From: Symbiodinium natans
Lineage: Eukaryota; Sar; Dinophyceae; Suessiales; Symbiodiniaceae
Assembly: GCA_905221605.1 (NCBI GenBank)
Contig: CAJNDS010002116.1
Coordinates: 547,741 to 611,740, forward strand
DNA length: 64,000 nucleotides
Reading direction: 5' to 3'
Under the pieces are notes generated by a model. It ran no database searches. It was not told the DNA's origin and saw nothing but the letters and a program-made list of their open reading frames with translations. The stretch's first letter is position 1. Each line of letters starts with the position of its first letter. The position numbers were made by a program, and so were the translations under genes. Below, in pieces: positions 1 to 64,000 of this stretch.

Positions 1-1
1 T

Positions 2-304
2 CTGCCAGGTGGATGTGGTGGCCTGAAGGATGAAGCGATTGCAAAGCATTTGGAGGCTGGATTGGGCTTCCCAGCCGCATTGCAGTCCGAGCTTTCCGTT
101 GAGGAGATCGGGGGGGTTGCTGAGAGGGTTGGCTTCGATTGTGCTATGGTGGCAGCGGTCCGGCAGGCAGAGCCAGAGCTTCTGTGTGAGGGTATCAGGG
201 TGTTCGTACGCCGTGGGTTGTCTGCGGCCAAAGAGTTCATCGAGGCTGCGCAGAGTCGCGAGCAAGCTGCCGAGAGCATTGATCACTCCTACGGCGGCGC
301 ATGA
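2..304 (+). CDS. Unrecognised ORF, C-terminal part (partial)
   Basis: The frame is open from the left edge to TGA at 302-304, about 100 codons, with an internal ATG at 50. The product is Ala/Glu-rich and probably helical (for example EEIGGVAERVGF and AAKEFIEAAQSREQAAE). I do not recognise a family. It lies only about 400 bp before the first recognised PPP2R3C exon and does not resemble the part of PPP2R3C that should precede it. It may be the last exon of an upstream gene or an ORF nested in a PPP2R3C intron, like the HNH ORFs further on. The coding call rests on open length and residue composition only. Confidence 0.4.
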   Translation: MPGGCGGLKDEAIAKHLEAGLGFPAALQSELSVEEIGGVAERVGFDCAMVAAVRQAEPELLCEGIRVFVRRGLSAAKEFIEAAQSREQAAESIDHSYGGA

Positions 305-710
305 CCTCCCAGCTGGTGAGGTGATGGCATGAGGTGCGAGCAAAAGGCAGCAGCTGTGGCGGCCGCCCAGGGTTTAGGTTTTATCTCTTCAGGGGCTTCG
401 CTTCCTGGTGCCCCAGACCAAGACAGGGATTGAGGAGGTCACAAGATAGCACAAGGACCCAAAAACCTCAAAACGGCAAAACATGCCCAAAAGGCCCAAT
501 TCCTGTCAACACTAAACCCTAAAGCCTTTGGTTCGGGCTAGGCATTAAGAGCGTCGTTCCTCAAGGTGGTTTGAATACCCTTCGACCCCTCAACCCCAGA
601 CTCCCCCTAGACCCTCGAACCTTCAATCCTTAAGCCCCGAAGGTCCCCACCCCACCACAAGCCTCGTCCAAAGAGTTGCGCTCCCCCACCCCCTGGCTCT
701 GAGGCCGCAG
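305..710. other. Non-coding stretch before first PPP2R3C exon
   Basis: Scattered degenerate CCCTAAA-like words, such as those at 512-528 and 570-640. I see no exon with family support. It reads as intron or intergenic DNA. Confidence 0.5.
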
Positions 711-2845
711 CTGAAGTCCTTACAGGAGGAGTCGCACCCTCAGGGGTGGAGTGTTTTTTTTGTGGCTTTGGGGTGGCAGGGGTGGAGAGTCTGGCCGCTT
801 GTGGGAGGTGTTAGGGTTTGTAGGCTTTGAAGCAAAGCTTCCACAGTGTCTTGGGGTCGCCCGAAGAACATCTGTTGGCCCTCTCTCGATCCCAAAACCC
901 TATTCGCTCAACCCTGAATCCTAGCCAAAGTCATGACTGGTTACAGCCTTGTTTGAGGTATTCCTAGCTTTCTTCGGACTGCTGTCAGAACTCCAAAATT
1001 TACCTAAACCCTAGACGTCGAGACCCTCGCCTCAGCCCTGAACCCTAAACCCTCCGAGTTTCTACCCCTTCTACGTCTTCACCGCTGTGCGGAAGTTCTT
1101 TTTCTTCTTGGCCGCGGCCCCGATGCCAATCGCTGGATGTCGCCATGAGAAGCTAGGGCGGACTTTTTTGGGATTTAGGGCTTAGGGTGGGTTATAGGGG
1201 TCTTGGCGTCAGGGTTGAGGAAAGCTTGAACACCCCTAAACCCGAAACCCTAAAATCTTAAACCCTAAAATCTTAAACCCTAAACCCTAAACCCTAAACC
1301 CTAAACCCTAAACCCAAAACCCAAAACCCTAAACCCTAAACCCTAAAACCCTAAACTAGGGATGCATCTGCAGGTCATGTGGGACGGCATATGTGTGCGG
1401 TGCCGCTCCGAGGATCCCAAGCGCACGGGGCGGGTCCGCATCCGCGACCTCCTCTCGTCGCAGATCCTCCCGGAGTTGCCCGGGGCCCCAATAATCAACA
1501 CGTAGAACTCAGTGGGCGCCCCTGAAACTTAAGAACCCTGAACGCCCCGGGAAGCTCTAACAACACCCAAAAGAGGACCCTAGGAACCCTTCAGCCCTAG
1601 GAACCGTTAAGCCTCTGAGAGCCCCCCAAAACATTCCTTTAAAGCCCCCAAGAGCAAGCCCCCAAAAAGCAAGCCCCTGTTCCAGGTACGAGCTTAGGCA
1701 GGAGCAGCCCTTGGGCGAGGAGGCGGAGGCCAACTGGTTCAGCAGCCAGTCGGCCCTGAAGGCGGAGCGACTCTGGATCAGTTCTTGGCTTTGAGGGTTT
1801 GGGGCGTTTAGGGTCTGTGATCTGGAACCCTACAAAGGCCTTTGAGGGTTTCTTTTCTTCGGGGTCTCCGCTAACTTCGTTGAGGTCAGCCGACTTAGCC
1901 AGTAGTTGAAAGTAGTTCTTTTCAGGCAGCCCCAAACTCATAACTAACCAACTAACTAAAAGCCTGGGTAGCATCCCTATCCCTGTTAAAAGGCCCCAAG
2001 CAAAAACGTGCCCCCGATAACCCAGGCTAGAGCCCAGCAACAGCAAGCTGTTTTTTGTACTCGTCATAATTGCTGCTTCGTGATGTGCCGTCTAAGCTGA
2101 GAATACGATAACTGCGTTCCTTTGTAGGTGTATGGGGCCTACCTCTTCCTTGACCTCGACCAGCCCAGCACTCAGCAGATCATAAAGACATTGGGTTTTT
2201 GGGGTTGAGGGTTTAGGGTGATGTGGGGTTGAATTGGGTGGGGTTTGGTTTGAGGGTTTTGTAGTGGCCAGAATAGCGGGCCAGTTGCTGGGGGATTCTA
2301 GAACTGCTACAAGAGTTACCGGGAAGCACTCCTGGTGGTCTTTCCGGGTTCCCCTGTTCCCCCTCATCATGCAGAAAGGCCATCATCCCGATGCGGAACT
2401 TGCTCCTAGAAGCTAGTCATGGCAATCTATCTGTTGGGGGTCACTCTTTTGATGGTTAGGGTACCCAGAAAGGGATCGTGGTGCCGAAGAACTGAGAACC
2501 GATCATCTGCTGCAGCATGTGGGACTCGCGGCTAGCATGTGCTGGGTCTGCTGCAGATCCGGGGATGGCGCGTGGGGCGGATGAGCACCTGGGTGTAAAC
2601 CGAAGCTTCAGGCCCTCAGGCCTAAATCCTAAACATTCCTAAACCAAACCCCAGCCCTCAACCAGCCAGAGTCCTGTACTCGCACTAGGCAGGTGCAAGA
2701 GTATTCTTGGACCCTGCAGCGATGCCCCGTTACCCTCAACCCCAAACCCTACGCTTGGAGCTTTGCTGCGGAGGAACGGCATGCTCAACAAAAGCGAGCT
2801 AAGCCGCTTCGGCAGCGGAATGCTGACGGACGTGTTCATAGACAG
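711..2845 (+). CDS. PPP2R3C: PPP2R3C exons, RKFFFFLDP to EF-hand region
   Basis: Six exons: 711-730 (20 nt, LKSLQE), 1059-1110, 1413-1477, 1686-1761, 2128-2162 and 2774-2845. Junctions: 730|GT, 1110|GC, 1477|GC, 1761|GC, 2162|GC, 2845|GC. All acceptors are AG. Joining 1110 to 1413 gives FFFFL then DPKRTG. Joining 2162 to 2774 gives FLDLDQ then NGMLNKSEL, the EF-hand loop region. A longer form of exon 1413 starting at 1374 is open in frame, but it would break the FFFFLDP family motif. Confidence 0.88.
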
Positions 2846-5800
2846 GCCAGAATGTTTGTTCATATTTGCTCTGAAGGTTTTGTGGGTTTTCTCAGGGCCT
2901 GAGGCCTATCAATGCCTATGATCCCTCACCCCGAACAAACCCGAAGCCCCTTCGACCCTTGCAGGGAAGCTCCTTCTCACCCAGCGGTCAGCCGTGCTTC
3001 AGGGTTCGGTTTCGGGTGGCCTGGACGACTCACTGGACGACCTGTAGGTGAGCTCCGAAAGACCTGAGGCCCTCCAAAATCCACTCATGAGGACTCAGGA
3101 TTGAGGGATACAGGGCGTCAGATCACAGGAGTCTCTGCAGGAGTTTAGAGGTCTAGGGCTCCAGCGTCCATAGGGGGCCACTCGCCAGGGTGTTCGAAGA
3201 GTACCAGACCTACCGCGATGCGGAGACTGGCGAACGGGAGATGGTGCGCGCCCTCCCCTTGAGCCCTGAGCCTCATGACCTGAAAGCCCGAAACCCTAGA
3301 CCGAACTCTGAAAGCTTAGAGCTGTACTCTACATGCATTTTGGCGAGTTTGGGCTTGAGGGTTTCAAAACACTGTTGTCGCGAGCTTTTTCAGGGAGATG
3401 GACAGAAGGCCTGCCACTGCCATATCCTGAATTTCAAACCCTAAGCCCTAAACTCTGAACCCTAAACCCTACTAAATCCCTGCAGGAATCCTAACACAAG
3501 AAGCCCGATGTTTAGAACCCTAAGTCCAAGATGAGCATAGGACTACAAGACCTTCCTGGACTTCGTCCTGGCTATGGAGAACAAGAACTCGCCCCAGGCT
3601 TGCTGATCCCGGGCACTGGGAATGTTGGTCGAATATTCGCTTCCGGGCCTTTGCATCCTTCAATCCTAAAATACCTAGAGACCTTACAGACAATAAAACC
3701 CTAAAGATCTAATCCTAGGGAGGAGCCCTGAGCCAGGCCATCCAGTACTTCTGGAAGCTCTTGGACATTCACCACACGGGCTGCGAGGGCCTTGGGCTTT
3801 CTCGATATGGGAGATGGGGTCGAGGGTGGGGTCGAGGGTGTTGCGGCTTTGGAGTTTGTTTGGCTTTTTTGGGTCTTTTGGGTTTGGCGCCTTTCTTGTT
3901 GAGAGGGGGAAAGGGTTCTGTGTGCCATGGTAGCGAAGTCTGAAGTAAAACGTGTGGCAAGCTCGCGAATGTGAGGCCACAGGCCGTCGGTTTTGGCTGG
4001 AGGTATGCAATGCTACGAAGCCTCTTTGCCAGAAGCAGGCCGGTTTTTCGGCCATTCTGTTGGACACAGCAGCGATGTAGCTCCAGTGGCTGGCAAGTGA
4101 GCTCCTGCGGGCGTGTTCGATTTCCCACGGGCAAGGTCAGCTATGGACACTTAAGTTGCTCTGGCTACCGTTATGTCCAGATCGACAAGCAGGGACACTC
4201 TGTGCATCGACTAGTGGCTGCCGCATTTCTTGGCCCTCCTCCGGATCCCACCTGCTGGCAGGTTAATCACAACGATTGTGAGCCTGGAAATAACCACGTT
4301 TCGAATCTGCAGTACGCAACCAATTCCGCGAATCAGAAGCATTCCTATGCCACCAACTCGGGTCGACAGTCAAGCGCTGCCAAGCTGGCGAAAGCGGTCT
4401 TGTGGCGGCCTGTTGGCGAAGAATCTTGGACGTTCTGCCCATCGCAGAGGGAAGCCGCACGCTTGCTTGGCGTCTGGCCATCTGCGGTCCGGATGTGTTG
4501 TTCTGGTTTGATCAATAAGTCGAATGGAAATGGCGTCTGGTACGAGTTCAAAGTAGCTCCGACAGTAGCACCAGGACGACCCTCAGATGAGGTCTGGCGG
4601 CCTGCTCGATATCCAGGATGGTCTGGTGTCATTCCAAATCTATTGGTCAGTAATAAAGGCCGCGTATCCCAAACGAAATCGGAGGCTTTCCATTCTGGCA
4701 CCCGCTCGAGAAGTGGTTATTATGTCGTCACCAGGGTGGGCAGGAAGTTGTATGTGCAGCGCCTGGTTGCAGCCACCTTCCTTGGTCAGCCGCAGTCTCC
4801 AGATCACCAGGTCAATCACAAAGACCGGAACCGAGGTAACAACCACCTGGCAAATCTGGAGTATGTCACCCAGTCTGAGAACATGCGGCATGCTAATGCT
4901 TATGCGCACAGTGAGGGAAAGGCTCCGAAGCCAAGAACTCCCAAGCCGGTTCTGGCCCGTCTCCTGGGAGGCGCGGGATCCTGGCTGGAGTTTGAGTCGA
5001 TCAAGGCAGCGGCTGCCCACACCGGGGTCATTCGGCGCAAAGTCTCCCGCATCTGCCACGGGCTTGACAGCAACGTTTCTTGGGAATTCCGGTTCGCCCC
5101 AGAGGAGCAGCTCCCTGGGGAAGAGTGGCGCCCTGTGGTGCTGGAGGGGGTGAGGCGACCTTCGGGTTTGAAAATGCCCACAGCCGCAGAGGTCATCTGA
5201 GCTCCGCTTGGAACCTTGGAGTTGATTGAAGTGCACATCAGTGCACGTCGCGTTGGAGACGGGCGGCTTGCAGCTGTTGGCGTGGCTGGACTTGGCAGCT
5301 TTGGATTTCGAGATCGGTGCAGAAGTGTAGCCGGTGCCATGTTGGGAAAGCCTGGTAGAGTGAAGGGGCGCAGGCCGATCACGCTGGATAAAGGTTTGGT
5401 CCATGAGCGGAGCGAACTTTACAGTGCCAGGAATCAGAGCAGACTCTTATTATTCTCTTTTTAAGGGTTAGGTTCCCTTCTAAACCTCTTTAAACCTCTA
5501 AGCAAGAAAGGGCACCCGTTTTATTCCTGGGTTTCTCTGGGGCGTAGAGTGTGCCCTGGTACTCTACAGTAAATGATGCGCCGTTTGGATTCGTTCGTGG
5601 GGAGCTGTTGAGCACGTTGCGCCTGTGCAGTATCTTGGGATTGCCGGCATGAACCCTGTATGCTCTAACATCCAGCCAATTCTCAGTGGCTGAAGTGCAT
5701 TGGAATGGATGGCGCGATCTCCTCAAAGGCACCCGGCATGGAAACCCTACAGCCCTGCAAGCCTCTGAGGTATCGACGGCTTCGTCATCAACTACTTCTT

Positions 5801-7816
5801 TCGAGCGATCGTGAAGTTGCTGCAGCCAAAGAGCCGGGCACCCAGCGAAAGGTTCGATTCAATCCCTGGACCCTGCTAGAACACGCTCTTGTTTGCGATC
5901 GTTCCGGTGTGAACCGGCTTAAAACTTACGCATACTCAGATTCATGCCGAGCAAGCATCAGGAGCAGCCATCGCAATGGCAGGCTCAACCCTAAACCCTA
6001 AAACCCTAAAACCCTAAAATCCTAAAACCCTAAAACCATAAAACCCTAAAACCCTAAAATCCTAAAACCCTAAAACCATAAAACCCTAAAACCCTAAAAC
6101 CCTAAAACCCTAAAACCCTAAACCCTAAAACCCTAAAACCCTAAAACCCGTAAACCCTAAAACCCTAAAACCCTAAAACCCTAAAACCCTAAAACCCTAA
6201 AACCCGAGGCCCGGACATCGCCTCGGTGGATGACGTGAAGGCACCTTCTGCCTCCCCCCCCCCCCCCCCCCCCCCAAAAGGGGTCACCAAAATCTACAGA
6301 ATCTCCGCCTAAGGGTTTAGGGTTTAGGGTTTAGGAAGGGCAAATGCCCCCAAGTGTGAGGAGGGAAGAGGTCGAAGCCTCAAGTAGCCCAGAAGCCCGG
6401 AGGATGAGATCTTCGATATGGTCAAGTCCGACAAGCCGGGCACCTCAGGGAGTCCTACGAGACTCCGGAACCAGCAAGAGAGCTCTGGTTCACACTTGAG
6501 GAGTTATATAAGTGGGGATATGAGTATGGTAGCTGTAGATATCGGCGTATTTAAAGTACCAATAAACCACCGGCTTTGCCCTCAGAAGCAGGGGCTCCTT
6601 GGGGTTTCCGCCGCCCTCAACCCCAAAGCGACAGGCAGCCTCGCGCACTAAATCCCGTTTCTTTCTTACAAGTGAGCACCCGACCCTAAAGCTTAAACCC
6701 TAAACAGTGCATCAGATCCCCCAAACTATTGGATCATTAGCCCAGGACCTCCTTTCTCACGCTCCTACTGTTGAACAGCCCCCCCCCCCACCTTAAACCC
6801 TAAACCTTAAGCCCTAAACCTTAAGCCCTAAACCTTAAGCCCTAAACCCCAAACCCGAAACCCCAACCCCCAAACCCTAAACCCTAAACCTAAAACCCCA
6901 ACCCCTAACCCCTACACCCGGTGTCGCGCCTGAGGCCCGGCATCATCACGCAGCAGGACCTCATCCGGTGCCGCCAAGGCGGCACAGTGCTGCCCGGGGG
7001 CCTGGTAGGGGTTTTCGGTTTAGGGTTTAGGGTTTAGGGTTTCGGGATCAGGTTTCAGGGGTCAGGGTTTAGGGTTTAGGGTTTAGGGTTTAGGGGCTCC
7101 CATAGTCTTTCTTAAACCTTTTGGGGGTCTCTGGCTTGCGAGGGGTACCCCGAAAAGGAGCCTCAGTATGATAGGAACCTTAAAAGGGAGCGAGCCATAA
7201 GTTGAAGAGCTGCCCATGGGCTTCTCACCTGTGTGCGTTTTGGGGGTTGGGGTTTGGGGTGCAGGGGCTTTCGGTGGTTCAGTGCTTCAGGGACTTAGTT
7301 CGGGGGGAAACCCTAAACCTCACCTAAGCCGGGCTCGGTCACGGCTTCGGGGCCTTTGCGGGTTTAAGGTTCCGGCAGTTATGGTTGAGGGGTTATAGGG
7401 TTTATAGGGCTTATGGGGTTCATCGGGTTCACAGGCTTATAGGGTTACAGGGTTTAGAGGGCTTAATGGGGCTTTGGGCTTAGGCGTCAGAGCCGCGCCC
7501 CCCCAAAAGACGCTCCAGTCCAGGTCCATGCTCATGGATGCGAAGGCCTTCTGGCTGTACGACAACCGGGAGAACTTCATGCTAGAGCCGGAGCAGGACT
7601 CCCCACCCGCCCCCAAGCACTCCAAAGCCGGACCCTTAGGAAACAAACGCTTGGGTTTAGGGTTCGGGTTTCGGGTTTAAGGTTTAGGGTTTAGGGCTTA
7701 GGGTTTAGGGTTTAGGGCTCAGGGTTTAGGGTTTAGGGCTTCGGGCTTCGGGCGAAGGGTGTGCCGTGCAGGACGAGGGGGACGAAGATGACCTGAGCAC
7801 GCTTTCCAGCGGCTGA
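711..7816 (+). CDS. PPP2R3C: PP2A regulatory subunit B''-gamma (PPP2R3C/TON2/FASS), C-terminal half, spliced
   Basis: Calcium-binding regulatory subunit of protein phosphatase 2A, which acts at centrosomes and cortical microtubules in animals and plants. Exons read as 711-730, 1059-1110, 1413-1477, 1686-1761, 2128-2162, 2774-2845, 3189-3243, 3541-3597, 3737-3788, 5770-about 5824, about 6390-6434, 6935-6988, 7524-7596 and 7772-7816. Reading phase is kept across every resolved junction. The translation follows the family in order: FYVFTAVRKFFFFL, DPKRTGRVRIRDLL, NWFSSQSALK, NGMLNKSELSRFGSG (EF-hand region), DYKTFLDFVLAMENK, INYFFRAIVKLL, DEIFDMVK, IITQQDLIRCRQGGTV, SMLMDAKAFWLYDNREN, and an acidic tail ending at TGA 7814-7816. 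The N-terminal half lies left of the window or is missing. Most donors are GC; that at 7597 is GA. Intron 3789-5769 hosts an HNH ORF. Confidence 0.92.
1228..1356. repeat. CCCTAAA telomere-type array (intronic)
   Basis: About 12 CCCTAAA units with CCCAAAA and CTTAAAC variants, in the PPP2R3C intron between exons 1059-1110 and 1413-1477. It is flanked by unique sequence on both sides, so it is not a chromosome end. Confidence 0.9.
3189..3788 (+). CDS. PPP2R3C: PPP2R3C exons, second EF-hand region
   Basis: Exons 3189-3243 (VFEEYQTYRDAETGEREM, donor GT), 3541-3597 (DYKTFLDFVLAMENKNSPQ, donor GC) and 3737-3788 (AIQYFWKLLDIHHTGCE, donor GC). These follow the family order RVFxE, DYKTxLDFVLALEN, LQYxFKLLDI. 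The intron opened at 3789 contains the first HNH ORF. Confidence 0.88.
4010..5200 (+). CDS. HNH homing-endonuclease-like protein, tandem NUMOD4-HNH modules (copy 1)
   Basis: Single-exon ORF of 396 codons from ATG 4010, also open upstream to 3971. Module 1: NUMOD4-like GWQVSSCGRV, then GYRYVQI and VHRLVAAAFLG, then HNH core QVNHNDCEPGNNHVSNLQYA near residues 84-104. A NUMOD1-like helix-turn-helix segment follows (EAARLLGVWPSAVRMCCSG, WYEFK). Module 2 repeats the scheme: GRVSQ, VQRLVAATFLG, QVNHKDRNRGNNHLANLEY, then IKAAAAHTGVIRRKVSRIC and a final GEEWRPVVLEG, which looks like the start of a third NUMOD4. Paired His and Asn residues of the HNH_3 family are present in both modules. HNH proteins of this type are DNA nickases/endonucleases of phages and group I introns. 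The N-terminus (MLRSLFARSRPVFRPF) is basic and could be an organelle presequence, which is inference. The ORF lies wholly within a PPP2R3C intron. Confidence 0.85.
   Translation: MLRSLFARSRPVFRPFCWTQQRCSSSGWQVSSCGRVRFPTGKVSYGHLSCSGYRYVQIDKQGHSVHRLVAAAFLGPPPDPTCWQVNHNDCEPGNNHVSNLQYATNSANQKHSYATNSGRQSSAAKLAKAVLWRPVGEESWTFCPSQREAARLLGVWPSAVRMCCSGLINKSNGNGVWYEFKVAPTVAPGRPSDEVWRPARYPGWSGVIPNLLVSNKGRVSQTKSEAFHSGTRSRSGYYVVTRVGRKLYVQRLVAATFLGQPQSPDHQVNHKDRNRGNNHLANLEYVTQSENMRHANAYAHSEGKAPKPRTPKPVLARLLGGAGSWLEFESIKAAAAHTGVIRRKVSRICHGLDSNVSWEFRFAPEEQLPGEEWRPVVLEGVRRPSGLKMPTAAEVI
5201..5769. other. Remainder of HNH-bearing intron
   Basis: No telomere-type array and no exon supported by the family alignment. 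It ends at the AG acceptor before exon 5770. Confidence 0.5.
5770..7816 (+). CDS. PPP2R3C: PPP2R3C terminal exons
   Basis: Exons 5770-about 5824 (IDGFVINYFFRAIVKLL), about 6390-6434 (DEIFDMVKSDK), 6935-6988 (PGIITQQDLIRCRQGG), 7524-7596 (SMLMDAKAFWLYDNREN) and 7772-7816 (DEGDEDDLSTLSSG stop). The acidic C-terminus matches the family style. Ends of the first two exons are approximate. The 7596/7772 junction is GA-AG: both sides read CAG|GA, so the exact break is ambiguous by sequence. Confidence 0.88.
5987..6206. repeat. Octamer variant array (CCCTAAAA)
   Basis: About 25 units, mostly 8 bp (CCCTAAAA) instead of the 7-bp telomere unit, with variants ATCCTAAAA and ACCATAAAA. A block with the variant motifs is repeated, which suggests local block duplication. 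It is followed by a poly-C run (6257-6275) and a short TTTAGGG run (6312-6335). Confidence 0.9.
6791..7095. repeat. Telomere-type arrays flanking a PPP2R3C exon
   Basis: CCCTAAA-type words at 6791-6915 precede exon 6935-6988. TTTAGGG-type words at 7018-7095 follow it. This places a C-rich array before the acceptor and a G-rich array after the donor. Confidence 0.85.
7641..7745. repeat. TTTAGGG array before last PPP2R3C exon
   Basis: About 13 TTTAGGG-like units with GGGCTTA and GGGTTC variants, in the intron between exons 7524-7596 and 7772-7816. Confidence 0.85.
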
Positions 7817-10800
7817 CCCTTTCCCGGCGTGGAAGCGCGGGATGACCCAGAGGTGGGGGGGGGGGTTGCTCCGTCTTTCCTCCCATGCCCCGACGCCTAA
7901 GCCCTAAACCCTGAGCCCTAGACCCTTTCCTATCCCCTAAACCCTGAACCATAAACCCTTAAACCCTAAACCCTTAAACCCTAAACCCTATATCAGCCCT
8001 AAAAACCCTCAAACCCCTAAATCCTTAAATCCCTAAGTTCCCCCCCCCCCCCCCACAGCTTCTTCCACCGAGTGCCTCCGAAGAGCGGCGCGCCTTGGCT
8101 CTCGCCGAGGGCGCCTTTGCCAGAGCGAGGCTCCTGAGCCAGGGACCTTTTTTTAGTTTATCTTTTATCTATATATGTATATAAGTATCGTTTTTTCAAC
8201 AACTTTTTTGCATATTTGTTTGGGTTTAGGGTTTAAGGGGTTTAAGGGGTTTAGGGATTTTAGGGGTTTTAGGGGTTTAGGGGGTTCTAGGGGTTTTAGG
8301 GGCTCGGGCTTCGGTTTCAGGGCAGAGGGCTTAAGGGTGTTGGGGTTTAGGGCGGGCACTCAACCGCTGACGGGGGGTTCAGTGTTTGGGCTTCTTCGGG
8401 TTGGTCTACGGAAATGGAGGGTTTGTAGGTTTGTTTTGGCAGCTTGCAGATCCCTGTCTCTTTTTCTAGACTGGAGGGCTTAGCGTCCTTCTCCGCCTGT
8501 TGGGCACTTTCCGCAGATGCAGCCCTCCATTAGGGAGGGGTGTAAGGGTCCCTGAGACGTCAACATCTGTGCTGTCACCTCGCATTGCGAATTTCAAACC
8601 CCCAAGCCACAAGCAACTCTGGACCCTAATTCCCCCGACAACCCCATGTTCTCCCCACCCAAACTCCCCTACTCGGATGTTCATCGGCAGGTACACGAAC
8701 GGATATCTTTTGCGACAGCTGGTTCACGGGTAATCCTGACTCGGTAAGAATAAGCCCCCCCTCCCCCCCCGCGGCCCCTGACTACTTCTTACAACCTCTC
8801 GTAACCCTGCTTGTGCCTGCCCAAAGTAGATATGGGCCATGGATAGGGACCCCCTGAACCCGAAAAGCCCCCTCTGAATCGCATCTTGGGGACCCTTTCA
8901 GAGATGTAGATAGTCAATTCGGCTCATGCTTCTTTGCCGGAGGGAGGATCGGGCGTCCGAGCTCGGGTGAGGAGAACCCCCAAGTCAGAAAGACCTCGAA
9001 GGCCCCAACCTGAAACGGTCAAAGTCCTGGCCAGGGCCTAAAACCTCCAAAACCCAAAACACAAAAGCCCCAAGCACTAGACCCTGAAACGCCAAAGCCT
9101 GAAGCTTTTCAGGCTTCGCTCTCTCATGACAAAACTATGAATGGAGTAGAATGACAGAGGTGAACAAGAGGGAGAGAGAGAGAGAGAGAGCTTGAATGCG
9201 ACAGAGGTGATGAGACATGAAGGTGTCGTCAGAATCTTTTGGTCTTAAGCCCTGAATCCTCAACCTTCCTCTAGGCCATCAAGCCCAAGGACTGCTGGGA
9301 TGCCTCAGCCACCTCTTACCGAAACACAACCCTGAAACCCTTAACCCTCGGCCCCAAGTCCTGAACCCTCTTCGCTGGGCCCAGCAATTTTGAAACCCGA
9401 TCCCCAAACCCTTGGAACCCCCAAACCCGTAGAACTCCTAAACTCTAAACCCTTGGAACCCCTAAACCCATAGAAGCCCTAAACCCTCAACCCTAAACCC
9501 TAAACCCCAAACCCTAAACCCTAAACCCTAAGAACCCCCTGCACCCTAAACCCTATGCCCTTTTGGAACACCCCCCCAGAGTACACCCCAGGCTCCGCCT
9601 TCCTTCCCTCCACGTTAGGCACAGTGGGGATTTTCAATCTCGCGTAGTCCTGCCTACCGGCCTTCAGTGGACGCCACCGGTCTGTGACACTCGCGTAGGC
9701 TCCGCGCTCTTTTAGGCTCCATGCTCTTTCTCAAGCTCAGACTCTAGTTCTTTGGCTTGCTAGCTATTTCAGACGTAGTATCGTGGGTAGGACAGCTACA
9801 CGGTTACATCCATTCTTATATCCGCATTTCAGCTACGAGGCGTGCTGCTTCGGGGCACCTAGAAAGTTAGTGTCTTTGGGGCAGTTGGGGGCCCTGCTCC
9901 AGCCCAAGACCCTAGACCCTAGACCCTAGACCCTTAAACCCGCAACCCGAAACCCGAAACCCTAAACCCTAAACCCTAAACCCTAAACCCTAAACCCTTG
10001 ACCCCGACAGCTTGCTTAAGAGGAAAGCCTAGGCTAGCTATCTTGGCGCGGAGCCCGCGGGTGCCAGATGCGGAGGGGAGGACGCCAAACTGACTGAAGG
10101 TCATCAAGCCTAGGACAGCCGTCGAGCTTGAGAAAAAGGGCCGAAGGGAGGGTGGGATGGGGGGGGGGGGGGGGGGGGGGGGGAGGCCGAGGGTTTAAGA
10201 CTTAATTAGGGTTGCTTGCTGGTTGTTGGTAGGGTTACAGGTACCCCAAATGAAGTTATATGAGTGGATATCTTGCGTTCTTGACTAGTTATGGGTTTGG
10301 GTTATGGTTTCCATTTTGCAGTTACCGTGCTTTGCGAAACGGCTATCGAAGTCTCCAAACACCAGACCTGGTGTGTGACGAGACCTTCGTGTGGTTTAGG
10401 ATTTAGGGTTTAGGGTTTGATGCGCAGCTCTGTGCTGGTACAGAGCTGTGCCTGGGGCCTCAAACCTCCAACCCTGCAGCCCAAATCCTTTGATCTTGCT
10501 ATTCCCCAAAGAGCAAAACCCTCGTCCCGCAATCACCAGAACTCCTGAGCTGTAACCCCAAACTTAAACCCAAAACCCAAAACCCCAAACCCAAAACCCT
10601 AAACCCTAAACCCTAAGCCCTAACCCCCCCTCCCCCTTGGGCGCAGGTCGTGCAAGGCCCAGGCGTTGGACTCGGACCCAAGGCCCCCCTTTGCACAGCT
10701 CCGGGGCCTTGGAGGGTCTCAGGGGTGCTTAGGATTCTTAGAGGTTGAGGGTTCTGGGGCTTTGGGGTCAAAAATTTTATCAGAATGTTTTGGGTTTCAA

Positions 10801-12481
10801 AATGTAGGGCTTGCTGGTTTAGAATGTTTGTTTGTTGTTTTTTGTGTAGTGTTGTGTGCATTAGGCTTTGGGTGGGTTTAGTTGTTTAACGGTTTTTTTC
10901 CTACAGCCTCCTCCGGCCCCTAGCACCAAGCAAAAACCCAAAGTCTCTCCAAGCCCGCCAGCCTGTTGACTCTCAGTCAACAAGCCCCAAACCCCAAACC
11001 CTAAATTCTAAACCCTGAACCCCAAGCCTTAAACCTGCCGACTGTCTGGGCTTGCCCTTGATTTTTGAACCTTTTGTTGTTTTTTGTGTTTTGGGTTTTG
11101 TACGCCCCAAGGCCCTTAAACCCTTAACCCCCTGTGAGCCCCCTGCACCCCTTAACTCACCAGCCTTCTAAGCAGCAACCGCAAGCCCCTCTCAAATTAC
11201 AAGGTCCGTCGGCCCTAAGCCGTAAACCCCAAACCCACTAAGCCCCGTAACCCTAAACCCTGAACCCTAAACCCTGAACCCTAAACCCTAAGCCTAAACC
11301 CCCAAACCCGAAACCCTAAACCCCAAGCCCGAAACCCTAAACCCACCGAAGCTGCCGCAGGCGGTTAGCTTGCCCAGCCTCTTCCAAGAGGTGCCCAGCA
11401 AGAGCCATGCGCAAGCGCGGGGGGCTCGGCTGCTCTAGGAGTCCCGAGCTTGAGGGCAAAGACTGAGCGGGGCTTTTGGCTTAGGGTTTAGGGCCGTTTA
11501 GGGCTTAGGGCTTGGAGCTTAGGGCTTAGGGCTTAGGGTTTAGGGTTTAGGGTTCACGGTTTATGGTTTAGGGTTTAGGGTTTAGAGTTTAGGGGTTTAG
11601 GGGTGTAGGGGTTTAGGGGTTAAGGGGTTTGGGGGTTTCAGGAGTTTCGGCTTTTAGGGTTCAGGGCCCAGTGTTTTCCAAGCACTTGAAATGTTGAGGG
11701 GTTGAGTTTGCTTGAAGGTTCATCGGACTTTGTAACGACTCATAACTGGGCTTATGACTTACTTAAAATCCCTCGAACTGGAGCTACTTGGGTTACCCCA
11801 CTCAGAAGTCGGGTTATAAGCCCTGTTCTAAGTAGCTACTCAGGAAGCACGCTTCATGGGTCGTTCCCACCCAATGTTTCAACCCCAAACCCTAAACCCT
11901 AAACCCCAAACCCTAAACCCTAAACCCTAAACCCTGCACACACCCCGAGCGCTGCCTAGGCGGCTCGGCTATCCGCCCAGCGGCGAGGCCCGCGAACTGC
12001 AGTTTCTGCTTTTAGGGTTTGGGTTTTGGGTTTAGGGTTTAGGGTTTAGGGTTTAGGGTTTAGGGTTTAGGGTTTAGGGTTTAGGGTTTAGGGTGTAGGG
12101 TTTAGGGTTTAGATGGGTTTAGGGTTTAGGGTTTAGGCCCCAAAACAGGTTGGAAACCTTTTTAGGGACAAATGGCGCTGGGATTCCCCATACTGTAATA
12201 CTTTACTCTTAGTGATTGAGGCTATTGAGTTTCCAACTTTTTGGCTTCTACTCTAAGGCCCAAAAGTTCATGTTCAGGGACCTTCGGGGTTTGGGGTTTA
12301 TAGTGGCTGGTTTGCCGGGGCTTCGCTCAGGCTAAAGTCCTAAACCCTAAATTCTGCAGGCAGTTCTCTAAATTTGGATCCCTCTTGGGTCCTTGTGAAG
12401 CGGGTGCCGTATTATATAGAACCCAAAAGGGACCGAAATTTTGAGAGTTACCAACATCTCCTCCTGAATCGCACCCTGCAG
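7817..12481 (+). other. Repeat-rich interval with weak exon candidates between PPP2R3C and HYDIN
   Basis: Telomere-type arrays fill much of this stretch: C-rich 7904-8000, 9340-9560, 9908-10008, 10560-10622, 11215-11345 and 11880-11938; G-rich 8219-8350, 11480-11660 and 12010-12137. There are also poly-C (8040-8055), poly-G (10158-10184) and GAGA (9170-9190) runs. Short exon-like pieces after an AG are at about 8057-8137 (SASEERRALALAEGAFA), 10645-10700 (SCKAQALDSDPRPPFAQ), 10907-10970 (PPPAPSTKQKPKVSPS) and 11353-11430 (AVSLPSLFQEVPSKSHA). They could be poorly conserved HYDIN N-terminal exons or another small gene. I cannot place them. Confidence 0.4.
11480..12137. repeat. TTTAGGG and CCCTAAA arrays in opposite orientations
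   Basis: G-rich 11480-11660, C-rich 11880-11938 and G-rich 12010-12137, the last with about 16 nearly perfect TTTAGGG units. The complementary arrays lie within 400 bp of each other. Confidence 0.88.
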
Positions 12482-14335
12482 AAGCAGTCGATCAAGCGGA
12501 CGCCCAGTCAGCTGCTGCTAGAGAAGCAGGAGGCGGTCGATGCTGCCAGGGAGGGTTTGGGGGGGCGACTTGAGGGGACGTTTGTGGTTTTCAGGGGCTA
12601 GTTAGTGTGCAGAGTTTGACCGATTTCTGTAGATTTCTCTACTCCCGAATGGGTAATCGTTGAGACGTTGTAACTGAGTACTAAGGGGCGATAGTAATAT
12701 TTGGGGCAAGTCCTCACGACCCTACATGTAACTACCCATGAACCTTCAAGAGCCCCCTCTGCCATGTTACCCCAAAGCCCCCCAGAACCCCCTCAAGCTA
12801 CCCAGAAAACATCTGAGTACAGCGACCCCATGCATCTCCCAGAAGACCCTACTAGGATCCAGTTTCGGTCCTCCCTGATAAGAGGCCCTTAAGGGGCACC
12901 CTCCCTGTTCCCACTTTACTCTTGGATCCTGCACTTCAAAACCTCTCCGCCGCCAGTTCAGCCTGGTTCAGACGGGCGTCCTCGCGAAACCCAAGTGCGC
13001 CCGGCGGCGTCTTGCACTCTTCGGCCCTGGCCCTTCTTTTTTCTTTTTGGGATGCAATCTGGGTTTGCTGTTTTGGGGTGTCTTGTGGGCTTTCCGGTTT
13101 ACAGGCCCGTTTTTGCTGCCCCCAAGTATCTTACACAGCTTGCTGCCCTCAGCCGCCTTAGCCGCCTTAGCCGCCTTAAGAGTTCTTCCTCTGAGCCCCC
13201 TAAACCCTAAACCAAACCCTAACACCCTACACCCTACACCCTACACCCTAAACCCTAAACCCTAAACCCTAAACCCTAAACCCTAAACCCTAAACCCTAA
13301 ACCCTAAACCCTAAACCCCCCCTGGCCAGGATTACAGGGTTTCACGACATCGCCCGGTTCTCGAACCACACCACGCCTGGCCCCCTGGGAGCTTCGCAGG
13401 GTTGAGTCGTTGAGGGAGCACACAGAGAGCCCTTTAACCTTAGTAGCTGAGTGAGTACACTTTACACTTTTTTGGGATAACATAATATAATCTCTACAAA
13501 ACTAAAAGTGTACACTTTTTGGGGGCTTATGAACTCAGCAACTAAGTAGCATAGGAGCTCCCTGTTGTCGTGAGCCCCCGTGCTCAGGTCGGTGGTGCCG
13601 ATCGACGTGCCGCTCTTTAGGCATCTCACGGATCCCGACATGCCTTGCGCAGCACGTGCGTCAGGGCTCTTCACTCTTGAGGGTTTAGGGTTTGGGGTTT
13701 TGGGTTTAGGGTTTAGGGTTTGGGGTTTAGGGTTTAGGGTTTAGGGTTTAAGGGTGGAGGAGGGAGACCTTCAGGAAGCCCTTCCTGAGTTCTTGCACAC
13801 CTCAACATCTCATTTGGACGCTTTCCATGCCCCTCTGCAAGTCGGCGCCCGAAGTCCTAAACCCTGAAGCCCCAAACCCTGGGACCCCCTGAACCTGAAG
13901 CCCGAAACCCTAGAACCCTTAAGCCCTGAACCCTAAACCCTGCAGCATGTAGTCCCCGAGCCTCATTTGATCTGATTCGCAGTGTGCATCCGCCTGTCAT
14001 CGCCTTCGTCGAGTTCGAGGGCCTCCAGACGTATGAGGCCTGGAGGGGGCTTTGGCTTTGGGGTTGGGGTGGATTCAGCTTCCAGCCAAGTGTGGGTGTT
14101 GATTCTAACTCCTCGCCGCAGACCACGGTCACGCTCCGAAACATGGACAACGTCGCGCGGCGGGTCAAGGCAGGGGGATCTGAGGGAGTCCCGGCCCCCT
14201 GAACTTGTCAGATGTGGGCTGGGCTTCAGGTCAACGGGAGCAACTCGCTTCACCAAGCGGCAGAACTCCTGTCAGGTATGCCCACCTGACAGTCCATATT
14301 TCGAGCCGGAGCCTCAAAACGACTTTGGACGCCAG
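12482..14335 (+). CDS. HYDIN: HYDIN exon cluster 1, first ASH domain
   Basis: Exons 12482-12550 (KQSIKRTPSQLLLEKQEAV), 13588-13620 (SVVPIDVPLF), 13983-14037 (VHPPVIAFVEFEGLQTYE), 14122-14169 (TTVTLRNMDNVARRVK) and 14276-14335 (SPYFEPEPQNDFGRQ). Junctions 13620|GC, 14037|GC and 14169|GC keep phase. The text follows human HYDIN from the TPSAY segment through ILRNNDRVPRLVK to SPYF. At least one exon between 12550 and 13588 is unassigned, because the phases do not meet. The donor after 14335 is not a standard dinucleotide, so that end is approximate. Confidence 0.82.
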
Positions 14336-17300
14336 GGGAAGCCTACAGATGTTCCAGGCTGAATGCAGAGCCCAAATCCTAAACCCTGAACTCTTAAACT
14401 ACCCTGAACTACCCTGAACTACCCTGAACTACCCTACACTACCCTACACTACCCTAAACTACCCTGAACTACCCTGAACTACCCTAAACTACCCTAAACT
14501 ACCCTAAACTACCCTAAACTACCCTAAACTACCTAACCTAAACTACCCGAAGCTCCCAAACAAACCCCAATCTCTATTCCTACAACCCTAGAGGCCCAAA
14601 AGCGTCAGACCCCTGAGCCACCCGCCGATTCTTCGCGCCACGACGTTCCGAGGCTCCTGCCCGGCCGGCGCGTAGCCAAGTGTGGCGCCATAGCAACGAC
14701 GGACGTTGGCAGAGACAAGGCTGGGCTTAGGGTTTAAGGCTCAGGGCTTCGGTGTTAAGGGCTCAGGGCTTGGGGTTGAAGGCTTATATAGGAGGGTTGT
14801 TTTGGGGCTGCAGCAGTGGCAGTTTTTTTCAACGAGGGCCCTGCATCTCGTGACATTTTTGTGTGCAGGGCGTGTAGGCTTCAGCCGTGGCAGGTGGCTC
14901 CCGGCATGGAGGTCTCCTACGTCGTGCGGTTCAAGCCCGACGCAAGGCCTCGGCGGGGCGCTTGAAAAAACCCTATTCCCCGCAAAACACCCAAAAACTC
15001 TTAAACAGCCAAAAAAAGCTAAAAACCCTAAAGCTCTAACACATCCCTAAAGACCCACAAAACCCTAAGGAGGAGTTCTCGGTCTCAGAAGCCCTATGAG
15101 CACTCCCCTGGCAGGCTAGACTACAGCTACGACCTCAAAGTCGTCGGGGCCTTGGTTCCTTGCCATCGGCTTGTCCTCTCTGTATAAGAAGGAGTATACT
15201 CCGTGATAGAATTTAAAGAGTCCACAGTTGTGCGGTACAGTTGAAGTAGATCTCAGATGGAAAGCACTCTAAAATGGAGACCTGGAGACCCCAAAGGGGC
15301 GATAATTGAGACTAAACCCCGCACCTGTCCTTGAAGTCGGAGCGCTGGGTCAAGCTGCCGAGGTCACAGAAAGGGAAGAGTTCAGGCGCCGCACCTGAGA
15401 GTTGAAGCACAGAGCGGATTCCCACAACCCTCAACCCTGGACCCTAACTTCCTCGGCAAGCCCAGAGCTTGAAAATCCGGGCCTCCTTCGGACCCCCTTG
15501 AGCCCGAGTCCACTCTGCGAAAGCCGGCAAGCCCTTTCTGGGTTCTTGTGAAGCAACTCAAATTATCACCTCACCACAGTGAGGAAACCACAGTATTGAC
15601 ATCCATACCCTGCTAGCTGAATTGCACATCCTTAACAGCAGCCCTGTTGAGTCCCACGCCAACCCCGGTCTCCTATCTAAACACTAAACCCTAAACCGTA
15701 AATCCTAAATCCGAAACCTTAAACCCGAAACCCTAAACCCTATAAACCCCCTAAACCCTAAACCCCTCAATGCCCTGCAGTGTGCCTGTCCGGGCCTCCG
15801 GCGGCTCCGCCCTCCTGGACTTCCCGGACGCCAGGGGCGCCCAGTTCGAGGGAGAGGGTGTTTAGGATTTAGGGTTTAGGGCCGTTTAGGGTTTAGGGTT
15901 TAGGATGTAGGGTTTAGGGTTTAGGGGTTTAGGGGGTTGAGGGTTTAGGGTTTAGGGTCAGGGCTTGGGGTTTTGAATCCCTTTCGCTTGGTCGAGGGTT
16001 TCGGGCTTCATGGTGTGTGTGACTTGGGGTGGGGGTTAAGGCCTCTAAGAATCTTTGCTTTGGGATGTTATGGTTTCAATTTCTTGCCCTTCTCGGCGGA
16101 TGAGCAAATGTGGGATTCGGGCTTTAGATTGGGATAACAGATGCGAGAATGGCTAGACATCTTTGTGTACCCTTGTTCATAGCTTTTTACAGATTGCTGC
16201 TAGTGCTGGAGGGACGCATGCAGATGGAGTCCTGACATTCGAGACGACGCCGAGGTGGTAGACTTTGGCGACGAGTGCATGGTTGGCCACAAGGCCAAGC
16301 TGGCAAGCTCGAGGGCTCATTTAATTCAAGATTGATGGTGCCTCATGCGGGATGGAGGGCTTGGAGGAGGAGTTGTATGGAGATGCCGCACTGTCCTGGA
16401 ACTAAATGCAGCTCAACATGCCAGCAGTCCACAATCATGGCTGTCCAGAACCCCTATGCACGTCATCATGACAACGCTTGTGCTCTGGCCGTTCCCCAAT
16501 CGGGGCACCCGGTCCTTGGAGCATGACCCAACCCCCAGCTGCGTAGAGTATGGAGTTTTCGACGTCATGGAATATGCAGCAAGCCTTATCATACCCCCCC
16601 CCTAATGTCTAAGCTCCGGTCCTCGCCCCCTGGTGCAGTGCGAGCGCACTGTGCTCGTGCGCAACGTGGGCGACCGAGCCTCCAAGCTACTCTGCAAGAC
16701 CACCGCGCCCTTCAGGTGCGCTCGGGAGGGCTGGCGGGGGCAGGATGCCATTTAAGGGTTTGAGGTATGTATTTCACTCCATCCAATCAGGAGGGATGTG
16801 ATTCCATTTTGTTGCTGTTTTGGGTGGCACTTAGAGGATAGTCCAGTCGAAGCCAGCGACGAGCATGTTGGGCCTGCTGCAGCGTGGGGATCAAACATGC
16901 GCTGCATCGGCCACTTCTTCAGGCGGCCTTGGCCGCTTCACCTTGACCTTCTGCAGGTGCGAGGGACCTCGAGTGGCTGGCAGGTCAGCTCGCATGGCCG
17001 TGTTCGAAGTTGTGTTGGCCGGGTCAGTTTCGGGACCATGCACGCCTCCGGATACCGCAGGGTACGAATTTCAGGACAACCTATTTATGTCCACCGGCTG
17101 GTGGCTGCTGCATTCCTTGGCCCCCTCCCACATCCAAACTGCTGGCAGGTGAACCACTTGGACCTCAACCCCAGCAACAACTGCGTAGCAAATCTTCAGT
17201 ATGCAACTCCTGCGGAGAATCAGGTACATGCTTGGGCCACCAACCCGAGCCGACAGGCAAGTGCTGGCAAGGCTGTCTTGTGGCGGTCCTGCGGTGAAGA

Positions 17301-20300
17301 GTCCTGGACGTTTTGCTCATCGCACAAGCAGGCTTCAAAGCTGCTGGGTGTTCGGCACGAGGCAATCTCAAAATGCTGCCATGGCTTGCAAAGGAAGTCC
17401 CAGGGCAATGGTACTTGGTACGAGTTCAGGCCACCCCCTGCAGACCAGTCGCTGCTACTTGGGGAGGTGTGGCAGTCTGCGCGGTATCCAGGAGATCATG
17501 GAAGGATTGAGAACCTTTCGGTCAGCAACCATGGCCGGGTTGCACAAGACAGGCGCCACTTCACAGGGGCCAGCTACGGCACTCGCCTGAGTACTGGGTA
17601 CCATGTTGTCATCAGAGCCGGCAGGACCTTGATGGTTCACCGGCTGGTTGCTGCGACCTTCCTCGGTGATCCGGCGTCACCCGATCACGAGGTCAACCAC
17701 AAGGATGCCGATCCAGGGAACAACCATGTGCAAAATCTAGAGTATGTCACGCGGTCTGAGAACATGAAACACTCGTGGCAGCTAAGGCCGAAAGCCTTGC
17801 GCAAGTCGCCCAATTGCAAGGCCGTGCAGGCTCGTTTGATCGCGGAGGACTCTCCTGAAGCGCCTTGGCTGGACTTCGACTCGATCGTTGCAGCGTCGGC
17901 GCACACCGGCGTCCACAGTGCCACAGTCTCCCGCATCTGCAGGGGACTCCAGGGCAGTGCGTCCTGGGAGTTCCGATTCTCTGTGGAGGAGCAGCTTCCG
18001 GGCGAAGAGTGGCGCCCTGTGGTGCTGGAAGGCGCACGCCGACCTGCACACCGACGTGCACGCTGAGCCTTGAGATTCGTTTTTTGTCTGCAGCCTTCTT
18101 CTGAGAGGCTGATTGACCAGGTGGGCTTTGCACTGGCTATTGTGTGGCAGGTCAGGTTGCTTCGAGATGGAGCGCCAGGCGTGGACATTCCTGCAGGCTC
18201 TAGACCGCGCCGTGGCGCCTGCATGTTGTGTCTGCAAGGCAAGAAAATATGCAGACAAGGTACTGTGGACGGGTGAGCTCGGGAGATCAAAATTGTCATG
18301 GAGTTGCTGAAGTGTGTGGACAGGAAAGGCAAGGCGACGTGGCCGAAACAGAGTCCACTTTGGCACTGCTCAAAATTCTGGGGGCTTCCCGAAATTAGGG
18401 ATCCTTTTAAGGGAGGCCCCACTATACTTGGGGCTTTACAAGGGACCCTAGCGGCACGAGCCCTTTGAGAACCTTGCCACCCAGAGCCGCCTCACGGGTC
18501 AACTCCCAGCTTCCACAAAGATTTCCGGAGCCTCCCTCTGGGTTTCTGGAAAGCTTCAGGGATTCAGGGGTTGCAGGGTTGAGATGAAGATGCAGATTTC
18601 GGATCCCTCCGCGGCATCTAGCGTGCGAGCCGCCCACACCGTGCGGCCACGGAGAGCTTTCTGCGGCTTCTGACATGATGCATTTTGTTTCGGGAAAAAG
18701 AATCACTGCAGCAAAGTGCCAGCTGCCTGGCCGCTTTGCCTGGACTTCGTGGCAGTGGCGATGGACCTGTGACTGGAAGGTGAGCTCTTGCGGACGCGTT
18801 CAGAACTCCTTTGGTAGGATCAGTTATGGCACATTGCTTGACTCAGGCTATCGCAGCGTGCATATCGAGAAGCGAAACTACCTCGTGCACCGGCTGGTGG
18901 CTGCAGCGTTTCTGGGCCCTGCGCCAGATCCGAGCTGCTGGCAGGTGAACCACGTGGACTGTGATCCCGCAAACAACCAGGTGAGAAATCTGCAGTATGT
19001 AACCCATGGGCAAAATCAGAAGCATTCTTGGGCAGCAAACCCCAGCCGACGTTCAAAGATTTCAAATGCTGCCATGTTGAGCAAAGCCGTTTTGTGGCGG
19101 CCCTGTGGAGAAGAGTCTTGGACATTCTGCGCTTCGCAAAGTGAAGCTGCAAGGCTGCTGGGTGTTCCGCAAGGAGCGGTATCAAGCTGCTGCCGCGGCT
19201 TGCAGCTGAAGTCGCGTGGTGGTGGTGTCTGGTACGAGTTCAAGCCGGCTGCAGCAGATTCCTCCGCAGATCACTCGCTGTTGCTCGGAGAGGTCTGGCA
19301 GCCCGCACGGTACCCAGGACGTCGTGGAAGGATTGAAAACCTTGTAGTCAGCAACCATGGTCGGGTTGCGCAAGAGATGCAAGGGAGTTGCAATCCAGCA
19401 GACATGCATCGTGGCACGCGCATGAGGAGCGGCTACTACATTGTAACCAGGGCTGGCAGGAGTTTGTTTGTGCACCGGCTGGTGGCTGCGACCTTTCTTG
19501 GTCAGTCACCATCGGCAGATCACCAGGTCAATCACAAAGACTCGAATCGCGGAAACAACCACATTCAAATCTGGAGTATGTCACGCCGGCTGAGAACATG
19601 CGGCACGCGTATGCGCAGCGTGTGGGACAGGATCCGAAGCCAAGAACCCCCAAGCCGGTGCTGGCCCGTCTCCGGGGAGGCGACGGATCCTGGCTGGAGT
19701 TTGAGTCGATCAAGGCAGCGGCTGCCCACACAGGGATCAATCGGGCCAAGCTCTCCCGCATCTGCCACAGGCTTGACACCGCCATTTCTTGGGAGTTCCG
19801 GTTCGCGCCCGAGGTGCTGCTGCCGGGCGAAGAGTGGCGCCCGGTGGTGCTGCAGGGCGTGAAGCGACCTTCGAGTTGAGCGCCACTGAAACCTCAGGGC
19901 TGGTCAATGTCACCACCATCGGACCCCCCTCGACTTTGATTCCGTGCCCTTCTTCCGATGTTTTGTGCAGCGTTGTGCAGGTTGAGGTCCGCATCCAGAA
20001 TTGCAACTGTGCACGACAGTCCACGCGCGAGCAGTACTAACCATCCAAATCAAGCCGTGCTAGTAACTCGACATGCCGACCTCAACGTCCCTTAAGGAGC
20101 CCTAAACCTAAGCCTAACCTGTAAACTCTAGGCCCTCATCCCTAAAACCTAAGCCCCAAACCCTAAGCCTTCCTTCGCTTTCTCTTTTCCTCTCTTTGTC
20201 TCTCCCCTCGCCAGCATCGAAGTGCCGGACGGGTTCCTGGAGGAGGGCGCCGCCTGCCAGGTGCGTGGAGATCAATTCTTGTTAATGATCTCTTGTTTTA

Positions 20301-23300
20301 TGAGTAGGGTTGCAGGCTTTAGGGGTGTACGGTACTCGTAGAAAGGGACCCATATTGGAGGCCATTTCAATCATTCTCTTACAGCTTCCCCTCCCCCTAA
20401 GGCCTGCTCCCACCCTAACCCCCGAACCCTAAACCCTAAGCGCTAAGCCCTAAACCCCCACACACAAAGGAAGCGCTGGCGACCTGCCAGGTGTCGATCT
20501 TTTTCACGCCGCCGCGGGCGGAAAGCTACGAATGCGATCTGCATATCAAGCCGTGGCCCTGGGGCTCAAGCCTTTCAGGGTTTCGGGTGGTTTCGGCTTC
20601 TGGCTTCTAGGACACCTGGCTTTGGGTTTTGGGTACCAAATCCTGAACCCCTAAACCCCACTAGACCTGCGCCTGGTAGGACCGCTGCTTCGGGCTGCCT
20701 GGGCTTGGCTTTTTGGTTGTCTGGGTTTAGCTTCCCGGGGTGACTGATTTTGTTTTTGGGATGCTTGTGTGGATGCTCTGCGTTTGTGCTTCGGTGTTCG
20801 GAGTGGATGTGAGCCCAAGCCTACGCAGCCCCCGATCTCTTGCAGCCAGCAACGTGGGTGGCTCAGGTACGGAGAGATGGAGGCAGTTGCCACTCTCCGT
20901 GGTCAAGCCTGCAATGCAGAGGCTGGGCTTTCGTAGTGGGTAGCTTGAGGCGTGCTTGTGTGTGCAAAGATCACTGGCATCGTGCCGGCACGACAAGTGA
21001 AGACTCATGCTCATGACTGCACTGCCTTAAACGGATGATTCCCAAGGAGCCTTCTGCAAACTGCGCGCGAGGGCCCCCAAACCACAAAGTTGAGAGGCTA
21101 TATAGCCTGCTCTAAAAGTGCGCAACTAGGCATTTTCATAAACTCTTGCTCGATAAAGCAATACAGGAGTTAATGCAGTAGAACAATAAGATGAGTAGCA
21201 TCGCATGGTCAGTCCTGCAGTTTCTTGTCCCTCTTGAATCCCCTTCATCACAAGGAGCCGCATTCTGACACTGATCCCAATGGTCGGTCGGTAGGGCACT
21301 TCAGGGATACCTCTTGGGATGCGGGGGCTTCATGCATCTTCACGTGGAAGCTGCAGGTTTCACTGTCTCACAGTCTGCTGCTCATTGAGGACAGGGCGCG
21401 CTTGCCGCACCTTCGCCCCTTGCAACGTGCGTTCGTGGGACCCTGGAGCTCCTCTCAGCCCGAAACTAGACCGACCCTAAATCCTAAGCCCTAAACCCTA
21501 AAGTGCTGGTTGGTACTAACCGGGACCAGCGAGTTCTTTCCCCTGAGTCCTTGATGATACCAAGCCCTATATTAAGTTTCCCTAAGCCCTAAAGTCTAAC
21601 CCTATTCAATTGAAGTCGGCCACAAAATCAAACAGGACACCTACGTTGGATTGGAGTCCCAGGGCGTGGTCACCATTAGAAACGACTCGGACGTGCCGAT
21701 TGATTTCAGGCCCGCCGGAAAACCCTAAACCCTAAACTCTAAACCATAAAGCCGTACGCCTCAAAGCCTGAAGCCCTAAAGCCCTAGAGCCTAAACCTGT
21801 AGTCTGGCATTTCTGAGCGGAAGCGCCGCAGCACATGCCTTAGGTCCTTGACATGGTTCTTAGAGCATAGATTAACCAGGACCACCAAGGCCACCTAAAC
21901 CCTGAACCCTGAACCCTAACCCCTAAACCCTTCAGCCCCAAGACCCCGAATAATCTGCCCCAGTTGGCGCCTGTTCGCCTCCACGATGGAGGAGGCCCAG
22001 CATAGGCCGGCTCGTGGGCATGGGTTGGGGTGCCAGGGCTTCGGCTGAGGGGCCTTGCCATGTACAAACTTTGTCATGAGACTTCTGGGCGTCGGGGAGC
22101 TGAACATGCATTGCGCATCTTGTCTAGGAAGGCTGGTGGTGCCCTTATGGCTCATCCGCCCCTAACATCCTGAACCCTTATCAGAAACTCTGGATGGTCA
22201 TGGTGGCTCGCAGGATCTTTCCTTCTGAGAATTTCGGGGTTCCGCGTTCAGGCTCAGGGTTGAGGGCTTTGGGTCCCGGAACTTCCCTTCTTGTGTCGGT
22301 TGCGCAGGTCGGGGTTCCTGACATCCCCTTATGGATGCCTGTTTAGAAGAGGTTCCTGAGCGAAAAGGCTCCAATATCGGAAGAGCTCCCAGATGTCTGC
22401 GAGGTTGGCCCTACACCAACAGCTGAAAGTAGAGGAGATGGACGAGGCCGCCCGTCCAAACTCTGAACCTTGATTTCGGGAAGCTGCCCAGGTCTGGCCA
22501 TTGTCGTTTAGGGTTCAAGGGTTTAAAGGGTTCAAGGGTTGAAGGGTTGAGGGTTTAGGGCTTTAGGGGTTTAGGGTTTACGGGCTTCTGATGTGCCAGC
22601 TTGTGGCCCTGTCCTGCACGCTCGGAGCTCTACACCCTAGCCGGAGCCTCAAAAGCCATTCAAGCCAGCGCCCCAAGCCGGAAACTCAACCCCGAAGTTT
22701 GTCCGAAACTTCGTGACGAAGAACTAAAGCCCTACACCCAGTGCCTCTTGGCCAGTTGCTCTTCATGCAGCAAGCGAACCTCTCAGAGGACACCTGCCGA
22801 GATGAAGTGAGTGCTCAATTGCAACCGTTGGTTGGTTTCGTCCCTTGAGCCTCAGCGCCCCGAAAATGTTGGAGCTGCGGGAGCTGTGATAGCTTGAGTT
22901 GGAGAACTTCCGGGTCGGAGTGTGGGGAGTGGAGATGACTCAACCCTGAACCCCCCATTGGAGTCCCCCCCCCCCCCCACGCATTCGTCCAAGCCAGGAT
23001 GAGGAGAGTGACAGCGGCTCGGATGGCGAGCGGCGGCGCTTGCGGACGGAGCGGAAGGCAGGCGCTCTACACCCTAAACCTAACCGTAAACCCTAACCCT
23101 AAACCCTAAACCCTAAGCCCTAAGCCCTAAACCCTAAACCCTAAACCACAAACCCCACACCCTACACCTGATCAAACCTCGGAGAGGAGTTGAGCCGTGT
23201 GGGCTCTTCTGGGTACTCTAAATTGTAAGGAGCACGCTAGAATAGAGACTCCAAAGTGGGGCTGGATCAACCCATCTGCTTTCTTGAAAAATAGGACGAC

Positions 23301-26300
23301 CTGCGTGGACATCCCCAAACCTTTGCTTCCAACTGCTCCAAGCAAGGGATACCCTGAACCCCTAAACCCCTGAACCCCTGAACCCTGGAGTCTCTCAGAA
23401 CTCTGTCGCCCCATCCGCCGCAGGTTACGAAGCTACTAGGCCGGAAGTATGCCACCCGGCGGCAGGTGAGAAACGGCTCAGAAGAAATTGTTTCGGCTTT
23501 TGGGTAGGGGTTGGGCCTTGTTTCGGGGTAGGGGGCACATTGTACTCAGGGTAGGGGTCCTACTTTTTTAGTGTGGTTCCTCAGGATGTCGGTCTGCATG
23601 GGTTGAGTTTTAGAACTTGCCTTCTGATTCAAAACGCCTGAGGATTCGATCATGAAGGCGGTGGAGGAGGACATATGGGAGGGGAAGCACGAAAAGCCCC
23701 TAAAACCGTGAACGTAAACCTTCCACCCTCAAGAAGGCCCCAAGCCAAAAACCCTAAACTCTGTAAACCCCAAGCCCCAAACCCTAAACCCCAAACCCTA
23801 AACCCCAAACCCCAAACCCTAAAGCCTGAACTCTAATCTTATGCCCTAGACCCTGTAGATAAAGCTTCTACATGGAACGCAAGACAGCTCGAGGACCCCA
23901 TGCTCTTCCGCGATGCCATCTTCAAGATCGAGCCCTTGAACGGGCGGCTCTGGTCCGCCTCCCCCCCCTGGGGGGCTGTGGGGGTTTTGGGTTTTGGGGG
24001 TTTAGGGTTCAAGAGTTTTCGGTTTAGGATCTGGGGGTTCTGGTGTTGGTGTTTAAGGTGTGGGGTTAGGGTTTGAAAAGGGAAGGTTCGCGTGATTGGG
24101 TTTTCAGTAGGGCCTGGCTAGGATGTTGTTGGGGGTGTTTCGAACCCCGCATGCACACGGTCACGGTTAGGGCTTGCAGTAGGGTTGAGGGAGGGTGAAA
24201 AACGGGTTTAGGGTTTGGCACCCTAAACCCTAAACCCTAAACCCTAAACCCTAAACCCTAAACCCTAAACCCTAAACCCTAAACCCTAAACCCTAAACCC
24301 TAAACCCTAAACCCCAAACCCTAAATTGTATTGAGAGCTGCAACCATCCTAGCCTTCCTCGTCAGCAGGGGCGGAGCACTGTTTGGCCCGCTATGGTTTG
24401 TCTAGATTACAGGCTTTCTTGGTGCCCAGAGCTGTAAGAAATGTGCCTACCAGAGATTCTGGACAAAATGTAGATCAAACTTCCACCGAAGTTGCTGCAG
24501 CGCTAGAGATGAGAACCCCCACCCCCAAACCCCGAGAAACCCAAGGCCCCCAACCCTAAACCCTAAACCCTAAACCCTAAACCCTAAACCCTAAACCCTA
24601 AACCCTAAACCCTAAACCCTAAACCCTAAACCCTAAACCCTAAACCCTAAACCCTAAACCCTAAACCCTAAACCCCAAACTCTGAAACCCCAAGTCGCCT
24701 TTCCCAACTGCGCAGGCCCCACACGCAAGTGACCTGTGCCTGCTGCTTCTGCCCCAAGGCGCGTGAACCGCCCCTGAGAAGAACACTTTGTCCGCCCAGA
24801 GCAAGATAGCGTAGGAGTTCAGAGCCCCAACGAAACGGCCTAGCATTCAGGGGCTTTGGAGAATTGGGGCTTGCCCCAGAGAAGTGTTGGGTTTAAGGGC
24901 ACGCAGCCCTGAGGCAAAGGCTTGCAGGGGACCAACACACCGATGCAAGGTAGAGTTCCTTCGACTTCCTCTAAACCCAAAGACGGGATAGATCGAGAAT
25001 GCCATCTGAGAAAGCAACTGTCCGGATACTACGGAGGCTTTTGCTTCGGATACGCAAACAAGGGATCATGATTCGAGGACTGCCCTGAAGTGTGGCGCAA
25101 ACCCTGCTCGGGTCAGGATGCGCTCGTGTATTGCGCCACGGCGTATCTCTCGGCAGTCGGACAGGAGGACGCTGGTTGGTGTGCTTTGGAGGTCGGAGCT
25201 TCAGGATCCAGGGCCTGACGTGTGGCGAATCCCAAATCGAAAAGCTGGTATGGCCGATCCCGGCGAAAGGTCCCTGCTGGCAAACTCTGCAACCTCTCTT
25301 CGAATTTCCGTGTCCTCCACGAAAAAGCCCTTGTTCAACTGGGGTGGCAAATTCAAACGCTGCCTCCACGGGTCCCAAATCGCGAACGCATGAAATTCGC
25401 TTCTGACCTCTGTGAAGTGAAGGATCGCGCGCCTTTGGTCTTGCCACTGGGCTGAGACTACTTCTGATTGCGTTCAACACTAGATAGCTATGGGGGTCCC
25501 TCGAATATATACCAAATTCTTTAATTCCTAACTTCGGAAACCCCCAGATGGTTAGCGTCGCAGGGTTTAGGGTTTAGGGAGTAGAGCTGAAAGGGTTTGG
25601 GGTTTAGCGGAGCCGACCCGCGGAGCCCTCAAGGCCCCCCTGTATGGGACCACACAAAACCCTAAATCCTCTTAAGCCCCCTGAAGCCCCTGAAGCCCCT
25701 GAAGCCCCTGAAGCCCCTGAAGCCCCTGAAGCCCCTGAAGCCCCTAAAGCCCCTAAAGCCCCTAAAGCCCCAAAGCCCCTAAAGCCCCTAAAGCCCCAAA
25801 AGTGCCCTTAACGCCCAGGAAGGGGCTCGGCATCGGCCCCAAGGCCACGTTCTCCTACGACGAGCTGGATGCCGGGGAGCCTTTTGAGGGGTTTAAGGGT
25901 TTTAGGGTTTAGGCTTTAGGGCTTTAGGGGTTTAGGGTGTTAACGTTTAGCTAGGGTTTAGGGAGTCAGGGTTCGTAGTAGTTGTAACAAACATACGGAA
26001 AGAATTGAGTACCAGTTCTCAGTGTTTAGAGTATTTATCACAGCAGCAAATGTAGGAATAGATGTGTTGTTCATCATAAAGCAGTGCAATTTAAAACTAT
26101 TTCTATGCGTGATCACGACTTAAAGCTCGCGTGTTTTGCCAGTGGTTATGTTGGGCAAACAGTGTGGCTCTTGGACCCATCTTGGTTTCTATCACTTTGT
26201 GTCTCTGATGCCGTTTCTGATTTCTTAGTCAAAATGTTACACCTGCTTCCCTGATGTTGGTGCTCAAGGGTTTAGACATCACGGCTGACGGTGCCTGTGA

Positions 26301-29300
26301 GTGGTGGCCTTCGAACATTGAGCGAAGACTTATTCGGGTTTAGGGTGCAGGGGTCGTTCTATTTTTTGAGGTTCTAGGACTCAGGAGTCTTTGAATTTGC
26401 AAGGGGGGTTCTAGAAGACTTTATAGGATTCTACAGGGTCCCTGTGTCGAACTGGTTCTAAAGGTCCCTTCAAGGGATGGGCCCCTGGGATCAGCGTGTC
26501 TTGAAAGGGGAATCCTTACAAAGGGAGCCTACCTTAAGGCAACCTTTGGGGACACGCCACCAGAGATTCTAGAAGGCAGCTTTTTTTAGGGCATGGCCTT
26601 CAGGTCGGCAATGTCTTCGTCGAGAGCGCACATCGATACGAGGCTGGTCTCGGAGAAGGGGCGGCTGCGGCGCAGAGTGCATGCAACCAAAGCCGTTTCT
26701 GCAACCTTTTTAAGCCACATGCACTCGGATCCTTTGAAACGCCAGGACCCGCACATCGCATGGGAATACGCGTGAAGTCACACATATATAGATACATATA
26801 TATATAATAAAATAAATATACAATATATATATATATATAGATATATATATATATATATATGTATACATACATGCGCTGTGAGCCCCCATGTTCTTCGTGC
26901 AAAGGTGCAGCTGCTCAACCAGGGAGACATCGAAGTCGACTTCCGACTAGTCCATCGAGAGGGCAAGTTCGCCCCGAGGCACATCACCTTGCGGTTTAGG
27001 GTTTAGGGTTTAGGGTTTAGGGTTTAGGGTTTAGGGTTTAGGGTTTTGGAGAGTATTCGGGTTGGATATAGTCACATGATGCTCATGGGGGGTGTGTAGT
27101 GTGGGCGGTTTTGGGGTTGCAATAGCCCTAGACAAACCCCAACGCCCAGGGTTTTCGGTTTGGGGTTCAGGGTCTAGGGCTTGGCGCTCAGGGGGTTCAG
27201 GGTTTTAGGGCTCCGCCGCCAGGTTCAAATTTACCCCCGACCATGGCACGATCGCGGCGGGGGTGCCTGGAAAAGGGTTTAGGGTATAGGGTTTAGGGTG
27301 GGTTTAGGGTTTAAGGTTTGGGTTTAGGGTGTAGGGTTTAGGGTTTAGGGTTTAGGGTTAACTACGAGTCAGGGACGGTCCTTGACGGTGAGCCGCGCAA
27401 AGCGCTCTCGATGTGAATCATGGGCTCCACTTTTGGTAGCCTAAAAATCTGCAAGGAACATACTATAGTGGAGGCCCCAAAAGAGTCCACGGGCATGTGT
27501 CATGCCTGGCAACGTGAGGACTTGATCCATCCACCCAAAAAGTGCCAGGCACGAACCCTCAACCCTCAACCCTAAACCCTCAACCCTAAACCCTAGACCC
27601 CCGAGGTTGGCGGCCAGTGCGAGATTGTCGTGGATTTCAAGCCAAAGGAGCCGGGACATCGGAAGTTTAGGGTTTAGGGTTTAGGGGCGTTTTTCAGGCA
27701 GCTTTGAGCTTTGTGGGGTTTGTTTCCGGTTTGCGGGGGTGTAGTTCTGGGGTTTGATAGCATGAGGGGTTTGTAGGGCTTGAGTTTAGGAACTTTGGGG
27801 TTTGGGCTTTAGGAGCTCGAGGGGGTTTAAGGGCTTAGGGTTGTTTGTGCTTCGGGTTTCGGGCTGCTTTGGGGGGTTTGGGGGGTTGAAGGGGTTGTTC
27901 GGTGGCTGGAGGTTTCAGCCCTGCAGGCATGTTTTGCTGCATGGTCTTTTTTGAAGGGGGGGTTTAGGGTTTAGGGTTTAGGGTTTAGGGTTTAGGGTTT
28001 AGGGTTTAGGGTTTAGGGTTGGGGTGTGAGGTTGAGGCGTGTGGGTGTTGGGAGGATAACAGATGCATCCCACACGATCCGACGACGCTTCGCCTATCAA
28101 ACTCCGTCTTTTGTACTTGCTGGTTCTTCGCAGCAATAATTAGGGAATTAGGCAACTTAGATCCCCTTCAACGGATTCGACAGATTACTTGCTAAGAGCC
28201 GGCTTCCAAGTCGCATGCTTTGGCAGGAGCTTGGCCAGTTTCACGAGGAGGGGCGTTCGGCCGTGGATTGAGCTGTTCGGGGTAACCTTAAACCCTAAAC
28301 CCTGAATCCTAAACCCTAAACCCTAAACCCTAAACCCTAAGCCCTAAGCCCTAAGCCCTAAGCCCTAAGCCCTAAGCCCTGAGCCCTAAGCCCTAAGCCC
28401 TAAGCCCTAAGCCCTACAAGCTCAACTTAGGGCTTCCAAGCAGGCTCAGTTTTTGGACCCCCTCTCTGTGCTTGGGAAACCCCTCAACCCCTTGCGCTGC
28501 TGAGCACCACCCGTTGTGGCCACAAGTAGGATCAGGAGGTACCCCAAATCACGCCTGGATTTGGAAACTGCAGTTGCTGCATGTCTAGTCCCCGTAGACT
28601 AGCCATGAACCTTCAAATTGGGGTCTTCGCGCCGCCAGGTTTTCGAGTGGGCTTTGCAAGGCAGAACAACCGTCCCAGCCTCAACTTTCTGGGGAAGCGG
28701 AAGTAGCTCGGAAGAGTCTTCGGGTGACGCTTGCTAAGGCTCTGGGGTTGCAAGGCAAGGTGCAACGTGCCCCGCAAAGGTCCCCCCCCCCCCCCATTTT
28801 CAACTCCTCAGGCTGTGCTATGCTGCGTTCTAGAGGATCTTGACTGACCAGAGTCCCTAGTCCGTTGAGTCGTGGAAAAGTAAGAATCGCGAAGACCAAG
28901 TGCCAGGAACAGGGCCCCCTTACCGACAAAGTTCGTTCCGAACCCCCGAACCATTTACCACGTCGGGGGGTCCGCGTCTTACGCGCTCTTCTGCCTCAGC
29001 AGCAGTTGAGGGCTCTTGAACTCCAAGCCACCCAAGCCCTAAACCCTAAACCCTAAACCCTAAACCCTAAACCCTAAACCCTAAACCCTAAACCCTAAAC
29101 CCTAAACCTTAAACCCTAAACCCTAAACCCTAAACCCTAAACCCTAAACCCTAAACCCTAAACCCCAAACCCTAAACCCTAAACCCTAAACCCTAAACCC
29201 TAAACCCAAGAAACTCAAAACCCAAAACCCACAACCCCCAAAAAGCCCCGAGCCCTGCCCCCCTCAGCCGAGGCCGTCACCTTGGCCTTTCGGGGCACGT

Positions 29301-32300
29301 CGGTGCGACCAAAGTGCCCTCCCACGCGATGGTAACCCCTAAACACCCCTAAACACCCCTAAACACCCCTAAACACCCCTAAACACCCCTAAACACCCCT
29401 AAACCCGCAACACCCCTAAACATTCCCAAAACACCCCTAAACACCCCTATGCACCCCTAAACACCCCTAAGCCCTAAAACCATGAACCCTAAAACCCTTT
29501 TACCCGTTTCCTGCTGTTTCAGGAGGGTTTGGGGTTCGGCTTAGGGTTTGGGGGTTTGGGAGTTCTTTAGGTGGGTTTCGGGTCTGGGGGGTAAGGAGCA
29601 GGAGTTTTTTGGGAGTCTCGGATTTGAGCGGAGGGAGGGAGTTTGTAGGGCTCAGGAGTTCAGGGTTTAGGGATGCCGGGCTGGGCTACCTCTGCCTGCG
29701 GCAGCTGATGCTCGTGAAGCCCGCTTTGGGTTGCCTAGCCGAAAAGGCCTGTGGCAGCTGATGCTCATGATGCTTCGTTTGGGCTGCCTGGCCCCAAAGG
29801 CCTGCGGCTGATGCTCGTGACGCCCGCTTTGGGTTGCCTAGCCGAAAAGGCCTGTGGCAGCTGATGCTCATGATGCTTGGTTTGGGCTGCCTGGCCCCAA
29901 AGGCCTGCGGCTGATGCTCGTGACGCCCGCTTTGGGTTGCCTAGCCGAAAAGGCCTGTGGCAGCTGATGCTCATGATGCTTGGTTTGGGCTGCCTGGCCC
30001 CAAAGGCCTGCGGCAGCTGATGCTCGTGACGCCCGCTTTGGGTTGCCTAGCCCGAAAGGCCTGTGGCAGCTGATGCTCATGATGCTTGGTTTGGGCTGCC
30101 TGGCCCCAAAGGCCTGCGGCAGCTGATGCTCGTGACGCCCGCTTTGGGTTGCCTAGCCGAAAAGGCCTGTGACAGCTGATGCTCATGATGCTTGGTTTGG
30201 GCTGCCTGGCCCCAAAGGCCTGCGGCAGCTGATGCTCGTGACGCCCGCTTTGGGTTGCCTAGCCCGAAAGGCCTGTGGCAGCTGATGCTCATGATGCTTG
30301 GTTTGGGCTGCCTGGCCCCAAAGGCCTGCGGCAGCTGATGCTCGTGACGCCCGCTTTGGGTTGCCTAGCCGAAAAGGCCTGTGGCAGCTGATGCTCATGA
30401 TGCTTGGTTTGGGCTGCCTGGCCCCAAAGGCCTGCGGCAGCTGATGCTCGTGACGCCCGCTTTGGGTTGCCTAGCCCGAAAGGCCTGTGGCAGCTGATGC
30501 TCATGATGCTTGGTTTGGGCTGCCTGGCCCCAAAGGCCTGCGGCAGCTGATGCTCGTGACGCCCGCTTTGGGTTGCCTAGCCCGAAAGGCCTGTGGCAGC
30601 TGATGCTCATGATGCTTGGTTTGGGCTGCCTGGCCCCAAAGGCCTGCGGCAGCTGATGCTCGTGACGCCCGCTTTGGGTTGCCTAGCCGATAAGGCCTGT
30701 GGCAGCTGATGCTCATGATGCTTGGTTTGGGCTGCCTGGCCCGAAAGGCCTGCGGCAGCTGATGCTCGTGACGCCCGCTTTGGGTTGCCTAGCCGAAAAG
30801 GCCTGTGACAGCTGATGCTCATGATGCTTGGTTTGGGCTGCCTGGCCCCAAAGGCCTGCGGCAGCTGATGCTCGTGACGCCCGCTTTGGGTTGCCTAGCC
30901 CGAAAGGCCTGTGGCAGCTGATGCTCATGATGCTTGGTTTGGGCTGCCTGGCCCCAAAGGCCTGCGGCAGCTGATGCTCGTGATGCTTGCTTTGGGTTGC
31001 CTAGCCCAAAAGGCCTGTGGCAGCTGATGCTCATGATGCTTGGTTTGGGCTGCCTGGCCCCAAAGGCCTGCGGCAGCTGATGCTCGTGATGGGTTGCCTA
31101 GCCCAAAAGGCCTGTGGCAGCTGATGCTCATGCTCGTGATGCCCGCTTTGGGTTGCCTATCCCAAAAGGCCTGTGGCAGCTGATGCTCATGATGCTTGGT
31201 TTGGGCTGCCTGGCCCCAAAGGCCCGCGACAGCTGATGCCCCTGATGCCCGCTTTGGGTTGCCCAGCCCAAAAGGCCTGTGGCAGCTGATGCTCATGATG
31301 CTTCGTTTGGGCTGCCTGGCCTCAAAGGCCTGCGGCAGCTGATGCTCGTGATGCCCGCTTCGGGTTGCCTAGCCCAAAAGGCCTGTGGCAGCTGATGCTC
31401 ATGATGCTTGGCTTGGCCTGCCTGGCCCCAAAGGCCTGTGGCAGCTGATGCTCGTGATGCCCGTGGCAGCTGATGCTCATGATGCTTGGCTTGGGCTGCC
31501 TAGCCCCAAAGCAGCTGACGCTCGTGATGCCTGCTTTGGGTTGCCTAGCCCAAAAGCCCAGAAGGCTTGTGGCAGCTGATGCTCGTGATGCCCGCTTTGG
31601 GTTGCCTAGCCCAAAAGGCCTGTGACAGCTGATGCTCATGATGCTTGGTTTGGGCTGCCTAGCCCCAGAGGCCTGTGGCACTGATGCTCGTGATGCCCCC
31701 GTTGGGTTGCCTAGCCCAAAAGGCCTGGGACAGCTGATGCTCATGATGCTTGGTTTGGGCTGCCTGGCCCCAAAGGCCTGCGGCAGCTGATGCTCGTGAT
31801 GCCAGGTTTGGGTTGCCTAGCCCAAAAGACCTGTGGCAGCTGATGCTCATGATGCTTGGTTTGGGCTGCCTGGCCTCAAAGGCCTGCGGCAGCTGATGCT
31901 CGTGATGCCCGCTTTGGGTTGCCTAGCCCAAAAGACCTGTGGCAGCTGATGCTCATGATGCTTGGTTTGGGCTACCTAGCCCGAAAAGGCCTGTGGCAGC
32001 TGATGCTCATGATGCCCGCTTTGGGTTGCCTAGCCCAAAAGGCCTGTGGCAGCTGATGCTCATGATGCTTGCTGCCTAGCCCCCAAAGGCCTGTGGCAGC
32101 TGATGCTCATGATGCTTGGTTTGGGTTGCCTGGCCCCAAAGGCCTGCGGCCCTAGCCCAAAAGGCCTGTGGCAGCTGATGCTCATGATGCTTGGTTTGGG
32201 CTGCCTGGCCCCAAAGGCCTGCGGCAGCTGATGCTCGCTCATGATGCTTGGTTTGGGCTGCCTGGCCCCAAAGGCCTGCGGCAGCTGATGCTCGCTCATG

Positions 32301-35300
32301 ATGCTTGGTTTGGGCTGCCTGGCCCCAAAGGCCTGCGGCAGCTGATGCTCGCTCATGATGCTTGGTTTGGGCTGCCTGGCCCCAAAGGCCTGCGGCAGCT
32401 GATGCTCGTGATGCCCGCTTTGGGTTGCCTAGCCCAAAACACCTGTGACAGCTGATGCTCATGATGCTTGGTTTGGGCTGCCTGGCCCCCAAAGGCCTGC
32501 GGCAGCTGATGCTCGTGATGCCAGGTTTGGGTTGCCTAGCCCAAAAGACCTGTGGCAGCTGATGCTCATGATGCTTGGTTGTGGCTGCCTGGCCCCAAGG
32601 GCCTGCGGCAGCTGATGCTCGTGATGCCCGCTTTGGGTTGCCTAGCCCAAAAGGCCTGTGGCAGCTGATGCTCATGATGCCCGCTTTGGGTTGCCCAGCC
32701 CAAAAGGCCTGTGGCGGCTGATGCTCATGATGCTTCGTTTGGGCTGCCTAGCCCCAAAGGCCTGTGGAAGCTGATGCTCGTGATGCCAGGTTTGGGTTGC
32801 CTAGCCCAAAAGGTCTGTGGCAGCTGATGCTCATGATGCTTGGCTTGGCCTGCCTGGCCCCAAAGGCCTGTGGCAGCTGATGCTCGTGATGCCCGTGGCA
32901 GCTGATGCTCATGATGCTTGGCTTGGGCTGCCTAGCCCCAAAGCAGCTGATGCTCGTGATGCCTGCTTTGGGTTGCCTAGCCCAAAAGCCCAGAAGGCCT
33001 GTGGCAGCTGATGCTCGTGATGCCCGCTTTGGGTTGCCTAGCCCAAAAGGCTTGTGACAGCTGATGCTCATGATGCTTGGTTTGGGCTGCCTAGCCCCAA
33101 AGGCCTGTGGCACTGATGCTCGTGATGCCCCCGTTGGGTTGCCTAGCCCAAAAGGCCTGGGACAGCTGATGCTCATGATGCTTGGTTTGGGCTGCCTGGC
33201 CCCAAAGGCCTGCGGCAGCTGATGCTCGTGATGCCAGGTTTGGGTTGCCTAGCCCAAAAGACCTGTGGCAGCTGATGCTCATGATGCTTGGTTTGGGCTG
33301 CCTGGCCACAAAGGCCTGCGGCAGCTGATGCTCGTGATGCCCGCTTTGGGTTGCCTAGCCCAAAAGGCCTGTGGCAGGTGATGCTCATGATGCTTGGTTT
33401 GGGCTACCTAGCCCGAAAAGGCCTGTGGCAGCTGATGCTCATGATGCCCGCTTTGGGTTGCCTAGCCCAAAAGGCCTGTGGCAGCTGATGCTCATGATGC
33501 TTGCTGCCTAGCCCCCAAAGGCCTGTGGCAGCTGATGCTCATGATGCTTGGTTTGGGTTGCCTGGCCCCAAAGGCCTGCCCTAGCCCAAAAGGCCTGTGG
33601 CAGCTGATGCTCATGATGCTTGGTTTGGGCTGCCTGGCCCCAAAGGCCTGCGGCAGCTGATGCTCGCTCATGATGCTTGGTTTGGGCTGCCTGGCCCCAA
33701 AGGCCTGCGGCAGCTGATGCTCGCTCATGATGCTTGGTTTGGGCTGCCTGGCCCCAAAGGCCTGCGGCAGCTGATGCTCGCTCATGATGCTTGGTTTGGG
33801 CTGCCTGGCCCCAAAGGCCTGCGGCAGCTGATGCTCGTGATGCCCGCTTTGGGTTGCCTAGCCCAAAACACCTGTGACAGCTGATGCTCATGATGCTTGG
33901 TTTGGGCTGCCTGGCCCCCAAAGGCCTGCGGCAGCTGATGCTCGTGATGCCAGGTTTGGGTTGCCTAGCCCAAAAGACCTGTGGCAGCTGATGCTCATGA
34001 TGCTTGGTTGTGGCTGCCTGGCCCCAAGGGCCTGCGGCAGCTGATGCTCGTGATGCCCGCTTTGGGTTGCCTAGCCCAAAAGGCCTGTGGCAGCTGCTGC
34101 TCATGATGCCCGCTTTGGGTTGCCCAGCCCAAAAGGCCTGTGGCGGCTGATGCTCATGATGCTTCGTTTGGGCTGCCTAGCCCCAAAGGCCTGTGGAAGC
34201 TGATGCTCGTGATGCCAGGTTTGGGTTGCCTAGCCCAAAAGGCCTGTGGCAGCTGATGCTCATGATGCTTGGCTTGGCCTGCCTGGCCCCAAAGGCCTGT
34301 TTGGGCTGCCTAGCCCCAACGGCCTGTGGCAGCTGATGCTCGTGATGCCCGCTTTGGGTTGCCTAGCCCAAAAGGCCTGTGGCAGGTGATGCTCAGGGTG
34401 CTTGGTTTGGGCTGCCTAGCCCCAGAAGGTCTGTCGCAGCTGATGCTCGTGATGCCGCTTTGGGTTGCCTAGCCCAAAAGGCCTGTGGCAGCTGATGCTC
34501 ATGATGCTTGGGTTCGGGCTGCCTAGCCCCAAAAGGTCTGTCGCAGCTGATGCTCGTGATGCCGCTTTGGGTTGCCTAGCCCAAAAGGCCTGTGGCAGCT
34601 GATGCTCATGATGCTTGGGTTTGGGCTGCCTGGCCCCAAGCAAAGGCCTGCGGCAGCTGATGCTCGTGATGCCCGCTTTGGGTTGCCTAGCCCAAAAGGC
34701 CTTTGGCAGCTGATGCTCATGATGCTTGGTTTGGGCTGCCTAGCCCCAAATGCCTGCGGCAGCTGATGCTCGTGATGCCCGCTTTGGGTTGCCTAGCCCA
34801 AAAGGCCTGTTGCAGCTGATGCTCATGATGCTTGGTTTGGGCTGCCTAACCCCAAGGCCTGTGGCAGCTGATGCTCGTGATGCCCTTTGGGTTGCTTAGC
34901 CCGAAGGGCCTGTGGCAGCTGACGCTCATGATGCTTGCCCCAAAGGCCCGTGGCAGCTGATGATCGTGATGCCCGCTTTGGGTTGCCTAGCCCAAAAGGC
35001 CTGTGGCAGCTGATGCTCATGATGCTTGGTTTGGGCTGCCTGGCCCCAACGGCCTGTGGCAGCTGATGCTCGTATGCCCGCTTTGGGTTGCCTAGCCCAA
35101 AAGGCCTGTGGCAGCTGATGCTCATGATGCTTGGTTTGGGCTGCCTAGCCCCAAAAGGTCTGTGGCAGCTGATGCTCGTGATGCGCGCTTTGGGTTGCCT
35201 AGCCCAAAAGGCCTGTGGCAGATGATGCTCATGATGCCTGGTATGGGCTGCCTAGCTAGCCCCAAAGGCCTGCGGCAGCTGATGCTCGTGATGCCCCACT

Positions 35301-38300
35301 TTGGGTTGCCTAGCCCAAAGGGCTTGTGGCAGCTGATGCTCGTGATGCCCGCTTTGGGTTGCCTAGCCCAAAAGGCCTGTGGCAGTTGATTCTTGGTTTG
35401 GGCCCCAAAGGCCCATGGCAGCTGATCGTGCTAGCCCCAAAGGCCTGCGGCAGCTGATGCTCGTGATGCCCCACTTTGGGTTGCCTAGCCCAAAGGGCTT
35501 GTGGCAGCTGATGCTCGTGTTGCCCGCTCTGGGCTGCCTAGCTTGAAAAGGCCTGTGGCAGCTGATGCTCGTGATGCTTGGTTTTGGCTGCCTGGCCCCA
35601 CAGGCCTATGGCAGATGATAGGTAGCTTAAACCAAGCATCACAAGCATCAGCTGCCACAGGCCTTTGGAGCTAGGCAGCCCAAACCAAGCATCACAAGCA
35701 TCAGCTGAAACAGGCCTCTTGGGCCAGGCCGGCCAAATGGGGGCAGCCTTTGGTCTAAACCAAGCATCAAGCGTGGAGTAGGCAGCCCCAAGCGGGCATC
35801 ACGAGCATCAGTTGCCACGGGGCTAGGCAGCCCAAAGCGACACAGCAGCGGCGAGCATCAGGAGCATCAGCTGCGACTGTTTGCAGGAGGCGGGCATCAT
35901 GAGCATCAGCTGCGGGCCCTCTGACATCAGGCCCGCCCGCAGCCTACCCCACGGCCTGTGGCAGATGATGCCGATTTGATGCCCGGTTTGGGCTGCCTCC
36001 TAGGCCTAAAGGCCTGTTGCAGCTGATGCTCAGGATGCTGGGTTTGGGCCGCCTGACCCCGAACGCCTTTGGCAGCTGATGCCCATGATGCTCGGTTTGG
36101 GTTGCTGAACATCTATGATGCGGTTGGGCTGCCTAGCCTTACAGGGCCTGTTGTAACAGGATTGTGTGAAGTCTTCTTACGGCGCCTAAACCCCAAACCA
36201 TCCCAAACCCCAAGCCCCAAGCCCCAAGCCCCAAGCCCCAAGCCCCAACACCCCAAAACCCCAAAACCCCAAAACCTCTAAACCCCTAAACCCCTAAACC
36301 CCAAAACCCCTTGAGCTCTCTGCAGGTTCGAATTCGATGTTGACAAGATTAACTTCGGCACCGTGAGCTTCGGGTTCCTGAACTCGAGGATGCTGACGCT
36401 CACGAACACCTCGGAGGCGGGAGCCCTTTCTCCTGAAGGTTTTTTGTTTATTTATTATTTATTTTTTATTTCTTAAAAGGGCCTTTTGGGGGTGTTTTAA
36501 GGGTTTCTATAAGGGTTTCTAGGGTTCTTTAAGGTTGCGGGGGTTTGAGGGTGTTAGGGTTCATACGGACTTAGGGTTTAGGGTTGAGGGTTACGTCGAT
36601 TTCGGGCTCTGCGGCCTGGAAATGGGTTTCGGGGGTGAGCCTTGGGGGGCTTGTGCCAAGAGAACCCTCCGAACGGCAACGGAATTTGCGGAGCCGAGCG
36701 CGTGTTGCTTTGTTGCTCCCAGCCTTCCCGAAGTCCCCAAACCCGCAAGTCCTGGGCCGACATTCAGGCTAGGCGGGTTTAGGGCTTAGGGCTTAGGGCT
36801 TAGGGCTTAGGGTCTAGGGTTTAGGGTTCAGGGTTTAGGCTTTCTTGTTTCTTGCGTGCGGCTGTACTTAGTGGCCCTTGGGAGCGTAGAAGCAGCCTGA
36901 AGAAGGGGTGTAAGTGGCTAGAACCAGAATCACCCTACCGATAGCCTACAATAACAGTCCTAAACAGGGATTTACTTACAGTCCTTAATAGGGATTATAG
37001 TGGGGGGAGGGGGGGGGGTACTGTAATCCCTGTTAAGGACTGTTGGTTTAAGAAGGAACATCCCCAAGCCTTCCACAGCCGCCGGTGATCTCCAGGAGCA
37101 CTCCCTGAAATCCCCAGACCCCAACTCCCAAAGCCGTGGAACCCGACGATTCCATTGACCCGAAGCCCTCAACCCCAAAACAAACCCTGACAACGAGACC
37201 CTGCATCCCTGGAGCCGCCAACCCTTTGAATTCCAACCCTAAACCCTAAACCCTAAACCCTACACCCTAAACCCTAAACCCTAAACCCTAAACCCGAAAC
37301 CCGAAACCCCAAACCCCAAACCCTGAACCCTTGTGGGCTTTAGGCTTTAGGGCTTTCTGGGTTCTTCCCCTCGTCTCTGCGCTGCCGATGTCCTCAGGTG
37401 CCCTGCTACTACACGTTGATGGTGAAGGGAGATGAGGCCTCTGGGGTTTAGGGTGTCGAGGTTTGGGGTTTAGGTTTCAGGGTTTGGGGGTTTGGGGTTC
37501 AGGGGTTTGTGGCTTAGGTTTTCGGGGTTTTGGGGGGATAGGGGGCCTTGAGCTTCGTGGAGGTGTTGAGGGGTTGCAGAGTCAGAGAGGGGGCGCGGGG
37601 AGGTGAAGCTTCGGGATACTCGCCCGAAGTTCAGCGTTTAGGCTTCAGGGTTTACCCTCAGCGCTATCCCTAAACCCTAAATGCTAAGCCCTAAACCCTA
37701 AACCCCAAGCCCTAAACCTGAAACCCTAAACCCAAAACCCTATCCCCGAAACCCGAAATGTCGGGTAGTTCATGGGGCCGCGGGGCCAGGGTGTAGGGGG
37801 TGGTTGTCTCAAGCCCAAAGCCATAGCATCCTCAGGCGTCTGTGTGCAGTGGGGTTTGGGGTTTCGGGTTTTCCTGTTTTCGGGTTTTCGGGTTTTCGGG
37901 CTTTCGGGTTTAGGAGTTTAGGGGTTTAGGGGTTTAGGTGTTTAGGGGTTGGGGGTTTCGGGGCTTACATCTAGGGCACCCGAAAGTGTAGGAAGGGAAC
38001 CTCAACACCTCCCATCCTCAAGTCAAACTATAGATATGAGTCACAATCCTGTGGATCTACAAGAATGCGTATACCATGGTAGATGCACCTCAAGTTCCCC
38101 AAACCCTAAACACCCAAGGCCATTTTCAATTTCTGTAGATGGTGACTTACTACGTACGTTCCTCCACAGCAGCATCGTTCAGGGCTTTAACGGCCGAGGT
38201 TCGGGGAACTGAGGGGGGGGGGGGGCGAATTTAGGGTTGAGGGCTTCATCAGCTTTAGGGGCGACTGTCTAAATTCAACTGCTGCAATGAATCCCCTTAA

Positions 38301-38787
38301 AAGGACCGCCCTCATCCAAAGTGGGAGCAAACCTCCATGTTGTGTTTTTTAGGGCTTCCTATGCTTCTTGAGTCTACATTAAGCTTTAAATTTCGTAACC
38401 CTCCCCAAAGTTCTCCCCGAAAATTGAAGCTGCGGGCCAAGGCCCCACCCAGCAACGAGTTCGAGATCATCCCGTCTCGCGGCACCTTGCTGCCGAACTG
38501 TGCACAGCGAATTCAGGCCACGGCTTTGGGTTTAGGGTTTAGGGTTTCGGGTTTCGGGTTTCGGCTCTAGGGTTTAGGGTTTAGGGTTTGGGGTTTCGGC
38601 TTTCGGGTTTAGGGTTTAGGGTTTGGGGTTTAGGGTTTAGGGTTTGGGGTTTAGGGTTTGGGGTTTAGGGTTTAGGGCATATCCGGAGGCCCAGCTTGCA
38701 GAAGATATACATCAGCTTCCCCGTTATTTCGTTCCCGCGTCTGTTTTTTCTACCATGAATTGCCAACTAGGATCTCCAGCTTGGGCC

Positions 38788-38827
<40 letters not shown>

Positions 38828-40259
38828 CCCCTTTCCGTAAGCCCCAAAAGCCCCGGCAAACCTAAGCCTTAAACCCGAAAGCCCTAAACCTTGAACGTTT
38901 TAGGGTTTCATGGTTTCGGAGTTTTAGGGTTCAGTGCCTTCGGGGTTTAGGCATAGACCTTGAACCCCGGCAGCAGGTAGATTTCATCAGCAGCACGGAA
39001 AAGAAGTACGACACCAGGCCGTGCGCACGTGGAACGCTGCAGGGGCAGCTGTAGCGATCGAGGGTCTAGGCTTGTGGGCGTAGTCGGTAGGGTCTATGGG
39101 TTAGGGTGTAAGGGTTGCCCTAAACCCTAAACCCTAAACCCCAAACCCTAAACCCTAAGCCCTAAGCCCCTAAACCCTAAACCCTAAACCCTAAACCCTA
39201 AACCCTAAACCCTAAACCCTAAACCCTAAACCCTAAACCCTAAACCCTAAACCCTAAAAAGGGGTTTGGGAGACTCAGTCTCGTGTCTTGACCGTTGGGA
39301 GTTCGGCTCAAGGGGGATGACATGGGTAAGAAATGTTTGGGTCTTCTGAAACTCTGGGCAGACGGTTTTAGGGTTTAGGGTTTCGGGTTTCGGGTTTGGG
39401 GTTTAGGGTTTAGGGTTAGTGAAGGCTGCGTCCATCATGCAATGCACTGGATAAGGATCAGGGGCCCTAAGCCCCAAACCCTAAACCCCCTAAACAAACC
39501 CTAAACCCTGAACTCTAAGCCGTCTAGGGTTCAAGGCAGTTAAGGGGTCTCAGGGTTGCGCATTCCCAGTGCGCCGCAGGATGATAGACACGGGACAGAA
39601 GAAAGTGGCAAAGGGGGAGATGGGACAAAGCCTTATTGCAACACCCCCAAATACCATGATACTTGTCATGTTGGAGAGTCCCTAAAGCCTGTTTGCGCAC
39701 CCCCCCCCCCCCACACAATATGAGAAGATGGGATATTGATATGGATGATTGCGTGCTTTAGAGCCGGTTGCAAGAGCAGCCCTATCCCCTGGTGTAGGGC
39801 CTAGGGTTACACCCGCAAGCCTGGCCAGGCTCTCCGTCGATCTGGAGGGCGTTGGGAAGGACCGACCTCGACTTGAGCTGCTTGGGGTTTGGGGCTTGGG
39901 GCTTGGGGATTAGGGCTAGGGTTTAGGGTTTAGGGCTTAGGGTTTAGGGGTTAGGGTTTAGGGTTTAGGGTTTAGGGTGTGCGGGGGTTGGGGTTTGGGG
40001 TTTAGGGGTAGTTGCATGTAGGGGTCTTGCGGTACCCTAGATCTTGTTGTAGCCAGTTATGGCGAGAGCTTCTCTATTTTTTCGAAGTGAGTCTTCATGT
40101 CCAATGGATTCTGTTTCTAAGGTGCCCTCGCCCTACACCCTGTTTGTCTGGCCCTAAGCCCTCAAACCCTGAACCCCGAGCCCTACGCAAGCCCAGTCGC
40201 GCGACAAAACGCAGGAACTCCTTTCCATTCCCATCTTCGCCCAGTGCGCCGTGCCAACA
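12482..40259 (+). CDS. HYDIN: HYDIN (ASH/MSP-domain ciliary central-pair protein), N-terminal part, spliced and incomplete
   Basis: HYDIN is a very large axonemal protein (about 5000 residues in vertebrates) built from repeated ASH/MSP immunoglobulin-like domains, located at the C2 projection of the central pair. Here about 30 short exons, in order and in phase, follow roughly the first 700 residues of the family: TPSQLLL, VHPPVIAFVEFEGLQTYE, TTVTLRNMDNVARRVK, SPYFEPEP, ALLDFPDA, RTVLVRNVGDRASK, TIRNDSDVPIDF, DPMLFRDAIFKIEPLNG, VGNVFVESAHRYE, VDKINFGTVSFGF, VDFISSTEKKYD, LSVDLEGVGK, ELLSIPIFAQCAVP. Exon coordinates are in the five cluster entries. Donors are mainly GC. Introns hold telomere-type arrays, two HNH ORFs and a large satellite. 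The coding sequence stops after about 40259 with no continuation found. It may be a truncated gene, a pseudogene, an assembly join, or a gene whose next exons lie beyond the window. Confidence 0.92.
13196..13320. repeat. CCCTAAA array (pure heptamers)
   Basis: About 11 perfect CCCTAAA units at 13243-13318, preceded by CCCTACA variants, in the HYDIN intron before exon 13588. Confidence 0.9.
13678..13945. repeat. TTTAGGG then CCCTAAA arrays in one intron
   Basis: G-rich units at 13678-13752 follow the donor of exon 13588-13620. C-rich words at 13856-13945 precede the acceptor of exon 13983. Confidence 0.85.
14374..14560. repeat. 10-bp telomere-derived tandem array (ACTACCCTRA)
   Basis: About 16 copies of a 10-bp unit, ACTACCCTGA or ACTACCCTAA, downstream of exon 14276-14335. 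The unit looks like CCCTAAA with a 3-bp insertion that then expanded. Confidence 0.88.
14894..16715 (+). CDS. HYDIN: HYDIN exon cluster 2, end of first ASH and start of second
   Basis: Exons 14894-14946 (VAPGMEVSYVVRFKPDA), 15115-15142 (LDYSYDLKV), 15363-15385 (23-nt microexon, VTEREEF), 15781-about 15850 (VPVRASGGSALLDFPDA), 16255-16293 (VVDFGDECMVGHK) and 16639-16715 (CERTVLVRNVGDRASKLLC). Joining 15142|GT to 15363 and 15385|GC to 15781 gives DLKVVTEREEFSVPVRAS, the expected family order. The exact 3' end of exon 15781 is unresolved. Exon 16639-16715 ends with a canonical GT donor that opens the HNH-bearing intron. Confidence 0.87.
15675..15970. repeat. Telomere-type arrays flanking HYDIN exon 15781
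   Basis: C-rich words at 15675-15775 run up to the acceptor at 15780. TTTAGGG words at 15856-15970 start just after the exon. Confidence 0.87.
16897..18066 (+). CDS. HNH homing-endonuclease-like protein, tandem NUMOD4-HNH modules (copy 2)
   Basis: Intact single-exon ORF of 389 codons from ATG 16897, open upstream to 16798 without another clear ATG. It is paralogous to the ORF at 4010-5200 along its whole length. Module 1: GWQVSSHGRVRS, VHRLVAAAFLG, QVNHLDLNPSNNCVANLQYA. Middle: KQASKLLGVRHEAISKCCHG and WYEFR. Module 2: NLSVSNHGRVAQ, VHRLVAATFLG, EVNHKDADPGNNHVQNLEY, IVAASAHTGVHSATVSRICRG and GEEWRPVVLEG. Both HNH cores keep the His, Asn and NL positions of the family. It lies inside HYDIN intron 16716-20214. 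The flanking intron sequence does not obviously match that around copy 1. Confidence 0.85.
   Translation: MRCIGHFFRRPWPLHLDLLQVRGTSSGWQVSSHGRVRSCVGRVSFGTMHASGYRRVRISGQPIYVHRLVAAAFLGPLPHPNCWQVNHLDLNPSNNCVANLQYATPAENQVHAWATNPSRQASAGKAVLWRSCGEESWTFCSSHKQASKLLGVRHEAISKCCHGLQRKSQGNGTWYEFRPPPADQSLLLGEVWQSARYPGDHGRIENLSVSNHGRVAQDRRHFTGASYGTRLSTGYHVVIRAGRTLMVHRLVAATFLGDPASPDHEVNHKDADPGNNHVQNLEYVTRSENMKHSWQLRPKALRKSPNCKAVQARLIAEDSPEAPWLDFDSIVAASAHTGVHSATVSRICRGLQGSASWEFRFSVEEQLPGEEWRPVVLEGARRPAHRRAR
18067..18674. other. Spacer between HNH copies 2 and 3
   Basis: I see no recognisable coding sequence or telomere-type array here. It holds short open frames without family signal. Confidence 0.45.
18675..19879 (+). 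pseudogene. HNH homing-endonuclease-like ORF with one-base frameshift (copy 3)
   Basis: Starts at ATG 18675. Module 1 is intact: DWKVSSCGRV, VHRLVAAAFLG, QVNHVDCDPANNQVRNLQY. The middle segment EAARLLGVPQGAVSSCCRG and second NUMOD4-like NLVVSNHGRVAQ follow. Inside the second HNH core the frame is lost near 19567: after NNHIQ the paralogues read AAAATCTGGAG, but here one A is missing, so translation leaves frame. The rest (NLEYVTPAENMRHAYAQ to GEEWRPVVLQG) continues in another frame to TGA 19877-19879. This is either a recent pseudogenisation or a sequencing error in an A-run. Module 1 could still be made as a single-module protein. Confidence 0.82.
20215..24758 (+). CDS. HYDIN: HYDIN exon cluster 3, second ASH domain and linker
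   Basis: Exons 20215-20260 (IEVPDGFLEEGAACQ), 20491-20549 (VSIFFTPPRAESYECDL), about 21610/21636-21709 (DTYVGLESQGVVTIRNDS), 21964-about 22010 (WRLFASTMEEAQ), 22347-22403 (KRFLSEKAPISEELPDVCE), 22771-22806 (QANLSEDTCRDE), 22998-23057 (DEESDSGSDGERRRLRTER), 23424-23465 (VTKLLGRKYATRRQ), 23643-about 23690 (DSIMKAVEEDIW), 23888-23952 (LEDPMLFRDAIFKIEPLNG) and 24716-24758 (PHTQVTCACCFCPK). The stretch 22347-23690 is a charged linker, as in HYDIN. An exon between 20549 and 21610 is missing from my reading. Confidence 0.85.
20550..21609. other. HYDIN intron region with an unplaced exon candidate
   Basis: Telomere-type words are sparse. A stretch near 20780-20815 (ASVFGVDVSP) resembles the GAAVDVN segment expected here but has no clean splice borders. 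The rest is unassigned. Confidence 0.35.
22505..22590. repeat. Degenerate TTTAGGG-like array
   Basis: GGGTTCAAGGGTTTAAAGGG-type units in the intron between exons 22347-22403 and 22771-22806. Confidence 0.75.
23068..23170. repeat. CCCTAAA array
   Basis: About 11 units with CCCTAAG variants, directly after the GC donor of exon 22998-23057. Confidence 0.85.
23736..24325. repeat. CCCTAAA, GGGTTT-type and CCCTAAA arrays around exon 23888
   Basis: C-rich 23736-23830 precedes exon 23888-23952. G-rich 23976-24075 follows it. A near-perfect CCCTAAA run of about 15 units occupies 24220-24324. Confidence 0.88.
24548..24675. repeat. CCCTAAA array (near-perfect)
   Basis: About 17 tandem CCCTAAA units ending 40 bp before HYDIN exon 24716-24758. 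Confidence 0.92.
24840..25560. other. Intronic island without telomere-type repeats
   Basis: A 700-bp stretch in a HYDIN intron with balanced composition and open frames of 77-169 codons on both strands (antisense 24971-25480 is the longest). None shows a motif I recognise. It could be a decayed insertion or chance open frames. Confidence 0.35.
25668..25805. repeat. 9-bp tandem array (AAGCCCCTG / AAGCCCCTA)
   Basis: About 13 copies of a 9-bp unit immediately upstream of the acceptor of exon 25819. It looks like another local derivative of the CCCTAAA word. A G-rich TTTAGGG stretch (25888-25970) follows the exon. Confidence 0.87.
25819..29313 (+). CDS. HYDIN: HYDIN exon cluster 4, third ASH domain
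   Basis: Exons 25819-25870 (KGLGIGPKATFSYDELD), 26604-26642 (VGNVFVESAHRYE), 26905-26978 (VQLLNQGDIEVDFRLVHRE), 27223-27262 (FKFTPDHGTIAAG), 27606-27647 (VGGQCEIVVDFKPK), 28227-28247 (ELGQFHE, 21 nt), 28639-28660 (VFEWALQ, 22 nt) and 29268-29313 (EAVTLAFRGTSVRP). Phase is kept at every junction. Donors after these exons are GC, GC, GC, GT, GA, GA, GC and GT. The last exon joins 36326 across the satellite intron to read RPKFEFDVDKINFG. Confidence 0.88.
26794..26868. repeat. AT microsatellite
   Basis: (TA)n and ATATAG runs in the intron before HYDIN exon 26905. Confidence 0.85.
26994..27360. repeat. TTTAGGG arrays flanking exon 27223
   Basis: Eight near-perfect TTTAGGG units at 26994-27048 follow the donor of exon 26905-26978. 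A second run at 27275-27360 follows the donor of exon 27223-27262. Confidence 0.88.
27658..28420. repeat. TTTAGGG and CCCTAAA/CCCTAAG arrays around microexon 28227
   Basis: G-rich 27658-27690 and 27958-28020 lie between exons 27606 and 28227. C-rich 28285-28418 follows the microexon and includes about 13 CCCTAAG units, a one-base variant expanded as a block. Confidence 0.87.
29034..29500. repeat. CCCTAAA array and 10-bp ACACCCCTAA array
   Basis: About 24 near-perfect CCCTAAA units at 29034-29207 precede exon 29268-29313. After the exon, about 12 copies of a 10-bp unit ACACCCCTAA occupy 29333-29480. Confidence 0.9.
29690..35635. repeat. 53-bp satellite array in a HYDIN intron (direct part)
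   Basis: Tandem monomers of about 53 bp alternate between an A type (contains GATGCTCGTGACGCCCGCTT) and a B type (contains GATGCTCATGATGCTTGGTT), giving A/B dimers of 103-106 bp that are very regular from 29690 to about 31100. The monomer carries GGCAGCTGATGCTC and GGGTTGCCTAGCCC or GGGCTGCCTGGCCCC. A 1432-bp block is duplicated: 31385-32816 matches 32817-about 34248, with the same internal deletions and triplicated GCTCGCTCATGATG junctions. The array ends irregularly. It lies wholly in HYDIN intron 29314-36325. Long open frames exist on both strands only because the monomer lacks stops in some frames; I do not call them genes. Confidence 0.95.
31385..34248. repeat. Higher-order tandem duplication, about 1.43 kb, within the satellite
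   Basis: Diagnostic irregularities recur with an offset of 1429-1432 bp: the truncated CCCGTGGCAGCTGATG unit (31460 and 32892), the short CAAAAGCCCAGAAGG unit (31551 and 32983), the TTGCTGCCTAGCCCCC unit (32069 and 33501) and three GCTCGCTCATGATG junctions (32233 and 33662 onward). A third copy begins at about 34249 and diverges at once. The few differences (for example one 3-bp loss) indicate a recent event. Confidence 0.88.
35636..35935. repeat. Inverted segment of the 53-bp satellite
   Basis: Here the monomers read in reverse complement (AAACCAAGCATCACAAGCATC, CAGCTGCCACAGGCC, AGGCAGCCC), and the copies are more diverged. Orientation returns to direct at about 35945-36140. The arrangement could fold into a large hairpin with the direct array. 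Confidence 0.9.
35936..36145. repeat. Diverged direct copies of the 53-bp satellite
   Basis: Degenerate monomers (GGCAGATGATGCC, GCAGCTGATGCTCAGGATG, TTGGCAGCTGATGCC) at the right edge of the array, 180 bp before HYDIN exon 36326. Confidence 0.8.
36186..37330. repeat. Telomere-type arrays around exon 36326
   Basis: C-rich AAGCCCC/AAACCCC words at 36186-36310 precede exon 36326-36416. G-rich words at 36480-36595 and 36776-36838 follow the donor, and a CCCTAAA run at 37226-37330 precedes exon 37398. Confidence 0.85.
36326..40259 (+). CDS. HYDIN: HYDIN exon cluster 5, fourth ASH domain
   Basis: Exons 36326-36416 (FEFDVDKINFGTVSFGFLN), 37398-37436 (VPCYYTLMVKGDE), 38442-38516 (APPSNEFEIIPSRGTLLPN), 38977-39017 (VDFISSTEKKYDT), 39829-39859 (LSVDLEGVGK, 31 nt) and 40215-about 40259 (ELLSIPIFAQCAVPT). 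FGTVSFGF and VDLEGVGK are the strongest HYDIN landmarks in the window. Junction 39859|GA to AG|40215 reads AAG|GA on both sides. This is the last HYDIN exon I can find. Confidence 0.88.
36940..37042. repeat. Short inverted repeat around a G-run
   Basis: AACAGTCCTTAA-like words on the left (ACAGTCCTAAACAGGGATT, ACAGTCCTTAATAGGGATTA) face TAATCCCTGTTAAGGACTGT at 37024-37043, with a poly-G run between. A hairpin is possible. Confidence 0.6.
37440..38680. repeat. TTTAGGG and CCCTAAA arrays around exon 38442
   Basis: G-rich 37440-37510, C-rich 37664-37760 and G-rich 37850-37960 lie before exon 38442. A long TTTAGGG/TTTCGGG run at 38521-38675 starts 5 bp after its GC donor. Confidence 0.87.
38792..38832. 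repeat. Poly-C tract
   Basis: Almost uninterrupted C run of about 35 bases in a HYDIN intron. Its length is unreliable in any assembly. Confidence 0.9.
39117..40015. repeat. CCCTAAA and TTTAGGG arrays around exon 39829
   Basis: A CCCTAAA run of about 19 units at 39117-39257, G-rich 39365-39416 and C-rich 39470-39515 precede exon 39829-39859. G-rich 39885-40015 follows its GA donor. Confidence 0.88.
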
Positions 40260-40374
40260 GCATGGGACCCGGTTTGGGAGGGGGGGGGGGTGGGCGGCGT
40301 GAAGACGGCAGGTGCCGGCTTCCATTGAAGTTGGACGGAGGGCCTATTTTTTTGGTACTTTTTTTTTTTTTTTG

Positions 40375-40530
40375 GTGGTCTCCTGGTCCCGTGGTCCCCT
40401 GGTCTGCTGGTCTCCTGGTCTCCTGGTCCCCTGGTCTCCTGGTCTGCTGGTCCCCTGGTCGGCTGGTTTCCCGGTCTGCTGGTCTCGTGGTCTGCTGGTC
40501 CTGTGCTTTTTCGGCCCGCGGTCTCTCGGT
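40375..40530. repeat. CTGGTCNC octamer-like tandem repeat
   Basis: About 17 degenerate units of CTGGTCYC / CTGGTCTG. A related run occurs at 53036-53110. Confidence 0.85.
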
Positions 40531-40599
40531 CCTCTGGCGCCCTTTCACGGGTCCTCCTGGGCCTCTGAGCCTCCTGACCCTATAGTACGTAAAGTAAAT

Positions 40600-41235
40600 T
40601 TTGCAAAGATAAACACATGTATACAGTATAATATGATATTAACATATTAATAGTAATATATTAATATACATTAATACATATATACATACATATATATATA
40701 TATATATATGTTAATACATGAATATATGAATATATGAATATATGAATATATGAATATATGAATATATGAATATATGAATATATGAATATATGAATATATG
40801 AATATATGAATATATGAATATATGAATATATGAATATATGAATATATGAATATATGAATATATGAATATATGAATATATTAAAAATTACATGAAACACAT
40901 TAAATAATTAAATATATTATTATAGTAATATTTTATATATTCATATATATTTGCATATTTTAATATATTTATGTACATATATATATATATAGTCTTTTTG
41001 TTGTATTTCTCATAGACATTATATATATATATATACATATTTATATATTTCCATATATTTCTATATATCTATACATATATACATACATATACATATATAT
41101 ATTTATGTATATATATGTATATTTATATTTATATTTATATTTATTTATATATGATGTATATTATATAGTCTATCTAGTATATATATATATATATATACAC
41201 ATACATATATATATATAGATACCATACACACAACA
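40600..41235. repeat. AT-rich island with ATATATGA octamer array
   Basis: Core of about 20 perfect 8-bp units (ATATATGA) at 40710-40878, flanked by (TA)n and TATATT variants. Confidence 0.92.
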
Positions 41236-41329
41236 TATTGAAGCGCAACCAACACCAAAAAAAAGGACAAACAAAACGCTCAGAAGCGCAAAACAAAGCT
41301 AAAACCCAAAAAGTGCCAAGAGCGCCAAA

Positions 41330-41430
41330 AGGCTTCAAAAAGCGCAAAAAGCGCAAAAGGCGCAGAAAGCGCAGAAAGCGCAAAAAACGCAAAAAGCGCA
41401 AAAAGCGCAAAAAGCGCAAATGCCCTGAAA
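41330..41430. repeat. 9-bp tandem repeat (GCGCAAAAA)
   Basis: About 10 degenerate copies of GCGCAAAAA / GCGCAGAAA. The apparent Lys/Arg-rich open frame is a by-product. Confidence 0.85.
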
Positions 41431-41617
41431 AGCATAGCGTGCAGAGCGCATTTTCAGACCATTGTCAAAGGAACAAAACTCTCGCAAATTTTTTCGCAGG
41501 AGTTTCTGATATTCTGTGTGCCCCATGCCAACCTTGCCCATGAATGCCCTAGCCACGCTGTGTTTTCCATTTGTTTTCCAGTACAAAATGCCGTTCTGCA
41601 GCTGATGTTTTTGCAGG

Positions 41618-42105
41618 CAAAGGCCCAGAGTCCGTACTGCAGCTTCAGACTTTTGGGTTCAGGCCGGGAAGCCAAGGCCCACAGTCCGTACTGCAGCTTA
41701 AGACTTTTGGGTTCAGGCCGTGAAGCAAAGGCCCAAAGTCCGTACTGCAGCTTAAGACTTTTGGGGTCAGGCCGGGAACCAAGGCCCAGAGTCCGTACTG
41801 CAGCTTAAGACTTTTGGGTTCAGGCCGGGAAGCAAAGGCCCAGAGTCCGTACTGCAGCTTAAGACTTTTGGGTTCAGGCCGGGAAGCAAAGGCCCAGAGT
41901 CCGTACTGCAGCTTAAGACTTTTGGGTTCAGGCCGGGAAGCAAAGGCCCAGAGTCCGTACTGCAGCTTAAGACTTTGGGGTTCAAGCCGGGAAGCAAAGG
42001 CCCAGAGTCCGTACTGCAGCTTAAGACTTTGGGGTTCAGGCCGGGAAGCAAAGGCCCAGAGTCCGTACTGCAGCTTAAGACTTTTGGGTTCAGGCCGCGA
42101 AAAAT
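41618..42105. repeat. 54-bp minisatellite, nine copies
   Basis: The unit begins AGAGTCCGTACTGCAGCTTA and includes AAGACTTTTGGGTTCAGGCC. The TCCGTA word recurs at 41631, 41685 and 41739, giving a 54-bp period. Because 54 is a multiple of three and the unit lacks stops in several frames, long frames exist on both strands (for example antisense 41645-42151). There is no splice or family support for a gene. Confidence 0.9.
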
Positions 42106-42149
42106 TGCCCAGAGCCGCGCGTTTTTTTTGCTGCAAGGAATAAACATAC

Positions 42150-42300
42150 ATTTTTGAAAACCCGCGAGAATCGTGTTTGCAATTTTTTTGAAGCCGCGTA
42201 AGCTTGTTTCAAAGCATATGCATACATTGTTGGAAACCCATCATGCGAGAATCGTGCTTGCAAATGGGGGGGCCCCCCAACCCCCCGCTTTTTCCCCCCC
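42150..42300. repeat. Poly-G/poly-C-bordered repeat module, two copies
   Basis: Two related units with the words GCGAGAATCGTG, TTGCAA and AAGCCGCGTAAGCTTG; the second ends TTGCAAATGGGGGGG followed by C-runs and CCGCTTTTT. The same family forms the array at 53150-53790. Confidence 0.75.
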
Positions 42301-42420
42301 CACCCCCCCCCCCCCCCCCCCCCCCCCCACCCCACCCCCCCCCACCACCCCTCCCCCCCACCCCCGCCCCCCCACCCCCCCCCCCCTCCTCCCAACCACC
42401 CCCCCCCCCCCCCCAAAAAA
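42280..42420. repeat. C-rich tract
   Basis: About 120 bases of C runs interrupted by A and T. Proline-rich or glycine-rich open frames here are artefacts of composition. Confidence 0.9.
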
Positions 42421-42794
42421 AAAGGTACAAAAAAAAAAAAGTACAAAAATAATTCTCCGCCCAAAAACAAACAGAACGACATGAACAGCTACTGGAGAGA
42501 GACGAAATGCGAAGGCGGGACGCCTCACGTCCACATGACGCCCACAGGGCCAAGGGAATGATGTAGTTAAATGCTTACATCCGGCGAGCGATGCACGGAG
42601 AGATGATAAGCAAACATGCCATAGGCGCCTGCCTTTAATGCGGGGTGAGAAGCCACTACAGCATTGCCCCAGGCAAGACCCCAATGCGAGCCGTCACAGC
42701 ATACGTGCCCGGCACTGCTCTGAGCTCTGTTGGTGCAGCTTAGCTTTTCCCTGACCCCCTTCCTGTTCACATTGCAAAGCCCGGGCAGACAAGA

Positions 42795-42920
42795 GAGAGA
42801 GAGAGGGAGCATCTGCACAGGAAGGAAGGAAGGAAGGGAGGGACGGAGGGAGGGAGGGAGGAAGGGAGGAAGGAAAGGAAGGAAGGAAGAGAGAGAGAGA
42901 GAGAGCGAGAGAGAGCGAAA
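42795..42920. repeat. GAGA and GGAA/GGGA microsatellites
   Basis: (GA)n, then GGAAGGAAGGAAGGGAGGGA-type repeats, then (GA)n again. Confidence 0.9.
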
Positions 42921-43099
42921 GAGCGAGACCCGTTTATGTCATCCGTGGCTTACAGTTGAAGGGCAGAGAAGAAAAGGCAAACCAAAGCGAGCCAAGTCCA
43001 GTGATGACATAATTCTACTCACTCATCAGCCCTAATTGCTCGAAGTCCGCAACGTGTACTCTTCGCTTTTTTGTTTGCAAGCTGAGCGTGCACTTGCGC

Positions 43100-44083
43100 A
43101 TGGTCGAGCTGTCGCCGCCTTACCTTGCGGCCAGTTCCTCAAAAGTCTTTGAAGTGCAGCTTCGTACCGAATCACTGGCGCACGTAAAGTCACAGCGGAA
43201 GCTGCCACCTACGATACCCACGCTGCCTCGGCCATGCAGGGCCAGCAAGAAGATTTCCAAGACTTATTTTGTGGGCATAATTCCGTCCCCTTCTCGACCC
43301 AAGAGCAAGAGTAGCTCATTGAAAGGAGCTGTGCGGGAGGCTTTGCAATCGACAGCAGATGAGCAGACAGATCTTGAAAAAAGGATTGCTTATCGGGAAG
43401 GCCGTGCAAATAGGTTCCTGTTTGATAGAGCCTTTCCGGCTCTGACAGATGAGGCCATCCTGCCTGGCTGGCAGAATTGCTGGCATGAGTCGAATGAGTT
43501 CACAGATGGGGAAAGTGGGAAAAGCGAAGGGCAAAGCTTAGCAAGACCTACATTGTCCTCGCTCCGGCGAAAGCGAACCGTGGACTTGGACCGGGACAGC
43601 CGCGAAAGGGACAGTGACAGCCCGAGGAGCCTGGCACCCTGGAGACCCGCGGACAATTCCCGCAAGATCGACCATCCGGGCAACGTGGCCTTGTCTCGAG
43701 TGCCTCCGGGCCCAGTCAAGCCATCCCAGAAGCAAGTGGGTCGACGAAAGACGGTCACAGCACAGGAATTAGAAACACAGGAGACCCGGGCTGCTGGCCG
43801 AAAGCGTGCTGAGAAGCTACTGCAGCGGCTTCGTACAAGCAATCGAAGGAATAGTGTGCAGCCCATTCCATTGGCGAATTTCCATGATAGGATCCGCAAG
43901 GCAGGGCAAGCTCGCCGAGCCAAGTCGCAGCATTCGCAGCATTCGCAGCATTCGCAGCATTCGCAGCTCGAGTTGGAAGGCTCTGAAGGCTCTCCGAGCT
44001 CTCCCAGAGTGAGCCCAAGGAGCTTCGGCACCAGCCTCGACCTGTCACCTACAAACAGCCAGGGCAGCCGCAAGATGCTGTGA
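43100..44083 (+). CDS. Basic, low-complexity protein of unknown function (327 codons)
   Basis: Uninterrupted frame from ATG 43100 to TGA 44081-44083, open upstream to 43088. No family is recognised. The N-terminal third contains KISKTYFVGIIPSPSRPKSK. The middle has LEKRIAYREGRANRFLFDRAF and LPGWQNCWHESNE, which look folded. The C-terminal half is rich in Arg, Ser and Lys and probably disordered, with a fourfold QHS repeat near 43925-43965 (12-bp unit GCATTCGCA-type) and a Ser/Pro tail. It may be the first exon of the EF-hand gene that follows, or a separate gene. Confidence 0.65.
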   Translation: MVELSPPYLAASSSKVFEVQLRTESLAHVKSQRKLPPTIPTLPRPCRASKKISKTYFVGIIPSPSRPKSKSSSLKGAVREALQSTADEQTDLEKRIAYREGRANRFLFDRAFPALTDEAILPGWQNCWHESNEFTDGESGKSEGQSLARPTLSSLRRKRTVDLDRDSRERDSDSPRSLAPWRPADNSRKIDHPGNVALSRVPPGPVKPSQKQVGRRKTVTAQELETQETRAAGRKRAEKLLQRLRTSNRRNSVQPIPLANFHDRIRKAGQARRAKSQHSQHSQHSQHSQLELEGSEGSPSSPRVSPRSFGTSLDLSPTNSQGSRKML

Positions 44084-45468
44084 TTTCGAAAGAGCGAAAG
44101 AGTTCCGACATCTCACCAGAAGTATGGACCCAGAACATAGGACGACGTCATGTCCATGAAGGCAAGCGTGCCATGTCTTTGCGCAGGCAAGCGTGCTATC
44201 AAAAGTCTTTTCCCTCAGAGAGACGGGAAAGCTTCGGTGCACATTGACAAACAGTTTCACGGCAGTAGCTAGTTTGAAGGGTTTTGAGCTCGAAGCGAGT
44301 TGGTGTGGCAAAGCCATAGGGACAACAGCTCGGGAAAAGCGGCTTGCACAATTGTGGCTTGTTTTGCTTGCGCTTCATTAGGAACTTGATGGGCCCCGCA
44401 CTGCTCAGTTGAACTTTGTGACTTTGTGTTGATCTGTTGATGCCGCCTGTCGCTTTGCCATTCTGGCTCTTGCTCACGTAGGGAAATGACATCCCATGAA
44501 AGCTAGTGGCACCTAGTGGCCATGTTTTTTTTGTCCCATCGCCTCAAACTACCGCAAATCAGGATCCTATTGAAGAAGTCAAGAAGCCAAGGAATATGAG
44601 AGGCCAAGGGGCCAAGCAAGGTTTTTGCTCAACCTGTGCATGCGACGACTCGCTACGACCATCAGTGTGCTGTGATTGAGGAGGCTTGAAGCTTAGTCGA
44701 TGCACAGGCGTTTTTGGTTTGTGTCGTTTGAAATTGTTAGATGCGACCAGCCAGGTCATTGGCTGCCAGCATTGACAACATGCAATTGCCAGAAGCATAC
44801 CATGTCCCGCAGATTCCGCAGATTCAGGCTCCAGATCTGCGGCTCAGGCTGTAGTGTTATGCAGGCATATCCTCGAGCAAGCGCACTTTCAGTGGGCAAC
44901 CGAACGAGCTATCTCATCATCGTGTTGTTGGAATTGTAATTAGCCGGCAAGAGTATCACTCACTTACGGCCCCCTTATCCCGACCTGAAATAGGTACCAC
45001 TCCGTGCCTCGGGGCATGTAGCGGCCAATCTGCAGCATGCAGCATCACATGGAATCATGATGCCGCCGCAATAGTACGACGAGGCTGGCCAGCTTGCTTG
45101 GTCTACCTCAGTCGTAGTGCTGTTAAGCTGTGTCCTCACATGTGAGCGTTAGAGTCACAAGTCACAAGTCCTATGATCTTCAGTCCGCTTGCGCACGAAG
45201 TGATGCCGGTTCCTGTGCCTGCAGGCTGTGATGGGCGCGGGCTTTGCGCAAGCCTTAACAAAGTGTCGGAGTTTGGAAAAAGCGACTGCGTGTTGCCACA
45301 AGGTGAAAGCTTTGCAGTCTGTCGTGCCCAGCATATCACCAGGTGGGACAGCAGACCCTAGCTTTGGGATGCATGCCTTCTGCCAGTGGCTGCGAGTGAG
45401 TCATGTAGTCAATGTAGTCATGGTCGCAGCTCTTCTTTTGGAAGGCAGCTCCTGGGCTCAACGTGACA
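44084..45468. other. Stretch with no supported exon
   Basis: Unique sequence without telomere-type arrays. Short open frames on both strands carry no family signal. Confidence 0.45.
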
Positions 45469-47490
45469 TTGGGCCTACGCTCCGGCGATTCTTTGGAGCT
45501 TATTACAACGGTCGCTCAGATGCCCTGATTTCATCTTATTTCAAGATTTTCAACATGCCCTACCTCAAGAGTGCTGGACCGTGCCGGAGGATGCCGGAGG
45601 TTGAAGCAGAATGCCTGAGGTGATGTTTGGGCAGTGTACAGGCTGCAAGCACTGGGCCAAATAGCACGAGCATCGCGGAAACAGGAAAGCTTCCGAAGCC
45701 ACAAATTTCTCGATCCCCTGACAGGCGATACAAAAACATTGATGTGGACAACTCTGGATGGGTCAGCTATGAAGAACTTGCTGAGAAACGTGGTTGAGAG
45801 CGATTGTTCCTGTTCATGTCTGTGAGGCAATGGCAGGCTTTAAAGGGCATTTGGCAAGTTCCGGGTGCGTTGCTTTGGTCTGAAGATCAGCCGCCACATG
45901 CCATGTGTGGCAGGGCTGGACCGAGGTGCTTTTTTGCAAACACACTTTGGGGTTCCAATGCAAGTTAATGCGAGCAGATTGCTCGACCCGCGTTAGGGAG
46001 TAACATCTTGTCGTTTACGCTAGATTGCAGCTCTCGACACAATGGATATGCTTCTGTGGCTTTTGTGTGCTTCTGTCATCTGAGGATTCTTTTCCTGCCA
46101 GAGTTCAACTTGCTTTTCATTTTCGACGCGTTCAGCCAGCAGAACGCCGCCAGAATGAAATAATGGTAATACCTTACTGTGTTCCAAGCTGTTGTTCAAG
46201 TTCTAATGTTGCACCCGCAACATTCTAGGGGGACGCTATTATGAAAAGTTTTCCGGCTATTCAGGATCTGGACCCTCTGTTTTGGGGGTCCGCAATAATG
46301 AAAAGATTTCGGGCCGGGCCTGTTTTTTTAAATGGTTTTTGAGTCAAGTTCCCAGATCCCAAACTAAGAAGAGAGCTCATTTCTCGGCCCCCCCCCACCC
46401 CCCCCGACTGTTTGGGGTCTTTTTTTATTCAGGGTCGCGACTGTTGAGGGGGGGGGGGGGTAACTTATTAAAGCAGGTCCAACATTACTGCAGACATTCT
46501 GACCATGAAGCGAGTCCAGGCATTGATGGACAGTCGCGAGCTACTGGTAATGGTCTGCGCCTGGCCTTGAACTGGGCAGCTTCCGCAAAGTTGCATGAAA
46601 GTGGCTATGGGATGCGAGATGGACGCCCATGAAGCTGGGCCGGAGGTAAGTGCCGGGAAATCGTAGCAGAAGGCAGGGTGCTGGGAGTGCGATGGCCCCA
46701 GGCCTGTTCAGCTCGTCCAAGCTGTCCGAGAAATGTGGCGAGCCTTGCCTGCGCTTCTGTTCTTTGAGTGTTGTTGCTTACAACACGCTTTTGGTGGAGC
46801 TCGAACTTTGCCACACCTGAGGTGTTCATGACGCTCTTTGATAGCTCGCACAGTGGCACGTGCACTGCTGCAGAAGTAGCAGCCTTCGCACCTTGGTTTG
46901 AAACGTTACCAGACCCGGTGTGTAGATGCTCTCTTCATGTCTTGGCCTTTTTTCCTACTACATCAACCCAGATTCTGCATGGTAGCTTGCGACAGCTGGT
47001 GCGGAACGCTTCCACATGTGCTGGCGTAAGTTCTTGGGCACCTTCAAGCTCGATTATGCCCGATCAATCTGAGGCGACTCTGGCTTTGCAAGTTCTCGGA
47101 CGCTGTACAGGCGCCTGTGTACGTGGAAAAGACATTGCAGCCGACACTTGGCAGAACAGGTGTTGGAATAGTCGTTTGGGACTTGCAATGATTTCAGGTT
47201 GGTTGCGGGGGCAGTGCATGTTGTCAGAATGTGTTTGGACACGTGTGTTGGAAAAGGTTCAAGCTACAAGCATGAGGTGATGCAAGAAGAACTGTCCGAT
47301 GTCCTTCCGCAGTACCGTGAAGCTGAAAATCGTCTTGGAATGGAGGCGTGGAGTGCAACATCTGGCTGTTGTCGAGATCCGAGATGCGCTCGCAAATTGC
47401 CACAGGCAACCTTCAAAGAAGAGCGCATCTTCGGCCAGGACGAGATAGACGAGATTTGTTCAACGTTCAGGCCCGAAGAGCCTCGCGGAC
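45469..47490 (+). CDS. EF-hand protein exons (spliced, incomplete model)
   Basis: Two canonical EF-hand loops. Exon 45725-45789 (AG acceptor, GT donor) encodes DVDNSGWVSYEE, with Asp, Asn, Ser, Gly, Val and Glu in loop positions 1, 3-6, 8 and 12 as required for calcium binding. Exon 46822-about 46920 encodes VFMTLFDSSHSGTCTAAEVA, also a full 12-residue loop. Likely further exons: about 45478-45545 (LRRFFGAYYNGRSD), about 47277-47312 (VMQEELSDVLPQ) and about 47420-47480 (ERIFGQDEIDEICSTFRPEE, which resembles the helix before another EF-hand). The protein is likely a calcium sensor. Linkage to the ORF at 43100-44083 is plausible by strand and spacing but unproven. Confidence 0.6.
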
Positions 47491-49534
47491 AGGAGATGGC
47501 AGCAGTACTGTCGCTTGCTGTCGCAGTGTGTGTGTGTGTGCGTGGATCCTTCAATACAACCACAAGTACCACTACGTTCTTCTGATCTATATACAACAAA
47601 GACCCAATCAGACAAGTCGTTTTGAGCCATGCACTCACTGGCCCGAACAAGCAGAACATAAGCTCAGCATACGCGGAGATACAGTGCTCAGACAACATTG
47701 ATATTCCTCGCATCGCTGAATGATCTCCACCGAATGTGTCCGAGCAGCATTCGCAGCGTCGCTGTTCAGTGCAAGCCGCCTGCGGCATCAGGCTGTTCGC
47801 AAATTGTTCAAGATTCGAGTTTCGTCTTACACTGCCTTACGGCGCCCCACAAACTTGTCAGTAGGCTTGCCGCTCGCCACCGCTCCTGTTGGGGGCTCAC
47901 GTCTCAAATGTCAGTCAATCACTGTCATCATCGGGCACCAGGCCGATTCAAAATACGAGATTGAAACTATGGCCAGGAAGATCCTCGAAAGCTGCATTTT
48001 TTCAATTGCCGCACAACAAAGCCAGACTACGAAGGATAGCTTTCCCTGAGCTTGTCTCTCCCCCTATCGCGGTTCTTGCCAGAGGTCTGAAGGAACCCGC
48101 CAAGCAGGGGTGAAGCCAAGCTGAGCCGTTCGGGGGTTTCCGATCGAACCTGCAAAAAACACGCACACCACTCTCGTAAAAAACAACGAAGAGAAAGAAA
48201 GATGCTCCGCATGGCTCTCTCTCTCCCTCTCTTCAACTTTTTGGGCGCTCTCTTGCACCCTTTTCTCACTCTTTCTGAGACTCTTCTCAGGTCTTCTCTC
48301 TCCTTTGTGTTAAAAAACAGGAGAGGCATCTGATTGGAGATCGTGCTTCGGAGTGCACAGCTCCGAGCTACCTTGAAAACTCCCTTGAAAGCTCCAAAGA
48401 GGGAGGATGTCTACTGCGACTCAGTCCCTAAATCTTTCTGCGGGTTTCCGCTGTGCTGCTGCTGTGCGTCGGTCTGTTGCTGTGGGGAGCACTACACCTG
48501 CCGCAAGTCGCAGCCATAATTCAAGCAGCTGGTGCAACTGCCTTCCAGAAAGAGCATTTGCTTGACTGCTTTTTTTCCAAGCAGTGAACGTTTCCCCAAA
48601 TCCTCAAATAACCGGCTTCTGCCCACAGATCTGTGTTTTGTACGTTCTCTGGTCGTCTGTATGCATGGAAACCCCTACTGCCGAAATTCGATCGATTTGG
48701 GACTTGCGACCTTTCCCCACCTGGTGATCAGGTGATCAGGTTTAATGAGCTTCGGCAGCCCTTGGCTGACCGGTTGGCGGTTTCTCTGCACGATGTTGTA
48801 TGTGAAACCATGCGAAAATCCAAGCCTTGAGCGTGGGACAAATCAGACAAATATTTTTAATTCGGACCTTCGCCTCATGTCGCCAACAAAACATCCAAGA
48901 AACGACTTGAGAGTGACGAGCGATGACAGTAGCGATGACGAGTGGAAGGCACGTGTATGAAGAGCTGCCCATTGGGCAGCAACCGCCCGCAAATTGTGTG
49001 GCACCTCCGGCTCCAGATTGGCAACGTACCGCCATGGCGATCCAGCTTGCAATCCAGCTGCTGTTGAGCTTATGAGCAAGATTTTCCAGCTTCCACCGCT
49101 CATTGCGCTCATCCCACTGAGGCTAGCGCAGCACAAGCAGAGAATTCCCCATCGAGGAAGCCTTTGAATCGAACGTTGACAGAAGTGGAGCTTACCCACA
49201 TGGCCACTTCGATCAAGAGAAGCTGCAAGAGCCATGGAACTGCAACGTAATCTGGAACCCCGTGTGGTAGGCACGACAATTCATGAGTCGAAAGCCCCCG
49301 TCAAGATATCAGTTACTGTACGTTTGGCTGTGACCGAACAGTTTAGTTGAAGCCTAACCACTCTTAATCCTCCACCTTGTTGCAACCAAAGAACTCAGAA
49401 GGCGATGCTGGGAAGCAGTGGCAACGAGGACCTTATTGCATAAAAATGCCACGTGCCCGATCGTCGCAGAGTCGAAGTGCGTATTCCAGAATATTCCAGA
49501 CAGCGGGGGGACTTAAGCGGGGACTTCCCTTCAG
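47491..49534. other. Region with few supported exons
   Basis: It contains a short GT run (47528-47540), a CT/GA-rich stretch (48160-48310) and open fragments such as 48905-48957 (RVTSDDSSDDEWKARV) that may be exonic. No gene model is possible from this alone. Confidence 0.35.
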
Positions 49535-51875
49535 GAGGAGAGTCCGGAGCAAGCTGCCCAGATCTTGAAGGACCGTCGTCGTAATCGTACAGCCTTGGTT
49601 CTTCTTCTTTCTGTGCAGACCTGAACGGGCTGAGCTGCAGGGCTGAACTGCAGCCGAGGAGAAGTCGCGCGCCAGCCAAAAGGAGATGCGAGAGAAAGAG
49701 GCCGCCAAAGCAGCCATCAAACCTGCGCGAGGCTTGGCCACTCCTTTTCCCTTGCACGGAGCCGCCTAGAGCCTAGAAGGCGACTCGTTCAGGGTGAGAT
49801 TGGGGAACTCCGGCTGGCAATCGGCGAGAGCCATCTCTCAATGGAAGGTCTCGTTCATCGGGTTAACCGATCGTTTCCATCTTAGCAGAAGCGCAGGATT
49901 TCCTGCGTCGGGCTTCTTCCTTGTATTTGCATATGCTAGTCGAAAATGCAAACGAGAGACATCGAGAGACTGGTCACTAGTTCGAAATTCAGCTGCACAG
50001 GGGCATTGAGGGGGGCACTGCTGCGCCTCAGCAATTCCCATCTCACGAGCTGTCATGGCTGTCATGGCTGTCATGGCTGTCATGGCTTCCAACGAGTTCT
50101 CAACTCCTTCAACTGAACTTCATCTGGGACTGCTGGCTTAGTGGAATGCTGAACTAACGCGAACTAAGCGCTGTTGACTGCCCGAATCCGCAACGTTGTG
50201 CTGACCATTTGTGGTGACTGTAGCCACGGAGGTGTAGGATAGGCAACGCAATAGTGCTGGCAGGATGGATGGTTGTGCACGGCGCAGACTTTGATTCTGA
50301 ACCGCAAGAAGACGCAACCATCTTTCAGATTTGATGTCTCGTGACCCTAGATGCTGCTTGACTGAGGTGACTGTGTCAAAGGAGCTGGCAAGGTTCCGGC
50401 ACCTGTTTGTGAAGTGTGTGGCGCAGGCCGGGGGGAGGGCTGCACAAGCACGCAGTGGGCGAAAGAGTTCATGAAGCTTGGACATGCGCCACAGGCGCTG
50501 GATGTCCCATCGGGAATTCTTACGGTGCAGTCCTCAATTCGCTGTGGTGGAGAGTGGCTGGCGCACGTTCTCGTGCTGTGTTGTGCTGACATGTGCGGGC
50601 GACGCCACCCAGGTGGTCGATGTGACGCCGGGCAGCGTAGTGGTTGAGTTCCTGGTGCATCCTTCTGCGAGGGCCGGTGATAGCCGCAATGCGGCTTGGT
50701 TGAAGTGCCTGAAGTTCTTTCAACTTGCCGAGGTGTTTTCATGCTGCAGCTTGTCCAAAGTCTGCCTATCCGAGGCAACACAGCTTCTGATTGCATTGGC
50801 GGTCGCGTGGCTGCAATTTTTGGATTCTCAGGAAGCTGTCGCTTTGTCAACCTGCTTGAGCCCTTTTTGCTTATCTCTCGTTCCCTCTTGTGCCGAACTT
50901 TTACTCTTTTTCCGAGCCCGGCGCACTCAGAAATGCCAAGTCAAGCATTCTTGCTACTCTGTGTGTTCGATCGTGTTCGGTTTTGATCGATGCGCTGGAC
51001 CGAAAGGAGCAGCTCATCAGCAGCAACAGCACGCTGCGGCGCGGGCACTTTGGGGCTTATGCTGCCAGTGCTGCTTTTCTGATCGAGAAGCCTCAAGTCA
51101 AACACACAAGCGTGTGCGACGAGAGTGGGCAGTCGTGTGTGTGTGTGATCATGTTAGGCTGAGTTGCTCGTCGGCGAAACTCGCAGAACTGCTGCTCCTG
51201 GATGGCATATCCACCCAGCTGCACAGTCAACCGCTGGTGTCGCTTTTCCGCCTTGCTGCATTCGAGGTGCATGCACTTGCTATTGCGGATGGTGTCATAT
51301 GTCCTGTGCTCAGTTGTGATAGATACTGTGCTGTTCATAAAAGTATAAGTGTTGTGATGACTTTGCGGCGGCGGCGGCGGCGTCTGCACGCGGTCTTGGC
51401 AAGGCTGCGATCAGTCAGTCCAGTGCTGCAGCCCCCAAGCAGTCCTTGACGAGGTCAGCCCTTCCGAGATCGCTTGTTATGCTTGTTGCGTGCATGTGTG
51501 ATAAAGCTGATATGCCGGCTGGGCAATCCCTATGCTTCGGGTGTAGACGAGTTCCTGTGCAGGTACTGGCGCGCTTGGAGATTGAGCTAAGACGTGCAGA
51601 AACGGCAGAGGAGAAGTACAAGCAGGCAGTTGTCGAACTTCGACGTCGCGACGAATCGGATGCTTGTCTTTGCTGCAGCAGGGGCACTACTGGGCTTATT
51701 TGAGTGTGGCTAGGTGCTATTGCAGGTTTGTTGGGAAACTCACATCGCCCTCACAGTGCAGCTCACCAACCAGAAGTAACCAGAGCGGCATACGGTGACG
51801 GCATGTGACGGCCTGAAACGGACTGAGGTCAAGTCCCTCACCAAGCTGCTAGATCTCGCCAAGCAGCAGGAGGAG
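49535..51875 (+). CDS. Coiled-coil/charged protein exons (spliced, incomplete model)
   Basis: Exons with good borders: 49535-about 49578 (EESPEQAAQILKDRRR), 49654-about 49733 (EEKSRASQKEMREKEAAKA), 50367-50426 (VTVSKELARFRHLFVKC, donor GC), 50613-about 50693 (VVDVTPGSVVVEFLVHPS), about 50996-51047 (LDRKEQLISSNSTLRRG), 51563-51661 (LARLEIELRRAETAEEKYKQ, donor GC) and 51828-51875 (VKSLTKLLDLAKQQEE, donor GC). The segment VTPGSVVVEF is a beta-strand pattern seen in many dinoflagellate surface or adhesion-like proteins; the rest is mostly heptad-rich coiled coil. I do not know the family. It could be more than one gene. Confidence 0.55.
51361..51385. repeat. CGG/GGC trinucleotide run
   Basis: About six GGC units (GGCGGCGGCGGCGG). 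Confidence 0.7.
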
Positions 51876-52139
51876 GCAGCTTGAACAGCAGGGTTTGCCG
51901 AATGGTCAGTTCTCCAAATTTGGGTCCTTTTTCAGTCTCTGTTCATACAGCCTCGGCAAGAAGCGGGGGGACCATGTGCTTTCAGAATGCAAGTGACTTA
52001 CACCAAGCACGTTGCAGTGTAGATTCTCGTCTGCAAGAAAGCAAGACGGCGGCAAGTGGTACTGGCTATGCCGAACTTCTGCGGGTACCGTATTTATTTT
52101 TGTGAGTTTTTCTGTTCTTTTTGATTTTTTCCTGTTTTT

Positions 52140-52755
52140 TTGTCAAATCTAAGGCACGAAAGAAAGGAAGGAAGGCAGGAAGACAGGAAGAAAGAAAGAA
52201 AGAAAGAAAGAAAAGAAGGAAGCAAGAGGAAGAAAAACATATGGAAAGAAAGAAAGAAATAAAGGCAGGAGTAGAAAGAAAGATAGAAAGAAATACAGAA
52301 AGAAAGAAAAAGGCAGGAATAGAAGAAAGACAGAAAAAAATCAAGAAAGAAAGAAAGAAAGAAAGGCAGGACTGGAAAGAAAGACAGAAAGAAAGAAAGA
52401 AAGACAAAGAAAGAGAGAAAGCAAAAAGGAAAGGCAGGAATGGAGGAAGGAAGAAAGGAATAAAGAAACACACAAGAAAGAAATAGAGAAACAACGACAG
52501 CAAGAAAGCAAGAAAGAAATACATACAGGAAGGAAGAGAGGAATAAAGGAAGAAAGAAAGAAATACAGCAAGAAAGAAAGAATAAAACAAATAAAGAAAA
52601 GAAGGAAGGACGTGAGGAAGAAAGAAAGGAATAAAGAAAGAAAGAACGAGAGAAAGAAATAAAGAGAGCAAGAAAGCAAGAAAGACAGAAAAAGCGAACG
52701 AAATACAAGGCAAAAAAAGAAAGGAAGGAAGAAAGGAAGGATGGAAGGAGTTTAT
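52140..52755. repeat. 600-bp polypurine tract (GAAA/GGAA)
   Basis: Nearly pure purine on the + strand: GAAAGAAAGAAAG and GGAAGGAAGG blocks, with GCAGGA, ACAGAA and AATA interruptions. Long Lys/Arg/Glu-rich (+) or Phe/Ser/Leu-rich (-) frames are by-products. Confidence 0.93.
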
Positions 52756-52789
52756 TTAGGGTTCCGCTCGCTTCGCACGTTCTTGGTTG

Positions 52790-52960
52790 ACCCTAAAAAC
52801 CCTACGCCTTAAACCATAAACCCTAGACCCCCAACACCCGTATGTGGAACCTGTGAGGATACAACAAACGCCCTTCGGCACAGCGGCCGGGCAGTAGTAA
52901 ACCCGAAGGATTTAGATTTGTAATTAGGGTTTAGGGTTTGAGTGTTTGAGGTAAGGGACT
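52790..52960 (+). other. Telomere-type words flanking a possible ASH-type exon
   Basis: CCCTAAA-like words at 52790-52832 and TTTAGGG at 52925-52945 bracket a stretch at about 52838-52896 that reads YVEPVRIQQTPFGTAAGQ, the shape of an ASH-domain start (VEP, then FGxxxxG). This is the only place in the right third of the window with the left-half repeat style. Confidence 0.35.
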
Positions 52961-53035
52961 ATGGCTCTAGCCGGGGTCTGGTGTTGTTCTTGCCTAGGTC
53001 TGGCTCTGTTTTTTCCCTTTTCTTAGGTCTGGCTT

Positions 53036-53135
53036 GTCCTCTGGTCCTGTGGTCCTCTGGTCCTCTGGTTCTCTGATCCTGCGATCCTGGTCAAATGGTC
53101 CTGCGTTCCCCTGGTCAGGAGAGACCGGTCCTGCG
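53036..53135. repeat. TGGTCCTC-type tandem repeat
   Basis: About ten units of CTGGTCCT / CTGTGGTCCT, related to the run at 40375-40530. Confidence 0.8.
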
Positions 53136-53149
53136 GTCCAGCTGTCCCC

Positions 53150-53790
53150 CCCCAAACCCCCCCCCCGCTTGTAAGTCTTGCAAGCTTGCTTCGAGACCAT
53201 ATGAAGCCTCATCATGCGAGTGTTGCGTTTGCGAATGTGGGGGCGAGCATTGTGCTTGCAAATGGCGGGGGGGGGGGGGGCTGCCCCTCCGCATTCCCCC
53301 CGCTTTTTTTAAAGCAGTGCAAGCGTGCTTTGAGGTTGTACGAATCCCTTGCCTTGCCCCCCCCCCAAACCCCGCTTTTAAAAAACGTGCAAGCGTGCTG
53401 TTAGCTGTTAGATCTAACAAATCCCATTTGAAAATTATTGTGTTTGCAAATGGGGGGGGCAGCCCCCCCCAACCCCCCCCGCTTTTTTATAAGCCGCCCA
53501 AGCGTGCTTCTATGCCATACGAATCCCTTGCAAAACTCATCTTGCGAGATTGTGTCTGCAAATGGGGGGGGGGGGGAACCCCGGTGTGCAAGCGTGCTTT
53601 TAGTTCAACGAATCGCTCCCAAAACTCAGTTTGCGAACATCGCTTTGCAATTGGGGGGGGGCGGGTGGGGGCCCCAAACCCCCCCGGCTTTTTGAAGGCG
53701 CGCAAGCTTGCTTTAAGACGATAAGAATCCCGTCCAAACCCATCATGCGAGCACCATGTTTGCAAATTGGGGGGGGGGGGGGGGGGTTGC
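53150..53790. repeat. Array of poly-C/poly-G-bordered modules, about six copies
   Basis: Each module of about 100-120 bp starts with a C-run and CCGCTTTTT, continues GCAAGCGTGCTT, TACGAATCCCTTGC and CATCTTGCGAGATTG, and ends TTTGCAAATGGGGGG. Adjacent copies meet as a G-run then a C-run, so each junction is a potential hairpin. Related copies are at 42150-42300. Confidence 0.85.
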
Positions 53791-54794
53791 TACCCCAAGG
53801 GTGATTAGATGTGGTCAGGTTCCGGACATGCCGTACCGCTGAGGAGCCTGCGGAAGCTGAAAACCAGCAAAATTCACCAAAAAAACCAGCAAAACACACA
53901 GAAAAGAATTCCAACCAGAGGAGGAGGACAGGCAGAACCAGAGGGCATGTTCAGAAAACCATAAGAAAAGCAAGGGAAAAAAGCCCACACAAAAAAAACC
54001 AGAAAAATTGACAAACAAAAATCCTCGCTCCAACTTCTGCTACGACTACGAGGCAGCTTTCCATAATGGGGACAATCAATACCTTTGCCAGGAGTTTCCT
54101 GTTCTCTTTTTTGGGCCAACAGCATGGCTCAGAGTTGTGTCGAGCCAGCACATTTTTCATACTCCAAAGCTAGAGGTGTGTTGCTTAGCTATTGGATGCT
54201 GCCGTGTGCTGCTTGTGGCTAGTTGTGCACCTTTGTCCCGCCCAAGCATTCGATGCACATCTTGTCGTTGTTGGCGCATGCTGGCACACTGTCAGCTTTT
54301 ACCCTCGGAAGTCGGGGCACTGTGAGGCCGTATGGGTCTTCTAGGTTTGCTTGTTTCCTGCTGGCACTCAAACTCGCAACTACGTGGCGCTCGACTTTGC
54401 GGGTTGCACAGCCCTCGCCAATACCATAGTACTTCAGTTGCGAATCCTCATCATCAACAAGTACAGTACCTTGGTCCTCGTCGCCCGAGAGCGTGCGCGC
54501 GCGTGTGCAAGCGCGTGCACGCGCTATCTCGGGGGAACGGTTTATGGCCTGTCTTTCTTGAGACCTGCATTGCACACCTTGTGCACATACCTCCTGTCCA
54601 GTCTCCTCATCTGCCAGCAGCCGCAAGAAGCCACTGTGCCTAGGAGAAGAAGGAAGAGGAGCGAGACGCTGAAATGCACGAGTGTCTAAGCAGCGTTCAG
54701 ACAAGGACAATGTGTCTGTGCGGCCTGCGCGTGTCTGAACTTGTGCTCCTACTCGCATTGTGCCCCGCATGTGCCCACAAGCTGAGGTTTGGCC
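53791..54794. other. Stretch with no supported exon
   Basis: A-rich at 53870-54020, then unique sequence. A CG/TG alternating run lies at 54490-54525. Open frames on both strands lack family signal. Confidence 0.4.
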
Positions 54795-55769
54795 AGCAGC
54801 TTCGTCACCTGGAGGAAGAAGTCCTTGCATTCAGTGCTGCTGTACGTCAGCCCATTGATTGGCACTGGAGGAGCTGGCAAAGCTCCGCGCTCTGGAAGCA
54901 AAGGAAGATCTGCGTGACCAAGAGGTCAAAGAGTCGCGAGCCCAGTGCTCATGGATATTCTTCTTTTCGTGGCAGTCGTGGAATTTGCAACGGAAAAGGC
55001 TAGGCATCCCAAAAGGTTGCGACTGAAACCTTCACCCCCGGGACGTTGGCCGCATTTCAACTTTACCGAGCTTGAAAATCACGCCCAAGGAACTTCCAGC
55101 AACAGTAGTAGATCCATGTAGATCCGTGTGTGCAAGTGCCCGATTTCTGCAGTATTTCTGCGCGCATTTCTGTCTGCATTTCTGTGCGTCTTTGTGCTCG
55201 TACGGGTTAATACCTCAAATCATCGCAGCTGCTTACAGCCTCACGAAGCTACTGTAGTTGATGGGTTCGAACCGGTTTGTGTCTGGTGCTTTTGTCAATT
55301 CAGCCCGCGAGCTGCGTTGTCACGAGCTTTGCAAGAGTGAATCCACTGTGAGGCAGCACAGCGTTACGGCCTTACGTGTGTTGGCAACAGCAGCAGCCGC
55401 AGCCACAACATAGGTTTGCACCGACAGCACAACAACACTTCCAGGCAAAGCAAACAGCATGATTCCGCCCAAAAAATTTCATGGCTGTGCAGAAAATCCC
55501 TGAAACGAACGATGTCATAACAGACAGCCTCCGACATCAGAAGGTGACCACAGTGAATCATCCGTCCTTACAAGCTTCGACGGGTAGTTTCATCGCACAT
55601 GCCGACAAAGCCATGCCATTAATGCGCGTTTCCAGTGTGGTCGCTTAGAGACTTAGGTGCTATCGTGGAGCTTGCGTATGTTGTATTATGTTGTTAGCAC
55701 TGAGACCCTGAGCTTGTTCAGGTTCAAAGAAGAACTCAAGACACTGGAGGAACAGCAGCGGCCATTTCG
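54795..55769 (+). CDS. Coiled-coil exons (incomplete model)
   Basis: About 54795-54833 (QLRHLEEEVLAFS), 54871-54939 (ELAKLRALEAKEDLRDQEV, donor GC) and 55722-55769 (FKEELKTLEEQQRPF, donor GT). All are high in Leu, Glu, Lys and Arg with heptad spacing, and phase is consistent within each exon. They probably continue the coiled-coil gene at 49.5-51.9 kb across the polypurine and module-repeat region. No family is recognised. Confidence 0.55.
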
Positions 55770-56064
55770 GTGACGTTGCTGTCGGGTGTGCAGCGTTGGC
55801 GTTGATCAGGAGCTCGTTTCACTTAGCATTCCATGTTAATGAATGCATGCAACACACGACGAACTCTTTCCCCAAGCCCACCCTTATCCTGGACTCCTCC
55901 ACCCAGTAGACGTTTCACTCGATCTGCGGACATTGCGCAGAGACTTAGCCATGCATGTTCCAAGATCAGAAATGACTCGCTTCAGGTTTGGGGCTTTGCA
56001 CCATCACGCATCATGCATCGCACGCGGGAGCAGGGGCTCGAGAGAGATGGTGTGTGAGAGAGAG

Positions 56065-56180
56065 TGCCCCTTTTGGCGGTCCCTTCGGGGATCACATGCG
56101 CTGGAAGGAAGGAAGGACGGAAGGAAGGACGGAAGGCAGGACGGAAGGGACGGAAGGAAGGACGGAAGGAAGAGAAAGAG
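56065..56180. repeat. Dispersed unit with GGAAGGAC tail, copy 1
   Basis: Head GGCGGTCCCTTCGGGGATCA plus CATGCGCTGG, followed by (GGAAGGAC)n and GAGA. Confidence 0.75.
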
Positions 56181-56662
56181 AGGGACAAGTTGAAGACCTT
56201 GGAAACACCAATCTCCCCCTTCCGAGTGCATCCCTCAAGGGGTCCTTTTAGGTGATGGTCGTAGGCTTGTGTTGAAGTATATCGCCCACCCATGCTGCCG
56301 TCCTGTAGCTGGCGAAACTTTCTCTTCAACTTCGCCTTCGTCCCACCTCCTCCTCGCGGGTCACGGGTGTTGTTCGTCGAGCTGGGGGTTGTCGATTGTT
56401 GGAAGAGGGGGACCTCAAATGGGAACACTCGCCCTCCCCTTGCTGCTGCCAAATCGTAGCAGGGGGGAGCTAAATATCACAGGCCTTGTCATACGGGACA
56501 ACGGTCCATACACTCCCTGCAAGTTTTTGCCGTTCTCCCAGCCCAATGTCGGCTTCGTTTGCATGTCAAATACGTGGTCTGTGTGCTGTTGATACCACTT
56601 GTTTGTTCTTGAAGCCCACGACGTGCACACACCTTTTCACACATTTCAGCAGAGTCTGTAGC

Positions 56663-56750
56663 ACGTGCCCCTTGCTTGGGGCGGTCCCTTCGGGGATCAT
56701 ATGCGCAGGAAGGAAGGAAGAGGAGAGAGGGAGAGAGACAGAGAGAGAGA
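56663..56750. repeat. Dispersed unit with GGAA tail, copy 2
   Basis: Same head as copy 1 (GGCGGTCCCTTCGGGGATCA, then TATGCGCAGG) followed by GGAAGGAAGGAAGAGG and GAGA. Confidence 0.75.
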
Positions 56751-56814
56751 TGTCTGAATGCAACCCCCCACCGGTGTGTTTCTTCGCCACCACAAGTGGG
56801 GCGAGCGGACTGCG

Positions 56815-56912
56815 CAGGGGGCTTGCCCCTTAGGTTGAGTTGCTGCAGACCAGATGCAAAAAGGAAGGAAGGAAGGAAGGAAGGAAAGAGAGAGAGAGAG
56901 AGAGAGAGCGAG
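56815..56912. repeat. GGAA/GAGA microsatellite, possibly related unit
   Basis: A different head (GGGCTTGCCCCTTAGGTTG, GCAGACCAGATGC) precedes AAGGAAGGAAGGAAGG and (GA)n. Confidence 0.65.
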
Positions 56913-58030
56913 AGCCATTTTGACTCAAATCCGGAACCGGGCCCCGATCCTCGCTTAAATGAGATGACAGATGAGAAAGAAACGACAAGTACAATGAGAG
57001 CAGAGGCTGGGGCAAAGAGGCAATCATTGGGGGTCTTTCGCGGACTCCAAGCTTGTTTGTACTGAATCGTGATAGTTTTTGCTGTGGTGCTGGGAGTTTA
57101 CTTCCAAAGCCAACATGCCCCACTCGAATCAATCAGAAAGGGGTGCCTACTTTGCTCCGCGCTCCCAAGGAGTCTGATCCGAATTCACGGAGTCTCACAC
57201 TTGAGGGAGGTGTTTCCAGAGAAGGGTTCTCTCAAGTCGATTCCATGCATCCTAACCGTTCTTGCCTCCAAGCCGTTGCGAGGAGGCAGGCGGAGGGGCT
57301 CCAACAATTACACAAACTCAAGCTGAATCGAGGACACGGGGCAGGGGGGCAGGAGGGCAGGAGTGCGCTCCTTCCCCAAAGACTTTTGAAAGGAAGGAGG
57401 AGGAGAAGACTACAATACTGTTGGGTGCCAATTCTTGTGGAAATGTCGTTTGAACAACTGCCGAGGTGCCATGCCAGGAGGCGAGGCTTCCGAGTTCTTG
57501 GAAGTCAGCTTGTGCTTGCCTCAACTTCGGGGCGTTTCTTCTGACTGTTCTTGTTTGCTTCCATTCATGCTATAGCTGATAGCTCTGGCCGTATCTTTGC
57601 AAGGCACAGCCTGCCATGTTTAATCAGGACTTCACGTTTTCCCAACACATTCTGTGGCAGCAGACAACATCGTCCAGCACAATTCGCACATTAGCGCTGC
57701 AGATCCAGATCGCACTGTAGCGCAGAGCGAGAAACATCTGCGCGTTTGCTTCCGGCAAACAAGTGCGGCCGTGCGGCGAATGGGCCTATAACGCCTGGTC
57801 AAACGCCAGGCACGACAACTATAGCCTCTTAACCTGCGAGAATATCACGCACTTGGAGTGCAGGAGGCGTTCTTTCATGGGGCGCCGCCGCAGCAACAGC
57901 CGCAATTGCAGCAACGTGCCCTGGATATTTGGACACTCTTACGCGATGTGCCCTTGCACTCTACTTCTGTTTCACTGCAATCACGATTGCCCGTTACCAA
58001 AGCATGCCGCAGCTGTCATCTCTCTTGCAG

Positions 58031-60850
58031 GAGCGCGGCCGAGATGGCCGGCAAAGGGATCGGAAGCGTCTCGATGTCAGGGACTCTCGGGACTCTAGGT
58101 CTCGAGATCGTGACAGACGGCCGGCTGCTGACAGAAGTGACTCGCGAGAAAGGATAAATGGAGGCAGGAACAACGGCAGGAGGCAAAACGACAGTGCTGG
58201 GCCGAGAAAAAGCAAAGGACCTTCCTGCAGTTCTTGACATCGTGACCAGACGTTACCAGAGCTGCTTCACTGCGAGGTGTACCCATGTGTACCCTGAAGG
58301 ACAACACGATGAGGACGACGTGGCTGCACAACAAAACGGCGCAGCAACTCCTCGCCATCACCAGTAGCATTTGTCTTGGGTCTTGCAGTTAGCCATGCAA
58401 TAGGGTTAAGTGGCCGTCCGTGGCATTGGATAACAGGCCCCGTGCCTTGAAACTGGTAGTGGTGTTTTTTTTTTTTTACTTCGTTTTTTTTTTTTTTTTT
58501 TTTTTTTTTGGGGGGGGGGGGGGGGTTGGCTTTTTAACTAGTCAGACTACTGGCAGACCTTGCTTTTCTCGGTTTTGCCGTTGTAACCGTTCTAAGCCTG
58601 CTATAGTTGCCATTGGCGTGCCGGCGTAAATCTCAGGACGGAGCCGGCATCAAGCCGATTTGGACTTGCAAGCATTGTCGGACATCGATGTTTGGACATC
58701 TTTTGCAGTGCACCCGGTGCCAGAAGACCAAGCCCGAGGAGGACCAGCGCTTCGTTCAGGTTTGGAATATTCCACCAGACGTTGTCAAGAAGCCACTGCA
58801 GTGGTGCGCCACCCTGATTTCAGCATGTTTCAACGTACAAGGCTTGCCGCAGCTTCATATTCTTGTCTGACAAAAAGCTGGTTAGACCGTTCGCCACCTG
58901 TACTGTAGCGCAATTCAAGGTTCGTGAAGAAGGCTGGCGGAGCAACGGCAGACATGGCTCCAATTGGGGCACAGTTGGTCATGGTTAAGTCCACCACGGC
59001 CGGCGCGGACTCTCGGATTCCGATGTGCGTGCTTTGATGTGTTCTGTTCTCTTCTCTGTGTTCTTCTTTGTGTTCTAGTGTCATGCATGGCCGTGAACAA
59101 GCAACCTGGGCTGGTCTTTGCTTAGAGCAGGCGTGCATGAGCGTTGTAGCATCGGCCAGGTGTCAGGTGTCTCATGGGCTCCCGACTGGATAGACTTGCC
59201 GAGACAGTTGTTGGATCAACAAGAGCTGAGGGGAGAGTTGTATGCCCTTGGCCTGTGAGTAAATGTTTGACAGTTGAATCTTGAAGCTTGTCAAAGCATC
59301 TTTTTGTGGGGCCCTCGTAATAACACTGCCGGCCCTGGCCTTCGACCCACTGCTGCTTGATTCAAGGATGTGCAGACGGCGGTTCTGGAAGCAAAGGCAA
59401 TACCACAGGCTGACTATGCTTTGAGATCTTTGAGGGCACCAAAAGAAGGATTCACTGCAAGCATCTCTTTCTTCGAGCGTTCTCCAGGCTGAAGCCTTGG
59501 TCGCTGCCATCGAGAAGTGGAAAGTCGGAATTCCAAAGATGAAGGCCCCGTTCCGGCAGAGGTACAAGTAATTACAAGTAGCACTCAAGTAGCTCAGTAG
59601 CCGTTTGAGGGATGGTGTGCACGGAGAGATACGGAGAGGGCGCGCTCCGCCTTATGGAAAGGCCAAGGTCATCTCCGAGTCCGACTTCGAGAGCTTGCTC
59701 GAAAAGAGTACTACGTGCCTAGTTTTCGTCAAAAACGTGCCAGAGGACAAAATGTGGCATGGGCCATTTCATGATTTTTGGCATGTGTCTGTGTCGCAGT
59801 GGCCATGACGATTAGTTCGACCTGCCGCGTGGCCATGACGGTCTGTTCGACCACTGTGCCGACAGGACATCGAGGATGAAACCGATATTAAGAATATGGG
59901 TAAGGACATTGAGAAAGCCCAGAGACTTGACAACATCAAGCCTGGTTTTCGGGGAGCATGTTTTGAACCAGCGTATAGGGCAGGAGAGTGGTAGCATGTG
60001 GTAGCTGTCGCCGATCCCGGAGCCAGGATTGGACACCACCCGCAGCATGGCAGGACGGGATGAGCGAATCCTAAACAATTCTGCGCACGTCTTGTAGAGG
60101 TTGTTAAAATCTTTACAGCGTTTCAAGCTTCTGACGGTGACATCGGCCACATTGCCGGTACAGGTATGCCATTATTCAGGCCCGAAGCCACAGCGCCGCT
60201 CGATCTTGTGTGGCCCCCTGGACAAGCAGTAAAAGGCATAATGAGCATGGCAAGTATGTTTCAAGCATCACGGGCGGTTCGAGCGGGAGGGAAGTTACAT
60301 TTCGTTTGCTGTAGCAGAAATGTGTCATATTGTCCCACCGGAAAACACTTCGCTGGGATTGCATGGCGAAGCTTTTCGCATATTGATGCCATCGGCCTGC
60401 TGTGGTTTAGAAGTGGTTGGGGCTTTGCCTGAAGGGGCATGACATAGTTAGACAGAAAGTTTTGCTTGGCCGTCAACCTCGCTGGCGCTGGTACTTTCCA
60501 GCTCACCAAATCGAGCTGCATAAGCCTACATCATCGTATGTCCTAGATGTTCAAGTAAACTTGAGGCTGCAGCACTTCAACTTGTGCTGATGGGACGACG
60601 AAACTGCAAACAACCCCCTCCCCCCTGCTTAGCCTTCCAGTGTGTAAATGCAGTTGCTGGCTGTCTGCCCGCAAGTCTTGCGCCCTCCTGTTGGTCAGCT
60701 GGCATAGCTTCCAGGGCTTGCTTGCGAAGGGGTCAATAGTTCAACGTGCTCAACGTGTTCAACTTCGTTTGTCAGACGAGGATGTCTTCAACATTCCTCA
60801 CAGCGGCGGCACCATGACGGCAGAGCTCACGACTGAATACCAACAAGAGA
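58031..60850 (+). CDS. Arg/Asp/Ser-rich protein with RanBP2-type zinc finger (spliced, incomplete model)
   Basis: Exon 58031-about 58190 (AG acceptor) is Arg/Asp/Ser-rich (ERGRDGRQRDRKR, RDSRDSRSRDRDRR), like RS/RD tails of splicing factors. Exon 58637-58759 (AG acceptor, GT donor, 41 codons) contains WTCKHC then ten residues then CTRC, which fits the RanBP2-type zinc finger W-x-C-x2-C-x10-C-x2-C; the usual Asn is not in place. Further exons: 58921-about 58984 (FVKKAGGATADMAPIGAQLV), 59668-about 59707 (VISESDFESLLEK), 59866-59899 (DIEDETDIKNM, donor GT) and about 60757-60850 (VQLRLSDEDVFNIPHSGG). RanBP2 fingers of ZRANB2 type bind single-stranded RNA, so an RNA-processing role is likely. One gene or two cannot be decided. 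Confidence 0.6.
58449..58526. repeat. Poly-T then poly-G tract
   Basis: Two T-runs (58449-58459 and about 58467-58509) followed by a G-run of about 17, in an intron before the zinc-finger exon. Confidence 0.9.
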
Positions 60851-61539
60851 CGCTCGACTCCGCAAGCTTATATGTGTGGTCTTCCAGGCGTGCTCTGTGC
60901 TTGCTGCCGCTTGTCGTGGTAAGGATGGTGTTGAAGGGGAGTTCGCAAAATGTGGCCCAGCAGCAAAAATGATGGCATATGGTGGCTGCACCTGGCCTGT
61001 GTGAACCAGTCGAATCAAACTCGAAGCAGATAAGGCCTCGAAAAAGCGAAACCAGCGACGTTCGAGAAGTCGTCGGCGGTAGCTGTAGCAGGCCCAGTGC
61101 AGGTGTTGCTGCTCTGCCACCCCCATACTTCTGACAGATGGCTGCGGTCAGCAGGCAGATGCAGGAAGACTCGGCTTGCATCGGCTTTCCAACAGTTTCA
61201 CCATGCAATCCGCGCCTCACCCTATAGCCCATACAGGGCCTCGAGTAATTGCTACTCGTCAAAGGCACATGCTACAGCCTATATGCGATTTGCCAGTTTC
61301 GCTTGGCATGTTGTGCAGCGCGGAGGCAGAAAAGAGTGGAGTTGATGGTGGCACAACAGCCATTTGAGCTAATCGTTCATGATCTGATTGGCACGACTAG
61401 CAGTGCACACAACTGTTCGGCATGAACAGTGGATATTCTTCAATTTGGAGCGCCGTGCCAGTCGTGTCAATGTGTGAGCTAGGCCGGCACTATGAAGAGA
61501 TTGTAGCAGATGATTTTGGAAGCAGATTGCTTGGCCGAG

Positions 61540-63320
61540 GCTGGATGTGGATGCCACGGAAGCCTTGGGGGCGGCCTTGGCTCATGAAGCACGGAAAGGT
61601 CAGCTGTGGCAGTGGCTAATCAGCTAATCAATGGCCGAACGCCTTTTTGACTCAAGGGGACATTTTCTTCCTCCGTGGAGAGCTTGGGTCGGGGAAAACT
61701 TCGCTCGTGTCGCCCTGAGATATCCACACATGTCATGTATCTACATATGGCCACAAATCTGAAATGGCATGGCACAAACTTTCAGACAAAATTGTGAGAT
61801 ACACAGGACCTTTGCAGGCCCAGTGGTTTGCATGATGCTGAGGCGCGGGGCTTCCTTCGGGCGTTCTTTGCAAAACCAGACCTGGACGTGCCATCGCCGT
61901 CGTATTTGCTCCCCAACCGCAAATGTTGCTGCACCTTGGCGCAGCATCATGGAAAACAGAGGGCTCGAAGCCCAAGCCCTGCCAAACATCCCAGGCTGCA
62001 TTTCACCTACGACGCGTCAGGCTAGCTGAGCTACCACACAATGAGAGATGCTGAAAGCGGTACAGTAGCAACCGCTTGTTTCAGGCCTGGCAGCCTCGCA
62101 TCCCAGCGTGGCCAGGTTGCATGGGTGGCGCTGCAAGAGCATGCTGAGACAGCAACCAAAGACAGACAACATAACGCTATGCATGTGCCAGTACTGAGGC
62201 TGGGAACTCCGAGGCACTTTCGCTGGTCCCTGGCTGCTTCGGTCTCGGCTTTACAGTCATCAAGTCATGGGATATGCCGGCGGCGGCTTGGCCAAGGTGC
62301 AGTTCACCATATTGATCCGTACAGACTTCCGGCTGGCAAGATTGCCTCGCTAATTGACTTCGAGGCTGGACTAAGATTCATCGGCCCAGTCTTATCGCTT
62401 GGTGCAGTCGTCGCATGCGGAGTCGCATAGGGCAGGTCAGCAGGGCAACCGGAGTCTAGCTGGGGCCTGTGGCCAGCAAAACCGCCTGCTGGTCGTTTTC
62501 ACCGGGGGAAATCTCTTGGAGCTTGCAGTAGGACTCTTGGTGGGACATAATGTGGCCCTGGCTTATTTCATCCGGAGTTGGTGAGCAAACTCGGTGTAGG
62601 GCAGTCTGTTAAGGTTCAGCGAGAGCCCAAGGTTGTTTATTATGAAACAGATCCGGCTCGGCTGAGGGGAAGCCGGCAGGAGGGGTGGGACCCGTCCCGT
62701 GACAAGACAAGAACAATTCGAAGATGTTTGAAGCCTTAAGTCGGAGCGTTCGAAGCGAGCGACTTGCTTGGCCTCCTTCCATTGCGCAACATGTGTGTTT
62801 GGTATGCAAGCTTCAACATGAATACTCTCGATCTCTTTTGCCATCATGTGCCCTGACGGCCTTACGGGACCTCCACATGCATGTCCTTTCATTTTTGTTG
62901 GTTTGTGACCTACGCATCCATTTACCACTCTTGTGCAAGCATCCGTTTCCTCTTCTTTCGCACCAAAACCTGAGTTCAAGTCTGATCTCTTCTTCGGCCC
63001 GCGTGCTAATGCCGATTGCTCGTACAGCTCGCCGTTGCCTTTCTGCTAGGTTTTGCTCATTCTTCATCACGTCAGCTTGTGCACAGCGCATCTTTTCCGG
63101 TGGTTGCATCAGGCTATTTGGCAAGCAGTTTCTCTGGTCGAGTGGCCCGAGCGCTTGGGGGATCAGCTCGTGTCACAGGCCATGGTCTCTGCATGTTTTC
63201 GTCTCAGAACATGGAGCAGCAATGCTTGTCAGGATCACCCACCTCGGCTTGAGGTTGCCTTTCAAGGTTTTGGGCCCCAGGCAGGAAAACGAGAGCAACT
63301 CGAGACTTTGGTAGCGGCGT
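61540..63320 (+). CDS. tsaE: TsaE-type P-loop ATPase (tRNA t6A biosynthesis), spliced
   Basis: TsaE/YjeE proteins are small ATPases that support threonylcarbamoyl-adenosine (t6A37) formation on tRNA in bacteria and organelles. Exons: 61540-61598 (DATEALGAALAHEARK), 61657-61706 (GDIFFLRGELGSGKTSL, Walker A GELGSGKT), 61843-61907 (ARGFLRAFFAKP, then VPSPSYL), 61995-62020 (LHFTYDAS), 62297-62364 (AVHHIDPYRLPAGKIASLI, the HxDxYRL motif) and 63129-about 63180 (SLVEWPERLGDQLV, the EWPER motif), then about 63255-63320 (VAFQGFGPQAGKREQLE). Phase is kept at all resolved junctions; donors are GT, GT, GC, GC, GC. One short exon may be missing between 62364 and 63129, and the N-terminus upstream of 61540 (a transit peptide would be expected) is not identified. 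Confidence 0.87.
62365..63128. other. TsaE intron region
   Basis: Unique sequence between the HxDxYRL and EWPER exons. TsaE proteins usually have a few more residues between these motifs than I can account for, so a microexon may be hidden here. Confidence 0.45.
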
Positions 63321-63414
63321 GGTCTTTTTCACATGCTCTGCAGGCTGAGGGGAGGACCGTTCGGCTGAATGCAGTCAAGCACCGAGATACCAGGACTAGC
63401 GACAGGATAGATCA

Positions 63415-63740
63415 TGATGGATCCCAAGATTCCCAAACTCAGGTTGGGCCGCGCTGGTGCGAAGCCCTACTCCAAGCCTTTTTCCACTGGCCATAGCCTG
63501 GCCATGTTGGCGGTGCGGGAGGTTGTCTGCTTTTCCCCATGTTTGCAGGCCTTGGGGCGATGGCAAGCAGAGGGTGGTCCGTTGCGATCACGGTGTGGTG
63601 GCATGATTATCGTTTTTACTTTGTAACCGTGACAAGTAACTCCATGCACTGGCTTGACGAATATTGTCGCCAGGCCGAGTGATCCGCCGAGACCCGACGA
63701 TCTGGTGGAGTTCGCTTCCCAATCTTCCCACAAGATTCTT
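63415..63740 (+). CDS. Possible start of a downstream gene
   Basis: ATG 63415 opens MMDPKIPKLRLGRAGAKPYS in a frame of about 70 codons, just downstream of the TsaE end. A later exon-like stretch at about 63672-63735 reads RPSDPPRPDDLVEFASQS. No family is recognised and splice borders are not certain. Confidence 0.35.
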
Positions 63741-64000
63741 GCAATGACGTGTTGCCGCTCCTAACGCTCCGAATTATGTATTGGCTGCTGGCGTCATGCC
63801 CTGGGGCGGATGGGGCTGAGCATGCAGGTCAGCCGCAGCTTCTTCGGTAGCCGCAGCCTCTCTGGTAGCCGCACCCTCTGCATAGTTCCAAGCAGGGTCT
63901 CGCTGGATCTTGGGCATCACGGCATTACGATGAATGTTTCCCTCTCCTGTGACACTGCACACCACAAACGAAGGGGTTGCGTCCATAATTGAATATTTCA
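63741..64000. other. Right edge, nothing supported
   Basis: Contains a small repeat near 63838-63885 (TAGCCGCAGCC / TAGCCGCACCC). I see no recognised gene or repeat family. Confidence 0.4.

Follow-up and report, generated by a model that had tools for sequence, protein, structure and literature searches.

A phage-type HNH endonuclease family with copies nested in spliceosomal introns of nuclear genes of Symbiodinium natans

I-HmuI, an enzyme from a group I intron of a phage, was the only PDB match (1u3e) to the HNH family described here and is labelled there an HNH homing endonuclease. Residues 13-171 of its 174 align with unit two in the profile of the family (E 5.5e-21). The S. natans proteins differ from it in having two fused units and an added basic N-terminus and in residing in spliceosomal introns. 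Like I-HmuI, they combine the HNH_3 catalytic motif with NUMOD/HTH parts. HNH_3 scores over its cut-off, and NUMOD4 and the I-HmuI_NUMOD-like part score below theirs. The predicted protein probably nicks DNA at specific sequences. Among 80 viral loci examined, 1 had both modules in a single frame; a looser pattern, which recovers a module pair in 18 of the 20 S. natans copies, was used for this count. A stricter pattern found a module at 3 of the 80 viral loci.

Shintrons are spliceosomal introns of mirusviruses that carry HNH and GIY-YIG genes. They were described in November 2025 (PMC12768974). According to that paper, which reports them in viruses, there was no earlier sighting of such endonucleases in association with spliceosomal introns. 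The S. natans introns resemble shintrons in holding an HNH gene and in having no group I or II signature. Shintrons are viral, lie mostly in virion morphogenesis genes, and have target-gene specificity, whereas the S. natans hosts are the cellular genes PPP2R3C, HYDIN, and a NadD-like gene, with related copies in unrelated hosts.

In Polarella glacialis, 6.5-8.4% of genes are intron-nested and full-length transcripts support the nested genes. The passage describing them gives light-harvesting proteins as examples and names no endonuclease family (PMC7245778), whereas the S. natans genes form an HNH family. Intron-borne endonuclease genes also occur in nuclear rDNA (PMC9548176); those sit in rRNA genes, within group I introns, whereas no ribozyme was found in the S. 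natans HNH introns. The original prediction knew of no described system of this kind. That claim needs amending, given the mirusvirus introns and the common nested genes of Polarella. The S. natans arrangement is best read as a cellular variant of an already known one, new as such.

HNH genes in the PPP2R3C and HYDIN introns

The window is the whole 64,000-nucleotide stretch of S. natans DNA that was analyzed. It contains the following features.

1060..3782, + strand, PPP2R3C exons 5' of the insertion (matched pieces, coordinates approximate: 1060-1116, 1413-1478, 2128-2163, 2766-2846, 3187-3243, 3541-3600, 3734-3782)
3783..5769, + strand, PPP2R3C intron with ORF1 (GC-AG, 1987 bp)
4010..5200, + strand, ORF1, tandem HNH protein of 396 aa, intact (HNH_3 modules at ~4202-4336 and ~4751-4888)
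5770..7599, + strand, PPP2R3C exons 3' of the insertion (matched pieces, coordinates approximate: 5770-5834, 6202-6240, 6933-6992, 7525-7599; 6403-6438 by reading)
16639..16715, + strand, HYDIN exon before the insertion, by homology (CERTVLVRNVGDRASKLLCKTTAPF)
16716..20214, + strand, HYDIN intron with ORF2 and ORF3 (GT-AG, 3499 bp)
16897..18066, + strand, ORF2, intact, encoding a tandem HNH protein (HNH_3 modules at ~17086-17226 and ~17632-17766)
18675..19879, + strand, ORF3 (L011), tandem HNH gene, frameshifted (HNH_3 modules at ~18879-19019 and ~19467-19565)
20215..20550, + strand, HYDIN exons after the insertion (pieces 20215-20260 and 20491-20550)

The open frame of ORF1 spans 3944-5200 with its first ATG at 4010, and that of ORF2 spans 16756-18066 with its first ATG at 16897. 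The frame of ORF3 spans 18588-19862, with an ATG at 18675. It breaks near 19,570, and a second frame continues to 19,879. This frameshift is either a pseudogene feature or an assembly error. The three ORFs are paralogous and intronless, and all are in the sense orientation relative to the host gene. Each contains two HNH_3 stretches (E 6.5e-19 in ORF1, 2.5e-21 in ORF2, and 4.4e-19 in ORF3). NUMOD4 fell short of its cut-off in both ORF1 and ORF2, and for ORF3 it was unlisted. The original prediction of three paralogous ORFs with duplicated HNH modules on the host strand is thus borne out. NUMOD4, which it also named in these modules, stayed below cut-off or unlisted, and ORF3 is not a single intact frame.

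The prediction also placed these genes within spliceosomal introns of unrelated nuclear genes, and homology of the flanking exons confirms this. The PPP2R3C gene starts upstream of the window. When spliced, its exons align with PP2A B'' subunits (best E 6.8e-9) across the position of ORF1. A transcript-like protein, P0153, which derives from a contig of 1,459 bp, is collinear with the PPP2R3C exons and lacks ORF1, which falls between residues 258 and 259. A genome search with this protein gave 13 hits, all 13 on the window's contig and from one PPP2R3C locus. No empty (ORF-free) PPP2R3C paralogue was found in the S. natans genome. The HYDIN exons flanking ORF2 and ORF3 join into a single repeat with a match to HYDIN (E 9.8e-14).

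The HNH family across the genome

The S. natans genome contains 20 tandem-HNH genes, and two protein queries recovered the identical 20. The HNH_3 profile found 40 stretches genome-wide, 39 of them inside these genes. Three contigs, which make up 0.6% of the assembly, hold 16 of the 20 genes, and the genes run in one direction within each (9/9, 4/4, and 3/3). Two copies are broken: L011 (ORF3) has the frameshift, and L009 has an in-frame TGA. With these two left out, 18 copies gave 153 pairs, and the four closest had dN/dS values of 0.33, 0.25, 0.24, and 0.30. By this sequence measure, purifying selection acts on the closest pairs. In 88 rows hand-picked from 120 listed relatives, the HNH motif residues show little or no variation in either module. 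A complete MMETSP transcript ORF is known for one relative (P0106), from another organism.

A duplicated NadD-like gene, the third host, holds four further HNH genes in two of its introns. The original prediction had called for mapping of every genomic copy. Of the 20 copies, 7 could be placed in introns, all on the sense strand; they occupy four different positions in introns of three host genes. These are all seven assessable copies; a copy was assessable only with host exons recognized on both sides, which favors intronic copies and leaves 13 of the 20 outside the assessment. Intron residence may not be general, because those 13 are unplaced relative to introns. The edges of the introns around the seven copies are GT/GC/GA-AG. 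The intronic copies are complete genes inside an intron of a multi-exon gene, and 7 of the 20 share with shintrons the feature of an endonuclease gene inside a spliceosomal intron.

Hosts of the other copies were sought in several ways. L016 has Methyltransf_16 exons downstream on the same strand, and no upstream host exons were recognized. Because the exons are ~60 bp, a frame-wise Pfam search missed even its PPP2R3C control. A custom exon chainer predicted too many host genes, with 10 of 27 chains having no Pfam family over cut-off. A paralogue search with 8.5 kb of flanking DNA was swamped by a repeat.

It is highly improbable that the ORFs are alternative host exons or assembly artefacts. 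A public S. natans gene model (P0002) joins ORF1 with the frameshifted part of ORF3. The join coincides with a repeated stretch, and the model appears to be mispredicted. The HNH ORFs have their own starts and stops, and homologous transcript-derived proteins read across the PPP2R3C and NadD-like junctions without an HNH ORF. The layout is also repeated, in two host copies and across three host genes.

The copied unit and the spread of copies

We compared six HNH-bearing introns outside their ORFs. The single match was 18 bp long, between the two NadD-like host duplicates. The ORFs of these duplicates, unlike their introns, are ~76% identical in DNA. An origin of the introns from introners would leave a common repeated sequence, and the 18-bp match was all that the six introns gave. 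An Rfam scan of window positions 3700-20300 plus L030, L031, and L033, at E up to 5, found no intron family; the L017 intron was split by the L030/L031 boundary. The genes in these introns are not group I intron homing endonuclease genes, as the introns have no ribozyme signature and have spliceosomal-type edges. The copied unit is the gene and not the intron, because beyond the ORF the introns have hardly any sequence in common and lack a group I or II signature, and related ORFs have unrelated hosts.

No empty NadD-like paralogue was found in the S. natans genome. By parsimony, both NadD-like insertions are older than the host duplication. They are therefore old residents.

The original prediction proposed homing into introns as one of two routes. 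In a nuclear, shintron-like form of it, the HNH protein would nick ORF-free alleles at its own site and the gene would be copied in by repair as a selfish drive, with the spliceosome removing the cost. The match to I-HmuI and the HNH genes in mirusvirus spliceosomal introns (PMC12768974) favor it. None of ORF1's 120 listed relatives outside S. natans's own copies exceeds ~60% identity, versus ~80% for the host proteins over the joined exons, as turnover predicts, but this ceiling could also come from fast evolution alone. Against homing, the closest HNH relatives reside in different host genes, and their introns have almost nothing in common. Target-gene specificity of the endonuclease type is absent: the PPP2R3C and HYDIN copies (the C1804 trio) form one clade (97/93), and others lie in the NadD-like gene. 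The insertions were retained through a host duplication, the closest gene pairs show purifying selection, and the genes form local clusters instead of occupying cognate sites. We find homing unsupported and consider it unlikely. A related reading, quite unlikely, is a dinoflagellate nuclear endonuclease system of cellular shintrons, perhaps derived from a nuclear virus, that uses introns of housekeeping genes as safe sites and homes between alleles or strains.

Incidental nesting is a further alternative. The family would be stand-alone and locally duplicating, would hit introns only as a large share of a gene-dense, unidirectional genome, and its location would be meaningless. The nested fraction of all Polarella genes (PMC7245778) fits this, as do the 13 unplaced copies and the clustering by contig. 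The intronic, sense-strand placement of all seven assessable copies, although a biased sample, speaks against it, and we regard it as distinctly improbable.

A probable maintained family of nested genes

The family is probably a selection-maintained, locally duplicating family of nested genes that are possibly organelle-targeted. Each HNH copy would be a nested gene with its own mRNA, most simply made through trans-splicing of a spliced leader and polyadenylation, both within the host intron. The separate mRNA would leave the host unharmed. New copies would arise mainly by local DNA duplication and would travel with the host gene when it duplicates. Retroposition is unsupported; no spliced-leader relic was found upstream of the HNH genes (best, 4 mismatches in 15). 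The R-rich, acid-poor N-terminus is a weak hint of organelle import, most likely into the mitochondrion. The hint comes from composition, because N-terminal hydrophobic moments do not exceed those of shuffles (mean fraction of shuffles with at least the observed moment, 0.44; 3 of 100 at ≤0.05).

S. natans is a marine alga related to coral symbionts. It contains a small phage-type endonuclease family, with several members intron-nested in ordinary nuclear genes. If the products do enter an organelle, they would be candidates for organelle DNA maintenance. With members of such a maintained family inside spliceosomal introns of conserved cellular genes, a culturable alga becomes a place to test nuclear homing and residence at 'safe sites'.

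HNH genes nested in the PPP2R3C and HYDIN introns

The window (C1804:547741-611740) is part of a 759-Mb assembly. It contains three plus-strand ORFs with two HNH_3 modules each, in the following introns.

3783-5769, + strand: ORF1, in a PPP2R3C intron with GC-AG splice edges
16716-20214, + strand: ORF2 and ORF3, in a HYDIN intron with GT-AG splice edges

The spliced PPP2R3C exons flanking ORF1 match PP2A B'' subunits in a single alignment. P0153, a transcript-like protein from a 1,459-bp contig, is collinear with the exons on either side, and ORF1 falls between its residues 258 and 259. The exons flanking ORF2 and ORF3 build one HYDIN repeat. The original prediction placed the HNH ORFs inside PPP2R3C and HYDIN introns, and the exon alignments, the P0153 mapping and the splice edges bear this out. 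The anatomy of the nested HNH genes is confirmed. The prediction of three single-exon ORFs with duplicated modules holds for the HNH modules; the third ORF is frameshifted near 19,570. GC-AG and GA-AG introns are usual in Symbiodiniaceae (25 to 74%, according to passages of PMC11453091).

The public S. natans protein P0002 is 99% identical to ORF1 across 71% of ORF1. Its beginning corresponds to ORF1 and its end to the frameshifted portion of ORF3; the join falls on a repeated VNHKD motif and bridges about 14.6 kb (window 4010-19860). It is probably a chimeric prediction. Telomere-like CCCTAAA/TTTAGGG arrays were seen in many window introns, such as at 6000-6200 and 12000-12140 (26 kb inspected).

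The family in the genome and its NadD-like host

Two protein queries of the genome retrieved an identical set of 20 genes. HNH_3 marks 40 stretches in the genome, 39 of them inside the 20 tandem genes. The only one found beyond these stands alone on C2298 (324160-324294, in an 83-aa frame). Three contigs, 0.6% of the assembly, carry 16 of the 20 genes. Family members share one orientation within each of these contigs; the four NadD-like copies do not count as independent cases here. Two of the 20 copies are broken (L009 and L011, the latter being ORF3). The TGA in copy L018 is the gene's own stop and not a break.

All seven assessable genes of the 20 are intronic and on the sense strand. They occupy four different intron positions, spread over three hosts. 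The sample is biased toward intronic copies because assessment needs host exons recognised on both sides.

The third host is present on C1854 as two tandem gene copies with 22 collinear islands of 38 to 141 bp. A 23rd match lies off the collinear line. Over 277 codons (14 ungapped islands, frames chosen, one gapped island dropped), amino acid identity is 89% and dN/dS is 0.14. This host is NadD/NMNAT-like. The first exon joining gave no match in a Pfam search, and the refined joining gave PF01467 (E 7.5e-4, 20.1 bits, just below the cut-off of 21). All five PDB matches are NaMN adenylyltransferases, yet with E of about 0.3. P0122, a complete MMETSP transcript protein, is collinear with both host copies. 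The HNH copies occur in identical order in both.

C1854, L015/L013: HNH copies in one NadD-like intron with GA-AG splice edges
C1854, L018/L017: HNH copies in another NadD-like intron with GC-AG splice edges

Two other features were observed on C1854. A 348-bp repeat (312572-312919) has at least 39 similar copies on other contigs at 87 to 97% identity, a lower bound from 40 of 1660 candidates scored. The repeat is MITE-like, with GCGGGTAGGTTAA and TTAACCTACCCGC as inverted repeats at its two ends. Downstream of HNH copy L020, and on its strand, is a long open frame (234713-235861, 383 aa as scanned). Its likeness to phosphatidylinositol phospholipase C is faint, with a Pfam E of 0.3 that falls far short of the cut-off.

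Selection, age and the copied unit

The closest family pairs are under purifying selection, with dN/dS of 0.24 to 0.33 for the four closest of 153 pairs (18 copies). In 88 rows hand-picked among the 120 relatives listed, the HNH residues vary little or not at all in either module. The NadD-like HNH pairs have dS of 0.71 and 0.80. The host islands have dS of 0.42, an underestimate because they were picked for similarity. By parsimony, the NadD-like insertions would be older than the host duplication.

With the ORFs set aside, six HNH-bearing introns have nothing in common but one 18-bp match (E up to 1). Copies L007 and L010 (dS 0.39) share the ORF and less than 200 bp per side. The unit that is copied is therefore the gene and not the intron. 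The short post-stop stretch shared by L007 (C1:413589-414953) and L010 (450646-452014) ends at CTTCGAAG, followed by GTGAGT. This looks like a good splice donor, which may point to an intron in the 3' UTR or to a host exon close by.

Relatives, proposed mechanism and prior art

I-HmuI is the sole match of a PDB profile search, and nearly all of it aligns with the second unit. The three proteins tried in PHROGs fall among phage HNH endonucleases. Among 5.8 billion proteins searched, 386 relatives were found. The 120 listed include one complete MMETSP transcript ORF, and those named are from Symbiodinium species and Prorocentrum cordatum. The best listed relative of ORF1, own-genome copies set aside, is about 60% identical, whereas host proteins reach about 80% over joined exons. 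This fits turnover or fast evolution. There are at least 497 viral relatives. Among the best 80, 59 have an HNH module by pattern, and only L045 (IMGVR_UViG_3300029267_002747) has two in one frame. L045 may represent a viral equivalent of the fused two-module architecture.

The HNH genes would be expressed from their own mRNA by spliced-leader trans-splicing. The protein would nick DNA, and it may be imported into an organelle. At the N-termini (n=100), R is 0.116, K is 0.017, D+E is 0.032 and the net charge is +3.55; D+E is 0.082 in the protein body of the 20 own copies. In these 100 sequences, N-terminal amphipathicity is no higher than in shuffles.

We observed nesting, purifying selection, local clustering and ORF-sized homology. 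Homing of the HNH genes is possible but unproven; related copies reside in unrelated host genes, and a genome search for an empty paralogue of PPP2R3C or of the NadD-like gene found none.

Passages of PMC12768974 report 171 mirusvirus HNH genes in spliceosomal introns, named shintrons, an association unobserved before according to its authors. In Polarella, 8.4% and 6.5% of genes are intron nested with full-length transcripts (passages of PMC7245778). A paper on endogenised polinton-like viruses in the dinoflagellate Oxyrrhis (PMC12721341) mentions HNH endonuclease twice. No description of an HNH family in dinoflagellate introns was found among the titles and abstract starts listed from the open-licence literature. 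The arrangement is already known, and its cellular form is new.
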